Positions 1 through 64,000 of a stretch of DNA of 64,000 nt are shown piece after piece (position 1 is the first letter of the stretch; each line of letters opens with the position of its first letter). A program made the translations under genes and the position numbers. This DNA comes from Alistipes sp. (lineage in GTDB: Bacteria > Bacteroidota > Bacteroidia > Bacteroidales > Rikenellaceae), in contig JAJQED010000008.1 in NCBI GenBank assembly GCA_021201825.1, positions 1-64,000 of the forward strand. The letters are read 5' to 3'. The notes below the pieces were generated by a model. That model was not told the origin of the DNA and searched no databases. It saw only the letters and a program-made list of their open reading frames with translations.

Positions 1-130
1 CAAGATCATCCGCCAAAATCACTATAATGTTCGGACGTGACTGAGAATAAGAAGAGGGACTGAAGAAGCCTGCGGACGTCAAAAGTGTGGCCGCAGGAAA
101 AACGATTGATTTAGTACTTATATATCTCAT
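1..130 (-). CDS. Sulfatase, N-terminal fragment (cut by window edge)
   Basis: Reading the minus strand from an ATG at 130-128 gives 43 residues and then the sequence leaves the window. There is a hydrophobic, signal-like start followed by RPNIIVILADDL. That segment is the typical first beta strand of family S1 sulfatases, and its paired Asp residues bind calcium. The start lies only 17 bases after the stop of the GH43-type gene at 148-1272, so the two are probably co-transcribed. The catalytic C/S-x-P-x-R motif lies beyond the edge, so substrate and activity cannot be judged. The motif resembles the start of the second sulfatase at 13146-14672, but the signal region is different. Confidence 0.8.
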   Translation of the reverse strand, partial: MRYISTKSIVFPAATLLTSAGFFSPSSYSQSRPNIIVILADDL

Positions 131-147
131 ATTAAGGTAGTTTACAT

Positions 148-1272
148 TTACGCAGGTTGGATCCCCGAAGGTTTGGGCAGCAGCTCACCTACGGCGGCGG
201 GAATACCGGGTTCGGGTCGGCCGTCGGCCGAGAAATCGAGCTTCTGCATCCAGATGCCGTAATGGTCGACGCCCGGGAGGTTCATCTCCTCCGTGCGGGC
301 TTTGTAGACCATGTAATATTCCGTGCTGTCCGGAGATGGAATGATGTGCATCAGGCCGGGGCCGTAAACTCCTTTCCCGGGACTTTGCTTAAAGACCGGT
401 TCGGGACTCTTTGTCCACGAATCGGGGTCGAGGATGTCGCTTCCTTTCTCTGCCGTTAGCATTCCCACGCACGAGAATACGGTCCATTGGCCGCTGGCGC
501 AATAAAACAGGTAGAGCTTATCGGTAAGCTCGTTGTCGAAGAAAAATGGTGATTCATTGACGAATATCGGGTACGGCTGTTTCGTGCCGTCCGGGTCGAC
601 CCACTGCCTCTCCCATTCGTACTCGGGTTCGGATAGTTTGACCCGCCGGGTTTCGAGGGTCATGGGGTCGGCCATACGGGCGATATAAATACACTGCGTC
701 TCCACATAGACCCGGCGCGATTCCCACCCGGACCATACCATGTACCACTGGCCGTCATATTGAAAGACATGGGCATGGATGGCCCAGTTGTTATCCGGGT
801 CGGTGCTGATACGGCCCAGCATCTCGAACCGGCCCTCCAACGGGTCTGCGGCCGGGTTTGCCGCCACATAAAACTGATGGTTGTCGGTATTGCCGTCGTC
901 GGCCGTAAAATAGATATACCACACCCCGTCCCGGTTTATTATCAGCGGGTGCCACATGTGCATAAGCCCGTAATTGCGCTCGGCGTCGAAGATGAGCACC
1001 CCCTCGGTCTCCCCCAGTTTGGTGGGATCGTCCATAACGGACAGATAGAGGTTTCCGTCCCTGTTCTGCAGGAAATAATATTTCCCGCCGTGTAAGGTCA
1101 TGGAGGTGTTGTCATGGCGGACACTGATGGGGTTGGAGAAACTTTCGATCTCGGCTTCCGGGAGCCGGTTCTCCCCGCATGACACAAGGCAAAACAGCAG
1201 GACAACCGCAAAAGATGCGGTCCGTATTAATTTACGGGCTGGTTCGGGTAAGTAGGTATATTTTCCTGTCAT
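148..1272 (-). CDS. GH43-type five-bladed beta-propeller lipoprotein (glycosidase-like)
   Basis: A 374-residue protein with a type II signal peptide (lipobox LVSC near residue 32), so probably anchored to the outer membrane. The rest is a GH43/clan-F beta-propeller of the alpha-arabinofuranosidase-like type: WYIYFTADDG, a NWAIHAHVF blade, WYMVWSGWESRR, and VNESPFF, which supplies a Glu at the usual general-acid position. In related enzymes the motif is WAIDGTVF with an Asp that tunes the acid; here that Asp is replaced by His. The protein at 32063-33151 is a clear paralogue with the same change. It sits directly upstream of the partial sulfatase, so the pair probably acts on a sulfated glycan. 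The exact sugar specificity cannot be told. The fold is confident, activity less so. Confidence 0.82.
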   Translation of the reverse strand: MTGKYTYLPEPARKLIRTASFAVVLLFCLVSCGENRLPEAEIESFSNPISVRHDNTSMTLHGGKYYFLQNRDGNLYLSVMDDPTKLGETEGVLIFDAERNYGLMHMWHPLIINRDGVWYIYFTADDGNTDNHQFYVAANPAADPLEGRFEMLGRISTDPDNNWAIHAHVFQYDGQWYMVWSGWESRRVYVETQCIYIARMADPMTLETRRVKLSEPEYEWERQWVDPDGTKQPYPIFVNESPFFFDNELTDKLYLFYCASGQWTVFSCVGMLTAEKGSDILDPDSWTKSPEPVFKQSPGKGVYGPGLMHIIPSPDSTEYYMVYKARTEEMNLPGVDHYGIWMQKLDFSADGRPEPGIPAAVGELLPKPSGIQPA

Positions 1273-1494
1273 TTCAGGCCGGGTAGTTAGGTCGCGTCAA
1301 AAATGCGAATCGGCCTGCGGACGGGATTTAAAAATTCAGCCTTTTGGTGTAACTATTTATCCACTGCAAAACCTGCATCCGTATTTTGGTTATTTTTTAA
1401 TAGCCATGGTCTAATATTTACAATTCCCGATAAAAGCTTACGAACGGTCAGTATATAAATCACCCGAGCGGCTGTAATGGGGGATTATTATTTT

Positions 1495-1502
1495 TATATT
1501 TG
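1495..1502 (+). promoter_or_regulatory. Bacteroides-type -7 box upstream of the GH43 gene
   Basis: TATATTTG matches the Bacteroidota -7 consensus TAnnTTTG and lies 22 bases before the ATG at 1525. The expected -33 TTTG about 19 bases upstream is poor (CTGT), so this is a candidate only. The rest of the 1273-1524 gap between the divergent GH43-type genes shows no gene. Confidence 0.4.
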
Positions 1503-1524
1503 CCGTCGAGGTTAACCCATAATT

Positions 1525-2457
1525 GTGATTCCGATAATGAGACACAGGATTTTTTTCTCTTCGATATTGCTGCTGGCCCTATTCTGCGGCTGCAAAAAGG
1601 ATAAGGGTACCCTGCTTCAAAATCCCCTGGACATCAAACTGGGCGACCCTTACGTGTTGCTGGCTTCCGACGGCCGGTATTATATATACGGTACGCTGGA
1701 AAGCGGAATCGGGTTCGATTGCTATTCCTCGTCCGACCTGGCGGAATGGGCCTACGAGGGGCGGGCATTCGACGGCAATACCGATTATTCCTGGGGAACG
1801 GACTGTTTCTGGGCGCCGGAAGTTTATGAACGGGACGGGCGCTTCTATATGTTCTACAGCGCCAACTGGAAAGAGAACCCGGTGGAGAGCGAGATAGCCG
1901 ATTGGGCCCGAGAACAGGGGCTGTTCGGGGAGATCGAGGAAAGCTGGATCTACGGGGTGGAGATGGAACCCGATTTTTCCGGAATAATTGGCGAACCGGT
2001 TCTGCTGCTCCGGCCGCCGGTACGGACGGACGATACGCAGGCCGAATGGGAAAGCCGCTCGGTAACCTCGGGCGAGGTGAACCGCCGCTGGACCGAGGGG
2101 TCGTTCCTGCTTAAAAAAGACGGGATATACTATATGATGTATTCGGCCAACTATTTCGGCGGCCAGCACTATGCGGTCGGTTATGCCACCGCCCGGCACC
2201 CGCTGGGGCCTTATACCAAGGCTGCCGACAATCCCATCCTTGAAAAGAACATAGAACGCGGCGGCATAGTTACCGGCACGGGCCACAATTCGGTAACGTG
2301 GTCCCGGGACGGAAGCCAATATTTCTGTGTGTACCACGGCCGTACGGAAGCGACCGGCCAGGACCGGGTCGTACTGATCGACCGCATGGAAATCGGCGAC
2401 GGCAGGATAACCGTCCACGGCCCCACAACGGAACCGCAGGTTATTAACGTGAATTAA
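1525..2457 (+). CDS. GH43 family lipoprotein, probably with an internal deletion
   Basis: A 310-residue lipoprotein (lipobox FCGC about residue 24). GH43 landmarks are present: KLGDPYVL carries the catalytic-base Asp, then FWAPEVYERDGRFYMFYSAN, then RWTEGSFLLKKDG with the general-acid Glu near residue 192, then YAVGYATA, GTGHNSV and VYHGRT. Between YSANWKENP (about residue 116) and VESEIADWAR the usual stretch holding SDSPLGPF and the IDxxxFxDDDG loop, with the acid-tuning Asp, is absent, although the frame stays open. This suggests an in-frame loss of roughly 50 residues and probably impaired catalysis. An ATG at 1537 is an alternative start. It converges with the DUF4965 gene across a strong terminator. 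Confidence 0.82.
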   Translation: MIPIMRHRIFFSSILLLALFCGCKKDKGTLLQNPLDIKLGDPYVLLASDGRYYIYGTLESGIGFDCYSSSDLAEWAYEGRAFDGNTDYSWGTDCFWAPEVYERDGRFYMFYSANWKENPVESEIADWAREQGLFGEIEESWIYGVEMEPDFSGIIGEPVLLLRPPVRTDDTQAEWESRSVTSGEVNRRWTEGSFLLKKDGIYYMMYSANYFGGQHYAVGYATARHPLGPYTKAADNPILEKNIERGGIVTGTGHNSVTWSRDGSQYFCVYHGRTEATGQDRVVLIDRMEIGDGRITVHGPTTEPQVINVN

Positions 2458-2472
2458 CGAACCGGTATAAAA

Positions 2473-2509
2473 CAATAAATGCCGGCGCATAACGCGCCGG
2501 CATTTATTG
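2473..2509. terminator. Bidirectional hairpin terminator
   Basis: A perfect 16-bp stem (2473-2488 with 2494-2509) with a 5-base loop lies between the convergent GH43 (ends 2457) and DUF4965 (ends 2543) genes. The outer stem is A/T rich on both sides, so it can serve either strand. Confidence 0.8.
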
Positions 2510-2542
2510 TTACTTGTTCCCGTTACCGGGATTTATGAGGGA

Positions 2543-5038
2543 TCACTTCCCGATATTACCCTCGAGCATCTTTATCCAGTAACCCCCGACCACTGCGCGG
2601 GCCTTGAAGCCGCGGTGGAGCGGTTTGTCGGTCCAGATCCAGTCGGACATGGGTACCCGGTCGGTGGTCTCGTTCATGAAATCCCACATCGGGTCGATGA
2701 ACTTCTCGAACGTCTGCTTATCCTGTGCCAGGGTGGCGCTCCATATTATCCAGTCGGTCTTGGTGTATTCCATGCGGTTATCCAGGGGCAGGCCGTAACG
2801 GTTTTGCTTTGTGAGGTAATAAGCGACCTCGGTAACGGCTACGTCGTCCGGGAAAATACCCAGCCCGAGCAGTTTATCCCACACGATGTTATACTTCTGG
2901 CTCCAGGTGCCCGGTTTGTCGAACGTCAGCCTATAATGGTCGCCGTCGTCGGCCATCTGCATCCACATACGGGCCATCTCACGGGCTTTGGCCGTGTAGA
3001 AATCGGCAGCGGTTTCCTTACCCAAAACACCGGCAACGTAACCGTAGCTGGCGATACCCATGATGGCTTTGGCCGAAAGGTTCACGTTATGGGCGAAATG
3101 GCCCGCGAAGTCGTCCGTGCAAAGCTGGTTTTCCGGGTCCAGACCGTATTCTACCAGATAGTCGGTCCATACGGTGAGCACGTCCCAATGCCTGGCCGCG
3201 TAATCCGCGTTGCCCTCGGCCATGGTGATGGCCGCAACGAGGGTGAGCATGTTACCTGCCTCCTCGATGGGCATGTCGCCGCCGTAGGTCTGGCCGTTGG
3301 CAAGCGGATAAGTACCCACATCGTGTGCCGGGAACGGTTTGGTCCATTTGCCGCTCTCGCTGTAATAGAATATATGGTTCATCAGCCCCTTGACCAGTTC
3401 GGGGTTGTAATACAGGAACAGCGGAGCCGACGGATATGTTATATCTACGGTACCGATCGAGCCGTTACTGTTATTTTCCTTGGACAGCCACAGCAGGTCG
3501 CCGTTGGGCGCCTGAACCAGTTTGTGGGCGGCGATGGCCTGGCGGTAAGCCAGGGCGCACAACTCGGCGTATTTCCTGCCTCCCGCCGCCATTGCGGCTT
3601 CCATCAGTTCGCGGTCGAATTGATAACACTGTTCTATCAGCTTGCGGTAGTCGCGGCTGGCTGCGGCGAACTGCGAAAAGATATCCTTATCGCCGTTACG
3701 GTTCCAATAGGGCCGCAGGTTGTCGCCGAAATACTGTATGGAGTAAATGTCGTCGTAACCGAGCATAATGTAACCCGAGGCGGATTTGCCTTTACCGAGA
3801 CAACCCGTTAGGGCGAAAACATTTTCACTGCCGGAGAACAAGCCGGCATTGCCGGTCTGCAGGCCCCCCTCTACGAATCCACGGCGCAGGTCGGCCGCTT
3901 CTCCGACGGCGAAGTCGAACTTTTTCTTGTCGCCCGCCATATAGAAATAGCCCCAGTCGATCCGCAGGTCGTCCCCCCGTTTGGCGAGGATGCTCTGCTG
4001 TTCACTGCCCGTGCGGAGCAGGACCAGGCCGTTATTTTCCACCGTCTCGATGGTCGAGGTTTGCAAAGGCGAGTCGAGCGCCCAGTTGGACGCGGCCTCG
4101 AAATAGATCTCCGTTTGGTGGGCCTGGCCGTCTTTGGAGGTTACTTCGTAAGTAAGGTAATTCACGGGGCGGGACAGCAGGTCCAGATCCTCCATGAACG
4201 AGGGAGCGGCGAAAGACACTTTCAGTTCTACCGGACCGCATTCGAAAACGTAATGGGTCTGGGTAGCCTGCACATCGGCCGATATTTGTTTGGCCGTGTT
4301 GGTCAGTATCTCGTAGTTGTCTTTCTGGCGGAAAATGCCGAAATCCAGCAGTCCGTTACCCTGGGGGTTATTACAATAGCCGGCGATCACGTTCCTGCCG
4401 GGTTTAAGAGTGGCAAGCACTTCGTCCGACAGGCGTGCCCTGCGGCCTTTGCCCGTACGGTCGCCTGTGTCGACCACCTGAATACCATTAACGTATATTA
4501 CGGCACGGTCGTCATGGGAATACTCGAGGAATACCCTGCCGGTCAGCTGTTCCGGCAGATCGAAGCTACGACGCACCCAGATATGGTCCGTGCTCCACTG
4601 GGTCCGGGCGGTCGGTTCGTTCTCCATGGTACCGAAAGCCCCCTGTCCGGCCTGCCATCCGGAATCGTCGAAACCGGGTTCCATCCAGTCCGCGGCAGGC
4701 TGATCGGTAGTATAAACGCCCGGCCAGCTTCCGGCCTGTTCACCTGTGCGGATCACCGCCTCCACGGGAATATTCTCGGCACCCATAAAACGGTACGCCT
4801 CCCCGTCGACCTTGAGCACACCGATAAGCGGGAAATCCCTCCCGGTCCAGTGTTTAACGCTTTCGTCATAGAGATTGTCGGCCATCGACCATGCGCTGGT
4901 GTACGGGTCGATGGTCACCAAAGGATAAGCAGGAGCACGGAGTTCGCTCGGGATAACCTCACCTCCCACACCTGAAGCCTGGCTGCAACCGGAAACCGTT
5001 CCGGCCAGCAAGATCAAAAATAAAAACTTGTCACTCAT
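2543..5038 (-). CDS. GtaA-like 'glutaminase' family lipoprotein (DUF4964/5127/4965/1793)
   Basis: An 831-residue lipoprotein (lipobox VSGC near residue 18). The N-terminus (PLVTIDPYTSAWS) matches DUF4964. A galactose-binding-like jelly roll follows at about residues 110-240 (DDSGW, WVRRSFDLP, HDDRAVIYVNG). The remainder matches the DUF5127, DUF4965 and DUF1793 series with an alpha/alpha-barrel (WLSKENNSNGSIGTVDITYPSAP, TDDFAGHFAHNVNLSAKA, KYNIVWDKLLGLGIFP). Members are annotated as glutaminases after a fungal GtaA, but those in Bacteroidota polysaccharide loci are more likely to act on glycans, and the true substrate is unsettled. The predicted promoter lies at 5122-5152. Signal and domain order support an exported enzyme; its chemistry is unknown. 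Confidence 0.85.
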   Translation of the reverse strand: MSDKFLFLILLAGTVSGCSQASGVGGEVIPSELRAPAYPLVTIDPYTSAWSMADNLYDESVKHWTGRDFPLIGVLKVDGEAYRFMGAENIPVEAVIRTGEQAGSWPGVYTTDQPAADWMEPGFDDSGWQAGQGAFGTMENEPTARTQWSTDHIWVRRSFDLPEQLTGRVFLEYSHDDRAVIYVNGIQVVDTGDRTGKGRRARLSDEVLATLKPGRNVIAGYCNNPQGNGLLDFGIFRQKDNYEILTNTAKQISADVQATQTHYVFECGPVELKVSFAAPSFMEDLDLLSRPVNYLTYEVTSKDGQAHQTEIYFEAASNWALDSPLQTSTIETVENNGLVLLRTGSEQQSILAKRGDDLRIDWGYFYMAGDKKKFDFAVGEAADLRRGFVEGGLQTGNAGLFSGSENVFALTGCLGKGKSASGYIMLGYDDIYSIQYFGDNLRPYWNRNGDKDIFSQFAAASRDYRKLIEQCYQFDRELMEAAMAAGGRKYAELCALAYRQAIAAHKLVQAPNGDLLWLSKENNSNGSIGTVDITYPSAPLFLYYNPELVKGLMNHIFYYSESGKWTKPFPAHDVGTYPLANGQTYGGDMPIEEAGNMLTLVAAITMAEGNADYAARHWDVLTVWTDYLVEYGLDPENQLCTDDFAGHFAHNVNLSAKAIMGIASYGYVAGVLGKETAADFYTAKAREMARMWMQMADDGDHYRLTFDKPGTWSQKYNIVWDKLLGLGIFPDDVAVTEVAYYLTKQNRYGLPLDNRMEYTKTDWIIWSATLAQDKQTFEKFIDPMWDFMNETTDRVPMSDWIWTDKPLHRGFKARAVVGGYWIKMLEGNIGK

Positions 5039-5121
5039 TTATGTATTGGATTATGTTTTCAGATCCGGGTAACCCAATACATTACATCCGTTCCCGAACG
5101 TACCGCACCGGGACCGGAACA

Positions 5122-5152
5122 CAAAGATATAAATATAATCGGTCTCTAAAAA
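5122..5152 (-). promoter_or_regulatory. Promoter of the DUF4965 gene
   Basis: On the minus strand TTTT, 19 bases, then TATCTTTG fits the Bacteroidota -33/-7 pattern. Transcription would begin near 5115, about 75 bases before the ATG at 5038. It shares the 315-base intergenic region 5039-5353 with a second promoter facing the other way. No other feature was seen there. Confidence 0.5.
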
Positions 5153-5194
5153 TCCCTCACCGCAATTTCACGGCAGTGGGTCCGGGCATACCGG

Positions 5195-5225
5195 TTAGGA
5201 AAAAAAATAATTATTCCTAAATTTG
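5195..5225 (+). promoter_or_regulatory. Promoter of the Gfo/Idh/MocA-DUF1080 operon
   Basis: TTAG, 19 bases, then TAAATTTG matches the Bacteroidota promoter pattern with one mismatch in the -33 element. Transcription would start near 5232, leaving a leader of about 120 bases before the ATG at 5354. Confidence 0.5.
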
Positions 5226-5353
5226 AACTTCCCGGACCGTAGGACCTCGGCGAGAGTCCCGACTGTTCCGGTATGCCGTCAGACCTTTGTCCCTTTGCGG
5301 GCAGGAGCTCCCCCACCGGATCGAAACCTAATAAATAAACCCATACTATAAAA

Positions 5354-6805
5354 ATGAAAACTACCAAGAACCTTTCCCGCAGGGATTTCCTGAAAACCGC
5401 AGGGCTCTCGGCCGCAGGGCTGATGATGGCCGGGGTGTCGCCCGCTGCGGCCATCGGTGCCTTACGGGATGAACGAACCGGCCGGGAGCCGGGAGCGAAC
5501 GGCAAAGTAAACCTGGCCTGTATCGGCATCGGGTTCCGGGGAGCGGAAATTATCAAGGAGTTCGACAGGACGGGCCTTTGTAACGTCGTTGCGCTGTGTG
5601 ACGTGGATCTGGACGGCGACCATACGGCGGAGATACGAAATATGTTCCCTAAAGCGCGGACGTTCCGTGACTTCCGCCAAATGTTCGACAAGTTCGCCCC
5701 GCAGATCGACGCCGTCTCCATCGCCACGCCGGACCATTCGCATTTCGCCATCGCAATGCTGGCCATGTCGCTCGGCAAGCACGTGTACGTCGAAAAGCCT
5801 ATGGGTCGTACGTTCATGGAGATCGAGCTGATGATGGAAGCCGCCCGGCGGCGACCCAACCTCGTCATACAGGTCGGCAACCAGGGCCATTCCGAGGCGA
5901 ACTATTTCCAGTTCAAGGCATGGGTGGACGCAGGCATAATCAAGGACGTGACGGAGATCACCGCCCACATGAACAGTCCGCGCCGCTGGCACGGGTGGGA
6001 TACCGGTATATATAAGTATCCCGAGGCGCAGCCGCTGCCTCCCGGCATGGACTGGGACACATGGCTGGTAAATGCCAAATGGCACGATTACAACGATAAA
6101 TACCACCGGGGCGAATGGCGCTGCTGGTACGACTTCGGCCTCGGCGCCCTGGGGGACTGGGGAGCGCATATCCTCGATACGGCGCACGAATTCCTCGACC
6201 TGGGTCTGCCGGACGAGGTGTTACCCCTGAAACTGACCGGGCATAACGATTATTTCTTCCCCGGATCGTCGACCCTGTTGTTCAAATTCCCCCGCCGGGG
6301 GTCGATGCCTGCCGTGGACGTAACGTGGTATGACGGGGTGGACAACGTTCCCCCGGTTCCGGAGGGTTACGGCGTGTCGGAACTGGACCCGAACATCCCG
6401 ACAGTAGCCGGTGGCAAGATACAACCGGCCTCGCTCAACCCCGGCAAGATAATCTACTCCAAAGACCTGATATTCAAAGGAGGCAGCCATGGAAGCACCC
6501 TGTCGATAATCCCGGCGGACAAGGCCAAAGAGATGGAGCCGTCCCTGCCGGAAGTTCCCGAAAGCACCTCGAACCATTTTGCCAACTTCCTGTTGTCCTG
6601 CATGGGTGAGGAGAAGACCCGTTCGCCGTTCGAGGTAACCGGGCCGCTCTGCCAGGTATTCTCACTCGGGGTGATCGCCCAGCAGCTTGGCCAGCCGATC
6701 AAATTCGACCGGCACAGTAAGCAGATAATAAACAACGGCTTTGCCAACGGCCTGTTGGCAGGTACCCCGCCCCGCAAAGGCTGGGAAGAATTCTATAAAC
6801 TCTAA
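5354..6805 (+). CDS. Gfo/Idh/MocA-family oxidoreductase with Tat signal
   Basis: A 483-residue protein with a twin-arginine signal (SRRDFLK, residues 8-14), so it is probably folded with its NAD(P) in the cytoplasm and exported to the periplasm. The Rossmann glycine motif GIGFRG is near residue 57, and VEKPMG, the family's EKP motif, near residue 149. The C-terminal domain contains [22 protein letters not shown], typical of secreted sugar or glycoside dehydrogenases of this family. It is followed after 10 bases by the DUF1080 gene. In characterised Bacteroidota systems such pairs oxidise carbon 3 of a glycoside, and a DUF1080 protein then cleaves the 3-keto product. That role is inferred here from neighbourhood. 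Confidence 0.88.
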
Positions 6806-6815
6806 AAACAAAAAA

Positions 6816-7610
6816 ATGATGAAACGAACTACGATACTGTTTTTCGCAACCGCGCTGCTCATCACCGGATGTACAAGCAATGCCCAAACTCCCACGGCCG
6901 GTACGGATATTCTCGACCTGGAAATTCCGACCGCCGGGAACAATACCCTATCCGACACCGAAACCGCCCGGGGCTGGAAGCTCCTTTGGGACGGAGCAAC
7001 TACGGACGGCTGGCGCGGCGCCAGGCTCGACGAATTCCCGGCAGGAGGATGGTCCATATCGGACGGTATACTGACCGTACATAAGAGCGACGGGGGCGAA
7101 TCGACCAACGGCGGGGATATCGTTACCACCGAGCGCTACCGTAACTTCGTACTGAAAGTGGACTTCAAAATCACCCCGGGAGCCAACAGCGGCATAAAAT
7201 ATTTCGTCGATCCCGACCTGAACAAAGGCGAGGGTTCAGCCATCGGATGTGAATTCCAGATACTGGACGACGAGCGGCATCCCGACGCCAAACTGGGCGT
7301 GAAAGGAAACCGGGTACTGGGTTCGCTGTACGACCTTATTCCCCCGCACCGTGGAGAGGGCTATTCGTTCGATTTCGACGGATTCAACACGGCGACCATC
7401 CTCGTTCAGGGCAACCATGTCGAACATTGGCTGAACGGTACGAAGATAGTGGAATACGAGCGCAACAACCAGATGTGGGACGCCCTTGTAGCTTACAGCA
7501 AATACCGCGACTGGCCTAATTTCGGCAACCATGAACAGGGCCATATCCTGCTGCAGGACCACGGTGACGAAGTCCATTTCAGGAACATCAAAATAAAGGT
7601 TCTCGACTAA
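6816..7610 (+). CDS. DUF1080 (3-keto-glycoside hydrolase-like) lipoprotein
   Basis: A 264-residue lipoprotein (lipobox ITGC about residue 15). The start is the ATG at 6816, which begins the signal peptide; an open frame upstream from 6741 overlaps the previous gene and is not used. The body matches DUF1080 (PF06439), a concanavalin-like beta sandwich: [56 protein letters not shown] and [18 protein letters not shown]. Some members hydrolyse 3-keto-disaccharides or glycosides. The partner oxidoreductase is 10 bases upstream and a strong terminator follows, so this is a two-gene unit. Confidence 0.87.
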
Positions 7611-7626
7611 AGTTTGAAGCCACCCG

Positions 7627-7668
7627 TTACAAATCGAGGCGGAACAGTAGTTCCGCCTCGATTTGTAA
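7627..7668. terminator. Bidirectional hairpin terminator
   Basis: A perfect 19-bp stem (7627-7645 with 7650-7668) closed by a 4-base loop lies between the convergent DUF1080 gene (ends 7610) and oadB (ends 7695). Confidence 0.85.
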
Positions 7669-7694
7669 TGATACCGGGGAATCCGGCTTTCGGT

Positions 7695-8900
7695 TTAGCC
7701 GAGGAATGAGATAAGCACCCCGGCGGCAACGGCCGAACCGATCACCCCTGAAATATTGCTCGACATGGCGTATTGCAGCAAGTGGTTGCGGGGATCGTAT
7801 TTAATGGCGATATCGTTCGCCACCCGCGAAGCCATAGGCACGGCACTAAGGCCTGTCGCACCGATAAGCGGGTTGATCTTTTTGCGGGTGAACAGGTTAT
7901 AAAGTTTCACCATAAAAATACCGCCGGCCACCGAGAGGGCGAAAGCGAAAAACCCGCCGGCCACTATACCGATGGTCTTCCAGTTAAGGAACGCTTCAAC
8001 TGTCATCGTAGCGCCCACACAGAGACCCAGCAGCACCGTCGCAACGTTCATTATCGTATTGGAAGCGGCATCGTAAAGCCTTGAGGTTGCAGTGCCGATC
8101 TCCTTGACAAGGTTCCCGAACATGAGCATACCCACCAGCGGCACCGCCGAGGGCACGATGACCCCCACGAGAGTACCCACGAAGATCGGGAAAACGATCT
8201 TGGCCACTTTCATATTCTTTATCTCCGACTTGGACGGGTACAGCTTCTCCTGATCTTTCATATTGATAAGCAGCTCTTTCCGGGAACAGCACAGCTTAAC
8301 CACCAGCGGAATGATCACCGGCACCAGCGCCATATACGAATAGGCGGCGATGGCGATCGGTCCCAGCAGGTCGGGCGCCAGTTTTATGGTCGTAAAAATA
8401 GCCGTAGGGCCGTCCGCGCCTCCGATTATACCCAGTGAAGCGGCTTCGTTAAGTGTGAACCCGGCCAGCACCGCGACGATCAGCACCGTAAAGATCCCGA
8501 TCTGGGCCGCCGCACCGAAAATGGCAAGTCGCAGGTTACGGAGCAGTGGACCGAAGTCGGTCATCGCCCCTACCCCCATGAAGATAAGCGGCGGTAAGAG
8601 GCCCGTCTTTATCAGCGAATAATAGAGGTAGTTCATGATGCCGTAATCGTGGGCGATCTCGAGCAGGGTCATGTGCATGATCCCGTTCTCGTCGGTCGCC
8701 TGCACCACGCCCATATCGCCGCCGGGGAAATTGGCCAGAAGCACCCCGAACCCGATCGGTACCAACAGCAGGGGTTCATATCCCTTTTTGATGCCCAGGT
8801 AAAGCAGTACGAATGCCAGCACGAACATCAGCAATACCGCCGGATCGGCGGCGATATTGCTGAACGCCGTCATTTCGAATAGGTTATCCAATATCCGCAT
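7695..8900 (-). CDS. oadB: Sodium-translocating decarboxylase, beta subunit
   Basis: A 401-residue polytopic membrane protein of the OadB/MmdB/GcdB family. Landmarks are PLLLVPIGFGVLLANFPG near the N-terminus, LIFMGVGAMTDFGPLL, GIIGGADGPTAIFTT (the conserved Asp-containing sodium-site loop), and NPLIGATGLSAVPMASRVAN near the C-terminus. In the inner membrane this subunit decarboxylates carboxybiotin on the alpha subunit and pumps sodium out. It starts 3 bases after the oadA stop and is the last gene of oadG-oadA-oadB. The acid substrate (oxaloacetate, methylmalonyl-CoA or glutaconyl-CoA) is set by the alpha subunit. Confidence 0.95.
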   Translation of the reverse strand: MRILDNLFEMTAFSNIAADPAVLLMFVLAFVLLYLGIKKGYEPLLLVPIGFGVLLANFPGGDMGVVQATDENGIMHMTLLEIAHDYGIMNYLYYSLIKTGLLPPLIFMGVGAMTDFGPLLRNLRLAIFGAAAQIGIFTVLIVAVLAGFTLNEAASLGIIGGADGPTAIFTTIKLAPDLLGPIAIAAYSYMALVPVIIPLVVKLCCSRKELLINMKDQEKLYPSKSEIKNMKVAKIVFPIFVGTLVGVIVPSAVPLVGMLMFGNLVKEIGTATSRLYDAASNTIMNVATVLLGLCVGATMTVEAFLNWKTIGIVAGGFFAFALSVAGGIFMVKLYNLFTRKKINPLIGATGLSAVPMASRVANDIAIKYDPRNHLLQYAMSSNISGVIGSAVAAGVLISFLG

Positions 8901-8903
8901 GGC

Positions 8904-10793
8904 CTACCGGATTTTCATCAGCACGTCGTCCTCGAACACCGTATCGCCGTTGGCGGCTACGATCTCGGCCACGACCCCGTCACGGTGGGCAAGGATGGCA
9001 TTATAAGTCTTCATTGCCTCCACATATCCGAGCCGGTCGCCTTTTTTAAAACTGTCGCCCGGTTTGAGCGGGGACTCGCTGCTGTCTTTCGTGAGGAAGA
9101 ACTTCCCCTCGAGCGGCGACGGCAGCTCTTCCGTATCCCCTGTTGCGGTCGGGGCCGCCGGGGCGGCTTGGGCTGTCGCGGCAGGAACTGCGGCCGGGGC
9201 AACTGCCGGCAGGGACGAACCCTCCGGAACGATGCTCACCCGGAACTGCTCGCCGTTGACATCGACGGTAAGGGTCTGGGGAGTCACGGCCACGGCTCCA
9301 GCGGGAGCGGCGGCAGGAGCGGTTTCCTTAGCTTTACGCCTTGCGATATCCTCCTCGAAGTCGGCCTTGGCCTTGCCCGATTTGTAGGCCTCGTATTGAG
9401 CCGGGTGCATGGCATACTCGAACAACTCTTCGTCGTCCGGACCGTGTTCCCATCCTTTCTCTTTCATCAGACCCCGGTATTTGTCCAGCGCGTCGGGGAA
9501 GCCCTCCTGCGGGTCGCCGGTATAGAATTCGCGGCCCTGCTCTTTTGCAAGTGCTTTGATCTCGTCGTCCACCTCGCCGGGCAGGCGGCCGGACTTACCC
9601 AGGATCATATCCCAAATATCGTCCGCGATCATAGACCAGCGCTCCTTGCCTTTGAGCATCTGGGTTACGTTCATCAGCGCAAGGTTCTTCACATACTGGC
9701 TGAACGGGGTGACCAGTGGGGGATACCCCACTTTGGGCCATACGTAAGCCACCTCGTCGAACAGCTTGATGAGCAGGTCGTCCTGCGTGAGTTTCGGTTT
9801 GCCGTTCTTCTCCATGTAGCGGTTGACCCCCTCGAGGTTGGTTTCCAGGTCGGCCATAAGGCTGCCCATCATCCCACCGGGAAGCCCGGGGCCGATAAGC
9901 AGGGAACTCATCAGGCGGTTCTTCGGGCTGATATACAGGCCAAGGAAGTCGTCCATGAACTCCTGCGTCAGGGCGCGTACTTTCATATAGGCGTCCATAT
10001 TTATTTCAGGCACCGTGAACCCGGCCTGCCTGAGCATGGACTGGATGGTGATAACGTCATGGTGGCCCGTGCCCCATGAGAGCGGCTCCATACCCACGTC
10101 GATATAATCGCAACCGGCCTTGCAAACTTCCAGCACCGACGCCACCGAGAAGCCGGGTCCGGCATGGCTATGGTAAGTGACCGGAATGTCCGGGTATTTT
10201 TCCTTTATATTGGCCGTGATCGTTCCCAGGTCTGTCGGCCGGCCGATACCGGCCATATCCTTGAGGCAGATCTCGTCGGCCCCGGCCTCGATAAGTTCGT
10301 AGGCCATCCGGGTATAGTAATCGACCGTATGGATAGGCGAGAATGTGATACTCAATGCCGCCTGCGAGATCATGCCCGCATCCTTTGCGTACCTGATCGA
10401 CGGGATAATATTCCTCGTATCGTTGAGCCCGTCGAACGTACGCACGATGTCCGTACCCTGGGCTTTCTTTACCTTATACATCAGTTTACGCACGTCCGCC
10501 GGAACGGGGCTCATCCTCAGGGCGTTCAGGCCACGGTCGAGCATGTGGGTCTGGATGCCGGCGTCGTTGAACGGCTTGGTCCATTTGCGTACGGCCGCGT
10601 TGGGGTTTTCCCCGAACAGGAGGTTGACCTGTTCGAAACCGCCGCCGTTGGTCTCCACCCGGGCGAAGCATCCCATTTTGACGATCTCGGGAGCGACACG
10701 TTCCAACTGGTCCACCCGGGGAACATACTTACCGGCGGACTGCCACATATCCCGGTAGACCAGGCTGAATTTGATTTCTCTACTCATTATCAT
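8904..10793 (-). CDS. oadA: Biotin-dependent decarboxylase alpha subunit (carboxyltransferase plus biotinyl domain)
   Basis: A 629-residue soluble subunit. Residues about 1-300 form the carboxyltransferase TIM barrel (SLVYRDMWQS, ICLKDMAGIG with the reactive Lys, TYHSHAGPG with the metal-binding His pair). A conserved helical domain follows, then an Ala/Pro-rich linker (about 500-560) and a biotinyl domain. The biotin Lys is K595 in EAMKT, a variant of EAMKM. Compared with classical OadA, RDAHQS reads RDMWQS and HTHDTSG reads HSHAGPG, so this is a divergent group and oxaloacetate specificity is likely but not proven. An ATG two codons later (10787) is an equally good start. It lies 16 bases after oadG. 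Confidence 0.9.
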   Translation of the reverse strand: MIMSREIKFSLVYRDMWQSAGKYVPRVDQLERVAPEIVKMGCFARVETNGGGFEQVNLLFGENPNAAVRKWTKPFNDAGIQTHMLDRGLNALRMSPVPADVRKLMYKVKKAQGTDIVRTFDGLNDTRNIIPSIRYAKDAGMISQAALSITFSPIHTVDYYTRMAYELIEAGADEICLKDMAGIGRPTDLGTITANIKEKYPDIPVTYHSHAGPGFSVASVLEVCKAGCDYIDVGMEPLSWGTGHHDVITIQSMLRQAGFTVPEINMDAYMKVRALTQEFMDDFLGLYISPKNRLMSSLLIGPGLPGGMMGSLMADLETNLEGVNRYMEKNGKPKLTQDDLLIKLFDEVAYVWPKVGYPPLVTPFSQYVKNLALMNVTQMLKGKERWSMIADDIWDMILGKSGRLPGEVDDEIKALAKEQGREFYTGDPQEGFPDALDKYRGLMKEKGWEHGPDDEELFEYAMHPAQYEAYKSGKAKADFEEDIARRKAKETAPAAAPAGAVAVTPQTLTVDVNGEQFRVSIVPEGSSLPAVAPAAVPAATAQAAPAAPTATGDTEELPSPLEGKFFLTKDSSESPLKPGDSFKKGDRLGYVEAMKTYNAILAHRDGVVAEIVAANGDTVFEDDVLMKIR

Positions 10794-10809
10794 TTAGGTT
10801 TTACGTCTG

Positions 10810-11064
10810 TTACTCCTTTCGTTCCACTTTGACCACCCGGCCTTTCCCCTTGGTCGCCACATTGACTGCCGCCGTTATAGCGGTGAGCGTACGGGCGGGA
10901 ATGGCCGCCACCCGGGCCACCGCCGGGGCGACCTCTTTCTCGGGGAACCAGCGGTTTATTGCCGCAATCAGCCCCCGGCTGCAAAATATCACCAGCAGCA
11001 GGACAAGGAAGACGGTACCCATACCGACCCCCATTAACATCAAAGCTTCGTTTATCTGATCCAT
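10810..11064 (-). CDS. oadG: Sodium-pump decarboxylase gamma subunit
   Basis: An 84-residue protein with one N-terminal membrane helix (GMGTVFLVLLLVIFC, about residues 14-28) and a basic Ala/Lys-rich tail. This matches OadG in size, topology and position as first gene of the operon. It holds the alpha and beta subunits together at the membrane. The classical C-terminal zinc-binding His cluster is not evident. The start at 11064 is favoured over longer frames upstream because the membrane helix then sits at the N-terminus. Confidence 0.85.
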   Translation of the reverse strand: MDQINEALMLMGVGMGTVFLVLLLVIFCSRGLIAAINRWFPEKEVAPAVARVAAIPARTLTAITAAVNVATKGKGRVVKVERKE

Positions 11065-11110
11065 TTTTATATCCGTTCTTTATAATTTGACGACCGAAAC
11101 AACTAAGAGA

Positions 11111-11141
11111 CAAAAATACGAAAACTATTGATAGCCCGAAA
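11111..11141 (-). promoter_or_regulatory. Promoter of the oadGAB operon
   Basis: On the minus strand TTTC, 19 bases, then TATTTTTG gives a near-consensus Bacteroidota promoter. Transcription would begin near 11104, about 40 bases before the oadG start. Confidence 0.6.
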
Positions 11142-11220
11142 AAAAACATTTCGATTGTTTTTTAACATACCGGCGATTTTTTGGTATATTTTTCCTGACC
11201 GTGCCGGGCTAAGTATAAAA

Positions 11221-11253
11221 CGTAAAAATTCCCGTAAAATTTATTACGGGAAT
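11221..11253 (-). terminator. Terminator after the FAD oxidoreductase
   Basis: A perfect 10-bp stem (11228-11237 with 11244-11253), followed on the minus strand by a T run, 22 bases after the stop of the FAD-dependent oxidoreductase. It separates that operon from oadGAB. Confidence 0.8.
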
Positions 11254-11275
11254 CAAAATGATCCGGATGAGGGGA

Positions 11276-13141
11276 TCACGGCAGGCGGGAATAGATTTCC
11301 CGCAGAACTTCCCTCCGTTTCGACTTCCCGAAATGCCCGACGGGCCGGCCGGCAAGGCTGCTCCAAAATTGGTCCGTTTCCGCATCCAGTATCTCTTCGA
11401 GGGCCGCCTGCCAGCCGGGCAGGTACCCGCGCAGGGCCATTTTCTGGACCATCGCAAAATCCGGGTCGTCAGGGGTAATATCGGTGAAATAGACCAGGGT
11501 CGCACCGTAGCCGGTAAGTTTGTCCTGCAATAAATCCAGCGGTACGTCCCGCATACCGGTGCCCTCCGTCTGCGAGATCGCCGCGGCAAGGCCTGCCGCT
11601 TCGCCCAGGGCCATCCAGCAGGGCTCCATCCGTATAGTGGAAAAACCGACATGGCTCCCCGAAACCGCTACCGGGAACAGCAGGTTGTCTACCGTGCGGG
11701 GAACCATCACCCCGTACGGCACGGTATATACCGCCGTCGGGTGGCTGAAAAAGCCGTCCAAATGGACCCTGCCCGGCTCACGCTTTCGGACCGCATGGGA
11801 GTCCAGCGCATAATGGCTGGCCGTGACGGAAGAACAATGGACCGGAGGGCGAAGCCCGTCACCGGCGGGCAGCGCATCGTTTGCCGTGAAAAAATCGACG
11901 CCCTCCATCCGGCGCCCCTCCCGGACATAAACCTGCCGGGGAAACCCTCCGTTGTCCGTATACTCGTCCGCCGAAAGACCCCACTCCAGGCACGCCTCAC
12001 GAAATCCGGCCGGCAGCTGTTCGTCGTTCTGTGCGAACCACAACAGCCCGAGGGTATAATCCCTGAGCCGTTCGGCATACCGGTCCCTCCATTCCCACCC
12101 GGAGGTCGGCCAAGGCCAGTTCTCTTCGGGCAGGTCGGTAGATATAAGGGCCAGGTGCTGGTTGTTTGCGTCCGTTTTGGCGTTGGGCAGGCGGGTCATA
12201 CTGCTTATCTTGGCCATACCCCACACGTCACCCGGTGCCGAGCTCCGCTCTCCGGACAATACCCGCCGGCGGTGGTTCTCCATCTCTTCGGAAGTAAACT
12301 CCCGGAACCGGACGTCTGTATTGCGGCCGGACAGCACGTCGTCTATCAGCGACAAATATTCGTTGCGGTCGTATTTCTCCGGCCGGGTGACTGGCAGGCG
12401 GTTGGCCGGATCGTTGGTCAGGCATAAGCGGTAGTTATAAGCCTGTATGGCATTATCGCCCCGGTAAGTGGTACCCTCGTCGTCCGGCCCGTGCTTCCAC
12501 CACCGGTAAATGCGGCCTGCACAGGGTTCGCCGTATTCGTCGGCACCCTCGCGCCCGAGCCTGGAAGGCACCCCGGCGGCCGCCGCAAGGTCCCCCTCGT
12601 ATGTTGCGTCAATAAAGGTATTGCCGCAGTAATATTCTTCCCGGCCGGTCTCCCGGTTCAGGACACGGATCGAGATGATCCTCGAGCTGTCCATAGGGAC
12701 ATACCGGGGTTCGCTGTCGAACTGCCGCATGGTCAGCACGGTTACCGTTCCGGGCCCGGCCTCTTCCAGCATCCGTCCGAACGTCAGCGCGGCCACATGC
12801 GGCTCGAAGTGGTAGCCGTCGCTGCAATCCGCTACTTGCTGCGACCCGGCCCCGTATGTCCGTTCATAATAATCCCTGTTAAATTCCACGAAACGGCCGA
12901 ACAGACCCGTAGTCGCGCCCCGCGTCCCGATGTCGGTCGCTCCCAGCCCGTTCACGGGCAAACCTCCGATATGGCCGCCGCGTTCCAGCAGCAGGCAGTG
13001 CTTTCCCTCTCTGGCGGCAGCGATGGCGGCGGTTATCCCGGCGGGAGTGCCGCCCACGATCACCACGTCGTAATGCTCCGTAGCAAGCGATCGGAGCGGG
13101 AACAGTAACCCGGCGAGCAGAATGACAATTAAGCGGCCCAT
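11276..13141 (-). CDS. Secreted FAD-dependent oxidoreductase (FAD_oxidored family)
   Basis: A 621-residue protein with an N-terminal signal peptide. Right after it comes the dinucleotide-binding motif VIVGGTPAGITAAIAAAREG and an Glu-containing strand (LLLERGG), followed by GLPVNGLGATD. The C-terminal FAD region reads DNLLFPVAVSGSHVGFSTIRMEPCWMALGEAAGLAAA. This is the PF12831 family, common in Bacteroidota polysaccharide loci with unknown electron acceptor and substrate. The gene starts 4 bases after the sulfatase stop, so the two are translated from one message. Oxidation of a desulfated sugar is a possible role, but that is a guess from the neighbourhood. Confidence 0.85.
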   Translation of the reverse strand: MGRLIVILLAGLLFPLRSLATEHYDVVIVGGTPAGITAAIAAAREGKHCLLLERGGHIGGLPVNGLGATDIGTRGATTGLFGRFVEFNRDYYERTYGAGSQQVADCSDGYHFEPHVAALTFGRMLEEAGPGTVTVLTMRQFDSEPRYVPMDSSRIISIRVLNRETGREEYYCGNTFIDATYEGDLAAAAGVPSRLGREGADEYGEPCAGRIYRWWKHGPDDEGTTYRGDNAIQAYNYRLCLTNDPANRLPVTRPEKYDRNEYLSLIDDVLSGRNTDVRFREFTSEEMENHRRRVLSGERSSAPGDVWGMAKISSMTRLPNAKTDANNQHLALISTDLPEENWPWPTSGWEWRDRYAERLRDYTLGLLWFAQNDEQLPAGFREACLEWGLSADEYTDNGGFPRQVYVREGRRMEGVDFFTANDALPAGDGLRPPVHCSSVTASHYALDSHAVRKREPGRVHLDGFFSHPTAVYTVPYGVMVPRTVDNLLFPVAVSGSHVGFSTIRMEPCWMALGEAAGLAAAISQTEGTGMRDVPLDLLQDKLTGYGATLVYFTDITPDDPDFAMVQKMALRGYLPGWQAALEEILDAETDQFWSSLAGRPVGHFGKSKRREVLREIYSRLP

Positions 13142-13145
13142 CTTA

Positions 13146-14672
13146 CTAATAAGTCCTTAGGTTCCGGTGGTCGTTGCCCCGGGGGCGGTCGGTCCGTTTG
13201 AGCGGTATGTTCATACCGCCGGTCCGCTCCAGCCAGTCGTCCAGTTCCCCGGCCAACCGGCGGATCATCTCACGGTGTTCGGGCGATGCGATGAGGTTCA
13301 CCGTCTCGGCAGGGTCCTCCAGGAGGTCGTAGAATTCGTTCGTATCCCAGATACCGTGGTAACGGATATATTTATACCTGTCGGTCCGTACGCCGAACGT
13401 GGTCGGGATCTGCGGGAAGTCGTACTCCCAATAGTATTCATAGAAGATACGGTCCCGCCAGCGGTCCACTTCCCGGCCGGCTATGAGCGGGATGAACGAA
13501 TCGCCGCGCATCTGCAGCGCTTTTGCCAAACCACAGGCCTCCAGGACAGTAGGGGCGATATCGATATTCTGGATCATCCGTTCCACCACGGTGCCGCCCT
13601 CTATAAGGCCGGGACAGTAAGCCAGCATCGGCACCTTGACCGAGGCCTCGTAAAAAGTGCGTTTATCTATCAGCCCGTGTTCGCCCCAGCAGAACCCGTT
13701 GTCGCCCATATAGATAACGAGCGTATTCTCATCCAGCCCGTTATCCTCCAGGAAGCGTAACACCTCGCCGATGCTTTCGTCCAGGCTGGTCAGTGTCTCG
13801 CAGTATTTTCGGGCTTCGGTCTCCCAGTCGCTGCGTCCGAAGTAACTGTAATCCACCCCGTGCCAGCTTTCCCGCTGGTTCTTCACCCAATCCGGACGGC
13901 GGCCCTCACCGTACCACTCCTCGCCTTTTGCAGGCTCGCCGTCGGGGTCCATGGACGGTGCGGTCGAAATACCGTAATACGGTTTGTTGAACGATTCCGG
14001 GCGGGGCACCTCCTCGCCGGAGTACATCCCCCGGTGGTGCGGAGCGGCCTCGAACGGATCATGCACCGCCTTATGCGACAGATAGACGAAGAACGGCCGG
14101 TCCCGGTTATCGGACATAAAACTTATCGCATCCCGGGTCAGGATATCGGTAATATACTCCCCGGGGTCGAAGACCACCTGCTCACCGTTGATGTTCATCC
14201 GCACGTTGTAATATGTCCCCTGCCCTTTGAAACTCTCCCAATGGTCGAATCCGGGCTGGGGCTCGTCGCCCACGTTGCCCATGTGCCATTTGCCGAAAAA
14301 TGCAGTGGCGTAGCCCGCCTGCTGCAAATATTCGGGGAAGAAGATAAGGCCCTCTGGCATCGGGGCGGTATTGTCCACTACCTGGTGTTCATGCGAGAAC
14401 ATCCCGGTCAGGATCGAAGCCCTCGACGGGGAACTCAGGGAAGTAGTCACGAACGCATTTTTAAGGTATGCTCCCTCCCGGGCCATACGGTCCATATTAG
14501 GGGTTCGAAGCCACGGCACGGTCCCGAGGAATTCCATATAATCGTAACGGTGATCGTCGCTCAGGATAAAAACGACATTAAGCGGCCTGTCCCCGGTTTG
14601 GGGCCCCGACGCCCGTGCTGCCGACGGGACAAAGGCCGCCAGCCCGGCGGCGGGAATAAGGATAGATCTCAT
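13146..14672 (-). CDS. Ser-type sulfatase (family S1)
   Basis: A 508-residue exported sulfatase. After a signal peptide come LNVVFILSDDHRYD (calcium-binding Asp pair near residue 39) and the active-site signature S80-S-P-S-R84, followed by LTG. The key residue is Ser, not Cys, so maturation to formylglycine would need an anaerobic radical-SAM sulfatase-maturing enzyme, which is not in this window. Also present are FFGKWHMG, HKAVHDPF and MGDNGFCWGEHGL, the C-terminal metal/substrate loop. The FAD oxidoreductase follows 4 bases later. The natural substrate is unknown; in this setting a sulfated glycan is expected. Confidence 0.92.
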   Translation of the reverse strand: MRSILIPAAGLAAFVPSAARASGPQTGDRPLNVVFILSDDHRYDYMEFLGTVPWLRTPNMDRMAREGAYLKNAFVTTSLSSPSRASILTGMFSHEHQVVDNTAPMPEGLIFFPEYLQQAGYATAFFGKWHMGNVGDEPQPGFDHWESFKGQGTYYNVRMNINGEQVVFDPGEYITDILTRDAISFMSDNRDRPFFVYLSHKAVHDPFEAAPHHRGMYSGEEVPRPESFNKPYYGISTAPSMDPDGEPAKGEEWYGEGRRPDWVKNQRESWHGVDYSYFGRSDWETEARKYCETLTSLDESIGEVLRFLEDNGLDENTLVIYMGDNGFCWGEHGLIDKRTFYEASVKVPMLAYCPGLIEGGTVVERMIQNIDIAPTVLEACGLAKALQMRGDSFIPLIAGREVDRWRDRIFYEYYWEYDFPQIPTTFGVRTDRYKYIRYHGIWDTNEFYDLLEDPAETVNLIASPEHREMIRRLAGELDDWLERTGGMNIPLKRTDRPRGNDHRNLRTY

Positions 14673-14822
14673 AAATAAGGTATTTTAAAAGTTGCGGCAA
14701 GGCTAATATAGCCATTAAATCCGAATAACGGCAAGCCCGACATATCTTCCGGACGGAGTGATATACTCCCGCAGTTTCCGGGCATCCGATTATAGCATCC
14801 TAACCGGGCGGTTGACACACTG

Positions 14823-14853
14823 TCTAAACTTTCTGAACGGTAATCTAAACTTT
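14823..14853 (+). promoter_or_regulatory. Direct repeats upstream of the FAS1/SusCD operon
   Basis: TCTAAACTTT occurs at 14823-14832 and again at 14844-14853, exactly 21 bases (two helix turns) apart, with a weaker copy TCTGAAC at 14832-14838. Same-face direct repeats near the promoter suit an AraC-type (HTCS) activator. A weak -7-like TTTATTTG overlaps the second copy. The ATG is at 14927. Confidence 0.4.
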
Positions 14854-14926
14854 ATTTGGGGCCGAATTTATTCCTTGCCATTGCTCTCCGGTCCCTATCG
14901 GGGAAAACTAACCTAAAACTTACCGT

Positions 14927-17172
14927 ATGATAAAAACTCGTCTAACCTTATTTTTATTATTATGGCTGGCATTGCTGTTCCACGGATGCAGCGACCTGTT
15001 CGACAACACCACCGACGGCGGGAAATACTCGCTCGGCACGATCAGGCAGGTCCTGGAGCAGCGGGGCGACTATGGCATGTTCATCGAAGCCCTCGATCTG
15101 ACCGGTTACGGCCGGCTGGTGGACGGGGGAGGACTGGCAACGGTCTTCGCCCCCGACGACGTCTCTTTCAGCCGCTACCTCTCGCAAACCTACGGCACTT
15201 CGGACCTGACGGCCGTCCCGATCGAAGAGCTGACGGTACTGGTAGGTTACCACATGATCCAGTTCGCCTACAACACGGACGACTTCCTTGCATTCACAGT
15301 CACTTCACAGGACGAAGATGCCGAGCAGGGCGACGGCTCATGCTATAAGTATAAGACTTACGCACGCGCCCCGGTAACCGATTTCGTCGACCCGAAATCC
15401 GGGCGGACCTACTCGATCTTCTCGCAGGAGAAATATCTGCCCGTGATCTCCACAAGGCTGTTTACCGGCCGGGCAAGTGCAAACCCGGAACAGGATTACA
15501 AATCGTTTTTCCCCGACGGGAACTGGATCGGGGCGGACGACCGGCTCTATGCCGGTAACGCGGCGGTCATCGAGAGCGGCATCCCGACCGACAACGGTTA
15601 CCTCTATCTCATCGACGACGTATCGCATCCCCTACCTACATTATATACCGCTCTAATTGAGGAATTTACGGGGGGGGGGGTAAATCATACCGGATTTACA
15701 AAGAGCTGTTTGACCGCTTCAATCTCTTCCATTACGATGCCGACCTCTCTAAAAACTATGCCCAACCGGGCGATTCGCTTTTCCTCCATTACCATTATAA
15801 GGCACCGCAGGCTTCCAACGACCTGCCGGAACTGGCCAGCGAATGGTCCTACCATAACGAGAACGGCAACGTTTTCGAAAACGGGCTCCGGTATGCCGTA
15901 AACTGTTTCGCCCCGAGCGACGACGTTTTAGAAGCGTTCATCCGGGATTATTTCTCGGAGTTCGGTGTGGCCCAGATGCCGGAGGATTATCTGGACGTCC
16001 TTCCCGACAACCATGTATATCACCTGTTACAGGCCCATACCTACGGCCTGCGGGACCTTATAATCCCCAGCGAACTGGACAAGGCTCCCGTATCGGGGCC
16101 GTACGGAGAGAAATTCGACATACCCTCTTCGGATCTGAACGATATCCGGTTCTGCACCAACGGGGTGATCTACGGCACGAACAAGGTGCTGGTGCCGGCC
16201 ATCTTTACCGGTATCACCATGCCGTTGTTCAAATATCCGGAGTTCACCTGGTTCTCCCTTGCATTTAACAAACGGAGCCTCTATCAGATGGCCAACGACC
16301 CCAATAACCGCCATACGCTCTTCATTATAGACGATACCGATATGCGCAGTGCGGGGTACACCTATAATATCAGCACGCAGGCCATCGGCGAATTCCAGCT
16401 CTACAACGGCAACAATACGATGGCGGACAACGGCATTACGAACCTCGTGCTTCGCGGGTTCGTCCTGGGTGATGTTCCCCCGTCCTACAACTCGATCTCC
16501 CAAGGGCTTCGGTTCTACGTCTCAAAAAACTTCAGCAACTATTTCTATTCCCACGAGGGGGATTTCTTCGACTGTATGCACTCGCTGATGGAAGTCAAGA
16601 ACACTTTCGATACCGAAAACGGCACCGTCTACCAGATAGAGGCCCCGTTCAGTACCACCAGCGGAGGGATGATGCAGAGGATGAACCAGGCGGACGTAAC
16701 CACATTCCGGGCCCTGATGGTACAATGCGGCCTGATATCCGGCGGGGCGCTGCAGTTCGTGCAGACCGAGATAGCGTTCGTCCCGACGAACGACGCCATG
16801 CAGGCGGCCGAAGATGCCGGGATGCTGCCGGACCCGGACGACAGGGAGGCGCTGAGGGCTTACCTTATGTATTACTTTTCGCCGCTGCACCAGAACAAGC
16901 TGGACCACTACATCCTGCCAGGGCTCGGACCTAACGGAATGACGGACAGCGCGTTCGAGACCGTCCTTGAGACCCACGTGGAATACCACGACGCGGACGA
17001 CGCCAAAACCATCAGGGTGAGCTGGGACCCGGACGACCCCTACGTTATGACCCTTACGGACATGGCCGGCAACTCGATCCGCACCAACGGCGACATCCCC
17101 AACTTTTACAACAACGGCACCTGTTATACCCTCGAAGAGTGCTTCGACTACAGGACCATGTTCGGGAACTGA
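14927..17172 (+). CDS. Multi-FAS1 (fasciclin) lipoprotein, frame interrupted at a poly-G tract
   Basis: A lipoprotein (lipobox LFHGC near residue 20) at the head of the FAS1/SusCD operon. Residues about 35-235 form a first FAS1 domain (TVFAPDDVSFSRYL, then NGYLYLIDDV). At 15670-15680 eleven Gs put the rest out of frame: the first frame ends at 15901 (324 residues, the last ~76 non-native), while the correct sequence continues in the next frame (KSYRIYKELFDRFN) to 17172. One extra G (12) or two fewer (9) restores a 748- or 747-residue protein with about three FAS1 domains. No other stop interrupts the downstream frame. FAS1 domains bind proteins or glycans, so a surface-binding role is likely. 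It is either phase-variable or carries a sequencing error. Confidence 0.78.
15670..15680 (+). repeat. Eleven-G homopolymer inside the FAS1 gene
   Basis: A run of 11 G in the linker between FAS1 domains 1 and 2. This is by far the longest G or C run noticed in the window. A change of +1 or -2 restores the frame; a +2/-1 change would place TAA straight after the tract. Confidence 0.9.
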
Positions 17173-17210
17173 TACAGGCTAAAACTATCCAAACTACAAA
17201 CCTGATTTGA

Positions 17211-20200
17211 ATGAAAAAATATATACTGGCCATAATACCGGTAATGATGCTCCTTATCCCGTGGACGGCATCGGCGCAGTCCGCCGTGGTGAGCGGCGTC
17301 ATTTCGGACCGACTCGGTCCCTTGCCGGGAGCTACGGTATACCTGCAAAATAAGGACGAGCGGATCATTACCGGGGTGGTATCCGGCCTGCAGGGCGAAT
17401 ACTTGCTTAACGTTCCCCGGGACGCGAGGGACCTTACGCTTGTGATCGCGTTCGTAGGCTATACCACCGTTAAAGTCCCCTACACGGGACAGGAGCGCTA
17501 CGACGTCAGGCTCAATGAAGACGCCAAGGATATCGGCGACGTTATAGTAAGCGCGGCACCCATAGACCGAAACGTGATGGGGGTCCGCAAGGAGGACTCT
17601 GGCTCGGCGACCCAGAAGATCGACGTCACCGAGTTCGAGGACATGGCGGCCACTTCAATCGAGGATGTGCTGCAAGGCCGCATGGCCAACCTCGACATCG
17701 TATCAGGAGGTGACCCGGGAAGCGCCGGGAGCATCCGCATCCGTGGCACGGCATCCCTCTCGGCCAGCAACGAGCCGCTGATCGTTATCGACGGCATCCC
17801 GCAGGACACCGATATCGACGACGATTTCGATTTCGGCGATGCGGACGTGGACGACTTCGGTGCGCTGGTCAACATATCCCCTACCGACATCGAGTCCATA
17901 GAGATACTCAAGGACGCCTCGGCTACGGCCCTTTGGGGTCCCCGTGCCGCCAACGGCGTTATTATAATCACCACCAAACAGGGCGGCCGCCACAAGCCCA
18001 GCTTCAAGTTCAGCCAGAAGTTCAACTTCTCATTCGAACCCAAGGCCACCCCGATGCTCAACGGCCCGGAATACGTGACCCTGATGCAGGACGCCCTTTG
18101 GAACTGGATACGGGACGGTGGATACGCAGCCAACCGGATCAATACCCTCAACGGCTTCCGGGACATCCTGTATGACCAGTCGTACGAATACTTCAACGAG
18201 TTCAACCAGAACACGGACTGGTTCGACCTTATCACCCGCAACGGGCTGGTTTCCACCAGCAACTTCTCAATGGACGGGGGCGGGGAGAAAGCCAATTACT
18301 TTTTCTCGGTGGGTTACGAGAACCAGACGGGTACCACCCGTGGCACCGACCTGTCGAAGATCAATTCCCGGCTGAACGTAAACTACAACTTCTCTCGCAA
18401 GTTCCGTGTATCGTCCCGGTTCGCCTATATGGAGTCTACCCAGAACCAGCCTATCCAGGACGACGGCCTTGGCGCCATCCGCGGGGTTTCGCTCCGTAAA
18501 ATGCCCAACATGAGCCCCTATATCCTGGACGAGGACGGCAATCCGACAGACGAGTATTTCACTCAGCCCAGCAGCAGTATCCAGGGGGATATGCCCCATC
18601 CGCTGGCATGGGCGCTGGAATCCATGGACCGCACGCTTAAACGCAAGGTGGAAGCAAGCTTCGTGGGGCGCTACGTGGTTATCCCGGGACTGATAGTCGA
18701 AGGGACGTTCGGGCTGGACCTCAGCACCGACAGGAACAACAAATTCCTGCCCGCGTCCATGCTGGACGAGGATGTGAAATGGTCGGACAACCGGTATAAC
18801 CGTGGCCGGGAATACCGCCGCAACCAGGTACACACTTACGCCAAGATACATATCCAGTACAACAAGACTTTCGCCAACAAGCACCGGATGCTCTTTTCGT
18901 TCGCCGACGAAATCGAGGCCAGCAACAACAGCGCCTACGCCATCGTAACCTCGGGCAACGGCGGGGTCGGCGTGAGCCTGCCCTCGGCCGGGGGAAAGAT
19001 CACCAATATGAACTCCGAATGGAACAAGAAGCGGACGGTCGGGCTGGTCGGCTCGGTGAATTATAACTTCAAGGAACTCTATTCGCTGGTATTCGCCGCA
19101 AGGATGAACGCCAATTCCAATTCGGGTGGTATCTCGACCTGGCGCAATCCGGTTCCCAGCATCTCGGGAGTATGGAAGATACACAACGAAAAGTTCATGA
19201 AGCCGTACAGCAAGAATATAGATGAACTGCGCCTGCGTCTAAGCTGGGGCAAGAGCGACCGGATACCTACGGCCGCAAACGCCTCGGTGGGTACGTTCGG
19301 CTACGAGAACGACTACATGGACCTTTCGGCGCTCAAACCGGTCAAGATGCAGCTCAACAAGCTCAAACCGGAGATCGTGACCCAGTATAACGCCGGGGTC
19401 GACCTGACCCTGTTCAAGAACAAGATCAATATTACAGTGGAGGTCTACGAGAAAAAGACTACCGACCTGCTCCAGCAGAACATCGCCATACAGTCTTCGA
19501 CCGGTTATGCCCAGGTGAACTATTTCAATTCCGGCGCCCTGCGCAACCGCGGTTTCGAGTTGATCATGAACTTCAACAACGTTATCCAGGCCGGCAAGGT
19601 GAAGATCAGTTTCAAGAACATCAACCTTGCCCGCAACGTAAACAAGATATTGGAGATACCCGAAAACCTCGAGACGGAGATCTATACCCTCGGCAACGGC
19701 AATTACGCAAAGAAGCTGATCGTGGGCAACCCCGTAGGAGCCATTTACGGCTACCGCTATGACGGAGTTTACCAGAATTATGACGAGACGCTCGCCCGGG
19801 ATGCCAACGGCAACGTGATACGCGACATAAACGGCAGGGTGGTCCCGGTGCGCATCGGCGGCACGTGGCGCCAGAGGCCCGGCGACGCCAAATACGTGGA
19901 TATGAACTACGACGGGGTGATCGACGAGTACGACATCGTCTACCTCGGCAACTCCTACCCCACCCTTACCGGTGGCGGCCAGCTGAACGTGGCATGGAAG
20001 AACATAACTTTCCGGGCTTCGCTTCACTTCCGGCTCGGCCAAAGCGTCATCAATAACGTGCGCCACCAGACCGAGAAAATGAACAACGGCGACAACCAGT
20101 CCGTCACCACCCTGCAACGCTGGCGTTACGAGGGCGACGACACGGATATACCGCGTGCCCTATGGGGAACCAATTACAACTCACTCGGATCGGACCGGTT

Positions 20201-20453
20201 CGTTGAAGACGCCTCTTTTTTCAAGATCAAGGACATAACCCTCACCTACCGTCTTCCTAACAAACTGCTCTCAAAAGCGGGATTCCAAAGCGGCAGCGTA
20301 TCGGTTAGCGCCTATAACCTGTTCACTTTCACCAAGTACAGCGGACAGGACCCGGAAATCATAGTTGGCAACGGGATGCTCGGCCTGGCGATAGACTCGA
20401 GCCGTACGCCACCGTCCAAGCGACTGATGATGAGTTTTTCCATAGCATTTTAA
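17211..20453 (+). CDS. SusC/RagA-type TonB-dependent outer-membrane transporter 1
   Basis: A 1080-residue protein. Signal peptide (cleavage after ASAQ), then a carboxypeptidase-like regulatory domain (VVSGVISDRLGPLPGATVYL, about residues 24-105), a plug domain (IRIRGTASLSASNEPLIVIDGIP, near 175-200, and VESIEILKDASATALWG-type sequence near 225-240) and a large beta barrel ending in an aromatic residue (SFSIAF). It imports oligosaccharides or peptides with the SusD lipoprotein that follows 10 bases later. It starts 38 bases after the FAS1 gene. The acidic stretch DTDIDDDFDFGDADVDDFG in the plug is unusual and could bind calcium. Confidence 0.96.
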   Translation: MKKYILAIIPVMMLLIPWTASAQSAVVSGVISDRLGPLPGATVYLQNKDERIITGVVSGLQGEYLLNVPRDARDLTLVIAFVGYTTVKVPYTGQERYDVRLNEDAKDIGDVIVSAAPIDRNVMGVRKEDSGSATQKIDVTEFEDMAATSIEDVLQGRMANLDIVSGGDPGSAGSIRIRGTASLSASNEPLIVIDGIPQDTDIDDDFDFGDADVDDFGALVNISPTDIESIEILKDASATALWGPRAANGVIIITTKQGGRHKPSFKFSQKFNFSFEPKATPMLNGPEYVTLMQDALWNWIRDGGYAANRINTLNGFRDILYDQSYEYFNEFNQNTDWFDLITRNGLVSTSNFSMDGGGEKANYFFSVGYENQTGTTRGTDLSKINSRLNVNYNFSRKFRVSSRFAYMESTQNQPIQDDGLGAIRGVSLRKMPNMSPYILDEDGNPTDEYFTQPSSSIQGDMPHPLAWALESMDRTLKRKVEASFVGRYVVIPGLIVEGTFGLDLSTDRNNKFLPASMLDEDVKWSDNRYNRGREYRRNQVHTYAKIHIQYNKTFANKHRMLFSFADEIEASNNSAYAIVTSGNGGVGVSLPSAGGKITNMNSEWNKKRTVGLVGSVNYNFKELYSLVFAARMNANSNSGGISTWRNPVPSISGVWKIHNEKFMKPYSKNIDELRLRLSWGKSDRIPTAANASVGTFGYENDYMDLSALKPVKMQLNKLKPEIVTQYNAGVDLTLFKNKINITVEVYEKKTTDLLQQNIAIQSSTGYAQVNYFNSGALRNRGFELIMNFNNVIQAGKVKISFKNINLARNVNKILEIPENLETEIYTLGNGNYAKKLIVGNPVGAIYGYRYDGVYQNYDETLARDANGNVIRDINGRVVPVRIGGTWRQRPGDAKYVDMNYDGVIDEYDIVYLGNSYPTLTGGGQLNVAWKNITFRASLHFRLGQSVINNVRHQTEKMNNGDNQSVTTLQRWRYEGDDTDIPRALWGTNYNSLGSDRFVEDASFFKIKDITLTYRLPNKLLSKAGFQSGSVSVSAYNLFTFTKYSGQDPEIIVGNGMLGLAIDSSRTPPSKRLMMSFSIAF

Positions 20454-20463
20454 ACCGCACAAG

Positions 20464-21951
20464 ATGAAGAACAGCATTAAATATAAACTATCGGCGGCGG
20501 CGGTTACGGTGTTAGTATTGGCCGGCTGCGCCAACTGGCTGGATGTGAAGCCCAACAACGAGCAGGGCGTCTACGAGTTCTGGAACTCCAAGGAGGAGGT
20601 CGAGGCGGTGGTGGTCGGCATCTACACCTCGTTCCGCAACTGCATCGACCGCATTACCCAATGGGGCGAACTTCGCGGCGACGGGGTCGACATCGGCCCG
20701 GGACAGTCCGGCAACGACAACTGGAACAACATCAAAGACCTCGAGATAAGGGCGAACAACAACCTGATAAAATGGGTATCGTTCTATACGACCATCAACC
20801 GGTGCAACGCGGTTATAAAATACGCCCCGGACGTACTGGACGTGGACAACACCTTTTCCCGTGAAGCCTGTGACAACCTTATCGCCGAGGCGAAATGGAT
20901 GAGGGCCCTGTGTTATTTCTACCTGGTCCGGGCGTTCTGGGACGTACCGTATGTCACCGAGCCCTACGTGGACGACAGTATGGACTATGCCGTGGCAAAG
21001 ACGGACGGTGACAAGATACTGGAATACATAGTGCAGGACCTGCTCTCGGCCCTGCCGCACATTACCATCACCTACCCGTCCGAGATGTGGCAGCTGCACG
21101 GACGCGCCACCATCTATTCTGCCTACGCTTTGTTGGCAGACATTTATCTCTGGCAGGAGAATTACGAGGAGGCGGCTAAAATGTGCCAGTATATTATCAA
21201 CTCGGAAGTTTACAGCCTTATGCCCACCCAAAACTGGTACCGGCTGTACTATCCCGGCAATTCGGCCGAAAGCCTGTTCGAGATACAGTGGTCGTACGCC
21301 TACGACCAGACAAATTCGCTGTACGGGTGGTTCTACGGCAATCCGAACAACAATTATGCGGCCTCGCAATCGGTCGTGGACCTGTTCGACAGCGACGAAG
21401 AGGATTACGGGGACGATGTGAGGGGTGTCGGAGGCAGCTATCTGGCCAACCTCAAGATATGGAAGTACGGGGGCACTTCGCGCGGAAGCGGCAACGAGCG
21501 GGACAGCGAGAACAGGGATGCCAACTGGATAGTCTACCGGCTGGCGGACGTGATACTGATGCGCGCCGAGGCCCTGATCATGATAGGTGGGGACGCAAAT
21601 TACGCCGAGGCCCACGACCTTATCGTCCATATACGCGAGCGGGCCGGGCTGGAAATCCATCCCTCGATGCCCTCGCGGGAATCGGACGCCCTGGACCTGC
21701 TGCTGGATGAGCGCCTGCGCGAACTTTGCTTCGAGGGCAAGAGGTGGTTCGACCTGGTACGTGTGGCCATACGCGACGACGCGCGCTACAAGAACAAACT
21801 CATAAACATCCTGCTCAAGAACGTCGCCGCCGCAGACCGGCCCCTCTACGAGTCTAAGCTTAACAACGTTTACAGTTACTTTTTCCCGATCCACGAGGAC
21901 GATATCATCGCCAGCGGCGGGGTACTCCTCCAAAATCCCTACTACCAATGA
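20464..21951 (+). CDS. SusD/RagB-type lipoprotein 1
   Basis: A 495-residue outer-membrane lipoprotein (lipobox LAGC about residue 19) that forms the lid of the SusC barrel. The RagB/SusD signature NWLDVKP follows the lipidated Cys. TPR-like helices (LIAEAKWMRALCYFYLVRAFWDVPYV, YALLADIYLWQENYEEAA) and the C-terminal YRLADVILMRAEAL and LCFEGKRWFDLVR motifs are intact. The stop overlaps the ATG of the next gene (ATGA), which points to translational coupling with the FAS1 lipoprotein downstream. Confidence 0.95.
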   Translation: MKNSIKYKLSAAAVTVLVLAGCANWLDVKPNNEQGVYEFWNSKEEVEAVVVGIYTSFRNCIDRITQWGELRGDGVDIGPGQSGNDNWNNIKDLEIRANNNLIKWVSFYTTINRCNAVIKYAPDVLDVDNTFSREACDNLIAEAKWMRALCYFYLVRAFWDVPYVTEPYVDDSMDYAVAKTDGDKILEYIVQDLLSALPHITITYPSEMWQLHGRATIYSAYALLADIYLWQENYEEAAKMCQYIINSEVYSLMPTQNWYRLYYPGNSAESLFEIQWSYAYDQTNSLYGWFYGNPNNNYAASQSVVDLFDSDEEDYGDDVRGVGGSYLANLKIWKYGGTSRGSGNERDSENRDANWIVYRLADVILMRAEALIMIGGDANYAEAHDLIVHIRERAGLEIHPSMPSRESDALDLLLDERLRELCFEGKRWFDLVRVAIRDDARYKNKLINILLKNVAAADRPLYESKLNNVYSYFFPIHEDDIIASGGVLLQNPYYQ

Positions 21952-23528
21952 TAAGAAAGGCATACCATATAATACGCTCGGCGGCCCTGCCGGCGGTCAT
22001 GGCCGCCTGCTGCCTGCTTTCCTGCAAGGACCCGTATAAGAACGAGGTCTTTATGGCCTACGACGAGGTTCCCATCGGGCTCTGGCTCGAGGAGCGGCCC
22101 GAATATTCGATGTGGGTCGAAATGCTCAAGGAGGCCGACCTGTTCAATGCCCTCAACCTGGCCACCATGGAACTGACGTGCTTTGTGGCCGACAACGAAG
22201 CCGTGGACCATTACGTGCGCAACGTGGCCGGTTACGGCTCCTATAAGGATATGGACCCGGAAGAACTGGACTACCTTATGCGGTATCATATAGTACCCGG
22301 CGCAAAGCTTATGAGTGCGAACCTCATGCTTAAGCTCTCGTTGCCCACCGCCTCGGGCGACTACCTTACGGCAGGCATGGATATCGAGACAGACGTCCGG
22401 TATATCGATAACGGCGCGGACAAGCAGCCGTCGAATATCGTACGCAAGGATATAGAGATGTCCAACGGGGTGGTACACCACCTGGACAGGATGCTGCAGC
22501 CCATAAGCGAGACCGTATGGGAAGTGCTGACGGCAAGCAGCCGCTACACTATTTTCAACGAAGCCCTCGAGACCGCCGGCCTGGACCTTTGGCTGGACAA
22601 CGTAGAGCGGGAAGTATTCGGCTACACGGTACGGGAATACAAGACCGTGTTCGCAGTTTCGGACTCGGTCTACAACGAACAGGGCATACACAGCCTGTCG
22701 GACCTGCAGGGACTGTTCCCGGGAGACCCGCTCGATACCGAATCGAGGTTCCACCAATACCTGCTCTACCATACCATGGACAAGCTCAAGGGTTATGCCG
22801 ACCTTACGGTATTCCCCGAGGGGTATAATTCCATGATAATCTATACCTGTTCCTCGCTCAAGGGGCTGTGCGTACTGGACCAGGGCGGCGACGTGTGGTT
22901 CAACCCCCAGGAAGAGAATTTCCGGATACTTTCCTCGCACCGGGATATCCCGGCCCGCAACGGCTATATCCACGAAGTGGACAATATTATGGCCCTGCCG
23001 TCCGAGATGGCAAGGTACGTCGTTGAATGGGAACCCACGGACAAATTCGAGTTCACGGCGATACCGTTCTACCGCATCACTAAGGACGGGGACGACCCTG
23101 CCGACAGGTTCTTTATCGAACAGGGCGAGGTTCCCGGCATCCGCTGGGAATCTATCCCCGAGACCAAGGCGCAGGTGTGGTACCACAGTGAGAATATCGG
23201 TGACGGCCGCTACCTGTATAACGACGCGCTGTACTGGGACCTCGGCGATATCGGCTGGATAGAGCTCGACATCCCGGTCCTGCCGGCAGGCACTTGGCAG
23301 CTGCGGGCCCACAAGTCCAACCATGACAACGGGGGCCGCGCCACGGCCCAGTGGAGCGGCCGAAACGCAAACGAGGGCAACACCATAAATTTCGTCAGCG
23401 GGGCCGACTATGCCAACTGGAACAATGAGACATTCACCGGCGAGCAAACCCACACCATAAAGTTCACCGTGACCGAACACGGGGGCTGGATGGGAATAGA
23501 CCGGTTCGTCTTCCTACCCATTGATTAA
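21948..23528 (+). CDS. FAS1-domain surface lipoprotein with C-terminal beta-sandwich
   Basis: A 526-residue lipoprotein (lipobox LLSC near residue 27). Two FAS1 domains are recognisable, about residues 40-185 (YSMWVEMLKEADL, VADNEAVDHYV, LDYLMRYHIVPG, NGVVHHLDRML) and 185-350 (YTIFNEALETAGL, FAVSDSVYNEQG, RNGYIHEVDNIM). The C-terminal ~130 residues (LPAGTWQLRAHKSNHDNGG, IKFTVTEHGGWMGIDRFVFLP) look like a carbohydrate-binding or DUF5108-like beta sandwich. Its start overlaps the SusD stop, so it takes the place where SusE/F-like glycan-binding lipoproteins usually sit. Binding of a glycan or glycoprotein at the cell surface is inferred. Confidence 0.85.
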   Translation: MIRKAYHIIRSAALPAVMAACCLLSCKDPYKNEVFMAYDEVPIGLWLEERPEYSMWVEMLKEADLFNALNLATMELTCFVADNEAVDHYVRNVAGYGSYKDMDPEELDYLMRYHIVPGAKLMSANLMLKLSLPTASGDYLTAGMDIETDVRYIDNGADKQPSNIVRKDIEMSNGVVHHLDRMLQPISETVWEVLTASSRYTIFNEALETAGLDLWLDNVEREVFGYTVREYKTVFAVSDSVYNEQGIHSLSDLQGLFPGDPLDTESRFHQYLLYHTMDKLKGYADLTVFPEGYNSMIIYTCSSLKGLCVLDQGGDVWFNPQEENFRILSSHRDIPARNGYIHEVDNIMALPSEMARYVVEWEPTDKFEFTAIPFYRITKDGDDPADRFFIEQGEVPGIRWESIPETKAQVWYHSENIGDGRYLYNDALYWDLGDIGWIELDIPVLPAGTWQLRAHKSNHDNGGRATAQWSGRNANEGNTINFVSGADYANWNNETFTGEQTHTIKFTVTEHGGWMGIDRFVFLPID

Positions 23529-23548
23529 CCAGGTTAATTGAAACTACG

Positions 23549-25069
23549 ATGAAAAGACAACTGTTATATATAGCCTGCGCCCTTTCGGCCCTGATCGCCA
23601 CCGCGTGCGGCGACCCGGTGAACGATTATTACGTGGGCAAAAACAAGAACTCCACGGAGGGAACTATACGGGAGGGACTTGAAGCCAAGGGGGAATACTC
23701 GGAATTCCTGGACCTGCTCGTGGAGACAGATATGCTCGGCTTCCTCGAGGGAAGCGACGACCTGCTTACCGTGTGGGCTCCCGTGAACGGCAGCCTGCCG
23801 GCGGGGCTCGAAACGATGGATGCGGACGAGAAGCTCAAACTGGTGCAGAACCATATAAGCACCTCGATTATCTACAGCCGCAATTTCGACCGCCTGAAGA
23901 GGGTGAAGACCCTGTGCGAGAAATACCTCGACGTAGAATCTGCCGACGGGTTCTCCATCGACGGGGTGGAACTGCTCTCGCCGGACATGATACACGACAA
24001 CGGTATTATCCACGGTATCTCCGATTGGCTGGTTCCCCGGATCAATATCTACCAGTGGCTGGAACAGGCTCCGGACAATTTCTCCATGATGCGGGATTCT
24101 ATCCTGAAAAGGAACACCCGCACGTTCGATGATGTTAACAGCACCATCCTCGGTGTGGACGAGAACGGCAGGATATATTACGACACCGTATGGAAAACCA
24201 CCAACGATATTCTGGACGCCGGCCATCCGGCCATCGAGAACGAACGGTACAGCTTCTTCATTCCGGACAATGCAGCCGTTCGGGCCATGATCGAGGATTA
24301 TGAAGCGTTCCTCGACGGTGTGCAGTACGAACACGGGGACGAGGACAAGGCCCTGTGGTTCGACTGGCTGATGCGGGCCGCGATATACAACGGCACCACG
24401 GATTTCGGCGCCGGCACGAGTATCCGGTCGGTTCACGGGCTAAACCTGCGTACGGACTACCAGCAGGTGGATTCCAGGGAGGTACTGAGCAACGGCGTTG
24501 TCTTCAAACTGAGCAAATGCCATGTGCCGCGGGACCTCTACTACGATACCCGGATCTTCAACCCATACTATATCCGCGTGGACCGTGGCGGGCCTACTCC
24601 CAACCCGGGGCTGGACTATTTCGAGAATATAGCAGACCTCGCCTACCAGCTGGACGAGAACACCGAATGCGCCCTTTTGCAGTTCCTTACATCGAACAGT
24701 TATTACCGGTTCCTGAGCTACAACTTTAACGATGAAGAGGGGCTGCATCCGGTACCGGTACTGCCCGGAAAGTATAACGTGCGTGCGCGGCTGCGAAACT
24801 TCGTCAACGGGGGGATATCCAACCAGACCGACTCGCTCCATTTCTATATCAACGACCAGCATATAGCCAAGGTCACCGGCATCCTCACGGGCCAGTACAA
24901 TACCGAAACCGGGGGCATAATCGCCACGGATATCGAGGTGACCGGCATTTACGAACCGGTCGAAATGGAGATCAGGATCCCCTACCCGACCGGGGTCGCC
25001 GAACCGGGCAACGAGTACCGCCGTATCGGCATTGGCCGTGTGACGCTCGTACCCACCGATAACTACTAA
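23549..25069 (+). CDS. FAS1-domain surface lipoprotein, paralogue
   Basis: A 506-residue lipoprotein (lipobox IATAC near residue 20). FAS1 domain 1 spans about residues 35-165 (YSEFLDLLVETDML, LTVWAPVNGSLP, LKLVQNHIST, NGIIHGISDWLVP). A second, weaker FAS1-like region is at about 170-335 (YSFFIPDNAAVRAMI). The C-terminal sandwich (LPGKYNVRARLRNFVNGG, RIGIGRVTLVP) parallels the previous gene, so the two look like a diverged tandem duplication. It lies 20 bases after that gene and 12 bases before SusC 2, within the same operon. Confidence 0.82.
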   Translation: MKRQLLYIACALSALIATACGDPVNDYYVGKNKNSTEGTIREGLEAKGEYSEFLDLLVETDMLGFLEGSDDLLTVWAPVNGSLPAGLETMDADEKLKLVQNHISTSIIYSRNFDRLKRVKTLCEKYLDVESADGFSIDGVELLSPDMIHDNGIIHGISDWLVPRINIYQWLEQAPDNFSMMRDSILKRNTRTFDDVNSTILGVDENGRIYYDTVWKTTNDILDAGHPAIENERYSFFIPDNAAVRAMIEDYEAFLDGVQYEHGDEDKALWFDWLMRAAIYNGTTDFGAGTSIRSVHGLNLRTDYQQVDSREVLSNGVVFKLSKCHVPRDLYYDTRIFNPYYIRVDRGGPTPNPGLDYFENIADLAYQLDENTECALLQFLTSNSYYRFLSYNFNDEEGLHPVPVLPGKYNVRARLRNFVNGGISNQTDSLHFYINDQHIAKVTGILTGQYNTETGGIIATDIEVTGIYEPVEMEIRIPYPTGVAEPGNEYRRIGIGRVTLVPTDNY

Positions 25070-25081
25070 AGCGGACCAGAC

Positions 25082-28000
25082 ATGAAAAACAAAATAGCCA
25101 TAATAACCGTCCTTTTGCTCGGCTTTGTAGGCCTTGTGTCCGTCAGCGGGCAGGACGCTACGCCGACGGTGCAGGTCGAGGGGTTAGTTCTCGATGCCGT
25201 AAGCGGCAAGCCGATCCCTTACACGCAGATTTCGTCTCCGGACGGCGTACGGTCGGCCATTACGGACTCCGAGGGTAAATTCCAGATCGGAGTCAGGAAT
25301 CTGTTCGGAGAACTCACCGTGGTCCGGGACAGCTACCATACCGGCCATATCCCGCTTATGGGCCGAACCTCCGTTGAGATATACCTGCTTCAGGGCAGTG
25401 CGACCATGCGGCCGGAATTCCACAACCTGCCCTCCGGTCCCGAGTCCGTGCAGGAGAATTACGGCAGAGCCGTAACCGTGGACAAAAAGAACATCGGGGA
25501 CGCCTATTTGGCCACTAGCGATGCCCTCACGGGACGTATTCCCGGGCTGCGGGTACTCTCCAAGAGCGGTATGCCGGGAGAGGGTTCTTTCCTCAACCTG
25601 CACGGCACCCGGTCCCTGCTGGGGCAGAACAGCCCGCTTGTGGTGATCGACGGGATACCCTACCTGCCGGACCAGAAGCAGTCGCTGCTAATAAACGGCC
25701 TGTCGACCGACATACTATCGCCGGTATTCCTAAAGGACCTCGAGAGCATCTCGTTCCTGCAGGGTTCGGACGCCCTGGCTTACGGTTCCCTGGGCAGTAA
25801 CGGGGTGATAATGGTGGAGACCGAGAAAGGGGTGGACAACCAGATACTTGTCGAGTTCCAGACCGTAAACGGGGTGAGCTTTATCGACAAGACCCTGCCG
25901 CTGCTCGGCAGTCTCGATTTCAAGAAGTATATTTCGGACATCGGTAGCACCCGTTACCAGGACCTGCAGGACCTCGAGACGGCTTTCCCGTTCCTCAAGG
26001 AGAGCCTGACCGACGTCGAGCGTGTACGATACGGGTACAACACCGACTGGCAGAAGCAGATATACGCCCCGGCGTTCTCGTCGGACAACTTCCTGAAAGT
26101 CAAAGGAGGAGATGCCGTAGTGAGGTTCATGCTCACGGCCGGGTACCAGCGCGAGACGGGTATCGAGAAAGGAACTTCACAGGACCGGTTCCATACCCAT
26201 GGCAACACCAACATAAATTTCAGCAGCAAGCTCACGGCATACGCCGCCGTCTCGTTCGATTATACGGACCTCTCACTGATGGAACAGGGAATGGTATCGC
26301 AGACCAACCCGATGCTTGCCGCCTATTCCCACTCGCCGCTCACGGGTAAACACGTTATCGACGACAACGGGAACCAGACCAAGGCGTGGGCCGCCATCGA
26401 CCCCACCATGCTGGTCAGTAATCCGGCCGCGATGGAGGACGGGATCAACGGCGGAAGCAAGATATTCGACATGACCGTCAACACAGGCATTCAGTATAAA
26501 TTACTGGACGACCTGCGGTTAGACGTAGGATTCGGCATCTATTACAAGTACATAAAGGAAGACCTGTTCATCGGGGGCAAGTCCGACGGCTCCATCGCCC
26601 CACTTATGGACGGCCTTGCGGAAAACACCGTACGGGGAGGCGCCCGTGAAACCAAGAACTACTACGGTAAGGTTTCGGGAACCTACTCCAGGGTTTTCGG
26701 CCGCAAGCACCATCTGGATGCCACCGGCGGCTGGCAACTGCTCTCGGCCCGGTACGACGCCAGCTACGGAGCCGGTATCAATACAACCAACGACCGCTAC
26801 CAGAACCTTACCAACGTTAGCGGCGTGCTGCGCACATCGGACGGGTATTCGGAGATATTCAACTGGACAAACACCTACTTGTCAGCTGGTTACAGCTATG
26901 ACCACCAACTGTTCGTAACGGCAACCGCGACACTCGACGCGGCGTCGACTTACGGGAAATACAGCCAGCGGTATTACGTATTCCCCGGGATCAAGGCTGG
27001 ATGGAAGATAGACAACGCCCCGTTCCTGCGCTACAGCGGCACGGTCTCCAACCTGGTGCTCCGGGCCGACTTCAGTGTCAATCCCAACAGCCGTTACGAC
27101 AAGCGGTACAGTAGTTATTACTATGTACTGCAAATGGTCCGCGATGTGAGCGGGCTGGTCCGTGCCGGGGTTCCCAACCAGAAGATCGGGCCTGAAAAGG
27201 TCCAAAACGCCTCCCTCGGGCTGGATTTCGCCACACGGGGTGATAAGTTCAGCGTCAGCGTGGATATTTACGAAGAGAGGTCACGCAGGATGATAATCGA
27301 GAACGAAGCCTCTCCGGTATACGGGGTGAATTCAATATTCAAGAACAACGGGTCCATCCGTACCCGGGGTGCCGAGCTGGGATTCAGCGCACTGATCACC
27401 GGCGGTGAATTCCGTTGGCGGGCGGGATTCAATGTTGCCCGTTACAAGAGCGAGGTCCGAAGCCTGGGCGGCCTGTCCGAACAGATCATCGACCTGGGCG
27501 ACGGCATCACCCTGATCAACCGCATCGGCGATGCCCCGTTCTCTTTCTACGGCCACCGGGCCGACGGGGTATTCACCACCACGGCCGAAGCTACGGCGGC
27601 CGGGCTGACTGCCGTAAGCGGATATAATTTCGCCGGTGGTGACATCAGGTTCCGGGACCTGAACGGCGACAAAGTCATCTCGTCGGCCGACCGTACGGTG
27701 ATCGGCTCTCCCGATCCCGATTTCTACGGCGGTATATATAGCCTTATGGGCTGGAAAGGATTCTCGCTGTTCGTGAATTTCAGCTACAGCTACGGCAACG
27801 ATATCTATAACGGCGTCCGCCGTTACAACGAGTCCGGCAACACTTTCACCAACCAGGCCGCCAGTATGGCCCGCCGTTGGGTCACCGAGGGACAGCAGAC
27901 CGACATTCCCCGTGTAGCTTTCGGCGATCCGGCGGGCAATAACCGCTTCTCCTCCCGATGGATCGAGGACGGGTCGTTCCTAAAACTCAAGGAACTGACC

Positions 28001-28204
28001 CTCTCCTACGTCGTGGACCGCAGGCTGCTGTTCATGACCGGCTTCCGGGTTTTCGTCAGCGGGCTGAACCTTTTGACGTTCACCAAATATACCGGCTCCG
28101 ACCCGGAATTCAGCTACTCCTACGACATGGAACTGCAGGGCATGGACCTGGGCAAGATACCCGTGCCGCGCATGGTTAAGGTCGGACTGGTAATGAACTT
28201 CTAA
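25082..28204 (+). CDS. SusC/RagA-type TonB-dependent transporter 2
   Basis: A 1040-residue outer-membrane transporter: signal peptide, carboxypeptidase-like N-terminal domain (VEGLVLDAVSGKPIPYTQI), plug domain (LHGTRSLLGQNSPLVVIDGIP, DLESISFLQGSDALAYG, GVIMVETEKG) and beta barrel ending MVKVGLVMNF. It is more diverged from the SusC consensus than SusC 1: the usual VSAAP/VVVGYG linker is replaced by a short segment without those motifs, and the plug reads SDALAYGSLG where most have DASATAIYG. Paired with the SusD-like gene 11 bases downstream. Confidence 0.94.
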   Translation: MKNKIAIITVLLLGFVGLVSVSGQDATPTVQVEGLVLDAVSGKPIPYTQISSPDGVRSAITDSEGKFQIGVRNLFGELTVVRDSYHTGHIPLMGRTSVEIYLLQGSATMRPEFHNLPSGPESVQENYGRAVTVDKKNIGDAYLATSDALTGRIPGLRVLSKSGMPGEGSFLNLHGTRSLLGQNSPLVVIDGIPYLPDQKQSLLINGLSTDILSPVFLKDLESISFLQGSDALAYGSLGSNGVIMVETEKGVDNQILVEFQTVNGVSFIDKTLPLLGSLDFKKYISDIGSTRYQDLQDLETAFPFLKESLTDVERVRYGYNTDWQKQIYAPAFSSDNFLKVKGGDAVVRFMLTAGYQRETGIEKGTSQDRFHTHGNTNINFSSKLTAYAAVSFDYTDLSLMEQGMVSQTNPMLAAYSHSPLTGKHVIDDNGNQTKAWAAIDPTMLVSNPAAMEDGINGGSKIFDMTVNTGIQYKLLDDLRLDVGFGIYYKYIKEDLFIGGKSDGSIAPLMDGLAENTVRGGARETKNYYGKVSGTYSRVFGRKHHLDATGGWQLLSARYDASYGAGINTTNDRYQNLTNVSGVLRTSDGYSEIFNWTNTYLSAGYSYDHQLFVTATATLDAASTYGKYSQRYYVFPGIKAGWKIDNAPFLRYSGTVSNLVLRADFSVNPNSRYDKRYSSYYYVLQMVRDVSGLVRAGVPNQKIGPEKVQNASLGLDFATRGDKFSVSVDIYEERSRRMIIENEASPVYGVNSIFKNNGSIRTRGAELGFSALITGGEFRWRAGFNVARYKSEVRSLGGLSEQIIDLGDGITLINRIGDAPFSFYGHRADGVFTTTAEATAAGLTAVSGYNFAGGDIRFRDLNGDKVISSADRTVIGSPDPDFYGGIYSLMGWKGFSLFVNFSYSYGNDIYNGVRRYNESGNTFTNQAASMARRWVTEGQQTDIPRVAFGDPAGNNRFSSRWIEDGSFLKLKELTLSYVVDRRLLFMTGFRVFVSGLNLLTFTKYTGSDPEFSYSYDMELQGMDLGKIPVPRMVKVGLVMNF

Positions 28205-28215
28205 AACACGCTAAA

Positions 28216-29871
28216 ATGAATCGACTCAAATACATACCGATAATCCTTTGCCTCTGCCTTGTAATGCCCTCCTGCGAGGGGTTCTTCGAGAAGCAACCGG
28301 ACAACGTGATGGCCGGCGAAGACAACTATGAAGACCCGTCGAACCTCTACGGTTCGTTCATCGGGCTGCTCGGAACAATACAGGATGCGGCGGACCACCT
28401 GATAATCGTCAGCGAACTGATGGGCGACCTGATGACACCCACGGCCCAGGCCCCGGAGGAGTACTGGGAGGTGTTCCGTTACCAGGCCGCCGAGGGCAAC
28501 CCGGTCGCCGACCCGGCCCCGCTCTACCGAATAGTTCTCAACTGCAACGACTTTTTGCGCAACACGGTGGAATACAACCAAAAGTATCCCGGTGTGATCC
28601 CGGCCAACAGCTACCGGCAGCTTATTGCCGGGGCCGTTACCCTGCGCACCTGGGCCTACCTTAATATCGGTAAGATATACGGGGAGGCGGTCTACTATGA
28701 CTACGCCATGACCTCGGAGCAGGACATATCGCAGTTCCCCGTACTGACCTTCGACGAGCTTATCCCTGAACTGATCCACTTCCTGACTACCGGGGTGGAC
28801 CGTATCAACGGCCTTGTACGGGTTGACGTGGATACAATACTCGGGGTGAGCGGGGTGCTATGGAGGAGGATGGTAATCCAGGCCGATATCCTGCTGACCG
28901 AACTATACCTGTGGAACAGGGATTACGAAGCGGCGGCCAAACGCGGCATAAACCTAATTACATCCAAGGGGCTTCTGGGTATATCCGGCAACAACCAGAA
29001 CTTCACCTGCGGCTATGCCTGGGGAAGCGATATTAACGGTACAAACCCATGGCGCGACCTGTTTTTCACTTCGCCCGTCGAAAGGCACCTGCGCGAGGGG
29101 CTCACCATCGTTTTCTACAATTATAACCAACTGCAGACCAACCAACTGCAATACCTTTTCTCGGCCGTGCCGCCCAATGTCTATTACCTCGCGCCAACTT
29201 CGGCGATGACCTCGCTGTTCAGCGGCCGCGACTACTATACAGGCACTTCTGTAGTGACCGACCCGCGCGGGGTAAACGTGTCCTACGGGACCGAAATGGG
29301 TGAGACGGTAATTATGAAATACCACAGCGGACGCGAATATTACGAACACGACGCGCATATCTTCCTCTACCGGGGCGGCGAACTCCACCTGATGATCGCT
29401 GAAGCGCTTGCGGCTCTGGGAAATTACGATGCGGCGGACTATATCATCAACTGCGGGTTCAGCCCCACGCATATCTCCGGCAGTACTTTCGACTATCCGT
29501 TCGATGCCCCGATATACGCCTACGAGGGGCTAAAAGTTGGTATGGGAGTGCGTGGCCGGGTGGACGTACCCGAGATTATGTCCACCTCCGAACGGTTTAT
29601 TGGCGATCTGGTCGAGGGAATGGACGGCTACGAGGAGCGCCGGCATTTCGTTCTTGACAGTATAATTCTCCAGGAGACCGCCCGGGAACTTGCCTATGAG
29701 GGCAAGAGGTGGTTCACCGCCGTGCGCATTGCCCGCAACTCCGACCGGGCGGACCTCCTCGCCGAAGTTATCAGCGGCAAGTTCGGCCGCACCGAAGCGG
29801 CGGCCTACAAGGACCTGCTGCGGGACCCGAAAAACTGGTTCATAAAATACGACCTGAGGAATAAGGACTAA
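28216..29871 (+). CDS. SusD/RagB-type lipoprotein 2
   Basis: A 551-residue lipoprotein (lipobox MPSC near residue 18) followed by FFEKQPDNV, the RagB/SusD start. The helical TPR-like core (LIAGAVTLRTWAYLNIGKIYGEAVYYD, ADILLTELYLWNRDYEAAA) and the C-terminal IFLYRGGELHLMIAEALAALG and ARELAYEGKRWFTAVRIARNSD motifs are intact. It pairs with SusC 2 and is followed after 18 bases by the M60-like lipoprotein. It is longer than SusD 1, with extra loops around residues 270-360. Confidence 0.93.
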   Translation: MNRLKYIPIILCLCLVMPSCEGFFEKQPDNVMAGEDNYEDPSNLYGSFIGLLGTIQDAADHLIIVSELMGDLMTPTAQAPEEYWEVFRYQAAEGNPVADPAPLYRIVLNCNDFLRNTVEYNQKYPGVIPANSYRQLIAGAVTLRTWAYLNIGKIYGEAVYYDYAMTSEQDISQFPVLTFDELIPELIHFLTTGVDRINGLVRVDVDTILGVSGVLWRRMVIQADILLTELYLWNRDYEAAAKRGINLITSKGLLGISGNNQNFTCGYAWGSDINGTNPWRDLFFTSPVERHLREGLTIVFYNYNQLQTNQLQYLFSAVPPNVYYLAPTSAMTSLFSGRDYYTGTSVVTDPRGVNVSYGTEMGETVIMKYHSGREYYEHDAHIFLYRGGELHLMIAEALAALGNYDAADYIINCGFSPTHISGSTFDYPFDAPIYAYEGLKVGMGVRGRVDVPEIMSTSERFIGDLVEGMDGYEERRHFVLDSIILQETARELAYEGKRWFTAVRIARNSDRADLLAEVISGKFGRTEAAAYKDLLRDPKNWFIKYDLRNKD

Positions 29872-29889
29872 CCCGAAATAACCGTGAAT

Positions 29890-31947
29890 ATGAAAAAGTA
29901 CCTGATATACATTCTTTTCCCGCTGTTTTTCGGATTTTCCGGCTGCGGCGAGGACCCACAGCCCGAAGAGCCGTTCATCGACATATCGGACGGCGGTACG
30001 GACGGCGGAAGCGGTAACCCCTACTGGGACTGGGCCGACAAATTCCCGGGAACGGTAAACCCCAACATCGAGAGGGTGTTCGACCGGGAGGTGGTAGTCC
30101 GGGGCGGCAACGGCACGATCGGCTATGCGCCGGACCGGCCGGTGCTTATCAGCACCGGGCTCTACGCGCCGGGCGACGAGAACATAGAAGTGATCGTACC
30201 CGACGGTGTGACGGACCTCCATTTCCAGATCGGGATAGGTCACGAACTGCCGGACGAGCAGGTGAAACTCCGGTACAAGGACGTGGTGACCACCGGAAGC
30301 CTCCAGCCGGGCAGCAATACGATATTGAGTTATTTCGGCGGCTTCCTCTATTTCTATTACCCGCCCGGTACGGCGGACCGCGGGGAGATCACGGTCACGG
30401 TGAACGGGGCCGTCGAGTCGTACGACTTCCGTAACGGGGAGACGGACGTCAAGGAGTGGCTGACCGTCGTACAGGAACAGGCCCGGATCCTTGCCGAGAA
30501 CGGGGACGACCAGGACGCCACGGCTTTCCTGAACTGGGTCGAGATGCACGGCGAACATATCATCCTCACGATGGGAATACCCGAAATGTCGGACGTTCCC
30601 AACCCGGAAACCATGATGCACCTGTATGACAAAATAGTGCAGGCTTACCTGTGGTTCGGCGGGTACGACCCCGCCAGCCATCCGCCGATGCGTCTGTACA
30701 CGGATGTCCAGCTTCCCGACCCGACGCAGGACGCTTCGTCACCGGCGATAGCGCGGTATTACTACGGCGGTTACCCGACCGGATACGTCCGGGGTGAAGA
30801 CCCGACCAAGTTCGTGGATGAGAAACGGCTGCTGAACCTCAACCTGCTGCAGGTCCAGACGGACGGCGGTTTCGGCAACTGGTTCGCCGGACTTTACGGT
30901 TTCAGCGAGACCGTTATGGAACAATGGCAGACACCGGAATTCCTGCTGATGCCTTCCTATTTTATGGGCTATTACCATTATGCACGCACGCTGGGGCTTT
31001 GGCCGGGTAAATTCATTGACTTCGCTTCAACCGTTGAGAACCTGAACATCACCGTGCCGTTCCTGGACTACGTGACCCATTACGTAATCTACGGCAAGGA
31101 AGAGGAGGAAGTGCGCTCCACCATGCTTATGCAGCTGGCCCATTACCTGGGTTGGGGGCTGTTCCCGTACATCAACGAGGTATCGCGGGAATACGGATTC
31201 GTGAACGAGTATGACCAGGACGCGCACGATTTCTTCGTGATGAGCGTCTGTGAATATGCCGGGGAGAACCTGCTGGAATTTTTCCGCAAATGGGGCTTCC
31301 CGTTCACCCAGTACGCCGCCGCATACTGTAAGAATTTCCCCGAAGCTTCCACCGAGTTCTGGACCTCCTACGACAGTTCCGGCGAACCGTCGTTCGTAAA
31401 GCGTACTCCCAACCGGAACTTCCAGCGCGGGGAGAAGCCCTACCTGAGCTGGTACGGCAAGGACGACTGGACCCTTACTGCCTACGTCACCCATGCCTCA
31501 ACTGGGGATTCCCTGCGTACCCGCACCGACAACGAGAAGAACGCCATAGATAACGACCAGGATACTTATTCCAACCTCGGCGGCAACCTGCTCTGGCAGG
31601 CGGGCGACTCGTTGAGCCATGTGGTGCTGTGTACGCTCGAGGTCGGGCCGGAGCCGATCGATATCAATGCCCTGTCCCTGTGGCATTACAGGATCAGCTT
31701 CGTCAACCGGCTGCACGATATCGAATACTGGGACGATACCCTGCAGGAATGGAAACCCACGGTGCCAAACGAAATGAAGATGCTCCGGGTGACTACCAAC
31801 GAATTCTATTACTTCGAGGAGACCTACACGACCACCAAGATAAGGTTCTACGCCCAGCCACGGGTGAACGACTGGAATTCGTCGGACAACCGTAACATGG
31901 CGGTCAGGGAGATAGGGCTCGGGGTTGTCCGGCCCCGGAGCGAATGA
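29890..31947 (+). CDS. M60/enhancin-like lipoprotein lacking the HExxH zinc motif
   Basis: A 685-residue lipoprotein (lipobox FSGC near residue 19); the ATG at 29890 is preferred to a GTG two codons earlier. The middle follows the M60-like peptidase domain (PF13402): LNWVEMHGEHIILTMGIP, MMHLYDKIVQAYLWFGG, YYGGYPTGYV, then MQLAHYLGWGLFPYINEVSREY and ENLLEFFRKWGFPFTQYAA. Where active members have HELGHNHQ, this one reads GLYGFSETVMEQW, and no HExxH occurs anywhere. The last ~170 residues (NAIDNDQDTYSNLGG onward) look like a discoidin/F5-8C-type domain. Active M60 proteins cut O-glycosylated mucin-like proteins; this one may only bind such targets. It is the last gene of the operon. Confidence 0.75.
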   Translation: MKKYLIYILFPLFFGFSGCGEDPQPEEPFIDISDGGTDGGSGNPYWDWADKFPGTVNPNIERVFDREVVVRGGNGTIGYAPDRPVLISTGLYAPGDENIEVIVPDGVTDLHFQIGIGHELPDEQVKLRYKDVVTTGSLQPGSNTILSYFGGFLYFYYPPGTADRGEITVTVNGAVESYDFRNGETDVKEWLTVVQEQARILAENGDDQDATAFLNWVEMHGEHIILTMGIPEMSDVPNPETMMHLYDKIVQAYLWFGGYDPASHPPMRLYTDVQLPDPTQDASSPAIARYYYGGYPTGYVRGEDPTKFVDEKRLLNLNLLQVQTDGGFGNWFAGLYGFSETVMEQWQTPEFLLMPSYFMGYYHYARTLGLWPGKFIDFASTVENLNITVPFLDYVTHYVIYGKEEEEVRSTMLMQLAHYLGWGLFPYINEVSREYGFVNEYDQDAHDFFVMSVCEYAGENLLEFFRKWGFPFTQYAAAYCKNFPEASTEFWTSYDSSGEPSFVKRTPNRNFQRGEKPYLSWYGKDDWTLTAYVTHASTGDSLRTRTDNEKNAIDNDQDTYSNLGGNLLWQAGDSLSHVVLCTLEVGPEPIDINALSLWHYRISFVNRLHDIEYWDDTLQEWKPTVPNEMKMLRVTTNEFYYFEETYTTTKIRFYAQPRVNDWNSSDNRNMAVREIGLGVVRPRSE

Positions 31948-31961
31948 TAGCGGGCAGACGA

Positions 31962-31990
31962 TACCGGCCCCTCCGTGCGGAGGGCCGGTA
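31962..31990 (+). terminator. Hairpin at the end of the FAS1/SusCD operon
   Basis: A 12-bp stem with one bulged C and a short loop, 14 bases after the M60-like stop. There is no clear T run afterwards, so it may be a processing or partial termination site rather than a full stop before the GH43-type gene at 32063. Confidence 0.55.
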
Positions 31991-32062
31991 CTTCGTGCCT
32001 GCAAGTTAAAAAAGATTAACCACGCCGCATCCGGGTACCGGCCGGCCTGCAAACCAAAAGGG

Positions 32063-33151
32063 ATGTCACGCCTTATTGCAAGGATATTTTTTGCTGCCAT
32101 TACAGCCTGCTTTTGCGGGACGGCGCTCTACTGCCACAGGGAACCGCAGGTGGAAGAGGGCGATCATTTCTACAATCCCGTATTCACCGCGTTCGAGAAC
32201 ATAACCCCCTGCTTCCATGAAGGGCGGTACTATTTTATCAGTGCCCTTGACGACAGGCTGAACCTTTACGTCACGGAGGATCCCACGGCATTGGCCGACT
32301 GCGAACCCCGCTTCCTGTTCGATTTCACCGAAAAGATGGGTCTCGAACATGTCTGGCATCCCTACCTGAGCAATATCGGCGGGGTGTGGTACATCCATTT
32401 CAACGGCGACCACGGCAACACGGACGACCACCAGATATACGTCGCCATGAACCCCCACCCCGACCCGCTGGACGGGGAGTTCGAACTGGTCGGCAGGATA
32501 AGCACCGACCCGGAAGATAACTGGGCCATCCATTCCCATGTATTCGAGTACGACGGTGAGCTATATATGGTGTGGTCGGGCTGGGAGTCGCGGAGGGTTT
32601 TCGCCGAGACCCAGTGCATCTTTATCGCCCGTATGGAGAACCCGTGGACGCTTGCGACAGAAAGGGTGCTATTGTCCCGGCCCGAATTCGAATGGGAGAG
32701 GCAATGGATGGCGCCCGCCGGCTACCGGTCCACCTATCCGATCTTCGTCAACGAAGCGCCCTATTTCTTTTGCACCGAACAGACCGACAAAGCGTATATA
32801 TATTACTCGGCAAGCGCCCTTTGGACACCATATATGGCCGTAGGGGAGCTTTCGGCGGAAAAAGGCAGCGATTTGGCCGACGCCGCCTCCTGGACCAAGA
32901 ACCACCGTCCGGTGTTCCGTGAGAGTAAGCAGAACGGGGTCACGGGGCCCGGGTACCCGCGCTTCTTCCCGTCGCCCGACGGCACGGAATACTATGTTTT
33001 CTATATAGCCGGGGAAGCCGGGAACCCCTATAAGAGGACCGTGCGGATGCAACAGCTGGGATTTTCCCCCGGCGGCAAGCCCCTGTTCGGCGAACCGGTC
33101 CCTATGGACCAGCCCCAAAACAAGCCCTCCGGAGTACCATCCTGCAGGTAG
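32063..33151 (+). CDS. GH43-type beta-propeller protein, paralogue of the gene at 148-1272
   Basis: The start at 32063 gives a signal peptide (RIFFAAITACFCGTALYC); a longer open frame from 31925 runs through the operon-end hairpin and is not used. The 362-residue protein is a close paralogue of the gene at 148-1272: HVWHPYLSNIGGVWYIHFN, NWAIHSHVF, YMVWSGWESRR, SRPEFEWERQW and VNEAPYFF, which keeps the general-acid Glu. As in the paralogue, the Asp usual in WAID is His, and here the N-terminal base Asp seems to be Glu (FENITPCF). Export, possibly lipidated at a Cys near residue 17-24, is likely. Its stop touches the stop of HTCS1. Confidence 0.8.
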   Translation: MSRLIARIFFAAITACFCGTALYCHREPQVEEGDHFYNPVFTAFENITPCFHEGRYYFISALDDRLNLYVTEDPTALADCEPRFLFDFTEKMGLEHVWHPYLSNIGGVWYIHFNGDHGNTDDHQIYVAMNPHPDPLDGEFELVGRISTDPEDNWAIHSHVFEYDGELYMVWSGWESRRVFAETQCIFIARMENPWTLATERVLLSRPEFEWERQWMAPAGYRSTYPIFVNEAPYFFCTEQTDKAYIYYSASALWTPYMAVGELSAEKGSDLADAASWTKNHRPVFRESKQNGVTGPGYPRFFPSPDGTEYYVFYIAGEAGNPYKRTVRMQQLGFSPGGKPLFGEPVPMDQPQNKPSGVPSCR

Positions 33152-36100
33152 CTACTGCGGCGTATTCCCGTCTTGACCGGGTAGTTCGCCGTTTCGGCTT
33201 TGTGTGCGGTATTGGCGGGGAGTCATTCCGTATTCCTCCTTGAAGCAGACCGAGAAGTATGCCGCAGATTTGAACCCGACCATCTCGAATATCTCGGTGA
33301 TCTGGTACTGCCCTTCTTGAAGCAGTTTGGCGGCGCGGGTAAGGCGGTATTTTTTAAGGTAATCGTTCGGGGCGAGACCTGTCAGGGCCTTGATCTTTCG
33401 GTAGAAATTAGAGCGGCTCATAAACATGGTGCCGGCCAGCTCCTCGATGCTGAATGTCTCGTTGGCGATATTTTCGGCGACCTGCATGTCGAGTTTGACC
33501 AGGAATTCACGGTCACGGCCCGACAATCCGGCCACCCGTACACCGTCCGGTTCCTCTCCGCGTCGCAGCGAGCGGGCTATCCGTTCCCGGTTAAGGAGCA
33601 TGGTCTGAACCTGAACGAGCAGGTGCTGCGGGGAGAACGGTTTTTCCATATAAGCGTCCGCCCCGTATCCCAAACCCTTTATCTTGTCCGCAAGGTTGGT
33701 CTTTGCCGTAACCTGTATCACGGGTATATGGCAATAGGATATATCGGACTTGATGAATTCGCAAAGGCGGTAACCGTCCATACCCTCCATCATTATGTCC
33801 GTGACCACCAGGTCCGCACCGTGGTTCTCCAGTATCCGTATGGCGCCGTTACCCTCCGTTGCCCGCAGTACGTTGTACCGGCCCGAAAGTATATCGGTCA
33901 TCATATCCAGAAGTTCGGGATTGTCTTCCACCACCAGTACATTGGCTTGGCTTCCCTCCCCGTCGGTTACTGGGGGCACCGGTTCGGGTTCATATCCCGG
34001 TGCGGGAGCGGCCGCCTCCCCGGACATCTGTTCGGCTTCTTCTTCCATTACGGACGGGGTCAGGTTGCAGGGGATCTCCACTACGAACCGCGCTCCGCCG
34101 CCGGGCATGTTCCCGCAGCTGACCCGGCCCTTATGTTTATCCACCAGCAATTTTACCAGCGAGAGTCCTATCCCGCTGCCCGACTTGCTCCCCTCACTAC
34201 GGTAGAACGACTTGAAGATGCTCTCCTGCTCTCCGGGCCTGATGCCCGGGCCGTCATCGGTAACCGTCAGGGTGAAAGTGCTGCCGTCCGTTCGCAGCTC
34301 CACCGAGATGAGCGACGCGGCATATTTGGTCGCGTTGGAAAGCAGGTTAGCGGCTATTTTGCCGAGGGCATCGGCATCAGCACCGGCGACGATTCCGTCC
34401 GCGATAGCGGCCTGCAGGCGCAGGCCCGAGACCTCATGGAGCGGTCCGAACCGTGCGCATACCTCGCGGACCGTTCCCGAAACGTCCGTACGCCTCATAA
34501 CGGGATTGTAGTCGCTGCCCTCGCTCTTTTGCAGGTCGAGCAGCTGGTTGGTCATATCGAGCAGGTTGTTGGCATTTCGCTGCATTACCCCCAGGTAATT
34601 CCGGGTGCGCGGCCCCATATATTCCCCTGATTCGAGGATGAAATCCAGCGGCGCTTTTATCAGGGTCAAGGGAGTGCGTATCTCATGGGCGATATTGGTG
34701 AAGAAGTCCATCTTTGAGCGGTAGTTCTGCTTCTCCTGGCGTTGCAGGAATTCCCGCATCCGTTTCCGGCTACGGGCCTGCACATACCTGTATGCAAGCC
34801 ACACACCCGCTGCCAATACGGCCAGATATACCGCCAGGGCTATCCACGACAGGTAGAACGGTGGCATGATCCTGATATGCAACGGAGCCGACTCGCTACC
34901 CCACAGCCCGTCGTCGTTGGACGAGCGGACGTATAACCGGTAGCGCCCCGGGGGTATCTTTTCAAACCTTATATAACTATCGTCCGTCGTTACCCATTCC
35001 CTGTTCAGCCCCTCCATAAGGTAGGCATAGCGGTTGCGGGCGGGTATCTGGTAGCTGGACGAGGAAACCGACACCGCAAACGAATTATTGCGGTACGGCA
35101 GCTCGACCCGCCCGCCCATATACACGGCGGCCATCAATCCGGGTTCGGCACTCCCCGGCCGGACGATCTCAACCGGCTTGTCGTTGATATAGAGGTCCGA
35201 TATAACCGATACGGGATGGTACGGGTTGATCTCGAGCCGCGCCGGGTCGAAAGAGGCAACACCGTTGATAGTCCCGAAGTAAAGCCTGCCGTCAGCGGCC
35301 CGCAGGGCGGCCTTGGAACTGAGGATACCGCTCGGCAGGCCGTTGCCGGCCGTAAGCCACAGATACCGCCGCCCGTCAGCCAAACAGCATACGGCGTTGC
35401 CGGTCGATACCCATATATTTCCGGCCTTGTCGGTCGCGATGGCCGAGGCATCGAGCCCCCTGCCGCCGTCGCTGTACCAAACCAGGCATCTCTCCCGGTG
35501 GTCGATAGTGAAGATACCGGCTTCGCTTCCCAGGTAGACCGCATCGCCGTCGGTGCAGAGGCACTTAATTTCCGAACGGTCCCCCGTAGGAAACGGGTAA
35601 TGCTGGAGCCGGTCGGAATCCGGGAAATAAAGGCGCACCCCGAAACTGGGGGAAACGACGAAGAACGACTCGTCGTCGTTCGGGGCGAAACCGCATACGT
35701 CCAGGTTGTTCCCGCCCCGCATCACCCGCGTGAAAACATCCCGGACCGGGTCGTACCCGGCGAAGCCCCACGGAGTGCCGGCATATAGTTTACCTTTGCC
35801 GGTCACTATCAGCGCATCCACGCAGTCGTCATGGAGCGTATTGTTGTTGTTCTTGTCATACCGGTAATTGCGCATCCGGCCCGTTGCAGTTTCATAGCTG
35901 TATATACCGTTCTTCGGAGTCCCTATCCACAGCACTCCACGGTCATACAACAGGCAGCGGACACTGCGTATTGTCCCCGGCCCGGCTTCCCATCCCGGTA
36001 GCCGAGGGTCGGTAATGCCCACCCCGTTCTCGATGCACACTATGCCGTCATCCTCGGTCCCTACCCAGATACGGCCCGTACCGTCCTGGGCGAATGAACT

Positions 36101-37171
36101 GATGATCCTGCCGCGCTCGTCCCCGCCGGAAGTGAAATAGACGTCCACCGGCTTCATTTCCCGCTTAATATAACTCAGCCCGGCATACTGGGTCCCTACC
36201 CAGATACCTCCCTCGATATCCCGGAACAACACGTTGGCGAACCGGTCGACCCCTTGTTCGGCCTGGGTGCCCGAAGAGACGGCCGTTGTCGCCCCGGACC
36301 GGATATCGAACAGGTAGAGGCCGTTGTCGGAACCTATAAGAAGCCTGCTGTCGTCATACGGGAGGATGCTTTTGACCGGATAGTGCGAGGCCCGGTGTAC
36401 CGCATGTACGGCACCGTCTTCGCCGTACAGGTCGATCCATATCAGTCCGTCGGTTTCGAGGCCGCACCACAACCGTCCCGCGAAATAGTACATCGCCCGC
36501 AGTTCCGCATTGATATGGCCGGGCGCTATGGTTTCGGCCGGCAACAACCGCAACCTGCGGCCCGAAGCATCGTATTCGGCTATACTGCCCAGTTCGCAGC
36601 CGATTATTACATTGCCGTTATGACCGTGTTTGACCGTACCGATAAATGCCGACTGGAGGCTGTTCTGGACAAGGCTCCCTGTCTCGGGATCATATATGAA
36701 CCAGCCCTGTCCCCGGGTGCCGATCCATAGTTTCCCGTCGGTATTTTGTAAAAGTCCGGTTACGGCAGCGGTGACCGTTATGCCGTCCTCGGTCTCGGCT
36801 TCGAACCTCTCGAACAACTCCCGACGTTTGTCAAATACGAACAGGCCACCGGCCGTACCGACCCACAGCCTGCCGCTGCGGTCGGACAGGATATCGAATA
36901 CAGAGGTATTGTCCAACCCGTGGTAATCCCGGTTGGCGGAGGAAAACGATTTGAAAAAACGGCCGTCGAACCGGTTCAGCCCGTCGAGCGTACCCACCCA
37001 GAGGAACCCGTCCTCATCCTGTGTGACGGACCTTACGGTATTGCTGGACAGCCCGGCGGAATTGTCATAGGTGACGAAACCGAACTCCACGGCACGGTCG
37101 GCCACGGCAAGCACGGGCATGCAGGCAGAGAGAAATAATAACAGTAAAATCGAAGTACGGGTCGTTTTCAT
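33152..37171 (-). CDS. Hybrid two-component system sensor/regulator HTCS1
   Basis: 1339 residues with the full HTCS layout. A signal peptide is followed by about 14 Reg_prop propeller repeats (LWVGTLDGLNRFDG type, residues 30-690) and a Y_Y_Y domain (about 700-775) in the periplasm, then one membrane helix near 782. The cytoplasmic part has HisKA with its phospho-His near 829 (NIAHEIRTPLT), HATPase with N-box (NLLSNATKYA) and DDGPGI, REC with phospho-Asp near 1124 (VVTDIMMEGMDG) and KPF, and an AraC-type HTH (1245-1330). All catalytic motifs are intact. It should sense a glycan fragment and activate nearby SusCD and enzyme genes; which ones is not shown. Confidence 0.96.
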   Translation of the reverse strand: MKTTRTSILLLLFLSACMPVLAVADRAVEFGFVTYDNSAGLSSNTVRSVTQDEDGFLWVGTLDGLNRFDGRFFKSFSSANRDYHGLDNTSVFDILSDRSGRLWVGTAGGLFVFDKRRELFERFEAETEDGITVTAAVTGLLQNTDGKLWIGTRGQGWFIYDPETGSLVQNSLQSAFIGTVKHGHNGNVIIGCELGSIAEYDASGRRLRLLPAETIAPGHINAELRAMYYFAGRLWCGLETDGLIWIDLYGEDGAVHAVHRASHYPVKSILPYDDSRLLIGSDNGLYLFDIRSGATTAVSSGTQAEQGVDRFANVLFRDIEGGIWVGTQYAGLSYIKREMKPVDVYFTSGGDERGRIISSFAQDGTGRIWVGTEDDGIVCIENGVGITDPRLPGWEAGPGTIRSVRCLLYDRGVLWIGTPKNGIYSYETATGRMRNYRYDKNNNNTLHDDCVDALIVTGKGKLYAGTPWGFAGYDPVRDVFTRVMRGGNNLDVCGFAPNDDESFFVVSPSFGVRLYFPDSDRLQHYPFPTGDRSEIKCLCTDGDAVYLGSEAGIFTIDHRERCLVWYSDGGRGLDASAIATDKAGNIWVSTGNAVCCLADGRRYLWLTAGNGLPSGILSSKAALRAADGRLYFGTINGVASFDPARLEINPYHPVSVISDLYINDKPVEIVRPGSAEPGLMAAVYMGGRVELPYRNNSFAVSVSSSSYQIPARNRYAYLMEGLNREWVTTDDSYIRFEKIPPGRYRLYVRSSNDDGLWGSESAPLHIRIMPPFYLSWIALAVYLAVLAAGVWLAYRYVQARSRKRMREFLQRQEKQNYRSKMDFFTNIAHEIRTPLTLIKAPLDFILESGEYMGPRTRNYLGVMQRNANNLLDMTNQLLDLQKSEGSDYNPVMRRTDVSGTVREVCARFGPLHEVSGLRLQAAIADGIVAGADADALGKIAANLLSNATKYAASLISVELRTDGSTFTLTVTDDGPGIRPGEQESIFKSFYRSEGSKSGSGIGLSLVKLLVDKHKGRVSCGNMPGGGARFVVEIPCNLTPSVMEEEAEQMSGEAAAPAPGYEPEPVPPVTDGEGSQANVLVVEDNPELLDMMTDILSGRYNVLRATEGNGAIRILENHGADLVVTDIMMEGMDGYRLCEFIKSDISYCHIPVIQVTAKTNLADKIKGLGYGADAYMEKPFSPQHLLVQVQTMLLNRERIARSLRRGEEPDGVRVAGLSGRDREFLVKLDMQVAENIANETFSIEELAGTMFMSRSNFYRKIKALTGLAPNDYLKKYRLTRAAKLLQEGQYQITEIFEMVGFKSAAYFSVCFKEEYGMTPRQYRTQSRNGELPGQDGNTPQ

Positions 37172-37217
37172 CGGGCTGAGTTTGGGTCGGAACGCCTCCG
37201 TGGCGGGAAGCGATATG

Positions 37218-37225
37218 CAAATTTA
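37218..37225 (-). promoter_or_regulatory. -7 box of HTCS1
   Basis: On the minus strand TAAATTTG matches the TAnnTTTG consensus and would start transcription about 40 bases before the HTCS1 ATG. The -33 element is poor. Confidence 0.45.
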
Positions 37226-37264
37226 AAATTCCTGGGGGATAATCCGACCTCCCGGCTGTCAATA

Positions 37265-38903
37265 TCAGTATATGACAATGGTAATCCTGTCGGCCGTGGG
37301 GCCGAAATAAGCGGGCCCTGCTGAGGGCCGGGGTTATACGGCCTCCGGCAGTGCCGGGAGCGAACACCGGTGGTACGTAAGGCTCCGTCACTCCCGAGCC
37401 GTACCGGCTGGCGATCCCCGGTTCTACGATGCGCAGGTCGATGGTCGGGGGTATTTCGCTGTCGTTGGGAATATTGATCACCCCGTCCTCCGAATCGTCG
37501 GCGTTATAATTGAATCCCCACGGGTTACGCATTGCGAAAAGCATAGAGCTGTTGCCCGTGTGCATGGCGGTGTAGGCATGGGCGGTCGCGGTGGAGACTG
37601 CCGTACCGCTGATAATTTTAGACGGGGAAAATCCACCCACTACGAATTTACCCTGTTTGAGGCTCACCTCAACAGCCCGGGCCAGCTGCTCGTTATTGAG
37701 CACCCCGCGGTCGAAAGAGAAGCTGTTGCCGTCGCCCGTAAAGAGCGGAATGGCATGTTCGGTCCCGATGCCGTTTATATCCGTATTGACCTTATAGACG
37801 GCGTTCCATTTGATGATCGCCTTTTCGAGCACCGAGGTCCAGCAGGCCACGTTGTTCTTCCCCGACACGGACTGTATATCCCCGTTCCCGTCGGCAAGGA
37901 ATTTCGAGGACACCGTGACGTATACCGGGTCCCCCAGCGGGTCGAACATCGCCACGGTGTATGTATTGTCGCCGTTGTCGGTGATCAGCGACTTTATGAA
38001 ATCCGGATAGATATAAGCGAACGAAGCGAAGACCGCAATGGCCGAACAATCCCCTATACCATGCTGGTTGGCATCGGAGGGATTGGGGTTTCCCGAGGTG
38101 GGGTACAAAAGCACGCCGAATTCTTTCCATGAAAAATCGGCCGCATTTGTCGCGGGGACCGGGGGTTCGCTGGCCGCATCGGCCAGCCAATCCAGATCCG
38201 ACTGGCTCACCGGGTTCTGTTGCAGGTTGCGGGCGGCATTTGCATAGTGCGATCCCATCGGGGTTACCGAGGAATAGGTATCCCCGCCGGCATAGACCAT
38301 CAGGTCGCTTATATCCAGTTTTATGCTTTGCAGGGAATACTGGGCGATCTGGGTCGCCCCTCCCCCGCTATTTGCCGTGATGTCCAGTCGGATAAACTGG
38401 TAGGCGCGGGTATTGGAGATCTCGAACTCCTTTTTCTCTTTACGTTCGGTAAATACTTGGTCGGTCTGGCTGTCGAGCAGAGTCCAGTTCTCCTTATCGT
38501 TGGAACCGTACACGGACCATGACCTGGGATCGCACTCCGGCTCGTCGTCCGCCGAAGTGAGGGCGTAGTAGTTGACCACAGCGCTCTCGTATCCGCTCCA
38601 CAGGATGTAGAAATTGCTGTGGTATGTTATGAACTTGGTATTGTTATTACCGTCGACAAGCTGTGCAAGCCCGCTGCCCGACGGGGAGTCGGCATACTGC
38701 GATTCCAAAACCCCGCCGGTCGGCATCCGGGAAGAGGAAGAGGAGACGGTATGGGTATTGGGTTCGGTGGCCGGAACCGCATCCTCGCTATCCGAACAGG
38801 CGGACAGCATAACCGTCGCGATCGTTACGGCAAGGCAAAAGAGCGCCCTGAACAAGCCCCGCATCCTGCCGGACGGGTAGGCTTGTATAAACGTTGTGTT
38901 CAT
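37265..38903 (-). CDS. Calpain-like (C2) cysteine protease lipoprotein, frameshifted near the 3' end
   Basis: A lipoprotein (lipobox LSAC near residue 36) with an N-terminal F5/8-type-C-like sandwich (about 50-185: LVDGNNNTKFIT, WSVYGSNDKENWTLL, YQFIRLDIT) and a calpain-type protease domain. The triad is visible as Cys in QHGIGDCSAIAVFASFAY (about residue 284), His in TAHAYTAM (about 443) and Asn in MRNPWGFN (about 461). As read, the frame runs to 37065 and overlaps HTCS1 by 107 bases with an unlikely His/Arg/Cys-rich tail. Shifting by one base within 37267-37333 gives GPTADRITIVIY and a stop at 37265, leaving a normal 93-base gap; 545 residues would result. It probably degrades or processes proteins outside the cell. 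Confidence 0.75.
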
Positions 38904-38943
38904 ACGGTCGGTATTTTAGGTAGTTTTCTTCAGGTAAGGGTGT

Positions 38944-38988
38944 GACTGTGGCCCGGTATTGCGGATCACTCCGCAATACCGGACAGTC
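38944..38988 (-). terminator. Hairpin between GH38 and the calpain-like gene
   Basis: A perfect 13-bp inner stem (38953-38965 with 38970-38982) extended by a 6-bp outer stem (38944-38949 with 38983-38988). It follows the GH38 stop at 39006. No T run follows, so partial termination or mRNA processing is possible. Confidence 0.6.
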
Positions 38989-39005
38989 ATTTCCAAATTA
39001 AGATA

Positions 39006-42000
39006 TTAATATACAGCGAATTCGTATATCCTCACGGTATTGCCCTCGCTTTGGTCGGGCTTCGTGACGAGCAGCCTTACATAACGTGCCTTGACGGGTT
39101 CGGGCAGCAGGCGCTCGGTCTCCAGTGCGGTATTGTCATATACCGTATCGACCGTCGTCCACTCGTCCCCGGCTTCGGTTTTCACCTGCAGGCTGTATTC
39201 CTTGGTAATATAGTCGAGGGCCTCGAGGCCTGCGTGCATCACATACCAGCCGCGGACTTCGTTCTGGGCTTCCATATCCACGGCGATGAACTTGGGCCGC
39301 GCCGCACTGTAATCGCACCATTTGGTTGTAACCTCTTCGTCAAGGGCATTCTCGGCCCTTTCCGAGCGGTTCACCTCCCCGGAGCGCTCGATCACTGGTT
39401 TGCCGTAAACAAGGTTCTTCATCACCAGTTCGCCCTCGTCGGCGCCTTTAACCGGCAGCGCGATACGGAGCAAATCGCCCGCCGGGGCCGCCGCATTGTT
39501 CACATCGTTCACCACCGTGGCGGCAAATACCACTATGCGGCTGTTTTCGGGCAGGATCAACTGCCGAGCACCGGCCGGGATATCAATGCCGACACAGAAC
39601 ATATAAGTGAATTCGTACGGTACGTCCCTATTCTGGATCATATTGTGCTTGTGGGTTCCAACGAACGCTATATCCGCCGGTTTGACATATCCCTCGGTAT
39701 GGCCGGTATGGCCCCACTGTCCCACAAAGCCGCTGTAATAGGGCACCAGCACTTCATGCTCCCGTCCATCCACGGTGAACACGGCGTTGTTGTCGTGTTG
39801 GGTGGAGGCGGCAAGGATATACAGCTTGTTGAAGTTGCCCTCGGGGAGCAGTATGGTATCGCCGCGGCTCTTCACTGCATTCTCTGCATCGGCCGAGCCG
39901 ATCGTGAACCTAATGCCTTTGAAGTCGATCGACTCCGGCAGTAGCTCGGCCGCATAGGAGTTACCTTTTCCGTCGAAGTTGGCATCGGACCGGAACGAGT
40001 TGTATGAGGCGGTCTTCAGGTTATACGGCAGTTCCACGGGTACCGATTCGGGTAGGGACAGCGTCGTGGCCGGTGCGGCCAATTTTACCTTGAACGTCTT
40101 CATACCGTACGGCTTGACAGTAAATTCCAGCCGGCCGCCGTTATGTTCGGCATCGGCTATCACGTCCTCCACCCCGTTAAGTTCCTGTACCGAGACGATG
40201 TCGGCCCCGAAAGTGATGGCTACCTGCTGTGGCTCTTTGCCCGTGACCTCATAAAAGCGCACCACGTACTCGTCCGACTTCTCGGCCTGTTTCAACGCAC
40301 GCAGTACTACGTTATCGTTGTCCAACGAGATGAACGAGAAGCTGCGGCCCAGAGTACCTTTATGCTTAGGCGCGACGAACGCTACCAACGGTTGGTTAAG
40401 CACTTCGGCTTTATGAACGGTAGGAACACGGCAGTCCGATTCGTGTCCCATTATGGAATAGGTGAACACATGGTTACCCATATCCTGCCTGTTCTGGTAG
40501 GCATAGCCGCCCCTTGTGGCAGGGGTATGGAGCAGGGTCAGGCGGATGGTATTGTCGTCGGGCTTGTCCCAGCCGTATTTGCTGTCGTTCAGCACGGACA
40601 CCCCGTAACTGCCGTCGGCATCGGACAGGTCCGCCCACTGCTGGGCATACACCTCGTAAGCGGTCTCCGTGTTGTTACCCCGTGCGATGGACCCTACACC
40701 CAGGTCATAGACCGCCATCTCATTGGTTACGTTTAGCGGGAACTCGGCCTTGAGCAGGGCGTTGGTGCTTTGCCAGTCGATCTCGTTATAGATGTCGATC
40801 CGGTCGGGCTGCCCGCCCTCCGTAAGACGGATATACTGGCGGAAAGTCGAACCCTCGTGCGTACGTTCCACACATACGGACGAACGTATCGGGCCGTTCT
40901 CCACTACGGTAATATTGACATTGCCGGTAATGGCAACCGGTGCGGCGTCTATGGTCTTTTTGGTTATCTCCCACGCGGGCCAGCTGAACGACTCGTTCTC
41001 GGTGAACAGGGCCAGCCGTATCGACTTACCCTCTTTCACCAGCTCCCTGCCGTTGTTTTTGTCATATATGGACGATATATCGCCGTTTGCGTCAAGGGTA
41101 ACCCTGTAAACGCTGTTTTCGAGGACATTACCGGCGGCTGCAGCACCCTGCGCGATCTTACCGGCGCTGCCCTTTCGGATATCGTAAACAGCATAACCCA
41201 CGGCAGGCACCGACGCCCGGATGAGAAGTTTGGCCTCCCCGGCGGTATTGCGGGTTATCTGGTGAGGTACTTTCGTCCCCTTGTCGTCATATACGGCAAT
41301 GTTCTGTGAGCCACCCGGCAGGTCTATCTCCACGATGTCAGACACCGGGAACCCGACGGGGTTATAAATAACCAGCGGAGTCCCCTTAACATCCGTATCC
41401 AGCGCGCGCGACACCGCACCCACAGAAGTCTCCAGCACGTTGGCGAACTGTTTCATCGAGATCAGCTCGTCGTTCCATGAAAATTCGTATGCGCGGGGGA
41501 TACTCGTTCCCGTCAGGTCGTCGTGGAACTGGTGCCACAGGAACCTCTTCCATGCTTCGGTAAGCATATATTTGGGATAGGGCACCGCACCCAGCCAGTC
41601 TGCGGCTACGGCACTCCTCTCGGCCGCATCGGCCAGCAGTTCGTTACGGCGGTTGTAGAGTTTCATGGCTGCCTGGGAAGTGTAGCAACCGGTCGCGTGT
41701 ACGTCCATAAGCAGTTCGCTCGACCAAACGGGAAGTTCCGGGTGGCTGTCGAACGGCAGGTAATCCTTGAACATCCGGTCGCTCGTCGCGCTTATAATTT
41801 CCACCGGACCGTTACCCTGCAGGCTGAGTTCCAGGGCCCTTACCGACTCGATGGTCGGGGCGCCCCCCGTATCGCCCGTTCCGTAGTAATGGTAGACCGT
41901 CTTGATGGGACTGCGGTCCGTCAGGCTCCGCAGGTACCTGCTCTCGCTCAGGTCCTCATACCGCCATTTGGTGGTATAGTTGTGGGCATCCATTACCGCC

Positions 42001-42599
42001 ATGATGCGGGAACCGTCCACACCCTCCCACAGGCCGATCTCGAACGGTATCTTGCTGTCGCCATGGAACGGCCGGTGCCGCCACTGCAGCTTCTGGGTCG
42101 AGAACCCGATAAGTCCCGAGTGGGCCGCCACGGTAGGCAGGGTCCATCCGAAGCCGAAGCAGTCCGGCAGGAAAATATCGGTCCCCTCCACACCGAACTC
42201 GTCCCGGTAGAAATGCTGCCCGTAGAGGATATTACGGGTAAAGGACTCGGTGGACGGGATATTGGGGTCGTTGGCATCCCAAGTACTCCCGGTCACATGC
42301 CAGCGGCCCTCGTCGATATATTTCTTTATCAATTCGTACTGGTGCGGGTAATACTCTTTCATCCACTGGTATTTGATCCCGCCCTCGAAATTGAAGACAT
42401 AGTTGGGATATTTGCCCAGCAGGAACAGGTTCTGGTCCAGCGTCTTGAGGATATAGTCGCTGATCGAGCGCTGTACATCCCAGTTCCACTGCGAATCGAA
42501 GTGGGCGTTGGAGACCAGGTAGGCTTTGTTCTTCTGCTGCGCCCCTGCATATCCGGCGGCGAGCAGGAGGGCAAGGCATAATGATAGAATGCGTTTCAT
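39006..42599 (-). CDS. GH38 alpha-mannosidase with discoidin-like C-terminus
   Basis: A 1197-residue exported enzyme with a signal peptide (cleavage near GYAGA). GH38 signatures are clear: NAHFDSQWNWD (zinc ligands H33 and D35), STESFTRNILYGQHFYRDEFGV, and FLPDCFGFGWTLP with the nucleophile D146. The beta-sandwich domains of the family follow to about residue 860. The last ~140 residues (VNRSERAENALDEEVTTKWCDY, RYVRLLVTKPDQSEGNTVRIYEFAVY) form an F5/8-type-C module. It would remove alpha-mannose from N-glycan or mannan fragments in the periplasm or at the surface. The gene lies 52 bases after the BSP-type metallopeptidase and is probably co-transcribed with it. Confidence 0.95.
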   Translation of the reverse strand: MKRILSLCLALLLAAGYAGAQQKNKAYLVSNAHFDSQWNWDVQRSISDYILKTLDQNLFLLGKYPNYVFNFEGGIKYQWMKEYYPHQYELIKKYIDEGRWHVTGSTWDANDPNIPSTESFTRNILYGQHFYRDEFGVEGTDIFLPDCFGFGWTLPTVAAHSGLIGFSTQKLQWRHRPFHGDSKIPFEIGLWEGVDGSRIMAVMDAHNYTTKWRYEDLSESRYLRSLTDRSPIKTVYHYYGTGDTGGAPTIESVRALELSLQGNGPVEIISATSDRMFKDYLPFDSHPELPVWSSELLMDVHATGCYTSQAAMKLYNRRNELLADAAERSAVAADWLGAVPYPKYMLTEAWKRFLWHQFHDDLTGTSIPRAYEFSWNDELISMKQFANVLETSVGAVSRALDTDVKGTPLVIYNPVGFPVSDIVEIDLPGGSQNIAVYDDKGTKVPHQITRNTAGEAKLLIRASVPAVGYAVYDIRKGSAGKIAQGAAAAGNVLENSVYRVTLDANGDISSIYDKNNGRELVKEGKSIRLALFTENESFSWPAWEITKKTIDAAPVAITGNVNITVVENGPIRSSVCVERTHEGSTFRQYIRLTEGGQPDRIDIYNEIDWQSTNALLKAEFPLNVTNEMAVYDLGVGSIARGNNTETAYEVYAQQWADLSDADGSYGVSVLNDSKYGWDKPDDNTIRLTLLHTPATRGGYAYQNRQDMGNHVFTYSIMGHESDCRVPTVHKAEVLNQPLVAFVAPKHKGTLGRSFSFISLDNDNVVLRALKQAEKSDEYVVRFYEVTGKEPQQVAITFGADIVSVQELNGVEDVIADAEHNGGRLEFTVKPYGMKTFKVKLAAPATTLSLPESVPVELPYNLKTASYNSFRSDANFDGKGNSYAAELLPESIDFKGIRFTIGSADAENAVKSRGDTILLPEGNFNKLYILAASTQHDNNAVFTVDGREHEVLVPYYSGFVGQWGHTGHTEGYVKPADIAFVGTHKHNMIQNRDVPYEFTYMFCVGIDIPAGARQLILPENSRIVVFAATVVNDVNNAAAPAGDLLRIALPVKGADEGELVMKNLVYGKPVIERSGEVNRSERAENALDEEVTTKWCDYSAARPKFIAVDMEAQNEVRGWYVMHAGLEALDYITKEYSLQVKTEAGDEWTTVDTVYDNTALETERLLPEPVKARYVRLLVTKPDQSEGNTVRIYEFAVY

Positions 42600-42651
42600 T
42601 TTCGGTTTGAGCTATTTAGTTAGGTTTTCCTGTTCTTTTACGGGCAGCCGG

Positions 42652-43434
42652 TCAGACTTCTATATCCCCTACGGCGACCTGGTATTCGTGCCACAGCGAA
42701 TCTATATCGTACTCCTCTCCCAGCACATGTTTAATGGCACCGTCGAAAGACCAGGGGACCACCTCCAGCGTACTGAGATTGAATTTGCGGATAAAGTCCG
42801 GGTCCTTGTTGTCGCGCAGCCAGACAAAGAAATAGCCGGCCGTGCGGTAACCGTCCATATAGTTCCCGCCCCGGGGCCGTCCGTCGGGGCCGAATCCCCC
42901 GTTGGCCACCCGGACGGCATCGGCCATCCCCTCGATAAAGGCCCAGAAGACGCGGTTTGTACCGTAGGAACCGATCCCCTGCGGCTCGAGCTGATAGGCG
43001 TGGGTGAGCTCGTGAAGCAGGACCCCCCTTGTTTCGAACAGTACCTTTGCGGTATCGCTGTCCTGGAACGAGTTCTCGATATGGCGGGTGCTGTAAAAAA
43101 TATTCACGTTACCCCCTCCGCCGCCTTTGGCCGAGATGCCCTCGCTGTCTTCCAGCGTGTAGTAAATGCGGTGTACCGGTGTAATGCTGTCCTGCGGCGA
43201 GAAGTACAGTGTCGACAGCACGACCCTTGCCTGTTCGGCGATATATGATTCCGGATCGGGGATAATGCTGTTGTAAATAGCCGACCCGGCTGTCTCTGGT
43301 GCCTTATCCTCGAACACGATGTTACCCACGTCGTAACTCTCCCAACCGGACTGAGCCGGCAGGTTTTTCTGGGAACATGCGGCCAGGAGGGCAACGAGGC
43401 CGAGAGTGATCAATCGATTGGTTTTCATTGTCAT
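42652..43434 (-). CDS. Basic-secretory-protein (BSP)-type metallopeptidase lipoprotein
   Basis: A 260-residue lipoprotein; the start at 43434 (or 43428, two codons later) places the signal peptide correctly with lipobox LAAC near residue 19. A longer frame upstream lacks signal features and is rejected. The family motif LLHELTHAYQ (HExxH near residue 138) with downstream EGMADAVR, DGYRTAGYFFVWL and FIRKFN matches PF04450, plant-like basic secretory proteins that are probable zinc proteases. Gly-rich KGGGGGNVNIFYS precedes the motif. It leads the GH38 gene, so protein and glycan cleavage may be coordinated. Confidence 0.85.
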   Translation of the reverse strand: MTMKTNRLITLGLVALLAACSQKNLPAQSGWESYDVGNIVFEDKAPETAGSAIYNSIIPDPESYIAEQARVVLSTLYFSPQDSITPVHRIYYTLEDSEGISAKGGGGGNVNIFYSTRHIENSFQDSDTAKVLFETRGVLLHELTHAYQLEPQGIGSYGTNRVFWAFIEGMADAVRVANGGFGPDGRPRGGNYMDGYRTAGYFFVWLRDNKDPDFIRKFNLSTLEVVPWSFDGAIKHVLGEEYDIDSLWHEYQVAVGDIEV

Positions 43435-43683
43435 TATTTTATTAGGTGGTTGGAATAAGCAATGTGATCGGGTCGGGTTTACCGTGCGTTTCGCATTTCC
43501 CGCCCCAGCTGCCCGCAATCCTTTTATCGCCGACAGTATCGGGATGCGGCCGTATGTCCCGGCCGGCAAACGGACAGGGGCGGCAACTGCAAAACGGCAA
43601 ACTGCGGCACTTTGATCCCGGGAGCATTCCCCGCATATTTACGGACATGGACAAGTTAAGTCGGGTTGACTCTGCGAAGATAT

Positions 43684-43714
43684 AAAAAGGGCCGGAAGAA
43701 CCGGCTTCCGGCCC
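43684..43714 (-). terminator. Terminator of the SusC3-SusD3-lipoprotein operon
   Basis: A perfect 10-bp GC-rich stem (43689-43698 with 43705-43714), followed on the minus strand by TTTTTATA, 24 bases after the stop of the gene ending at 43739. The remaining intergenic bases to the BSP gene (43435-43683) show no gene and no clear promoter. Confidence 0.9.
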
Positions 43715-43738
43715 CTTCATATTTACGGTATCTTATTA

Positions 43739-45223
43739 TTATTCCCCGTATTTACGAAGTCTGAACCTCAGCCAGCCCTCGTTCCTGGCACTTATCGCAT
43801 ATACCATGAAATCACCCTCTTCTATGGTTGCGGTTTGCCGTGCTTCCCGCAGAATTATCAATCCGTCCGGATCATAGAAGATATTACGAACTTCGTCAAG
43901 CATGTCCCATCCTTCCTGTATTTGTGCCTCCGTAGCAGAACCGTACGGGGTAGCGGTCTGACCACCGAAAGTAAATATTATTCGGTCCTCGGTAATAGGC
44001 ATATACGGGGTGCCGTCCTGTAATGTATTGTAATAGAAAATCCACGTCCCCACAGACCAGGGGTATATCACCAGCGCACTGCTCTCACCGTTGAATTCCA
44101 CACAGTAGGCGTCGTCGAAAAGTGAAGTCGGCACCGAACCGTGATGGTTGCCGACCGTGAGGTTCGACACCCGGTTGATACCCCCGTAATTCGAATGGGT
44201 ATACATCCCGTAAATATCTTCGGCCGGCATCGGGGTGTCCAGTTCGAGGCCGCTCGTGCCGATAACGGAGAACGACGTGAGGTTACGGTTCATACCGCCG
44301 AAGCTGTTGCCGTCGTTGGATACCGTACTCCATGTAGCCTCGGTATAGTCGGAATTGAACGAAACCTGTTCCGTTACATGTACTGCATCCCGGTCGCCGG
44401 TAGATTCGATATAGGTAACGGTAATATAGCAGTTCGCCGCGTTGGACGGGTCTATGTCGTAAGTGTAGTGCATAACGAATTGCCCGGACGCATCACGAAC
44501 GATACCGTACTCCAAACCGGCGGACTGCAATGCCGTAAGGAACAATTCGGGAGTGGGCGTCAGGGTAGATACCGTCACAGCTTCGCTGTAAATAGTACCC
44601 TCTTCCGATACTGCGTAGGAAACGATATAGTACCGGGTGTCCATATCCAGCCCGGAAAGGGTTATTTCGAAATCGCCTTTGCCGGTCGTCGAGGCCCGGG
44701 CTTTGGTGCCGGTTGCGGCCGGGTTGGCAGAGGTTCCGTAATACACTCCCCGTTCGGTTATCTCGAGGCTTTCGAGTCCGTCGGAGATTCGGGCATTCAC
44801 TTGTATAGTCGTCAGATCGGCCGTTGTCCCGGTGATGCTGGTATTGAGGTAAGTAACTGTAGTAAACTGCCGGGACGAACCGTAGGAGACCTCGCCCGAA
44901 GAGTTCACCGCATATGAGCAAACATAGTATGACGTGCCGGCCGATAGGTTTGTCAGGTAGGCAGTGAATTCACCGGCTCCCGTACCCCCGTCGGCCTGTG
45001 AATTGCCGTCCAGCCGGGGGAATTCCTCCTGTTCCGACCAGCAGATCCCGCGTTCGGTGATATTGTCCCCGTAGACGTTGGCGATCACCGTGGCAGAATG
45101 GTACTGCCCGGAGTAGACCTCGTCGGTATTGGCGTGCAGCTGGCCCGCGAGATCGTTGTCGTCGTCGCAGCCTACCGCCGCTGCGGCAAGCAAAGCGATA
45201 CATGCTAAATATATTTTTTTCAT
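43739..45223 (-). CDS. Fn3-like surface lipoprotein (putative glycan-binding partner of SusCD3)
   Basis: A 494-residue lipoprotein (lipobox AAAVGC near residue 19). Two tandem fibronectin-III-like modules carry the Bacteroidota signature ITERGICWSE / ITERGVYYG followed by GEFTAYLTNLSAGTSYYVCSYAVN and GDFEITLSGLDMDTRYYIVSYAV (about residues 25-220). The C-terminal half (about 230-494) is a beta-rich domain I do not recognise. It lies in the third-gene position after SusC3 and SusD3, typical of SusE/F or SGBP surface glycan-binding proteins. It ends at a strong terminator. Binding function is inferred from position and modules only. Confidence 0.78.
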   Translation of the reverse strand: MKKIYLACIALLAAAAVGCDDDNDLAGQLHANTDEVYSGQYHSATVIANVYGDNITERGICWSEQEEFPRLDGNSQADGGTGAGEFTAYLTNLSAGTSYYVCSYAVNSSGEVSYGSSRQFTTVTYLNTSITGTTADLTTIQVNARISDGLESLEITERGVYYGTSANPAATGTKARASTTGKGDFEITLSGLDMDTRYYIVSYAVSEEGTIYSEAVTVSTLTPTPELFLTALQSAGLEYGIVRDASGQFVMHYTYDIDPSNAANCYITVTYIESTGDRDAVHVTEQVSFNSDYTEATWSTVSNDGNSFGGMNRNLTSFSVIGTSGLELDTPMPAEDIYGMYTHSNYGGINRVSNLTVGNHHGSVPTSLFDDAYCVEFNGESSALVIYPWSVGTWIFYYNTLQDGTPYMPITEDRIIFTFGGQTATPYGSATEAQIQEGWDMLDEVRNIFYDPDGLIILREARQTATIEEGDFMVYAISARNEGWLRFRLRKYGE

Positions 45224-45305
45224 CTCGTTATTTCTGTTTAGCAGTTTGGTGATAGCCCTGCGGTGGCGGGCCGATGCCGGCCGCCGCAGGTAACATATCC
45301 TTTTC

Positions 45306-47264
45306 CTATTGTTCGTATTCGGCTTTCCAGTCGTAATTCTGAACCATCAGGGGGTTACGGCGTATCTCCGCATCCGGGATAGGCATCAGGTAATGGCGTG
45401 ATTCGAAGACGCGGGTCTGGAACGCCACTTTCTGGAAGAACTGCGGAGGGTCGTATCGGTAGTCCAGCCCGTGCAGGTCTCCACCCTCACCGCCTTGTTT
45501 GTAAGTCGGGTAGATCCATCCGTCACCGACGGCCATGTCGGCTACCATCCAGCGGCGCACGTCGAAAAAGTGGTTGGCCTCCTGGGCCAGTTCTATCAGC
45601 CTTTCGCGGCGGATACGCTTGTCCACGTCGTCTCGGTTGCTCGGGTAGCTGATGCGGGCAAAACCGTTGTCGTCGGTGCCGGTCCCGTATTCCGGGATCC
45701 CGGCCCTCGCGCGTACCTTATTCACGTATTCCATCGCCCCGGTGTAATTACCGGTAGCGCTCAACGTTTCGGCATAACCCAGATACATATCCGCAAGGCG
45801 GAGATTGCACGAGAAATGGCGCGACTGGTTCTGTTCGGCGCTGCTCCTTGCCGTCTTCCTCCAACCGTAACCGGTATATGGAGCGTCATGGCCGGCGGCG
45901 GCGTTTCCGGAATTGCCGTTGTAATGCAGCAGGGTGGTCACTTCACCGGCGGTGGTCTCGGTATGTATCCATGTCGAGCCGTTGTATGTTACGCATACGT
46001 AGAACCGCGGCTCCCTGTTCTCCCACTGTTTGAGGGTGTAATTGGTGTTTGCCTTGAAATAGTTGCGGCTCGGTACAACCGGGTCGTTGTAGTCCAGGGC
46101 CGACCCGTAAAATGAAGCGTCCGGGGTGGTGTTCAGCCCATAATCCTTGTAATCCGGGTCGTCGTCGATACGAAGGCCCTTGTCGGTGAAGAACATATCC
46201 ACGAACTCCTGGCTCACGGCAAAGCCGAGGCCACCACGGATATCGGTGCTCACGTGGTTGTGATAAGGAGTGACGGCATAGTTAAGGTCGCTGTGATCGA
46301 CTCCCTTGACCGATATGTTCTCGCTGTTTATGTAATAGCCGCTCGACACCTGCCGGTAGGATTCGTACGGGTCGAACACCCCGTTGGTCGTCACATAATG
46401 CAGGTCGTAATAGGTCGGCACGAATTCGTTGAAGAACTCTTCGTAAGCGACTTTGGCCCGTTCCCATTTACTCTGGTCTTCGGTCTGCGGGAATAGCGGG
46501 GTGCCGTCGGTATTGACTACGGACGAAAACAGCGTGTTGCCGTTAAAGAGCGGACTTGCGGCATATAGCAGGATTTTGGCTTTGTAGGCCTTGCACTGCC
46601 CCCTGTCGATCAGGCCGAGGTTACCGCCCGAGTAGACGTTCGGCAGGTCTTCGGCCGCAAGGTCGAATTCGGAAACTATATAATTTATGCATGAGTCCAC
46701 CGGACTGCGGGGCATAAGGATTTCGCTTGCATCCGACACCAGGGGTACCGGTTCTTCGCCTACGAGCACACACGGACCGTACTGACGGAAAATATAGAAA
46801 TAATATAATGCCCTGAGAGCGCGTGCTTCCGCTTTCCATGTTATTTTCTCGGCGTCGGTCAGTTCCGGGTTCATATCCACGTTCTGGATAAACGTGCTGG
46901 CTTTGCTGATACCCTGGTAATAGTGTTCCCACCAGAACGTAACGTAATCCGACCCCGAGCTGGTTTCACCCAGGTTCCATTTATGGGAATCGTGCCAGTC
47001 CCAGCTCCAGTTGCCCTCGATGGAGCCTCCGCCCCAGATACCACCGTAACGGTCCGAGGTTCCGGAATAGAACCGCTCCCCGGTATGGTCGTCCGGGATG
47101 TATGTATAAACGTTGTAGAGGAACTGCTGGGTCTTGGACCGGTTTGTGAACGTGTCCTCCAGGTCGAGCTGCACTCCCGGAATGGTCTCGAAAAAGTCGC
47201 TGCATGCCGTAAGCACCGCGCAGGCCGAGAGCGCTGTTAAACCTAACTTAACTATCTTTTTCAT
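45306..47264 (-). CDS. SusD/RagB-type lipoprotein 3
   Basis: A 652-residue outer-membrane lipoprotein (lipobox LTAC near residue 20, then SDFFETIPGVQLDLEDTF). RagB/SusD features are complete: TWKAEARALRALYYFYIFRQYGPCVLV, KAYKAKILLYAASPLFNG, LRLADMYLGYAETLSATGNY and RRERLIELAQEANHFFDVRRW. It lies 19 bases after SusC3 and 82 bases before the Fn3-like lipoprotein. It is longer than the other two SusD proteins, as is usual for the group that pairs with large RagA-type transporters. Confidence 0.96.
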   Translation of the reverse strand: MKKIVKLGLTALSACAVLTACSDFFETIPGVQLDLEDTFTNRSKTQQFLYNVYTYIPDDHTGERFYSGTSDRYGGIWGGGSIEGNWSWDWHDSHKWNLGETSSGSDYVTFWWEHYYQGISKASTFIQNVDMNPELTDAEKITWKAEARALRALYYFYIFRQYGPCVLVGEEPVPLVSDASEILMPRSPVDSCINYIVSEFDLAAEDLPNVYSGGNLGLIDRGQCKAYKAKILLYAASPLFNGNTLFSSVVNTDGTPLFPQTEDQSKWERAKVAYEEFFNEFVPTYYDLHYVTTNGVFDPYESYRQVSSGYYINSENISVKGVDHSDLNYAVTPYHNHVSTDIRGGLGFAVSQEFVDMFFTDKGLRIDDDPDYKDYGLNTTPDASFYGSALDYNDPVVPSRNYFKANTNYTLKQWENREPRFYVCVTYNGSTWIHTETTAGEVTTLLHYNGNSGNAAAGHDAPYTGYGWRKTARSSAEQNQSRHFSCNLRLADMYLGYAETLSATGNYTGAMEYVNKVRARAGIPEYGTGTDDNGFARISYPSNRDDVDKRIRRERLIELAQEANHFFDVRRWMVADMAVGDGWIYPTYKQGGEGGDLHGLDYRYDPPQFFQKVAFQTRVFESRHYLMPIPDAEIRRNPLMVQNYDWKAEYEQ

Positions 47265-47283
47265 TTCTCGAACGCATTAATTG

Positions 47284-50200
47284 TTAGAAACTGAATTTTA
47301 CCCCGATCGAATAGCTCTGCGTATTGGGATATTTGATACCGTTGCTCGTATTGAGTTCCGGGTCCCACAGTTTGAATTTCGATATGGTGAACAGGTTGGT
47401 GCCCATCAGGTAGACGCTGGCGTCGTCCATGAAACATTTGTCCAACCAGCGTTGCGGAAGCCGGTAATTGATGTTCAGCTGTTTGAGCCTCAGGAAGCTC
47501 ATGTCTTTCTTCCACCACGTACTGGTCTGGGTATTGTTGGTGTTGGATTCGCTGTTGTATGTCAGGCGCGGATAGAACACGTTCGTATTGGTCGGGTCGT
47601 CCGGGCTCCAGCGGTCGCCGATATTGGAATATAGGTTATCCAGACCGTTCTGGCCCGAGAAAGGCTGGATGGCCCGGCCGGAGAGTATGCGGTCGGCCTG
47701 TGCCGTACCCTGGAAGATGGCCCCGATCGAGAAGCTGTGAACCTGCAGGTCGAACCCGAAGCCGTAATATATCCTCGGCACGTCGCCCCGGCCGATCACG
47801 GTCATGTCGTCCTCGTCGATACGGCCGTCCCCGTTAAGGTCGCGGTATTTAATGTCTCCCACCTGTACGGTACCGAACTGTGTGGCGTGGTTGTCTATCT
47901 CTTCCTGGCTGGTGAACAGCCCGTCGGCGATGTAACCCCACGTGGCGTTAACGCTGGTTCCCCTTGTTTCGAGCCACGGATAAATGGGAGACGGCGTATC
48001 GTCCTCTATGATCTTGTCCTTATTGTATGTTGCGTTACCGCGTACGGTAAGGAATACATGATTGCCAAGTTTCTGGTTGAATTCCAGCTGGAATTCGATA
48101 CCCTTGTTCTCCACTACACCCATATTGGCGTACGGGGCCTCTACGTACCCGGCATACCAGGGGTTGCTCTGGCGACGCAGGAATATCTTGTCGCGGTACT
48201 CCTTGAACAGGTCCACCGTCAGCGAGAATTTATCCTGGAACAGCCCGATGTCGACACCGACGTCCTGTTTGCGTGAGCGCGACCATCCCACGTCGACACC
48301 GTAAGTGGACACACCCCATCCGCTTTGGAGGGTATGGTCCGTACCCAGGCGCAGGCCGTACATACTGCCCATGGTCCCCTGATACATGAAACGGCGGTCG
48401 GTCACCGAGTCGCTTCCGACCCATCCGATGGTATACCTGAGTTTGAAATAGGACACGTACCGGCTCATCCTCTCCCAGAACGGTTCGTTGGAAACCACCC
48501 AACCGAACCCGAATGCCGGGAACGTACCGTAACGGTTCTTGGGCGAGAAGTTCTCGGAACCGTTGATACCGACGTTGGCTTCAAACAGGTAACGGTCGTC
48601 CCACGAATAGGTAAGGCGCCCGGCGTAACCCCTGCTCTTGTACGCAAGCGAACCGATCAGGCTGTCCGAATTCAGGTTACGGTACACCCTTTGGTTGAAC
48701 AGCATAAGGCCGCCTACACGGTGCTTGCCGAAAACCCGGTCATAGTTCAGCGACGCTTCTACGTAGGATGTCCGGGTAGCGGCTGAAGAATTGCCGAAAC
48801 TCAGTTCGTCGCTTCCCTCACGGTTACGGTTCATCCGGTAATTGCCCTCGTCGTCGAAAATGGTATCCTCGACCCACAGACCGGTCTCCGGATCGGTGTC
48901 CGCCGCAAAGTAATACATATCGCTCCACCGGTTATAGTTCAGCGTACGCGAATTGTAGGAGTCGAACGCGGCCATTGCCGATACGGTGAATCCCTGGCTC
49001 CAGTTCCAGAAATCCAGGTCCTGTGTGACCCTAAGGTTCGTATTTATCGTGTTGTTGAATTCCTGGTAGTATCCACGCAGCGCAAGGTCCATGTAAGGGT
49101 TGCGCAGGTCGCCGTTGGAATTTATCCCCGGCAGGGAGCCGTCGGGCATGGTCAGCGGCAGGTAGACCGGGTTGATCTCCATCGTGGAGGCGAAAAGGGT
49201 CTCGGCCGACTGCTGCGGGTAATGGCCCGTGGATACGTATCCGGATATACCCACATCGATGCGGGTTTTGTTAGTCGGTTTTAAATTGACATTTGAAGTA
49301 AAGTTGAAACGATCATATTGCATTTTGGTATTATAGTTCTCCAATTCGAAATTTTTTGTCATACCCTCCTCGCCGTAATAGCTCAGCGAGACGTAATAAT
49401 TGGCGTTGGGTACCCCGCCGCGCACACTGGCGTTGGCCCGCCGGTTGTGCCCCCAGTCGTTGAACATTTCTTTGTGCCAGTTCACCGCCGGATAGAGATA
49501 TTGGTTGTATATCAACGGATTGTCGTTATACAGCACACCGTTTGCCTTTTTGGTGGCAACGATATATTCCTGGCTGTAGAGGGGTTTGGTTCCGGGGTTG
49601 GCGTTGGCATACGCCTCGTTGGCTACGTCCATATATGTATATGCGTCGGCCATTTTCGGGACCCTTGTCATACGCGTGAAACTCTCGTAGTAGTCCACCG
49701 TGAATTTAGGGGTTCCGACAACACCCGGTTTGGTCTGGACGATGATCACCCCGTTGGCTCCACGTACCCCGTAAACGGCGGTAGCCGAGGCGTCTTTCAG
49801 TACGGTGAACGATTCCACGTCGTCCGGGTCGAGGTTGTTCAGGCTCCTCTCCACCCCGTCCACGAGGATAAGCGGCGAAGAACTCTGGCCTGAAAGGGTC
49901 GACAAACCCCGTATCCAGATATCCGAGTCGTCATGGCCCGGCTCCCCGCTGCGCGTAACCGACACGATACCGGCGATACGGCCTGCAAGGGCGTTGGACA
50001 GGTTGCCCGTGGGCATCTTGACGTCGGCTATCCTCATGGTCGATTGGGCACCCACCACCGAGACTTTCCTCTGGTGGCCGTAACCCACTACCACTACCTC
50101 GTCGAGCGCAGATACGTCCTCTACCAGTATGATATCGACTACCCGCTGGTTACCCACGCGCACGTCTTGCGTAACATACCCCAGGAACGACACCTCCAGC

Positions 50201-50436
50201 ACGGGGTTCGCGGTACTCAGCACGAGGCTGTAACCGCCGTTCTGGTCGGTCACCGTCGCGTTCATCGTACCTTTTTCGATAATGGCCGCTCCGGCCAGGA
50301 AGAGTCCGTCCTCGTCCGTGACACGGCCGGTGACCGAAGCGGGATCCTGCGCGGATGCGGCAGGGATGCTGGCAAACAGCATGAGCAGTAAACATAATGC
50401 ACTGGCAGAATGTTCTACTTTCTTCAACAAATTCAT
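47284..50436 (-). CDS. SusC/RagA-type TonB-dependent transporter 3
   Basis: A 1050-residue transporter. The start is set at 50436 because it begins a standard signal peptide (cleavage after AASAQ); an open frame extending to 50607 has no signal features. The carboxypeptidase-like domain (VTGRVTDEDGLFLAGAAII), the linker VVVGYGHQRK and the plug (IWIRGLSTLSGQSSSPLILVDGVE, VESFTVLKDASATAVYGVRGANGVIIV) are close to consensus. The barrel ends SYSIGVKFSF. It is the most canonical of the three and heads a three-gene operon with SusD3 and the Fn3 lipoprotein, terminated near 43700. HTCS2, just upstream on the same strand, is the likely regulator. Confidence 0.97.
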   Translation of the reverse strand: MNLLKKVEHSASALCLLLMLFASIPAASAQDPASVTGRVTDEDGLFLAGAAIIEKGTMNATVTDQNGGYSLVLSTANPVLEVSFLGYVTQDVRVGNQRVVDIILVEDVSALDEVVVVGYGHQRKVSVVGAQSTMRIADVKMPTGNLSNALAGRIAGIVSVTRSGEPGHDDSDIWIRGLSTLSGQSSSPLILVDGVERSLNNLDPDDVESFTVLKDASATAVYGVRGANGVIIVQTKPGVVGTPKFTVDYYESFTRMTRVPKMADAYTYMDVANEAYANANPGTKPLYSQEYIVATKKANGVLYNDNPLIYNQYLYPAVNWHKEMFNDWGHNRRANASVRGGVPNANYYVSLSYYGEEGMTKNFELENYNTKMQYDRFNFTSNVNLKPTNKTRIDVGISGYVSTGHYPQQSAETLFASTMEINPVYLPLTMPDGSLPGINSNGDLRNPYMDLALRGYYQEFNNTINTNLRVTQDLDFWNWSQGFTVSAMAAFDSYNSRTLNYNRWSDMYYFAADTDPETGLWVEDTIFDDEGNYRMNRNREGSDELSFGNSSAATRTSYVEASLNYDRVFGKHRVGGLMLFNQRVYRNLNSDSLIGSLAYKSRGYAGRLTYSWDDRYLFEANVGINGSENFSPKNRYGTFPAFGFGWVVSNEPFWERMSRYVSYFKLRYTIGWVGSDSVTDRRFMYQGTMGSMYGLRLGTDHTLQSGWGVSTYGVDVGWSRSRKQDVGVDIGLFQDKFSLTVDLFKEYRDKIFLRRQSNPWYAGYVEAPYANMGVVENKGIEFQLEFNQKLGNHVFLTVRGNATYNKDKIIEDDTPSPIYPWLETRGTSVNATWGYIADGLFTSQEEIDNHATQFGTVQVGDIKYRDLNGDGRIDEDDMTVIGRGDVPRIYYGFGFDLQVHSFSIGAIFQGTAQADRILSGRAIQPFSGQNGLDNLYSNIGDRWSPDDPTNTNVFYPRLTYNSESNTNNTQTSTWWKKDMSFLRLKQLNINYRLPQRWLDKCFMDDASVYLMGTNLFTISKFKLWDPELNTSNGIKYPNTQSYSIGVKFSF

Positions 50437-50752
50437 TTTCCCAGTTATTAGATTAGTAAGTTTTGAAAAGAGGATTGGTGAGCGTAAACTTATTGAAACG
50501 GTCAGGGGCGGATTTCCTGAATTGCGCCAAAATTCTGTCCATAAAAAGCAGGTCATCACGAGCATTCGTCCGCCGAATAAAGCACAATCTATACAGCTGA
50601 AAAACAAAAATTTACGCGCGATCAGATCAAACAGCGCACAACCCCGATGTTCAAATCGGACACAATCCGTAGCACACCGGGTCTTAACCCGGTGCCAGAA
50701 AAAACGGCGGCCGGGAAATTCCGGCCGCCGTAAGTGGTGGGAAAGGGTGGTT
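50437..50752 (-). other. Intergenic region HTCS2-SusC3 with terminator hairpins
   Basis: A 316-base gap. A strong GC-rich hairpin (stem about 50704-50714 with 50721-50731), followed on the minus strand by a T run, terminates HTCS2. A second 8-bp hairpin is at 50675-50694. The SusC3 promoter should lie in 50460-50670, but no clean TAnnTTTG element was found. No gene was recognised here. Confidence 0.7.
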
Positions 50753-53700
50753 TTATGGAGCTGCCGGGCCGCCGCAATGCTGGTCCCGGTAATTCTTAGG
50801 GGTCATCCCGAAGCGGCGGGTGAACTCCTTGTAGAAATAGGAGCGGCTGGCGATACCCACGTCAGCGATAATATCCTGAATGGATAACGCGGGGTCGCGC
50901 AGGAGCACGGCCGCTTTCTCCATACGGTAGTTCTTGATTAGTTCCGTAGGCGGCAGGCCGGATATCTCCTTGAACCTGCGGTAAAACTGGCGCGGGCTCA
51001 TGGCCATCTGATCTGCTATGAAAGAAGAGCCGAGGTCCTCCCGGTCGATATTCCGTTCGATGACGGCCAGCACCCTGCGAATGAACTCCGCCTGATCGTC
51101 ACTCGAGCAGGTGATAAGCCCGGCAAAGTCCCCCAGGCCGTCGATGTGTATCGGTTTGATTTCCCTGCGGCCGTAGATAGCTTTGTGCACTATCTCTTTC
51201 AGGAACATAATGTCATAGGGCAGCACAATATCCGAATCGGCAAGCATCACCAACTGTCGCCGCATGTCCAAAGAAGTTCTCCAGGTGAGCATCGGGATGA
51301 ACGCGGTCCGGGTCAGCAGGGAGCCGTTGCGGTTAATGAATTCCATGAACTTGTCCTCGGCATCGGCATACATCATCATATCCACCAGGAAGACCACGGG
51401 CGGGGTATTGCGGATAAACTCCAGGGCCTGTTGCACGCTGCGCACCTGATGGACGGTATATTCCGCCGAGAGCAGTTCGCTTACCAGCCAGTACATCTCG
51501 TCGTTATCCTCGAGCAGCAGCAGGCTCTTCCGGTCGGTGGCCTGCTGCTCTATGATAGCCGGCCGGAACGAGAAGCCCAGGCGGGTACCGCCGCCCGTGT
51601 CCGAGAACGACACAACGGGTTTAAGCTGGTCCACCATTGCCCGGACATACCGGTGCAGCAGTTGCATCCCGAACGCGGCGTCCGGGTCGCGGGTCGCGAC
51701 CGGCAATAAGTAACCCTCGTCGGTCAGGCTGTCATGCAGTTTGCGGAGCAACCCCTTGGCGGAGCGGAAATTGACGGTCAACATACCGTCATCCTGCGAT
51801 ACGGCGACCGCAAAACCGGGCACGGGCCGCAATTCGCAGGCGAATAGGAAAACATAATAGAAGAAGTACCGGAAAGCGTTCCGGTAGACCGGGAACCGCA
51901 GTTCCACGGGAATATCCAGTTCGATATTGTCCACCTTGAAATTCCTCTCTGCCAGCAGGGCCATCACTTCGTCCGTGATCTCCCTGACGTTGATATGGTT
52001 CGCTACGGAGAATGTGACCGGGAAGAATTTGCCGGCTCCCGCCCCCCGGAATATCCCCGTAGGCAGGAACAGCGACATGACGTTCTCCCTGATGCGGGCT
52101 ACTTTCTCGTTGCGCTCGGTCGGAGTGGTATCCTCAGCCTGCAAATAATCGCAGGCCTGGTAGATCGAGACAAGCACGTCTATGAACTGATGGTTCATAC
52201 CCGCCGTCCCGCTGCCCGAGAGGCTCCGGCTTTCGCTCTCGGTGAGCCTGGCCACAAGCCGCCTGTTCTCCACGTACCGGTAAACCAGGAAACCTATATA
52301 CCCGACGGTCCCCACCGCAAGAAAGGTGAACAGCAGTATAGCCCAGGTTGTCTGGTACCACAGCGGGACTATGCGAACCGGAATTTCGAAATGCTTGAAT
52401 TCGGTATCGAAAATATCTTTCCTGTAACGGACCCTGCAGATATAGTTACCTGCCGGCACCCCCCGGTAAGAGGCTTCCCTCAGCATCCCGAACGGATGCC
52501 AGTCCGCATCGTAACCCTCGAGCATCCACGAATACTCTATATCGGCTCCCGAGATAAAGTCCGGGGCGGCAAATTTAAAAGCGAACCCGTCCGCGCCGAA
52601 CTTGAACTGCAGCCCCTGCCCCACCATATAATCAGACAGGTTGACCTCAGCTCCCGCGATAGAAAATTTGCGTATCAGGATTTCGGGATAATAGTCGAAA
52701 CCGACAGGCCCGTGCTGGTCGATATACAGCAGACCGTCGATGCCTCCGAAAAAGAGCCTCTCCGTATACGGGCATTTATAGAAAGCATCGTCGCTGAACT
52801 CCCCGATATGCACACCGCCGCTGTAATAATACGTATGCGAAGATCCGTTGGCCGGATTGTATTTTATCAGCCCCTTGTTGGTACTGAGCCAGAGGAAGCC
52901 GTTGCGGTCCTCGAGGATTCCGTGTATCATATCATTCGGCAGGCCCTGTTCCCGTCCGGTATACTGCGCCTCGATCCTCTTGCCGTCGAATTCCAGCCGT
53001 ATCAGGCCAGCGGTGGTACCCACGAACATATCCCCGTCCGCCGTGCGGCAAATACAAAGTACGTCGTCCACGTTGCGCCCAATCCGTTCTGTCAACGAAA
53101 CGACACGGTATTCTTCCGTGACCGTATTGAACCGGACCAGTCCCCGTTCCCGGCTGCCGAGCCATAGAATGGTGTCATTCTCGGGTACCATCGCGAAGAA
53201 CGTCCTGATCTCCTGCTGGGCATGGAAAAAACGGTATTGTTTCTGGCTGCGGATCGATATCCGGTTGCCCGCCCGTTCGAGCGTAAGCCTGCGGAAACCG
53301 CTGTTGGCCGTGGCTACGTACAGGGTGGAGTCGTTCGGCTCGTGCAGGTCGTGCACCTCGTTGGGGAAGTCGCCCGACGGGTCTTCCAGATGCCTCAGGG
53401 TACCGTCCTCGAACAGGTAATAGAACAATCCGTACGCCCCAGAGCCGACCCAGAAACCGTCTATATAGTTACCGGGCTTTAGTTCGAACACCGGAAACTC
53501 CGCATCGCCCCGGGTATAGGCCGGGGCTGGCTGCGACCTTTCCGGGAAAAAGACCGTTGTTTTTTCCGGGGTCATACCAGCGGCGTAGTCCTCAATATGT
53601 ATCAGCCCGTCCCCTTTCGTGCCGAACCACAGCCCGCCGAACCGGTCGGTCATCACCGAGCGCACCTGCCGGGTGAAGTTCGGCGACAGGCTTCCGGTCA

Positions 53701-54730
53701 CAAGGTTCGTTGCAATGGAATGGCGCCTACTGTACATCATGGCCCCCTGGCCGTCGGCCCCGATCCACAGTATCCCCTGCACCGGGTCCTTATACAGGTC
53801 GAATACCCGCAGGTTACGGTCTATGACCTCTTCGCGGTACGACTCGGCCGTATTGAGCCGGATCAGTCCGTTGGTATGGAAAGCTATGATAAAATCGTCG
53901 TAGAACGGGACGATACCGGTAATGCGCCCGTACTTTCGCATAAGCGAATTGAGGTTATGTACCCGCACTTTGGCCTGGCGCCCGATATCGTACATATAAA
54001 GGTCCTTGTCCGAGTCTACGAAGCAGAAAGAGACGTTGTCCTGGTAGAAAATGTTCTCGATGGGTTTATGGTGGAACCGTGAGGACGTAAGGCCGATCTT
54101 TACGGAGTAATGGTCCCGGTCGAAACCATCCAGGGACAGTTTGTAAACGTCACAGGCATCCCCGCCCTCGGGGAACAACCACAAGGTTCCGTCGTCCGTA
54201 ACGAAAGACCTCTGGCTTGTACTGCGGATATCGAGGAAATTCATCTCGACGCAACAAAATTCCTGATGACAGGTATTGTAGTATGAGATACTGTCCTGTC
54301 CTACCAGCCACGTATTCCCCGACGAATTGGAGCAGAGGTACGATCCGGGCGGGACGTTGTAATTGGCGACCACCTGGCGCTCGTCCCTCGAAAAGCGGTT
54401 CAGGCCCAACAGGGTGGAGATCCAGAGATTGTTCCCGTCCGCATTACAAATACCGTAAATGACGTTGTTGTCGAGCGTGGTGGACCGGGAAAAATCAGCC
54501 CGGTATATCTCCATCTCACTACCGTCATAACAGTTGACCCCGTCGTATGTACCGAACCACATAAGTTCCGAATCGTCCTTGAATATACAGATGACCGCGC
54601 TGTTGGACATGCCCTGCCGGTGGTCGATCTGCGAGAAGATATACGGGTCCGGGTCCCCCTGCATCGCCCTAACGGGCAGCGGGAAGACCGAAAATAATAC
54701 AAAAAGGGTAAAGGGTACAGGTAGTTTCAA
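50753..54730 (-). CDS. HTCS-type regulator HTCS2 with degenerate kinase core
   Basis: 1325 residues with HTCS order: signal peptide, Reg_prop-type propeller (MWFGTYDGVNCYDG, LWISTLLGLNRFS), Y_Y_Y domain, membrane helix near residue 810, kinase-like region, REC (about 1067-1180) and AraC-type HTH (about 1225-1315, FIADQMAMSPRQFYRRFKEISG). The HisKA H-box lacks the E-x-R-T-P sequence (GMNHQFIDVLVSIY instead). The HATPase has no recognisable N-box Asn or DxGxG, and the REC lacks the usual Lys (VLPYD for KPF) though Asp in VFLVDMMM and Thr remain. Signalling may be by ligand-driven conformational change rather than phosphotransfer. It probably controls the SusC3 operon downstream. Confidence 0.88.
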   Translation of the reverse strand: MKLPVPFTLFVLFSVFPLPVRAMQGDPDPYIFSQIDHRQGMSNSAVICIFKDDSELMWFGTYDGVNCYDGSEMEIYRADFSRSTTLDNNVIYGICNADGNNLWISTLLGLNRFSRDERQVVANYNVPPGSYLCSNSSGNTWLVGQDSISYYNTCHQEFCCVEMNFLDIRSTSQRSFVTDDGTLWLFPEGGDACDVYKLSLDGFDRDHYSVKIGLTSSRFHHKPIENIFYQDNVSFCFVDSDKDLYMYDIGRQAKVRVHNLNSLMRKYGRITGIVPFYDDFIIAFHTNGLIRLNTAESYREEVIDRNLRVFDLYKDPVQGILWIGADGQGAMMYSRRHSIATNLVTGSLSPNFTRQVRSVMTDRFGGLWFGTKGDGLIHIEDYAAGMTPEKTTVFFPERSQPAPAYTRGDAEFPVFELKPGNYIDGFWVGSGAYGLFYYLFEDGTLRHLEDPSGDFPNEVHDLHEPNDSTLYVATANSGFRRLTLERAGNRISIRSQKQYRFFHAQQEIRTFFAMVPENDTILWLGSRERGLVRFNTVTEEYRVVSLTERIGRNVDDVLCICRTADGDMFVGTTAGLIRLEFDGKRIEAQYTGREQGLPNDMIHGILEDRNGFLWLSTNKGLIKYNPANGSSHTYYYSGGVHIGEFSDDAFYKCPYTERLFFGGIDGLLYIDQHGPVGFDYYPEILIRKFSIAGAEVNLSDYMVGQGLQFKFGADGFAFKFAAPDFISGADIEYSWMLEGYDADWHPFGMLREASYRGVPAGNYICRVRYRKDIFDTEFKHFEIPVRIVPLWYQTTWAILLFTFLAVGTVGYIGFLVYRYVENRRLVARLTESESRSLSGSGTAGMNHQFIDVLVSIYQACDYLQAEDTTPTERNEKVARIRENVMSLFLPTGIFRGAGAGKFFPVTFSVANHINVREITDEVMALLAERNFKVDNIELDIPVELRFPVYRNAFRYFFYYVFLFACELRPVPGFAVAVSQDDGMLTVNFRSAKGLLRKLHDSLTDEGYLLPVATRDPDAAFGMQLLHRYVRAMVDQLKPVVSFSDTGGGTRLGFSFRPAIIEQQATDRKSLLLLEDNDEMYWLVSELLSAEYTVHQVRSVQQALEFIRNTPPVVFLVDMMMYADAEDKFMEFINRNGSLLTRTAFIPMLTWRTSLDMRRQLVMLADSDIVLPYDIMFLKEIVHKAIYGRREIKPIHIDGLGDFAGLITCSSDDQAEFIRRVLAVIERNIDREDLGSSFIADQMAMSPRQFYRRFKEISGLPPTELIKNYRMEKAAVLLRDPALSIQDIIADVGIASRSYFYKEFTRRFGMTPKNYRDQHCGGPAAP

Positions 54731-54953
54731 ATTCGGTCCAGTTTTAAATTATACCGGCAACCCGGTTTGTTTGGCTAAAGGGCAAAGACAAAATATCCCG
54801 TCGGTGTGGGACACACGGGATCGACCCGAAGACATAAGTACCGGGGACACAGGCGGGAAGAAAACGATAGCAAAAAAGGGCGTGAAAATAGCGTTATCGG
54901 TAGTACGTAAATGTTTGGAATTATGTACTGTTTTGTTAAATTAACGCGCGATA

Positions 54954-54997
<44 letters not shown>

Positions 54998-55124
54998 AGA
55001 AAAATTTACCGGTCTGCCAAAAATAACAGGCAAAATCTCCATTTTTTGTAAAATATTCGTCCGGTACATGAAGTTTCACAGATTGTTGAAAAAACACACG
55101 GTAATATAGAAAGACTGCCCGTGG

Positions 55125-55155
55125 CAAAAATAGGATAAATTTGCGAACCTCCAAA
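55125..55155 (-). promoter_or_regulatory. Predicted promoter of HTCS2
   Basis: On the minus strand TTTG, exactly 19 bases, then TATTTTTG is a full match to the Bacteroidota promoter consensus. Transcription would begin near 55117, giving a leader of about 390 bases that contains the CA/TG microsatellite. Confidence 0.5.
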
Positions 55156-55537
55156 ACACCCGGCCCTGCACTATCGTCAATAAAGACGCGTAAATAACGG
55201 TTTTTTGGAAGATGATTATACAATTTTTGTACTTGGTTTTAATTTCACTACCCCACCCGCCTGTAATTAATCTTTATGTTGCTGGTTCCGGGAAGAAATC
55301 CCAGACCGCATGAAGACAGGCAAGATGCATAAAAACCGACCGATAAAATGGTCTACCTGCGGCTCGGCTGGATTTTAACCCCAGCCGTAAATACCCAAAC
55401 GAGAAAAAACCGCGACGCTGATACGGGGATGGTTCATGTAATGTATTTGTTCCGGATACATATCCGACAAATCATCCTATTTAAAACAATCGCTATCTTG
55501 GAACGGGATATGAGTTTTTTAAGGTTATTCGGCAATT

Positions 55538-56065
55538 ATGAAATTACTTGCAACAGGTCTGTTATCTTTTTTATTTTTCGCCGTGGATGCCGGTATGCCG
55601 GTTTTTAACCCGGAACTGGGTGCACACGAAAATATCGACAGCGTTTTTGTGCGAAAAACCCTTTGGCCCGACACTGAAAAATACGAGCTGGTAATAGCCA
55701 TCAATGGAGAAGATACTGTTATCTACACCGTATATTCGGCGGATGGCTCCTTGCTCCAATTCCTTTTTGGCTCAGGGGATAAAACCGACGGATTCTAATG
55801 TTTCGAAATATATAATGCCGCAGCCGGCGGCAACAGTTTTTTATTTTACAAGCTACCGCAGAATCAGTTGTATGTTACCTGCGGTATTTATCCGGAATAC
55901 GGTCCGGTCCCCGGATCTGTAAACTTCGATAAAAAAGAGGTGCTGCTAAAAAAACGGTATTCCATAAAAATTCCCGGCGACACCCTCGACATAGGCCACC
56001 GAACAGGTTACTTCCATTGCGATTCCGAAATTATCATAGTCGGTTTTACAGAAGTATGGCCGTAG
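55538..56065 (+). pseudogene. Small secreted protein gene interrupted by an in-frame stop
   Basis: The first 86 codons give a signal peptide (LLATGLLSFLFFAVDAG) and a beta-rich segment ending KTDGF, then TAA at 55796-55798. The same frame continues without another stop for 88 codons (CFEIYNAAAGGNSFLFYKL, YVTCGIYPEYGPV, IIIVGFTEVWP) to TAG at 56063-56065. The continuation has normal protein-like composition, so this looks like one ~174-residue secreted protein with a nonsense mutation. Family not recognised. A true short protein of 86 residues cannot be excluded. Confidence 0.55.
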
Positions 56066-56125
56066 TATACGATAGCTGCCGGCGGCAGTTATTTAATTGA
56101 TTATATACTTTCCTCAAACCAAGCC

Positions 56126-56188
56126 GGAGCAGTTCATTTCTCCGGCAGAGGGGATTAAATATCCCTGCCCTCGCCGAGCGGGCACGTT
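56126..56188. repeat. Direct repeat copy A (63 bp)
   Basis: First of two similar units 129 bases apart (copy B at 56255-56316), about 85% identical by eye. Each contains a small A/T-centred hairpin (gggga/tcccc type) followed by a GC-rich gccc/gggc hairpin. Function unknown. Confidence 0.7.
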
Positions 56189-56254
56189 AAAAACACAGCA
56201 ACACACGGCAAAGCCGTAATCAAATAAATAAAACAAACAGCCTGTCAGCAAACT

Positions 56255-56316
56255 GGAGCGGTTATTTTTCCGGCTGGGGGATTACATATCCCCTGCCCTC
56301 GCCGGGCGGGCACGTT
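56255..56316. repeat. Direct repeat copy B (62 bp)
   Basis: Second copy of the unit at 56126-56188, ending one base before the cloverleaf-like element. The GC-rich second half, ending in GCGGGCACGTT, is nearly identical between copies. Confidence 0.7.
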
Positions 56317-56317
56317 C

Positions 56318-56433
56318 AAAAGGAACAGCACCTGCATATGGCAGGTTTATTACCTAAATAATAGCGCCGTTACTATGCTTTGCATAGACGGGGCTATTAT
56401 TTAGGTAATCGTCCATCGGACACTGTTCCTTTT
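56318..56433. other. Cloverleaf-shaped inverted-repeat element beside tRNA-Ser
   Basis: Perfect 11-bp inverted repeats (56318-56328 and 56423-56433) enclose three hairpins: 56330-56346 (6 bp), 56349-56409 (17 perfect bp plus an inner 4- and 6-bp stem with a 3-base loop) and 56411-56421 (4 bp). Together they form a four-way junction. It begins one base past the tRNA-Ser 3' end on the minus strand. It could be a structured RNA, a tRNA processing or terminator element, or a small non-autonomous mobile element; no target duplication was seen. Confidence 0.75.
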
Positions 56434-56519
<86 letters not shown>

Positions 56520-56618
56520 TTTCGAAAGGTCACCGGGGTTGCAAATTTAATAAATTATTTCGCCCGAATTATCCCCCACGGCAAAATAATTGTCAGGATT
56601 CATTAATTTTACCTGCCG

Positions 56619-57557
56619 ATGAAGCGAACGGACCATAACGGTAATAAACATGATCATAGCCATGGGCTTGCGCATCATGTCCCCGCAGGCGAATACCTCA
56701 ACAGGGCTTTCACGATCGGTATCGCCTTGAACCTGGTTTTCGTCGCGGTGGAATTTATTGCGGGCATCCTTGTCGGCTCGGTAGCGCTGATCTCGGATGC
56801 GGGCCATAACCTGAGCGATGTTATCAGCCTCGCACTTGCGATGTTCGCGTTCCGCCTGGCGCGGCAAAAGCCCAGCGAGAAATATACCTACGGCCGGAAG
56901 AAAAGCACCGTTATAGTATCGCTGGCTAACGCGTGTATCCTGCTTGTGGCGGTCGGTTTCATCATTTACGAAAGCATATTGAAACTTATCGCACCCGAGC
57001 CGGTTCAGGGCGGCATAGTGGCATGGGTGGCGGGAGTAGGCATAATCATAAACGCGTTCACGGCCTGGTTGTTCCTCAGGCATAAGGACACGGACATAAA
57101 TGTTAAGGGAGCCTACCTGCATATGGCGGCCGATGCGTTGGTCTCGGTCGGGGTGCTCGTATCGGGCATCGTGATCAGCCTGACCGGATGGTACCCGCTC
57201 GATCCGATAATCGGGATAGTTATCGCCGTGGTGATCTTCTTCTCGACGTGGAACCTGCTGACGGCAAGCATCCGTCTCTCCCTTGACGGTGTACCGCCGG
57301 ATATCGACCCTGACCTTGTGGCCCGGACCATCCGCGAGGCAGACGACGCCATACTCGACGTCCACCATATCCACATCTGGCCCCTCAGCACCACCGAAAC
57401 CGCCCTTACGGCCCATATCGCCGTACGGGACGCCACACAGGCGGCCCGTATTCGTCATAAAGTAAAATGTGTCCTGAAAGAGATAGGGATTGCCCACGCT
57501 ACATTGGAGACCGAATCCCCGGGAGACTGCGACGGGCAATGCCCGTGCAATCCGTAG
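56619..57557 (+). CDS. Cation diffusion facilitator (zinc/cobalt/cadmium efflux)
   Basis: 312 residues with six membrane helices. A His-rich N-terminus (DHNGNKHDHSHGLAHH) probably binds metal. Transport-site motifs are SDAGHNLSD (H63, D67 with D60) in helix 2 and HMAAD (H168, D172) in helix 5, the HxxxD pair of zinc-type CDF exporters. The C-terminal cytoplasmic ferredoxin-like domain (about 215-295: VHHIHIWPLSTTETALTAHI) is complete, and the tail ends in a Cys-rich GDCDGQCPCNP. It exchanges cytoplasmic Zn2+ or similar ions for protons. Six bases separate it from the convergent FKBP gene. Confidence 0.94.
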   Translation: MKRTDHNGNKHDHSHGLAHHVPAGEYLNRAFTIGIALNLVFVAVEFIAGILVGSVALISDAGHNLSDVISLALAMFAFRLARQKPSEKYTYGRKKSTVIVSLANACILLVAVGFIIYESILKLIAPEPVQGGIVAWVAGVGIIINAFTAWLFLRHKDTDINVKGAYLHMAADALVSVGVLVSGIVISLTGWYPLDPIIGIVIAVVIFFSTWNLLTASIRLSLDGVPPDIDPDLVARTIREADDAILDVHHIHIWPLSTTETALTAHIAVRDATQAARIRHKVKCVLKEIGIAHATLETESPGDCDGQCPCNP

Positions 57558-57563
57558 TTAATC

Positions 57564-58226
57564 TTAATTCTCCGGAGCGTCCAGCACGGTCACATCGAAT
57601 ATCAGGACCGATTGCGGGGGAATAATGCCGCCACCGCCATATGTCCCGTAACCCAAGTCCGGATGGATATAAAGTTTGATGCGTCCGCCCTTACCGACGA
57701 GCTTCAACCCCTCGGCCATACCTGGAATGATCCGGTTAAGCTGGAAGATTACTCCATCGTCGTTGCGGTCGAATTCCGTCCCGTCCGGAAGGTTCCCCGT
57801 ATAGATTATTTCCACTCCGTCCTCGTCTTCCACGGCACGGTAACGCATATCCCCCTCGTTAATTATCTCGTACAGCAATCCCGATTCTGTGCGTTGAACG
57901 TTAGGAAGTTCGGCTACCGTTTCCAGGTATTCTTCAACCTGGACAAGTTTTTTAGCGGGCTGTACCTCCTGATAGTAATACCGCAGGTAATTATGGATTT
58001 CCGTCTTATCCAATTCCCCTCCAAGTCTGAATCCCTCGGCCAGGCCCTGGTATACGAAATCCAATATAAGTTCCCTGTCCATACTACCCAGGCTTACGCC
58101 TATATCGACACCCAGATAGAACGATACGGAATCCATCTGGGTTTTCAGTTTCGGGTATTGAAGTTCCTGTGCGTTGGAATTTATTACGAACGCACAAGCG
58201 ATCAGGCAAAAAAACAGTTTTCTCAT
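57564..58226 (-). CDS. FKBP-type peptidyl-prolyl isomerase, exported
   Basis: 220 residues when started at the ATG at 58226, which begins a signal peptide (RKLFFCLIACAFVINSNAQ); the open frame extends 11 codons upstream without value. Residues about 25-100 form the FKBP_N dimerisation helix region (DSVSFYLGVDIGVSLG, FVYQGLAEGF). The FKBP_C catalytic domain (about 110-218) reads VEIIYTGNLPDGTEFDRN, IPGMAEGLKLVGKGGRIKLYIHPDLGYG and IPPQSVLIFDVTVLD. It is a periplasmic (or lipid-free outer) folding catalyst of the Mip/FkpA type. Confidence 0.93.
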   Translation of the reverse strand: MRKLFFCLIACAFVINSNAQELQYPKLKTQMDSVSFYLGVDIGVSLGSMDRELILDFVYQGLAEGFRLGGELDKTEIHNYLRYYYQEVQPAKKLVQVEEYLETVAELPNVQRTESGLLYEIINEGDMRYRAVEDEDGVEIIYTGNLPDGTEFDRNDDGVIFQLNRIIPGMAEGLKLVGKGGRIKLYIHPDLGYGTYGGGGIIPPQSVLIFDVTVLDAPEN

Positions 58227-58300
58227 AACCGGTTTTTTAATTTTTTGAAATAATATCATAGAAAGATTATCTTATTTTAAAATATCCTCTGCCGGCGACG

Positions 58301-59716
58301 TTAACTTTCAATATTCGGTTTTTCCAGTCCGTAACCTTTGCGGGCGTCTTCTTTTTTGAGGAGCCATGCAAAAACAACCGACATGATACCGAACAGCGCA
58401 AAGATAAGCATCGGGATGGTATAGTCGTAATTGGTTGTCATCACCCCGTCCACCATAATTTCACCCCTGCGGCAATATCTGTCCAGCACGAACCCGATAA
58501 GCAGCGGCACCCCGGAAAGGCCGATATTTTGGATATAAAATATCAGCGAGTAAGCCGTTCCCAGCTTGTTGAACGAAATTATCTTCGGCACAGAGGCCCA
58601 CATAGCCGACGGAACCAGCGAGAAAGCCGCCCCCAGCAACAACATAAGCACAACGGCCATCCATGCGGCGTTGAGTGCCGGGACGGCGAAAAGCAGGTGA
58701 ACGAATACCAGCAGCAAGGCCCCGATCATCATTATCGTTGCCCCGCGCCCCTTATGGTCGTATATTGATCCGAAGATAGGGGTCATTATCATATTCCCGA
58801 TCGGGATAAGCGAAAGTATCGAACCGGCCCAGGCCGATGAGACCCCGAACTTCATTATCATCAGCTCGGTCGCATATTTCAGGAACGGGAACACGGCGGA
58901 GTAGAACAGCAGGCACAGGAGAGTAATGTACCAGAACCCCCGAAGCCGGAAGATGGACCAGATATCGGCGATCCTGAATTTTTCCTCTTCCGACGCGGAG
59001 CTTTCCGGGAGGGCCGATCTTTCGATGGCCCGTTCCTTATCGGCCCGGGCGTCCATCATAACGAACACGAGGTAGGCCATAAGGCCGATGCAAAGGGCCA
59101 GCAGGCAAAGAAGCAGGGGTTGGTACGGATTGCCGAAATATTTGGCTACCGGCAGCGCGAAGCCGGTGGAAATGGCCGTACCTATACGACCCGCCGCCAC
59201 GTTAAGGCCCATGGCCAGTGCCAGCGAATGGCCCGTGAACCATTTTACCACGATCTTGGTTGCCGTGATCCCGATCATCTCGATACCCACCCCGAAGATG
59301 GCAAAGCCGAAAGTGGCGAAGAACACCTGCGACTTCAAGGCGAAAAGCTGTTTACCGAAAAGGGTCAGCGAGACCACCCCGCTGCCGAAATCGCTGGAGA
59401 TGGCCCAGTACTTCACCGCCGTTCCTATGATCATCAGCACAACGGCCAGCAATCCGGTGAACCGGGGCCCTATCTTGTCGAGGATGATACCCCCGATAAT
59501 GAGCATCACAAGGAAGATATTGAACAGGCCGTATCCGCTCGTGAATATGCCGTATTCGGCCGAGTTCCACCCGTTCTGCTGCTCGAGCATGGTTTTGAGC
59601 GGGGCCATTATGTCCGTGATGATATATCCCGTGAGCATTGTCAGGGAGACCAGGGCCAGCACCGTCCAACGGGCTACCGGCGAGGAGGAGATCTTGCGGC
59701 GTAGAGTTTCTGTCAT
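58301..59716 (-). CDS. Major facilitator superfamily transporter
   Basis: 471 residues from the ATG at 59716 (MTETLRRK); the longer frame adds 15 hydrophilic residues. Twelve membrane helices are evident, with the MFS loop motif IILDKIGPRFTG after helix 2 and GSIYDHKGRGATIMM after helix 8, and a charged central loop (DARADKERAIERSALPESSASEEEKF). The sequence recalls the MFSD1-like branch found in Bacteroidota. Substrate unknown. The neighbour upstream on the same strand is the TPR protein, with a hairpin terminator between. Confidence 0.87.
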   Translation of the reverse strand: MTETLRRKISSSPVARWTVLALVSLTMLTGYIITDIMAPLKTMLEQQNGWNSAEYGIFTSGYGLFNIFLVMLIIGGIILDKIGPRFTGLLAVVLMIIGTAVKYWAISSDFGSGVVSLTLFGKQLFALKSQVFFATFGFAIFGVGIEMIGITATKIVVKWFTGHSLALAMGLNVAAGRIGTAISTGFALPVAKYFGNPYQPLLLCLLALCIGLMAYLVFVMMDARADKERAIERSALPESSASEEEKFRIADIWSIFRLRGFWYITLLCLLFYSAVFPFLKYATELMIMKFGVSSAWAGSILSLIPIGNMIMTPIFGSIYDHKGRGATIMMIGALLLVFVHLLFAVPALNAAWMAVVLMLLLGAAFSLVPSAMWASVPKIISFNKLGTAYSLIFYIQNIGLSGVPLLIGFVLDRYCRRGEIMVDGVMTTNYDYTIPMLIFALFGIMSVVFAWLLKKEDARKGYGLEKPNIES

Positions 59717-59742
59717 TTGTTCGGGTATTTGATTAACCGCAA

Positions 59743-59776
59743 GCGGCCGCAGCGTAAACATCTATGCTGCGGCCGC
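59743..59776 (-). terminator. Hairpin terminator after the TPR gene
   Basis: A perfect 11-bp GC-rich stem (59743-59753 with 59766-59776) lies between the TPR gene stop (59809) and the MFS start. No long T run, so termination may be incomplete. Confidence 0.6.
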
Positions 59777-59808
59777 GAGCAGGTGGTTGTCAGCAGTGTC
59801 CTGTCATT

Positions 59809-61794
59809 TTAATCGTCCAGCGGGGTGTACTCTTTCAGTATCTCGTAGGCCTGGCTGAGACCGAGTTCCCCGGCCTTGCTCAGATCGAGGCACCCCTTGC
59901 GGGTATCTTTCATATATATCTGTATAAGGCCCCTGTTGAAGTAAGCCTCCGCAAAATCGGGATAGAGCTCGATGGCCCGGGTGAAATCCTCGAACGCCTC
60001 GGGCATCCGCGAGGAGCGGGCAAGCAGTATCGCCCTGTTATAGTATATATGCGCGAATTCCGGCAGGAGCTTAGCGGCCTTATTCAGGTCGGCTATCGCA
60101 TCGTCATACGTATAAACCCGGGTGGAGCTGTTCATAAGCCTGCTCGTGGGGTCCGAATCTATGGTAATGCGCTGGTAAGAGTTGTCGATGGACGAAATGA
60201 AATCGATCATTTCGCTCCTGGTCGTAGCGCGGTTGATATACAGGAATGCGTTGGTCGGGTTGCGGTCGATCGCTTCCGTATAGGTATTGACCGAACTGGT
60301 ATACTGCTTTACCTGCGACTGGGTAATGCCCCGAAGGAACAGGTCGGGCCATTCCCCGCGCCCGAACGCTATCTTTTCCTCGAGTTGGCGGTCGTACGCC
60401 AGCAGCGAATCGGCGGGCAGGTCGCTCTCCGTGGTTGTAAGCACAAGGTAGGGGTTGTCCATCTCATCCCGGAATATCTCGAGCTGTTCCAGGCGGTAAC
60501 GTCCCGGCGAGGGCGCCGGAATGGAATCCGGGTGGGTGAGCGAGAAGCGGTACATGGGCAGCAGCCTTACATGGGCTTCTTCGTCCGTAGCCGTCCCTCC
60601 GATACGCGAACCTGTCATCCTCGACTCGAATGCAAGGAGCTGGTTGAAGTTGCGTGAGGTGTCGGCATATATGGAGAATGTGCTGTCGTTGAGTTTGGAG
60701 CGGTATTCGGCTATCTTCTGGTTGGCAATGGTGTGGTCCGAACGGGATCCCCTCATATCGCCCAGGGTGTATTTCACACCGGCCCGGCCCAGGTATGCGT
60801 TGGCAAAGTCGGGATAGAGTTCGATGGCCCGGGTATAATCCTCGACGGCCCTTTCGTAATTCCCCAGCTGCTGGTACAGCCCCGCACGGTTGTAATAAAC
60901 CAGTACGTTACCCGGGCTGTAGCGGGCCACCATGTCGTAATCCTCCAGGGCACGGTTGTAATCCCCGATCTGCGAACGCACGATGGCGCGGTTGAAATAG
61001 GTCTGCGAATTGGTCGAGTCCAGCTGCAATACACGGTCGAAATCACCGATTGCCTGCACCGGCCGCTGGGTATTTGCATACACCACGGCGCGGTTGAAAT
61101 AGGGGGGCACATAGGTGCTGTCGCATTGGATGGCCTTGTCGAAGTCGAGCAGGGACATGTCGTATTCCTGCTGGGCCATGTGGAGGGTACCCCGGAAGTA
61201 ATACCCGCGCGGGTCCTCCCTGTTGGTGCGGATGGCGGCGTTGAAATCCTCGTAGGCGCGGATGGTATCCTGCAGGTGCAGGTAGCACAGGCCCCGGTTG
61301 ATATAGGCGTCCGAGACCTTAGTCTCGTATTTCAGGAACTGGTTAAAGTCCTCTATGGCATTCTCGAACTGCTGGCTCAGGAAGAAAGTAACCCCCCGGC
61401 TGAAATAGGTCCCCGCAACGTCGGGACGCAGGTCCACCGCCTCCTGGAAATCCTTAAGCGCGTCGTCGTAATTCCCGAGGCGCGAGCGGGTGATGGCACG
61501 GTTGCGGTAGGCGAGCGTATAGACGGGATTCTTCTCGATGGCGGTGGAGAAATCCTGTTCGGCTCCCAGCAGGTCGTCGAGGTTATATTTGGCCACCCCC
61601 CGCAGGAAGTAGGCCTCGTATGCCTCCGGGTCGACCCTCAGCAGTATATTGAGGGTTTCTATGGCGCTCTCGTACTTGCTATCGTTAAGGAATACGGCCC
61701 CGATATAGTTAAAATAAGCCTTGTTCAGCTGCCCATAGGCGGCCGAAAAGACGGGTATCGTGAGCAAAAGTATTAGGATCGCGGTCCTGCGCAT
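59809..61794 (-). CDS. Secreted tetratricopeptide-repeat protein
   Basis: 661 residues from the ATG at 61794, which starts a signal peptide (RRTAILILLLTIPVFSAAYGQ). About eleven TPR units run from residue 25 to 375 (pattern AYFLRGVAKYNLDDLLGAEQDFSTAIEKNP), with three to four more near the C-terminus after an irregular region (about 375-500). TPR arrays scaffold protein complexes, and in Bacteroidales such proteins often join outer-membrane or gliding/secretion assemblies. No partner can be named from this window. Divergent from purA. Confidence 0.9.
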   Translation of the reverse strand: MRRTAILILLLTIPVFSAAYGQLNKAYFNYIGAVFLNDSKYESAIETLNILLRVDPEAYEAYFLRGVAKYNLDDLLGAEQDFSTAIEKNPVYTLAYRNRAITRSRLGNYDDALKDFQEAVDLRPDVAGTYFSRGVTFFLSQQFENAIEDFNQFLKYETKVSDAYINRGLCYLHLQDTIRAYEDFNAAIRTNREDPRGYYFRGTLHMAQQEYDMSLLDFDKAIQCDSTYVPPYFNRAVVYANTQRPVQAIGDFDRVLQLDSTNSQTYFNRAIVRSQIGDYNRALEDYDMVARYSPGNVLVYYNRAGLYQQLGNYERAVEDYTRAIELYPDFANAYLGRAGVKYTLGDMRGSRSDHTIANQKIAEYRSKLNDSTFSIYADTSRNFNQLLAFESRMTGSRIGGTATDEEAHVRLLPMYRFSLTHPDSIPAPSPGRYRLEQLEIFRDEMDNPYLVLTTTESDLPADSLLAYDRQLEEKIAFGRGEWPDLFLRGITQSQVKQYTSSVNTYTEAIDRNPTNAFLYINRATTRSEMIDFISSIDNSYQRITIDSDPTSRLMNSSTRVYTYDDAIADLNKAAKLLPEFAHIYYNRAILLARSSRMPEAFEDFTRAIELYPDFAEAYFNRGLIQIYMKDTRKGCLDLSKAGELGLSQAYEILKEYTPLDD

Positions 61795-62007
61795 AAATGT
61801 TCGTCGGATTTTCCGCACGCTAAGATAATAAGAGTCTGTCAAAATTTGCCATAAATTATTCCCCCGCGCCTCTTTTAAGTTCGGTTTTCCGTCAGGCAGA
61901 GGGACTGCGGGCCGCCGCCCGATATTTTTTCCGAACGGCGGGGTATATTTGCCGAACGCCCCGGTGCGTCTTTTTATTGCACGGCTGCAACTATCGCGGG
62001 GCTATGG

Positions 62008-62038
62008 TATGGTAATTATAAAAAAAGGGTTATTTTTG
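62008..62038 (+). promoter_or_regulatory. Promoter of purA
   Basis: TATG, 19 bases, then TATTTTTG fits the Bacteroidota pattern with one mismatch and predicts a start near 62046, about 32 bases before the purA ATG. A second -7-like TATATTTG is at 61944-61951. Confidence 0.55.
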
Positions 62039-62077
62039 ACGGCAATTTGCCTTTACCGAAATCAGCGAACAATTTTA

Positions 62078-63343
62078 ATGAAAAAGACAGATGTAGTGCT
62101 CGGCCTGCAATGGGGCGACGAGGGCAAGGGGAAAGTAGTGGATGTGCTCACTCCCGGGTATAAAGTCATAGCGCGCTTCCAGGGCGGTCCCAATGCGGGG
62201 CATTCGCTCCATTTCAACGGGGAGAGCTACGTGCTGCATACCATCCCGTCGGGTATCTTCCGCCCCGGTACGGTTAACATTATCGGCAACGGGGTGGTGA
62301 TCGACCCGGTCATCCTTGCCGCGGAGGTGGAGCAGCTCGAGGCCGGCGGTGCGGACCTGAGCGGTTGCCTCAAGGTCTCCAAACGGGCCCACCTTATAAT
62401 GCCTACCCACCGTATCCTCGATGCGGCTTCCGAGGCGGCCAAGGGTAAGACCAAGATAGGGTCTACGCTAAAGGGCATCGGCCCGGCCTATATGGACAAG
62501 ACCGGCCGCAACGGCCTGCGTGTGGGCGACATAGTTTCCGGGAAGTTCATGGAGCGGTACGAAGCCCTCAAGGCCAAGCACCTGGGCATGCTGTCCCAGT
62601 ACGACTACAGTTTCGACGTTGCCGAATATGAACGGCAGTGGTTCGAGGGCATTGAGAAACTGCGCCGCTTCGAATTTATCGACAGCGAGTATGTCGTGAA
62701 CAAATATATCGACGGGGACGTACCGGTCCTGGCCGAGGGTGCCCAGGGGGCGTTGCTGGACGTGGATTTCGGCACCTATCCCTACGTGACCTCTTCCAAT
62801 ACACTGTGTGCCGGTGCTTGCACCGGTCTGGGCGTGGCCCCGAACCGCATAGGCGAAGTTTTCGGCATATTCAAGGCCTACTGTACCCGCGTGGGCGGCG
62901 GCCCTTTCCCTACGGAGCTGGAAGACGCCACCGGTGAGCGGCTGCGTGAAGCGGGCAAAGAGTTCGGTGCCACTACGGGCCGGCCCCGCCGCTGTGGCTG
63001 GCTGGATCTGGTCGCGCTGAAATACACCGTTATGCTCAACGGCGTCACGGCCCTTATAATGATGAAATCGGACGTCCTGAACGGCTTCGATACGGTTAAA
63101 GTCGCCGTGGCCTATAAAACCCCGGACGGCGAAACCCCCACGGTCCCTTACGAACTGGACGGGCAGCTGGAGCCGGTTTACCGCGAATTTCCGGGCTGGA
63201 GCGAAGACCTCTCCAAGATACGCCGGTGGGAAGACCTGCCGCGATCGTTCCGGGAATATGTCGAATTCATCGAGGCCGAATGCGGGGTTCCCGTAAAGAT
63301 CATCTCCGTCGGTCCCGACCGCGAGGAAACCATCCTGCGATAA
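62078..63343 (+). CDS. purA: Adenylosuccinate synthetase
   Basis: 421 residues from the ATG at 62078, the normal family start; the open frame reaches back to 61949 but only adds leader sequence. It joins IMP and Asp using GTP to form adenylosuccinate, the first committed step to AMP. The GTP/IMP loop LGLQWGDEGKGK (Asp14 catalytic), NAGHSLHF (catalytic His), GIGPAYMDKTGRNG, VLAEGAQGALLDVDFGTYPYVTSSN and TGRPRRCGWLDL are all present. It is followed by a clear terminator. Confidence 0.98.
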   Translation: MKKTDVVLGLQWGDEGKGKVVDVLTPGYKVIARFQGGPNAGHSLHFNGESYVLHTIPSGIFRPGTVNIIGNGVVIDPVILAAEVEQLEAGGADLSGCLKVSKRAHLIMPTHRILDAASEAAKGKTKIGSTLKGIGPAYMDKTGRNGLRVGDIVSGKFMERYEALKAKHLGMLSQYDYSFDVAEYERQWFEGIEKLRRFEFIDSEYVVNKYIDGDVPVLAEGAQGALLDVDFGTYPYVTSSNTLCAGACTGLGVAPNRIGEVFGIFKAYCTRVGGGPFPTELEDATGERLREAGKEFGATTGRPRRCGWLDLVALKYTVMLNGVTALIMMKSDVLNGFDTVKVAVAYKTPDGETPTVPYELDGQLEPVYREFPGWSEDLSKIRRWEDLPRSFREYVEFIEAECGVPVKIISVGPDREETILR

Positions 63344-63368
63344 CTCCCTCCCATACCGAAATATACCG

Positions 63369-63395
63369 AAACCGCCCCCGACCGGGCGGTTTTTT
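63369..63395 (+). terminator. Rho-independent terminator of purA
   Basis: A 7-bp GC stem (63371-63377 with 63384-63390) followed directly by a run of six T, 27 bases after the purA stop. Confidence 0.9.
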
Positions 63396-63529
63396 ATTGC
63401 GTGGGCCCATAACCTGCATGGATTTTGCAATTGATAACCGGATAGCGTGATACCGTGTTCCCGTTCCCGGTTACCGGGGAGGATCCGAAACGGATATTCC
63501 GGAAATTTAATTGATTAATATATATTGTT

Positions 63530-64000
63530 ATGAAGACAGGAAAATTTATTATTGTGGCGGTTGCTGTTGCGGCTATGGTTATGGCCGGCTGTTCGTCTAC
63601 GAGCAGGATGAGTAAAACGGGTAAAGGCGCCCTTATCGGTACGGGCGGCGGCGCGGCTGCCGGCGCCGGTCTGGGTGCTATCGTAGGCGGCGGCAAGGGT
63701 GCCGCCATAGGTGCTGCCGTAGGCGCGGGCGTTGGTGCCGGTGCGGGCGCGCTTATCGGGAGCAGGATGCAGAAGCGCCAGCAGGAGATCGCCGAGGCGA
63801 TCCCGGACGCGGAAGTAGAGACCGTTCAGGACGACAACGGGCTGACCGCTATCAAGGTGACGTTCAAGGACGGCATCCTTTTCAATACGGGCAGCGCAGA
63901 CCTCAGCTCCTCGTCGCGCCAGTCGTTGGACAAATTTGCCGAAGCCGTTAGGAACGAGCCGGATACGGACATTACTATCTACGGCCATACCGACAATACC
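63530..64000 (+). CDS. OmpA-family lipoprotein with glycine-zipper, cut by window end
   Basis: An ATG at 63530 opens a frame that runs off the right edge after 157 codons. The start is a lipoprotein signal (IIVAVAVAAMVMAGC, Cys about residue 21). Residues about 30-75 form a Gly/Ala-rich glycine-zipper (GAGLGAIVGGGKGAAIGAAVG) that would insert in or lie along a membrane. Then an OmpA C-terminal peptidoglycan-binding domain begins (LFNTGSADLSSSSRQSLDKFA and IYGHTDNT). It probably ties the outer membrane to peptidoglycan. Confidence 0.92.
   Translation, partial: MKTGKFIIVAVAVAAMVMAGCSSTSRMSKTGKGALIGTGGGAAAGAGLGAIVGGGKGAAIGAAVGAGVGAGAGALIGSRMQKRQQEIAEAIPDAEVETVQDDNGLTAIKVTFKDGILFNTGSADLSSSSRQSLDKFAEAVRNEPDTDITIYGHTDNT

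Follow-up and report, generated by a model that had tools for sequence, protein, structure and literature searches.

Organization of the FAS1/SusCD locus

The analysed window, by which we mean the entire 64-kb stretch of DNA, contains an operon ordered FAS1-SusC-SusD-FAS1-FAS1-SusC-SusD-M60 peptidase-GH43, the leading FAS1 gene of which is broken at a run of eleven Gs (Table 1). Because the upstream sulfatase is divergent, this FAS1 gene is the first in the operon. The SusC and SusD genes are neighbours and are accompanied by degradative enzymes and a regulator, as in SusCD systems of the polysaccharide-utilization type; to judge by the enzymes, the target may be a mucin-like host glycan. Several other genomes carry smaller FAS1 ORFs ~6–8 kb downstream of a large FAS1 ORF, and the arrangement therefore looks conserved.

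Table 1. Coordinates of the leading FAS1 gene, its tract and the surrounding genes, given as window positions
Feature	Position	Strand	Remarks
Divergent sulfatase	13146..14672	-	Upstream of FAS1 gene
N-terminal half, signal peptide with lipobox and FAS1 domain 1	14927..15667	+	Pfam PF02469, E=1.6e-7
AT-ending codon stretch directly 5' of tract	15632..15667	+	GC3 in 2/12 codons; gene average 0.72
G11 tract	15670..15680	+	Linker between FAS1 domain 1 and following FAS1 domains
TAA, in-frame stop at tract length 10 or 13	15681..15683	+	Computed frame consequences
C-terminal half, further FAS1 domains, 496 aa	15682..17172	+	Profile and fold matches
SusC-type TonB-dependent receptor	17211..20453	+	
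SusD-type lipoprotein	20464..21951	+	
Second FAS1 lipoprotein	21948..23528	+	
Third FAS1 lipoprotein	23549..25069	+	
Second SusC-type receptor	25082..28204	+	
Second SusD-type lipoprotein	28216..29871	+	
M60-like peptidase	29884..31947	+	
GH43-family protein	31925..33151	+	PF04616
Hybrid two-component system regulator, convergent	33152..37171	-	

The eleven Gs divide two halves of one tandem-FAS1 lipoprotein. The N-terminal half, with the lipobox LFHGC, is conserved in 14 homologues and yields a structure model (pLDDT 77) with FAS1 matches. The C-terminal half has no Pfam match and was assigned to FAS1 by profile and fold: a search with its alignment profile hits periostin/TGFBI (E=5.6e-9), and in Foldseek the AlphaFold model of this half (pLDDT 83) matches periostin (E=1.7e-17) together with tandem FAS1 structures. 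Its codon use is normal (GC3 0.76), without a stop across 496 codons. FAS1 is thereby present on both sides of the tract, which the structure models of the two halves place between folded domains.

In the upstream frame, 247 codons lead from the ATG at 14927 to the tract, and translation of the assembled sequence continues to a stop at 15901, giving 324 aa, of which 250 are native and 74 foreign. In the +2 frame, the reading continues uninterrupted between 15682 and a stop at 17172. Computed for each length, tracts of 9, 12 or 15 Gs give a product of 747–749 aa, those of 8, 11 or 14 give 323–325 aa, and those of 7, 10 or 13 give 250–252 aa, terminated by the TAA immediately 3' of the tract. 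The first-pass annotation had described eleven Gs in the linker after the first FAS1 domain, an upstream frame turning to nonsense beyond FAS1, a next frame open for about 500 residues, restoration of the full protein by 12 or 9 Gs and, in the current state, a one-domain protein; each of these points is borne out, the arithmetic included, FAS1 domain 1 alone being native in the assembled product. The locus thus holds a homopolymer of about 8 or more bases within an ORF, its length setting the reading frame and its 3' side still coding for the same protein, as in contingency loci.

Directly 5' of the tract lies a stretch of AT-ending codons, the operon's most extreme outside the signal peptide, and no 10-codon window among 3602 in the rest of the operon is equally low. 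The tract itself is flanked by ATTTAC and GTAAAT.

Homologues from named genomes (Rikenellaceae, Tannerella, Bacteroides finegoldii, Paludibacter, Echinicola and others), found via alignment of the N-terminal half, are single ORFs in 14 of 14 cases, with lengths of 713–865 aa and a maximum G/C run of 6; a single-sequence search of named genomes with the C-terminal half returned zero close homologues. Among 268 Rikenellaceae genomes, nine carry an orthologue, which is uninterrupted and free of a tract in eight; the sole broken one is that of the present genome, where no second full-size copy of the FAS1 gene was found. A tract at the equivalent place is absent from every homologue found, and the comparison of tract length among related genomes suggested in the first-pass annotation accordingly finds no tract-bearing homologue or orthologue to draw on. 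A pattern search of viral contigs with the flanks detected no other copy of the locus. In the nearest relative, Alistipes montrealensis, the linker reads SGAGA and is encoded without a G run; here it reads T and then Gly codons. Since the tract sits between folded domains and A. montrealensis has SGAGA there, extra Gly codons should be tolerated.

Homopolymeric tracts in the genome and the family

From base composition, the length of the run is unremarkable: G8 8-mers in the window number 4 against 9.5 expected under a composition-preserving null, and, of 100 order-1 Markov sequences, 18 contain a G/C run of 11 or longer. Against the genome's own distribution, the 11-G run is surprising. It is the sole long homopolymer in the window, where the next-longest G/C run is 6. 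A 174-kb sample of this genome, partly selected around long tracts, contains 30 G/C runs of 6, three of 7, none of 8–9 and ten of 10–13; the whole genome (2.84 Mb, 41 contigs) holds 15 runs of at least 8, one being exactly 8, one exactly 9 and the others at least 10. G/C run lengths are therefore two-peaked, with a separate class at 10–13, and the FAS1 tract falls in a length class apart from the genome's ordinary runs, again as in contingency loci.

Tracts of at least 9 occur inside three genes of this genome. Besides the FAS1 gene, where the tract is out of frame, these encode a SusC on the same contig, with an in-frame G10 at its N-terminus in a CarboxypepD-like N-domain (L033:7957-7966), and an ECF sigma factor with a C11 near its C-terminus (L035:8723-8733). 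Lengths of 10 or 13, unlike the assembled one, give the sigma factor a hydrophobic tail, which we take to be typical of the ECF sigma family concerned. In a sister species of the same genus (G005), a LuxR-type response regulator is split out of frame at a G9 (L120:1502-1510) located in the linker before the helix-turn-helix, only the helix-turn-helix half having a Pfam match, and a C9 (L134:1501-1509) likewise splits, out of frame, a secreted protein that by eye resembles an erythromycin esterase; in G004, a 10-base tract within a FecR anti-sigma gene is in frame. Several coding tracts in the genus thus break the frame while the sequence on both sides is intact, as would be expected if their lengths drift. 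The same genus-wide pattern would equally arise from draft assemblies systematically miscounting long G runs.

Most other long tracts of the genome are intergenic. Several intergenic G tracts lie just 3' of apparent same-strand intrinsic terminators (L034:8319, L035:8723, L068:806, L174:13434, L172:9321). Two intergenic tracts, on contigs C10 and C27 (L031:7170-7231, L037:57-110), have 53 bp adjoining the G run in common at 85% identity; a pattern search of the genus for a repeated element bearing the G tract gave these two copies and no further one, the FAS1 locus included. Two of the 15 runs, G45 (L031:7232-7276) and G53 (L039:8895-8947), are attached to real tracts at contig ends and are probably two-colour Illumina sequencing artefacts grown from them.

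Across the family, G runs of at least 9 were found in 95 of 101 Rikenellaceae genomes, some with more than 100 per genome and, in the related genus g38, with up to 191. Genus g38 would be that of A. montrealensis if G166 represents that species' genome, an identification to which its match coordinates and 771-aa frame point. In the sampled g38 genomes, the runs are concentrated at exactly 9 and nearly all in frame. G116 exemplifies this distribution, with 6 runs of 6, none of 7, one of 8 and 42 of 9 in 400 kb, its coding tracts being almost all in frame; G/C runs in G116, G072 and G043 are near zero at 7–8 and then spike at exactly 9 (L188-L207, L168-L187). The flanks of these 9-base tracts are species-specific (A occupies position +2 in 43 of 64 cases in G116, and C occupies position +1 in 12 of 16 in G043). 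The G9 tracts on G116 contig C5 are oriented with the replichore, their G strand being mostly - from about 1.0 to 3.08 Mb and mostly + on either side of that interval. One G116 symporter reads GCG GGG GGG GGT (L197:819) where its relative G160 reads GCC GGA GGC GGC (L209), the G9 having formed via four third-position changes with length unchanged. G tracts can lengthen through leading-strand GnT to GnG mutation (PMC12344412), a process that could aid the growth of such tracts in Rikenellaceae. The wider tract set of the family does not behave simply as switches.

Proposed slipped-strand switching and competing explanations

The tract is best read as a site of slipped-strand phase variation, a reading that we consider somewhat better than even. 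Replication slippage would add or remove Gs in the FAS1 tract. At lengths divisible by 3, the ON state would be a ~748-aa surface lipoprotein of tandem FAS1 domains, whereas in the two OFF states the lipoprotein would be cut after FAS1 domain 1, with a foreign tail of 74 aa or almost none. Reversible switching of this kind might vary a surface adhesin or substrate-capture part of a SusCD uptake system with mucin-type enzymes, presumably to the benefit of the cell, and may be polar on the downstream genes of the operon. The anatomy of the slippage switch proposed in the first-pass annotation holds, namely a linker tract, two coding halves, continuous relatives, a position at the head of the operon and other long poly-G tracts in the genome, including those in the SusC and ECF sigma genes; the locus has the status of a candidate switch. 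Against it, the homologues lack a tract at the equivalent place, base composition could by itself yield a run of such length, the other long tracts are mostly intergenic, and those of g38, nearly all of 9 and in frame, look less like free ON/OFF devices.

The main alternative, an assembly or sequencing error that hides an in-frame tract and an intact gene, has a modest chance of being correct, well below even, and a tract of this kind might still be mutable. It is favoured by the intact downstream frame, by the 41-contig draft state of the genome, by the resemblance of the G45 and G53 contig ends to a two-colour Illumina artefact and by the rise of sequencing error with repeat number (PMC4965091). 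However, the tract lies inside a 251-kb contig and is cleanly flanked, the remaining operon is intact, and the window's other longest homopolymers, A8 runs, are unremarkable. Error would moreover account for the frame, but would not explain why the FAS1 gene has a tract of 9 to 12 Gs at all.

A one-off frameshift, in which a G tract arose in a Gly-rich linker and slipped once to leave a young pseudogene with no regulated switching, is unlikely. Tract and break are confined to this genome among the 14 homologues and nine orthologues, long G tracts are frequent in the family, outside genes too, and the leading-strand mutation described above offers a route for their growth; yet the 496 downstream codons show no further decay, and slippage at a G11 is normally reversible and fast, so that a null state could hardly stay fixed for as long as the tract is there.

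Slippage during translation or transcription of the G run, programmed or leaky, could yield some full-length protein, G runs being slippery and both frames intact. We regard this as very improbable, as shuffled sequences fold as strongly as the local RNA (z=-0.17) and none of the 14 homologues has a conserved frameshift site, which also led us to reject a programmed ribosomal frameshift site. That the halves are separate genes, or the product of a lineage-specific fission, is scarcely credible: the downstream frame does offer a GTG start at 15967, but a product begun there would lack a signal peptide and the conserved first part of domain 2, and the fusion of all 14 homologues and eight of nine orthologues excludes the possibility, raised as a refutation in the first-pass annotation, that the two are always separate.

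Relation to known phase-variable systems

The closest functional analogue of the putative slipped-strand switch is the proven Neisseria hpuA/hpuB system, a poly-G lipoprotein gene with its TonB receptor. In Neisseria meningitidis, hpuA (encoding a lipoprotein, the partner of the TonB receptor HpuB) and hmbR are switched by poly-G tracts whose lengths vary among isolates (PMC3786947). In both cases, as here, the tract is intragenic, the gene encoding an outer-membrane lipoprotein or a TonB-dependent receptor; lengths there are about 7–19, and two of three lengths are OFF, as they would be for the FAS1 gene. Neisseria belongs to another phylum, however, its substrate is haemoglobin, and length variation and expression have been measured there. 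By this analogy, the FAS1 tract may work like that of hpuA, which makes the gene a candidate phase-variable locus.

Campylobacter jejuni NCTC11168 has 29 poly-G/C tracts of 7 or more (PMC4965091) and shares with the present genome the occurrence of many G/C tracts of about 8–11, in and between genes; unlike it, C. jejuni is low in GC, its tracts lie mostly in surface glycan or modification genes and their rates have been measured, whereas those described here are known from sequence alone. In Akkermansia muciniphila, 17 genes contain mononucleotide tracts over 8 bp (PMC3048395). This organism, which degrades mucin in the gut, also has long G/C tracts for which phase variation has been suggested, but it belongs to the Verrucomicrobia, capsule genes are concerned, and phase variation is a proposal there as well.

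Within the Bacteroidota, Bacteroides SusC/SusD phase variation proceeds by invertase-driven inversion (Nakayama-Imaohji 2009, as cited in PMC12632263). Stochastic variation of SusCD surface systems would be common to both cases; in Bacteroides it is effected by recombinase inversion, whereas a homopolymer is proposed here and the promoter region has no convincing inverted repeats. An invertible-promoter SusCD switch was accordingly rejected: the upstream search for inverted repeats gave no convincing flanking pair, only two weak pairs of 10–12 nt, each overlapping the start of the FAS1 gene. Consensus Bacteroidetes -7 boxes occur at chance level, with none at the operon start.

A homopolymer switch had been called unusual in the first-pass annotation. 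A 2025 review (PMC12632263) names inversions and does not contain the terms 'slipped' or 'homopolymer'; the tracts themselves are not exceptional in this lineage, being common in the family. A literature search returned nothing joining Alistipes, phase variation and a homopolymeric tract, and among the titles and abstracts searched we recognized no description of phase variation by homopolymer in Bacteroidota. Rather more tentatively than for the FAS1 tract itself, and at less than even probability, we suggest that poly-G contingency tracts, as many as about 190 in one genome, may form a large and as yet undescribed set in Rikenellaceae, Alistipes-type genomes included. They would lie both in intergenic regions and within genes for SusC and FAS1 proteins, sigma and anti-sigma factors, response regulators and glycosyltransferases; slippage would then operate on a scale at least that of Campylobacter, with the FAS1 tract as one ON/OFF switch of the set.

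Phase variation in gut Bacteroidota has been described almost only as DNA inversion. If the slipped-strand reading is true, switching by a homopolymer within a SusCD operon would represent a second, recombinase-free route by which commensals vary their surface nutrient systems, and one that inversion-finding tools would overlook.
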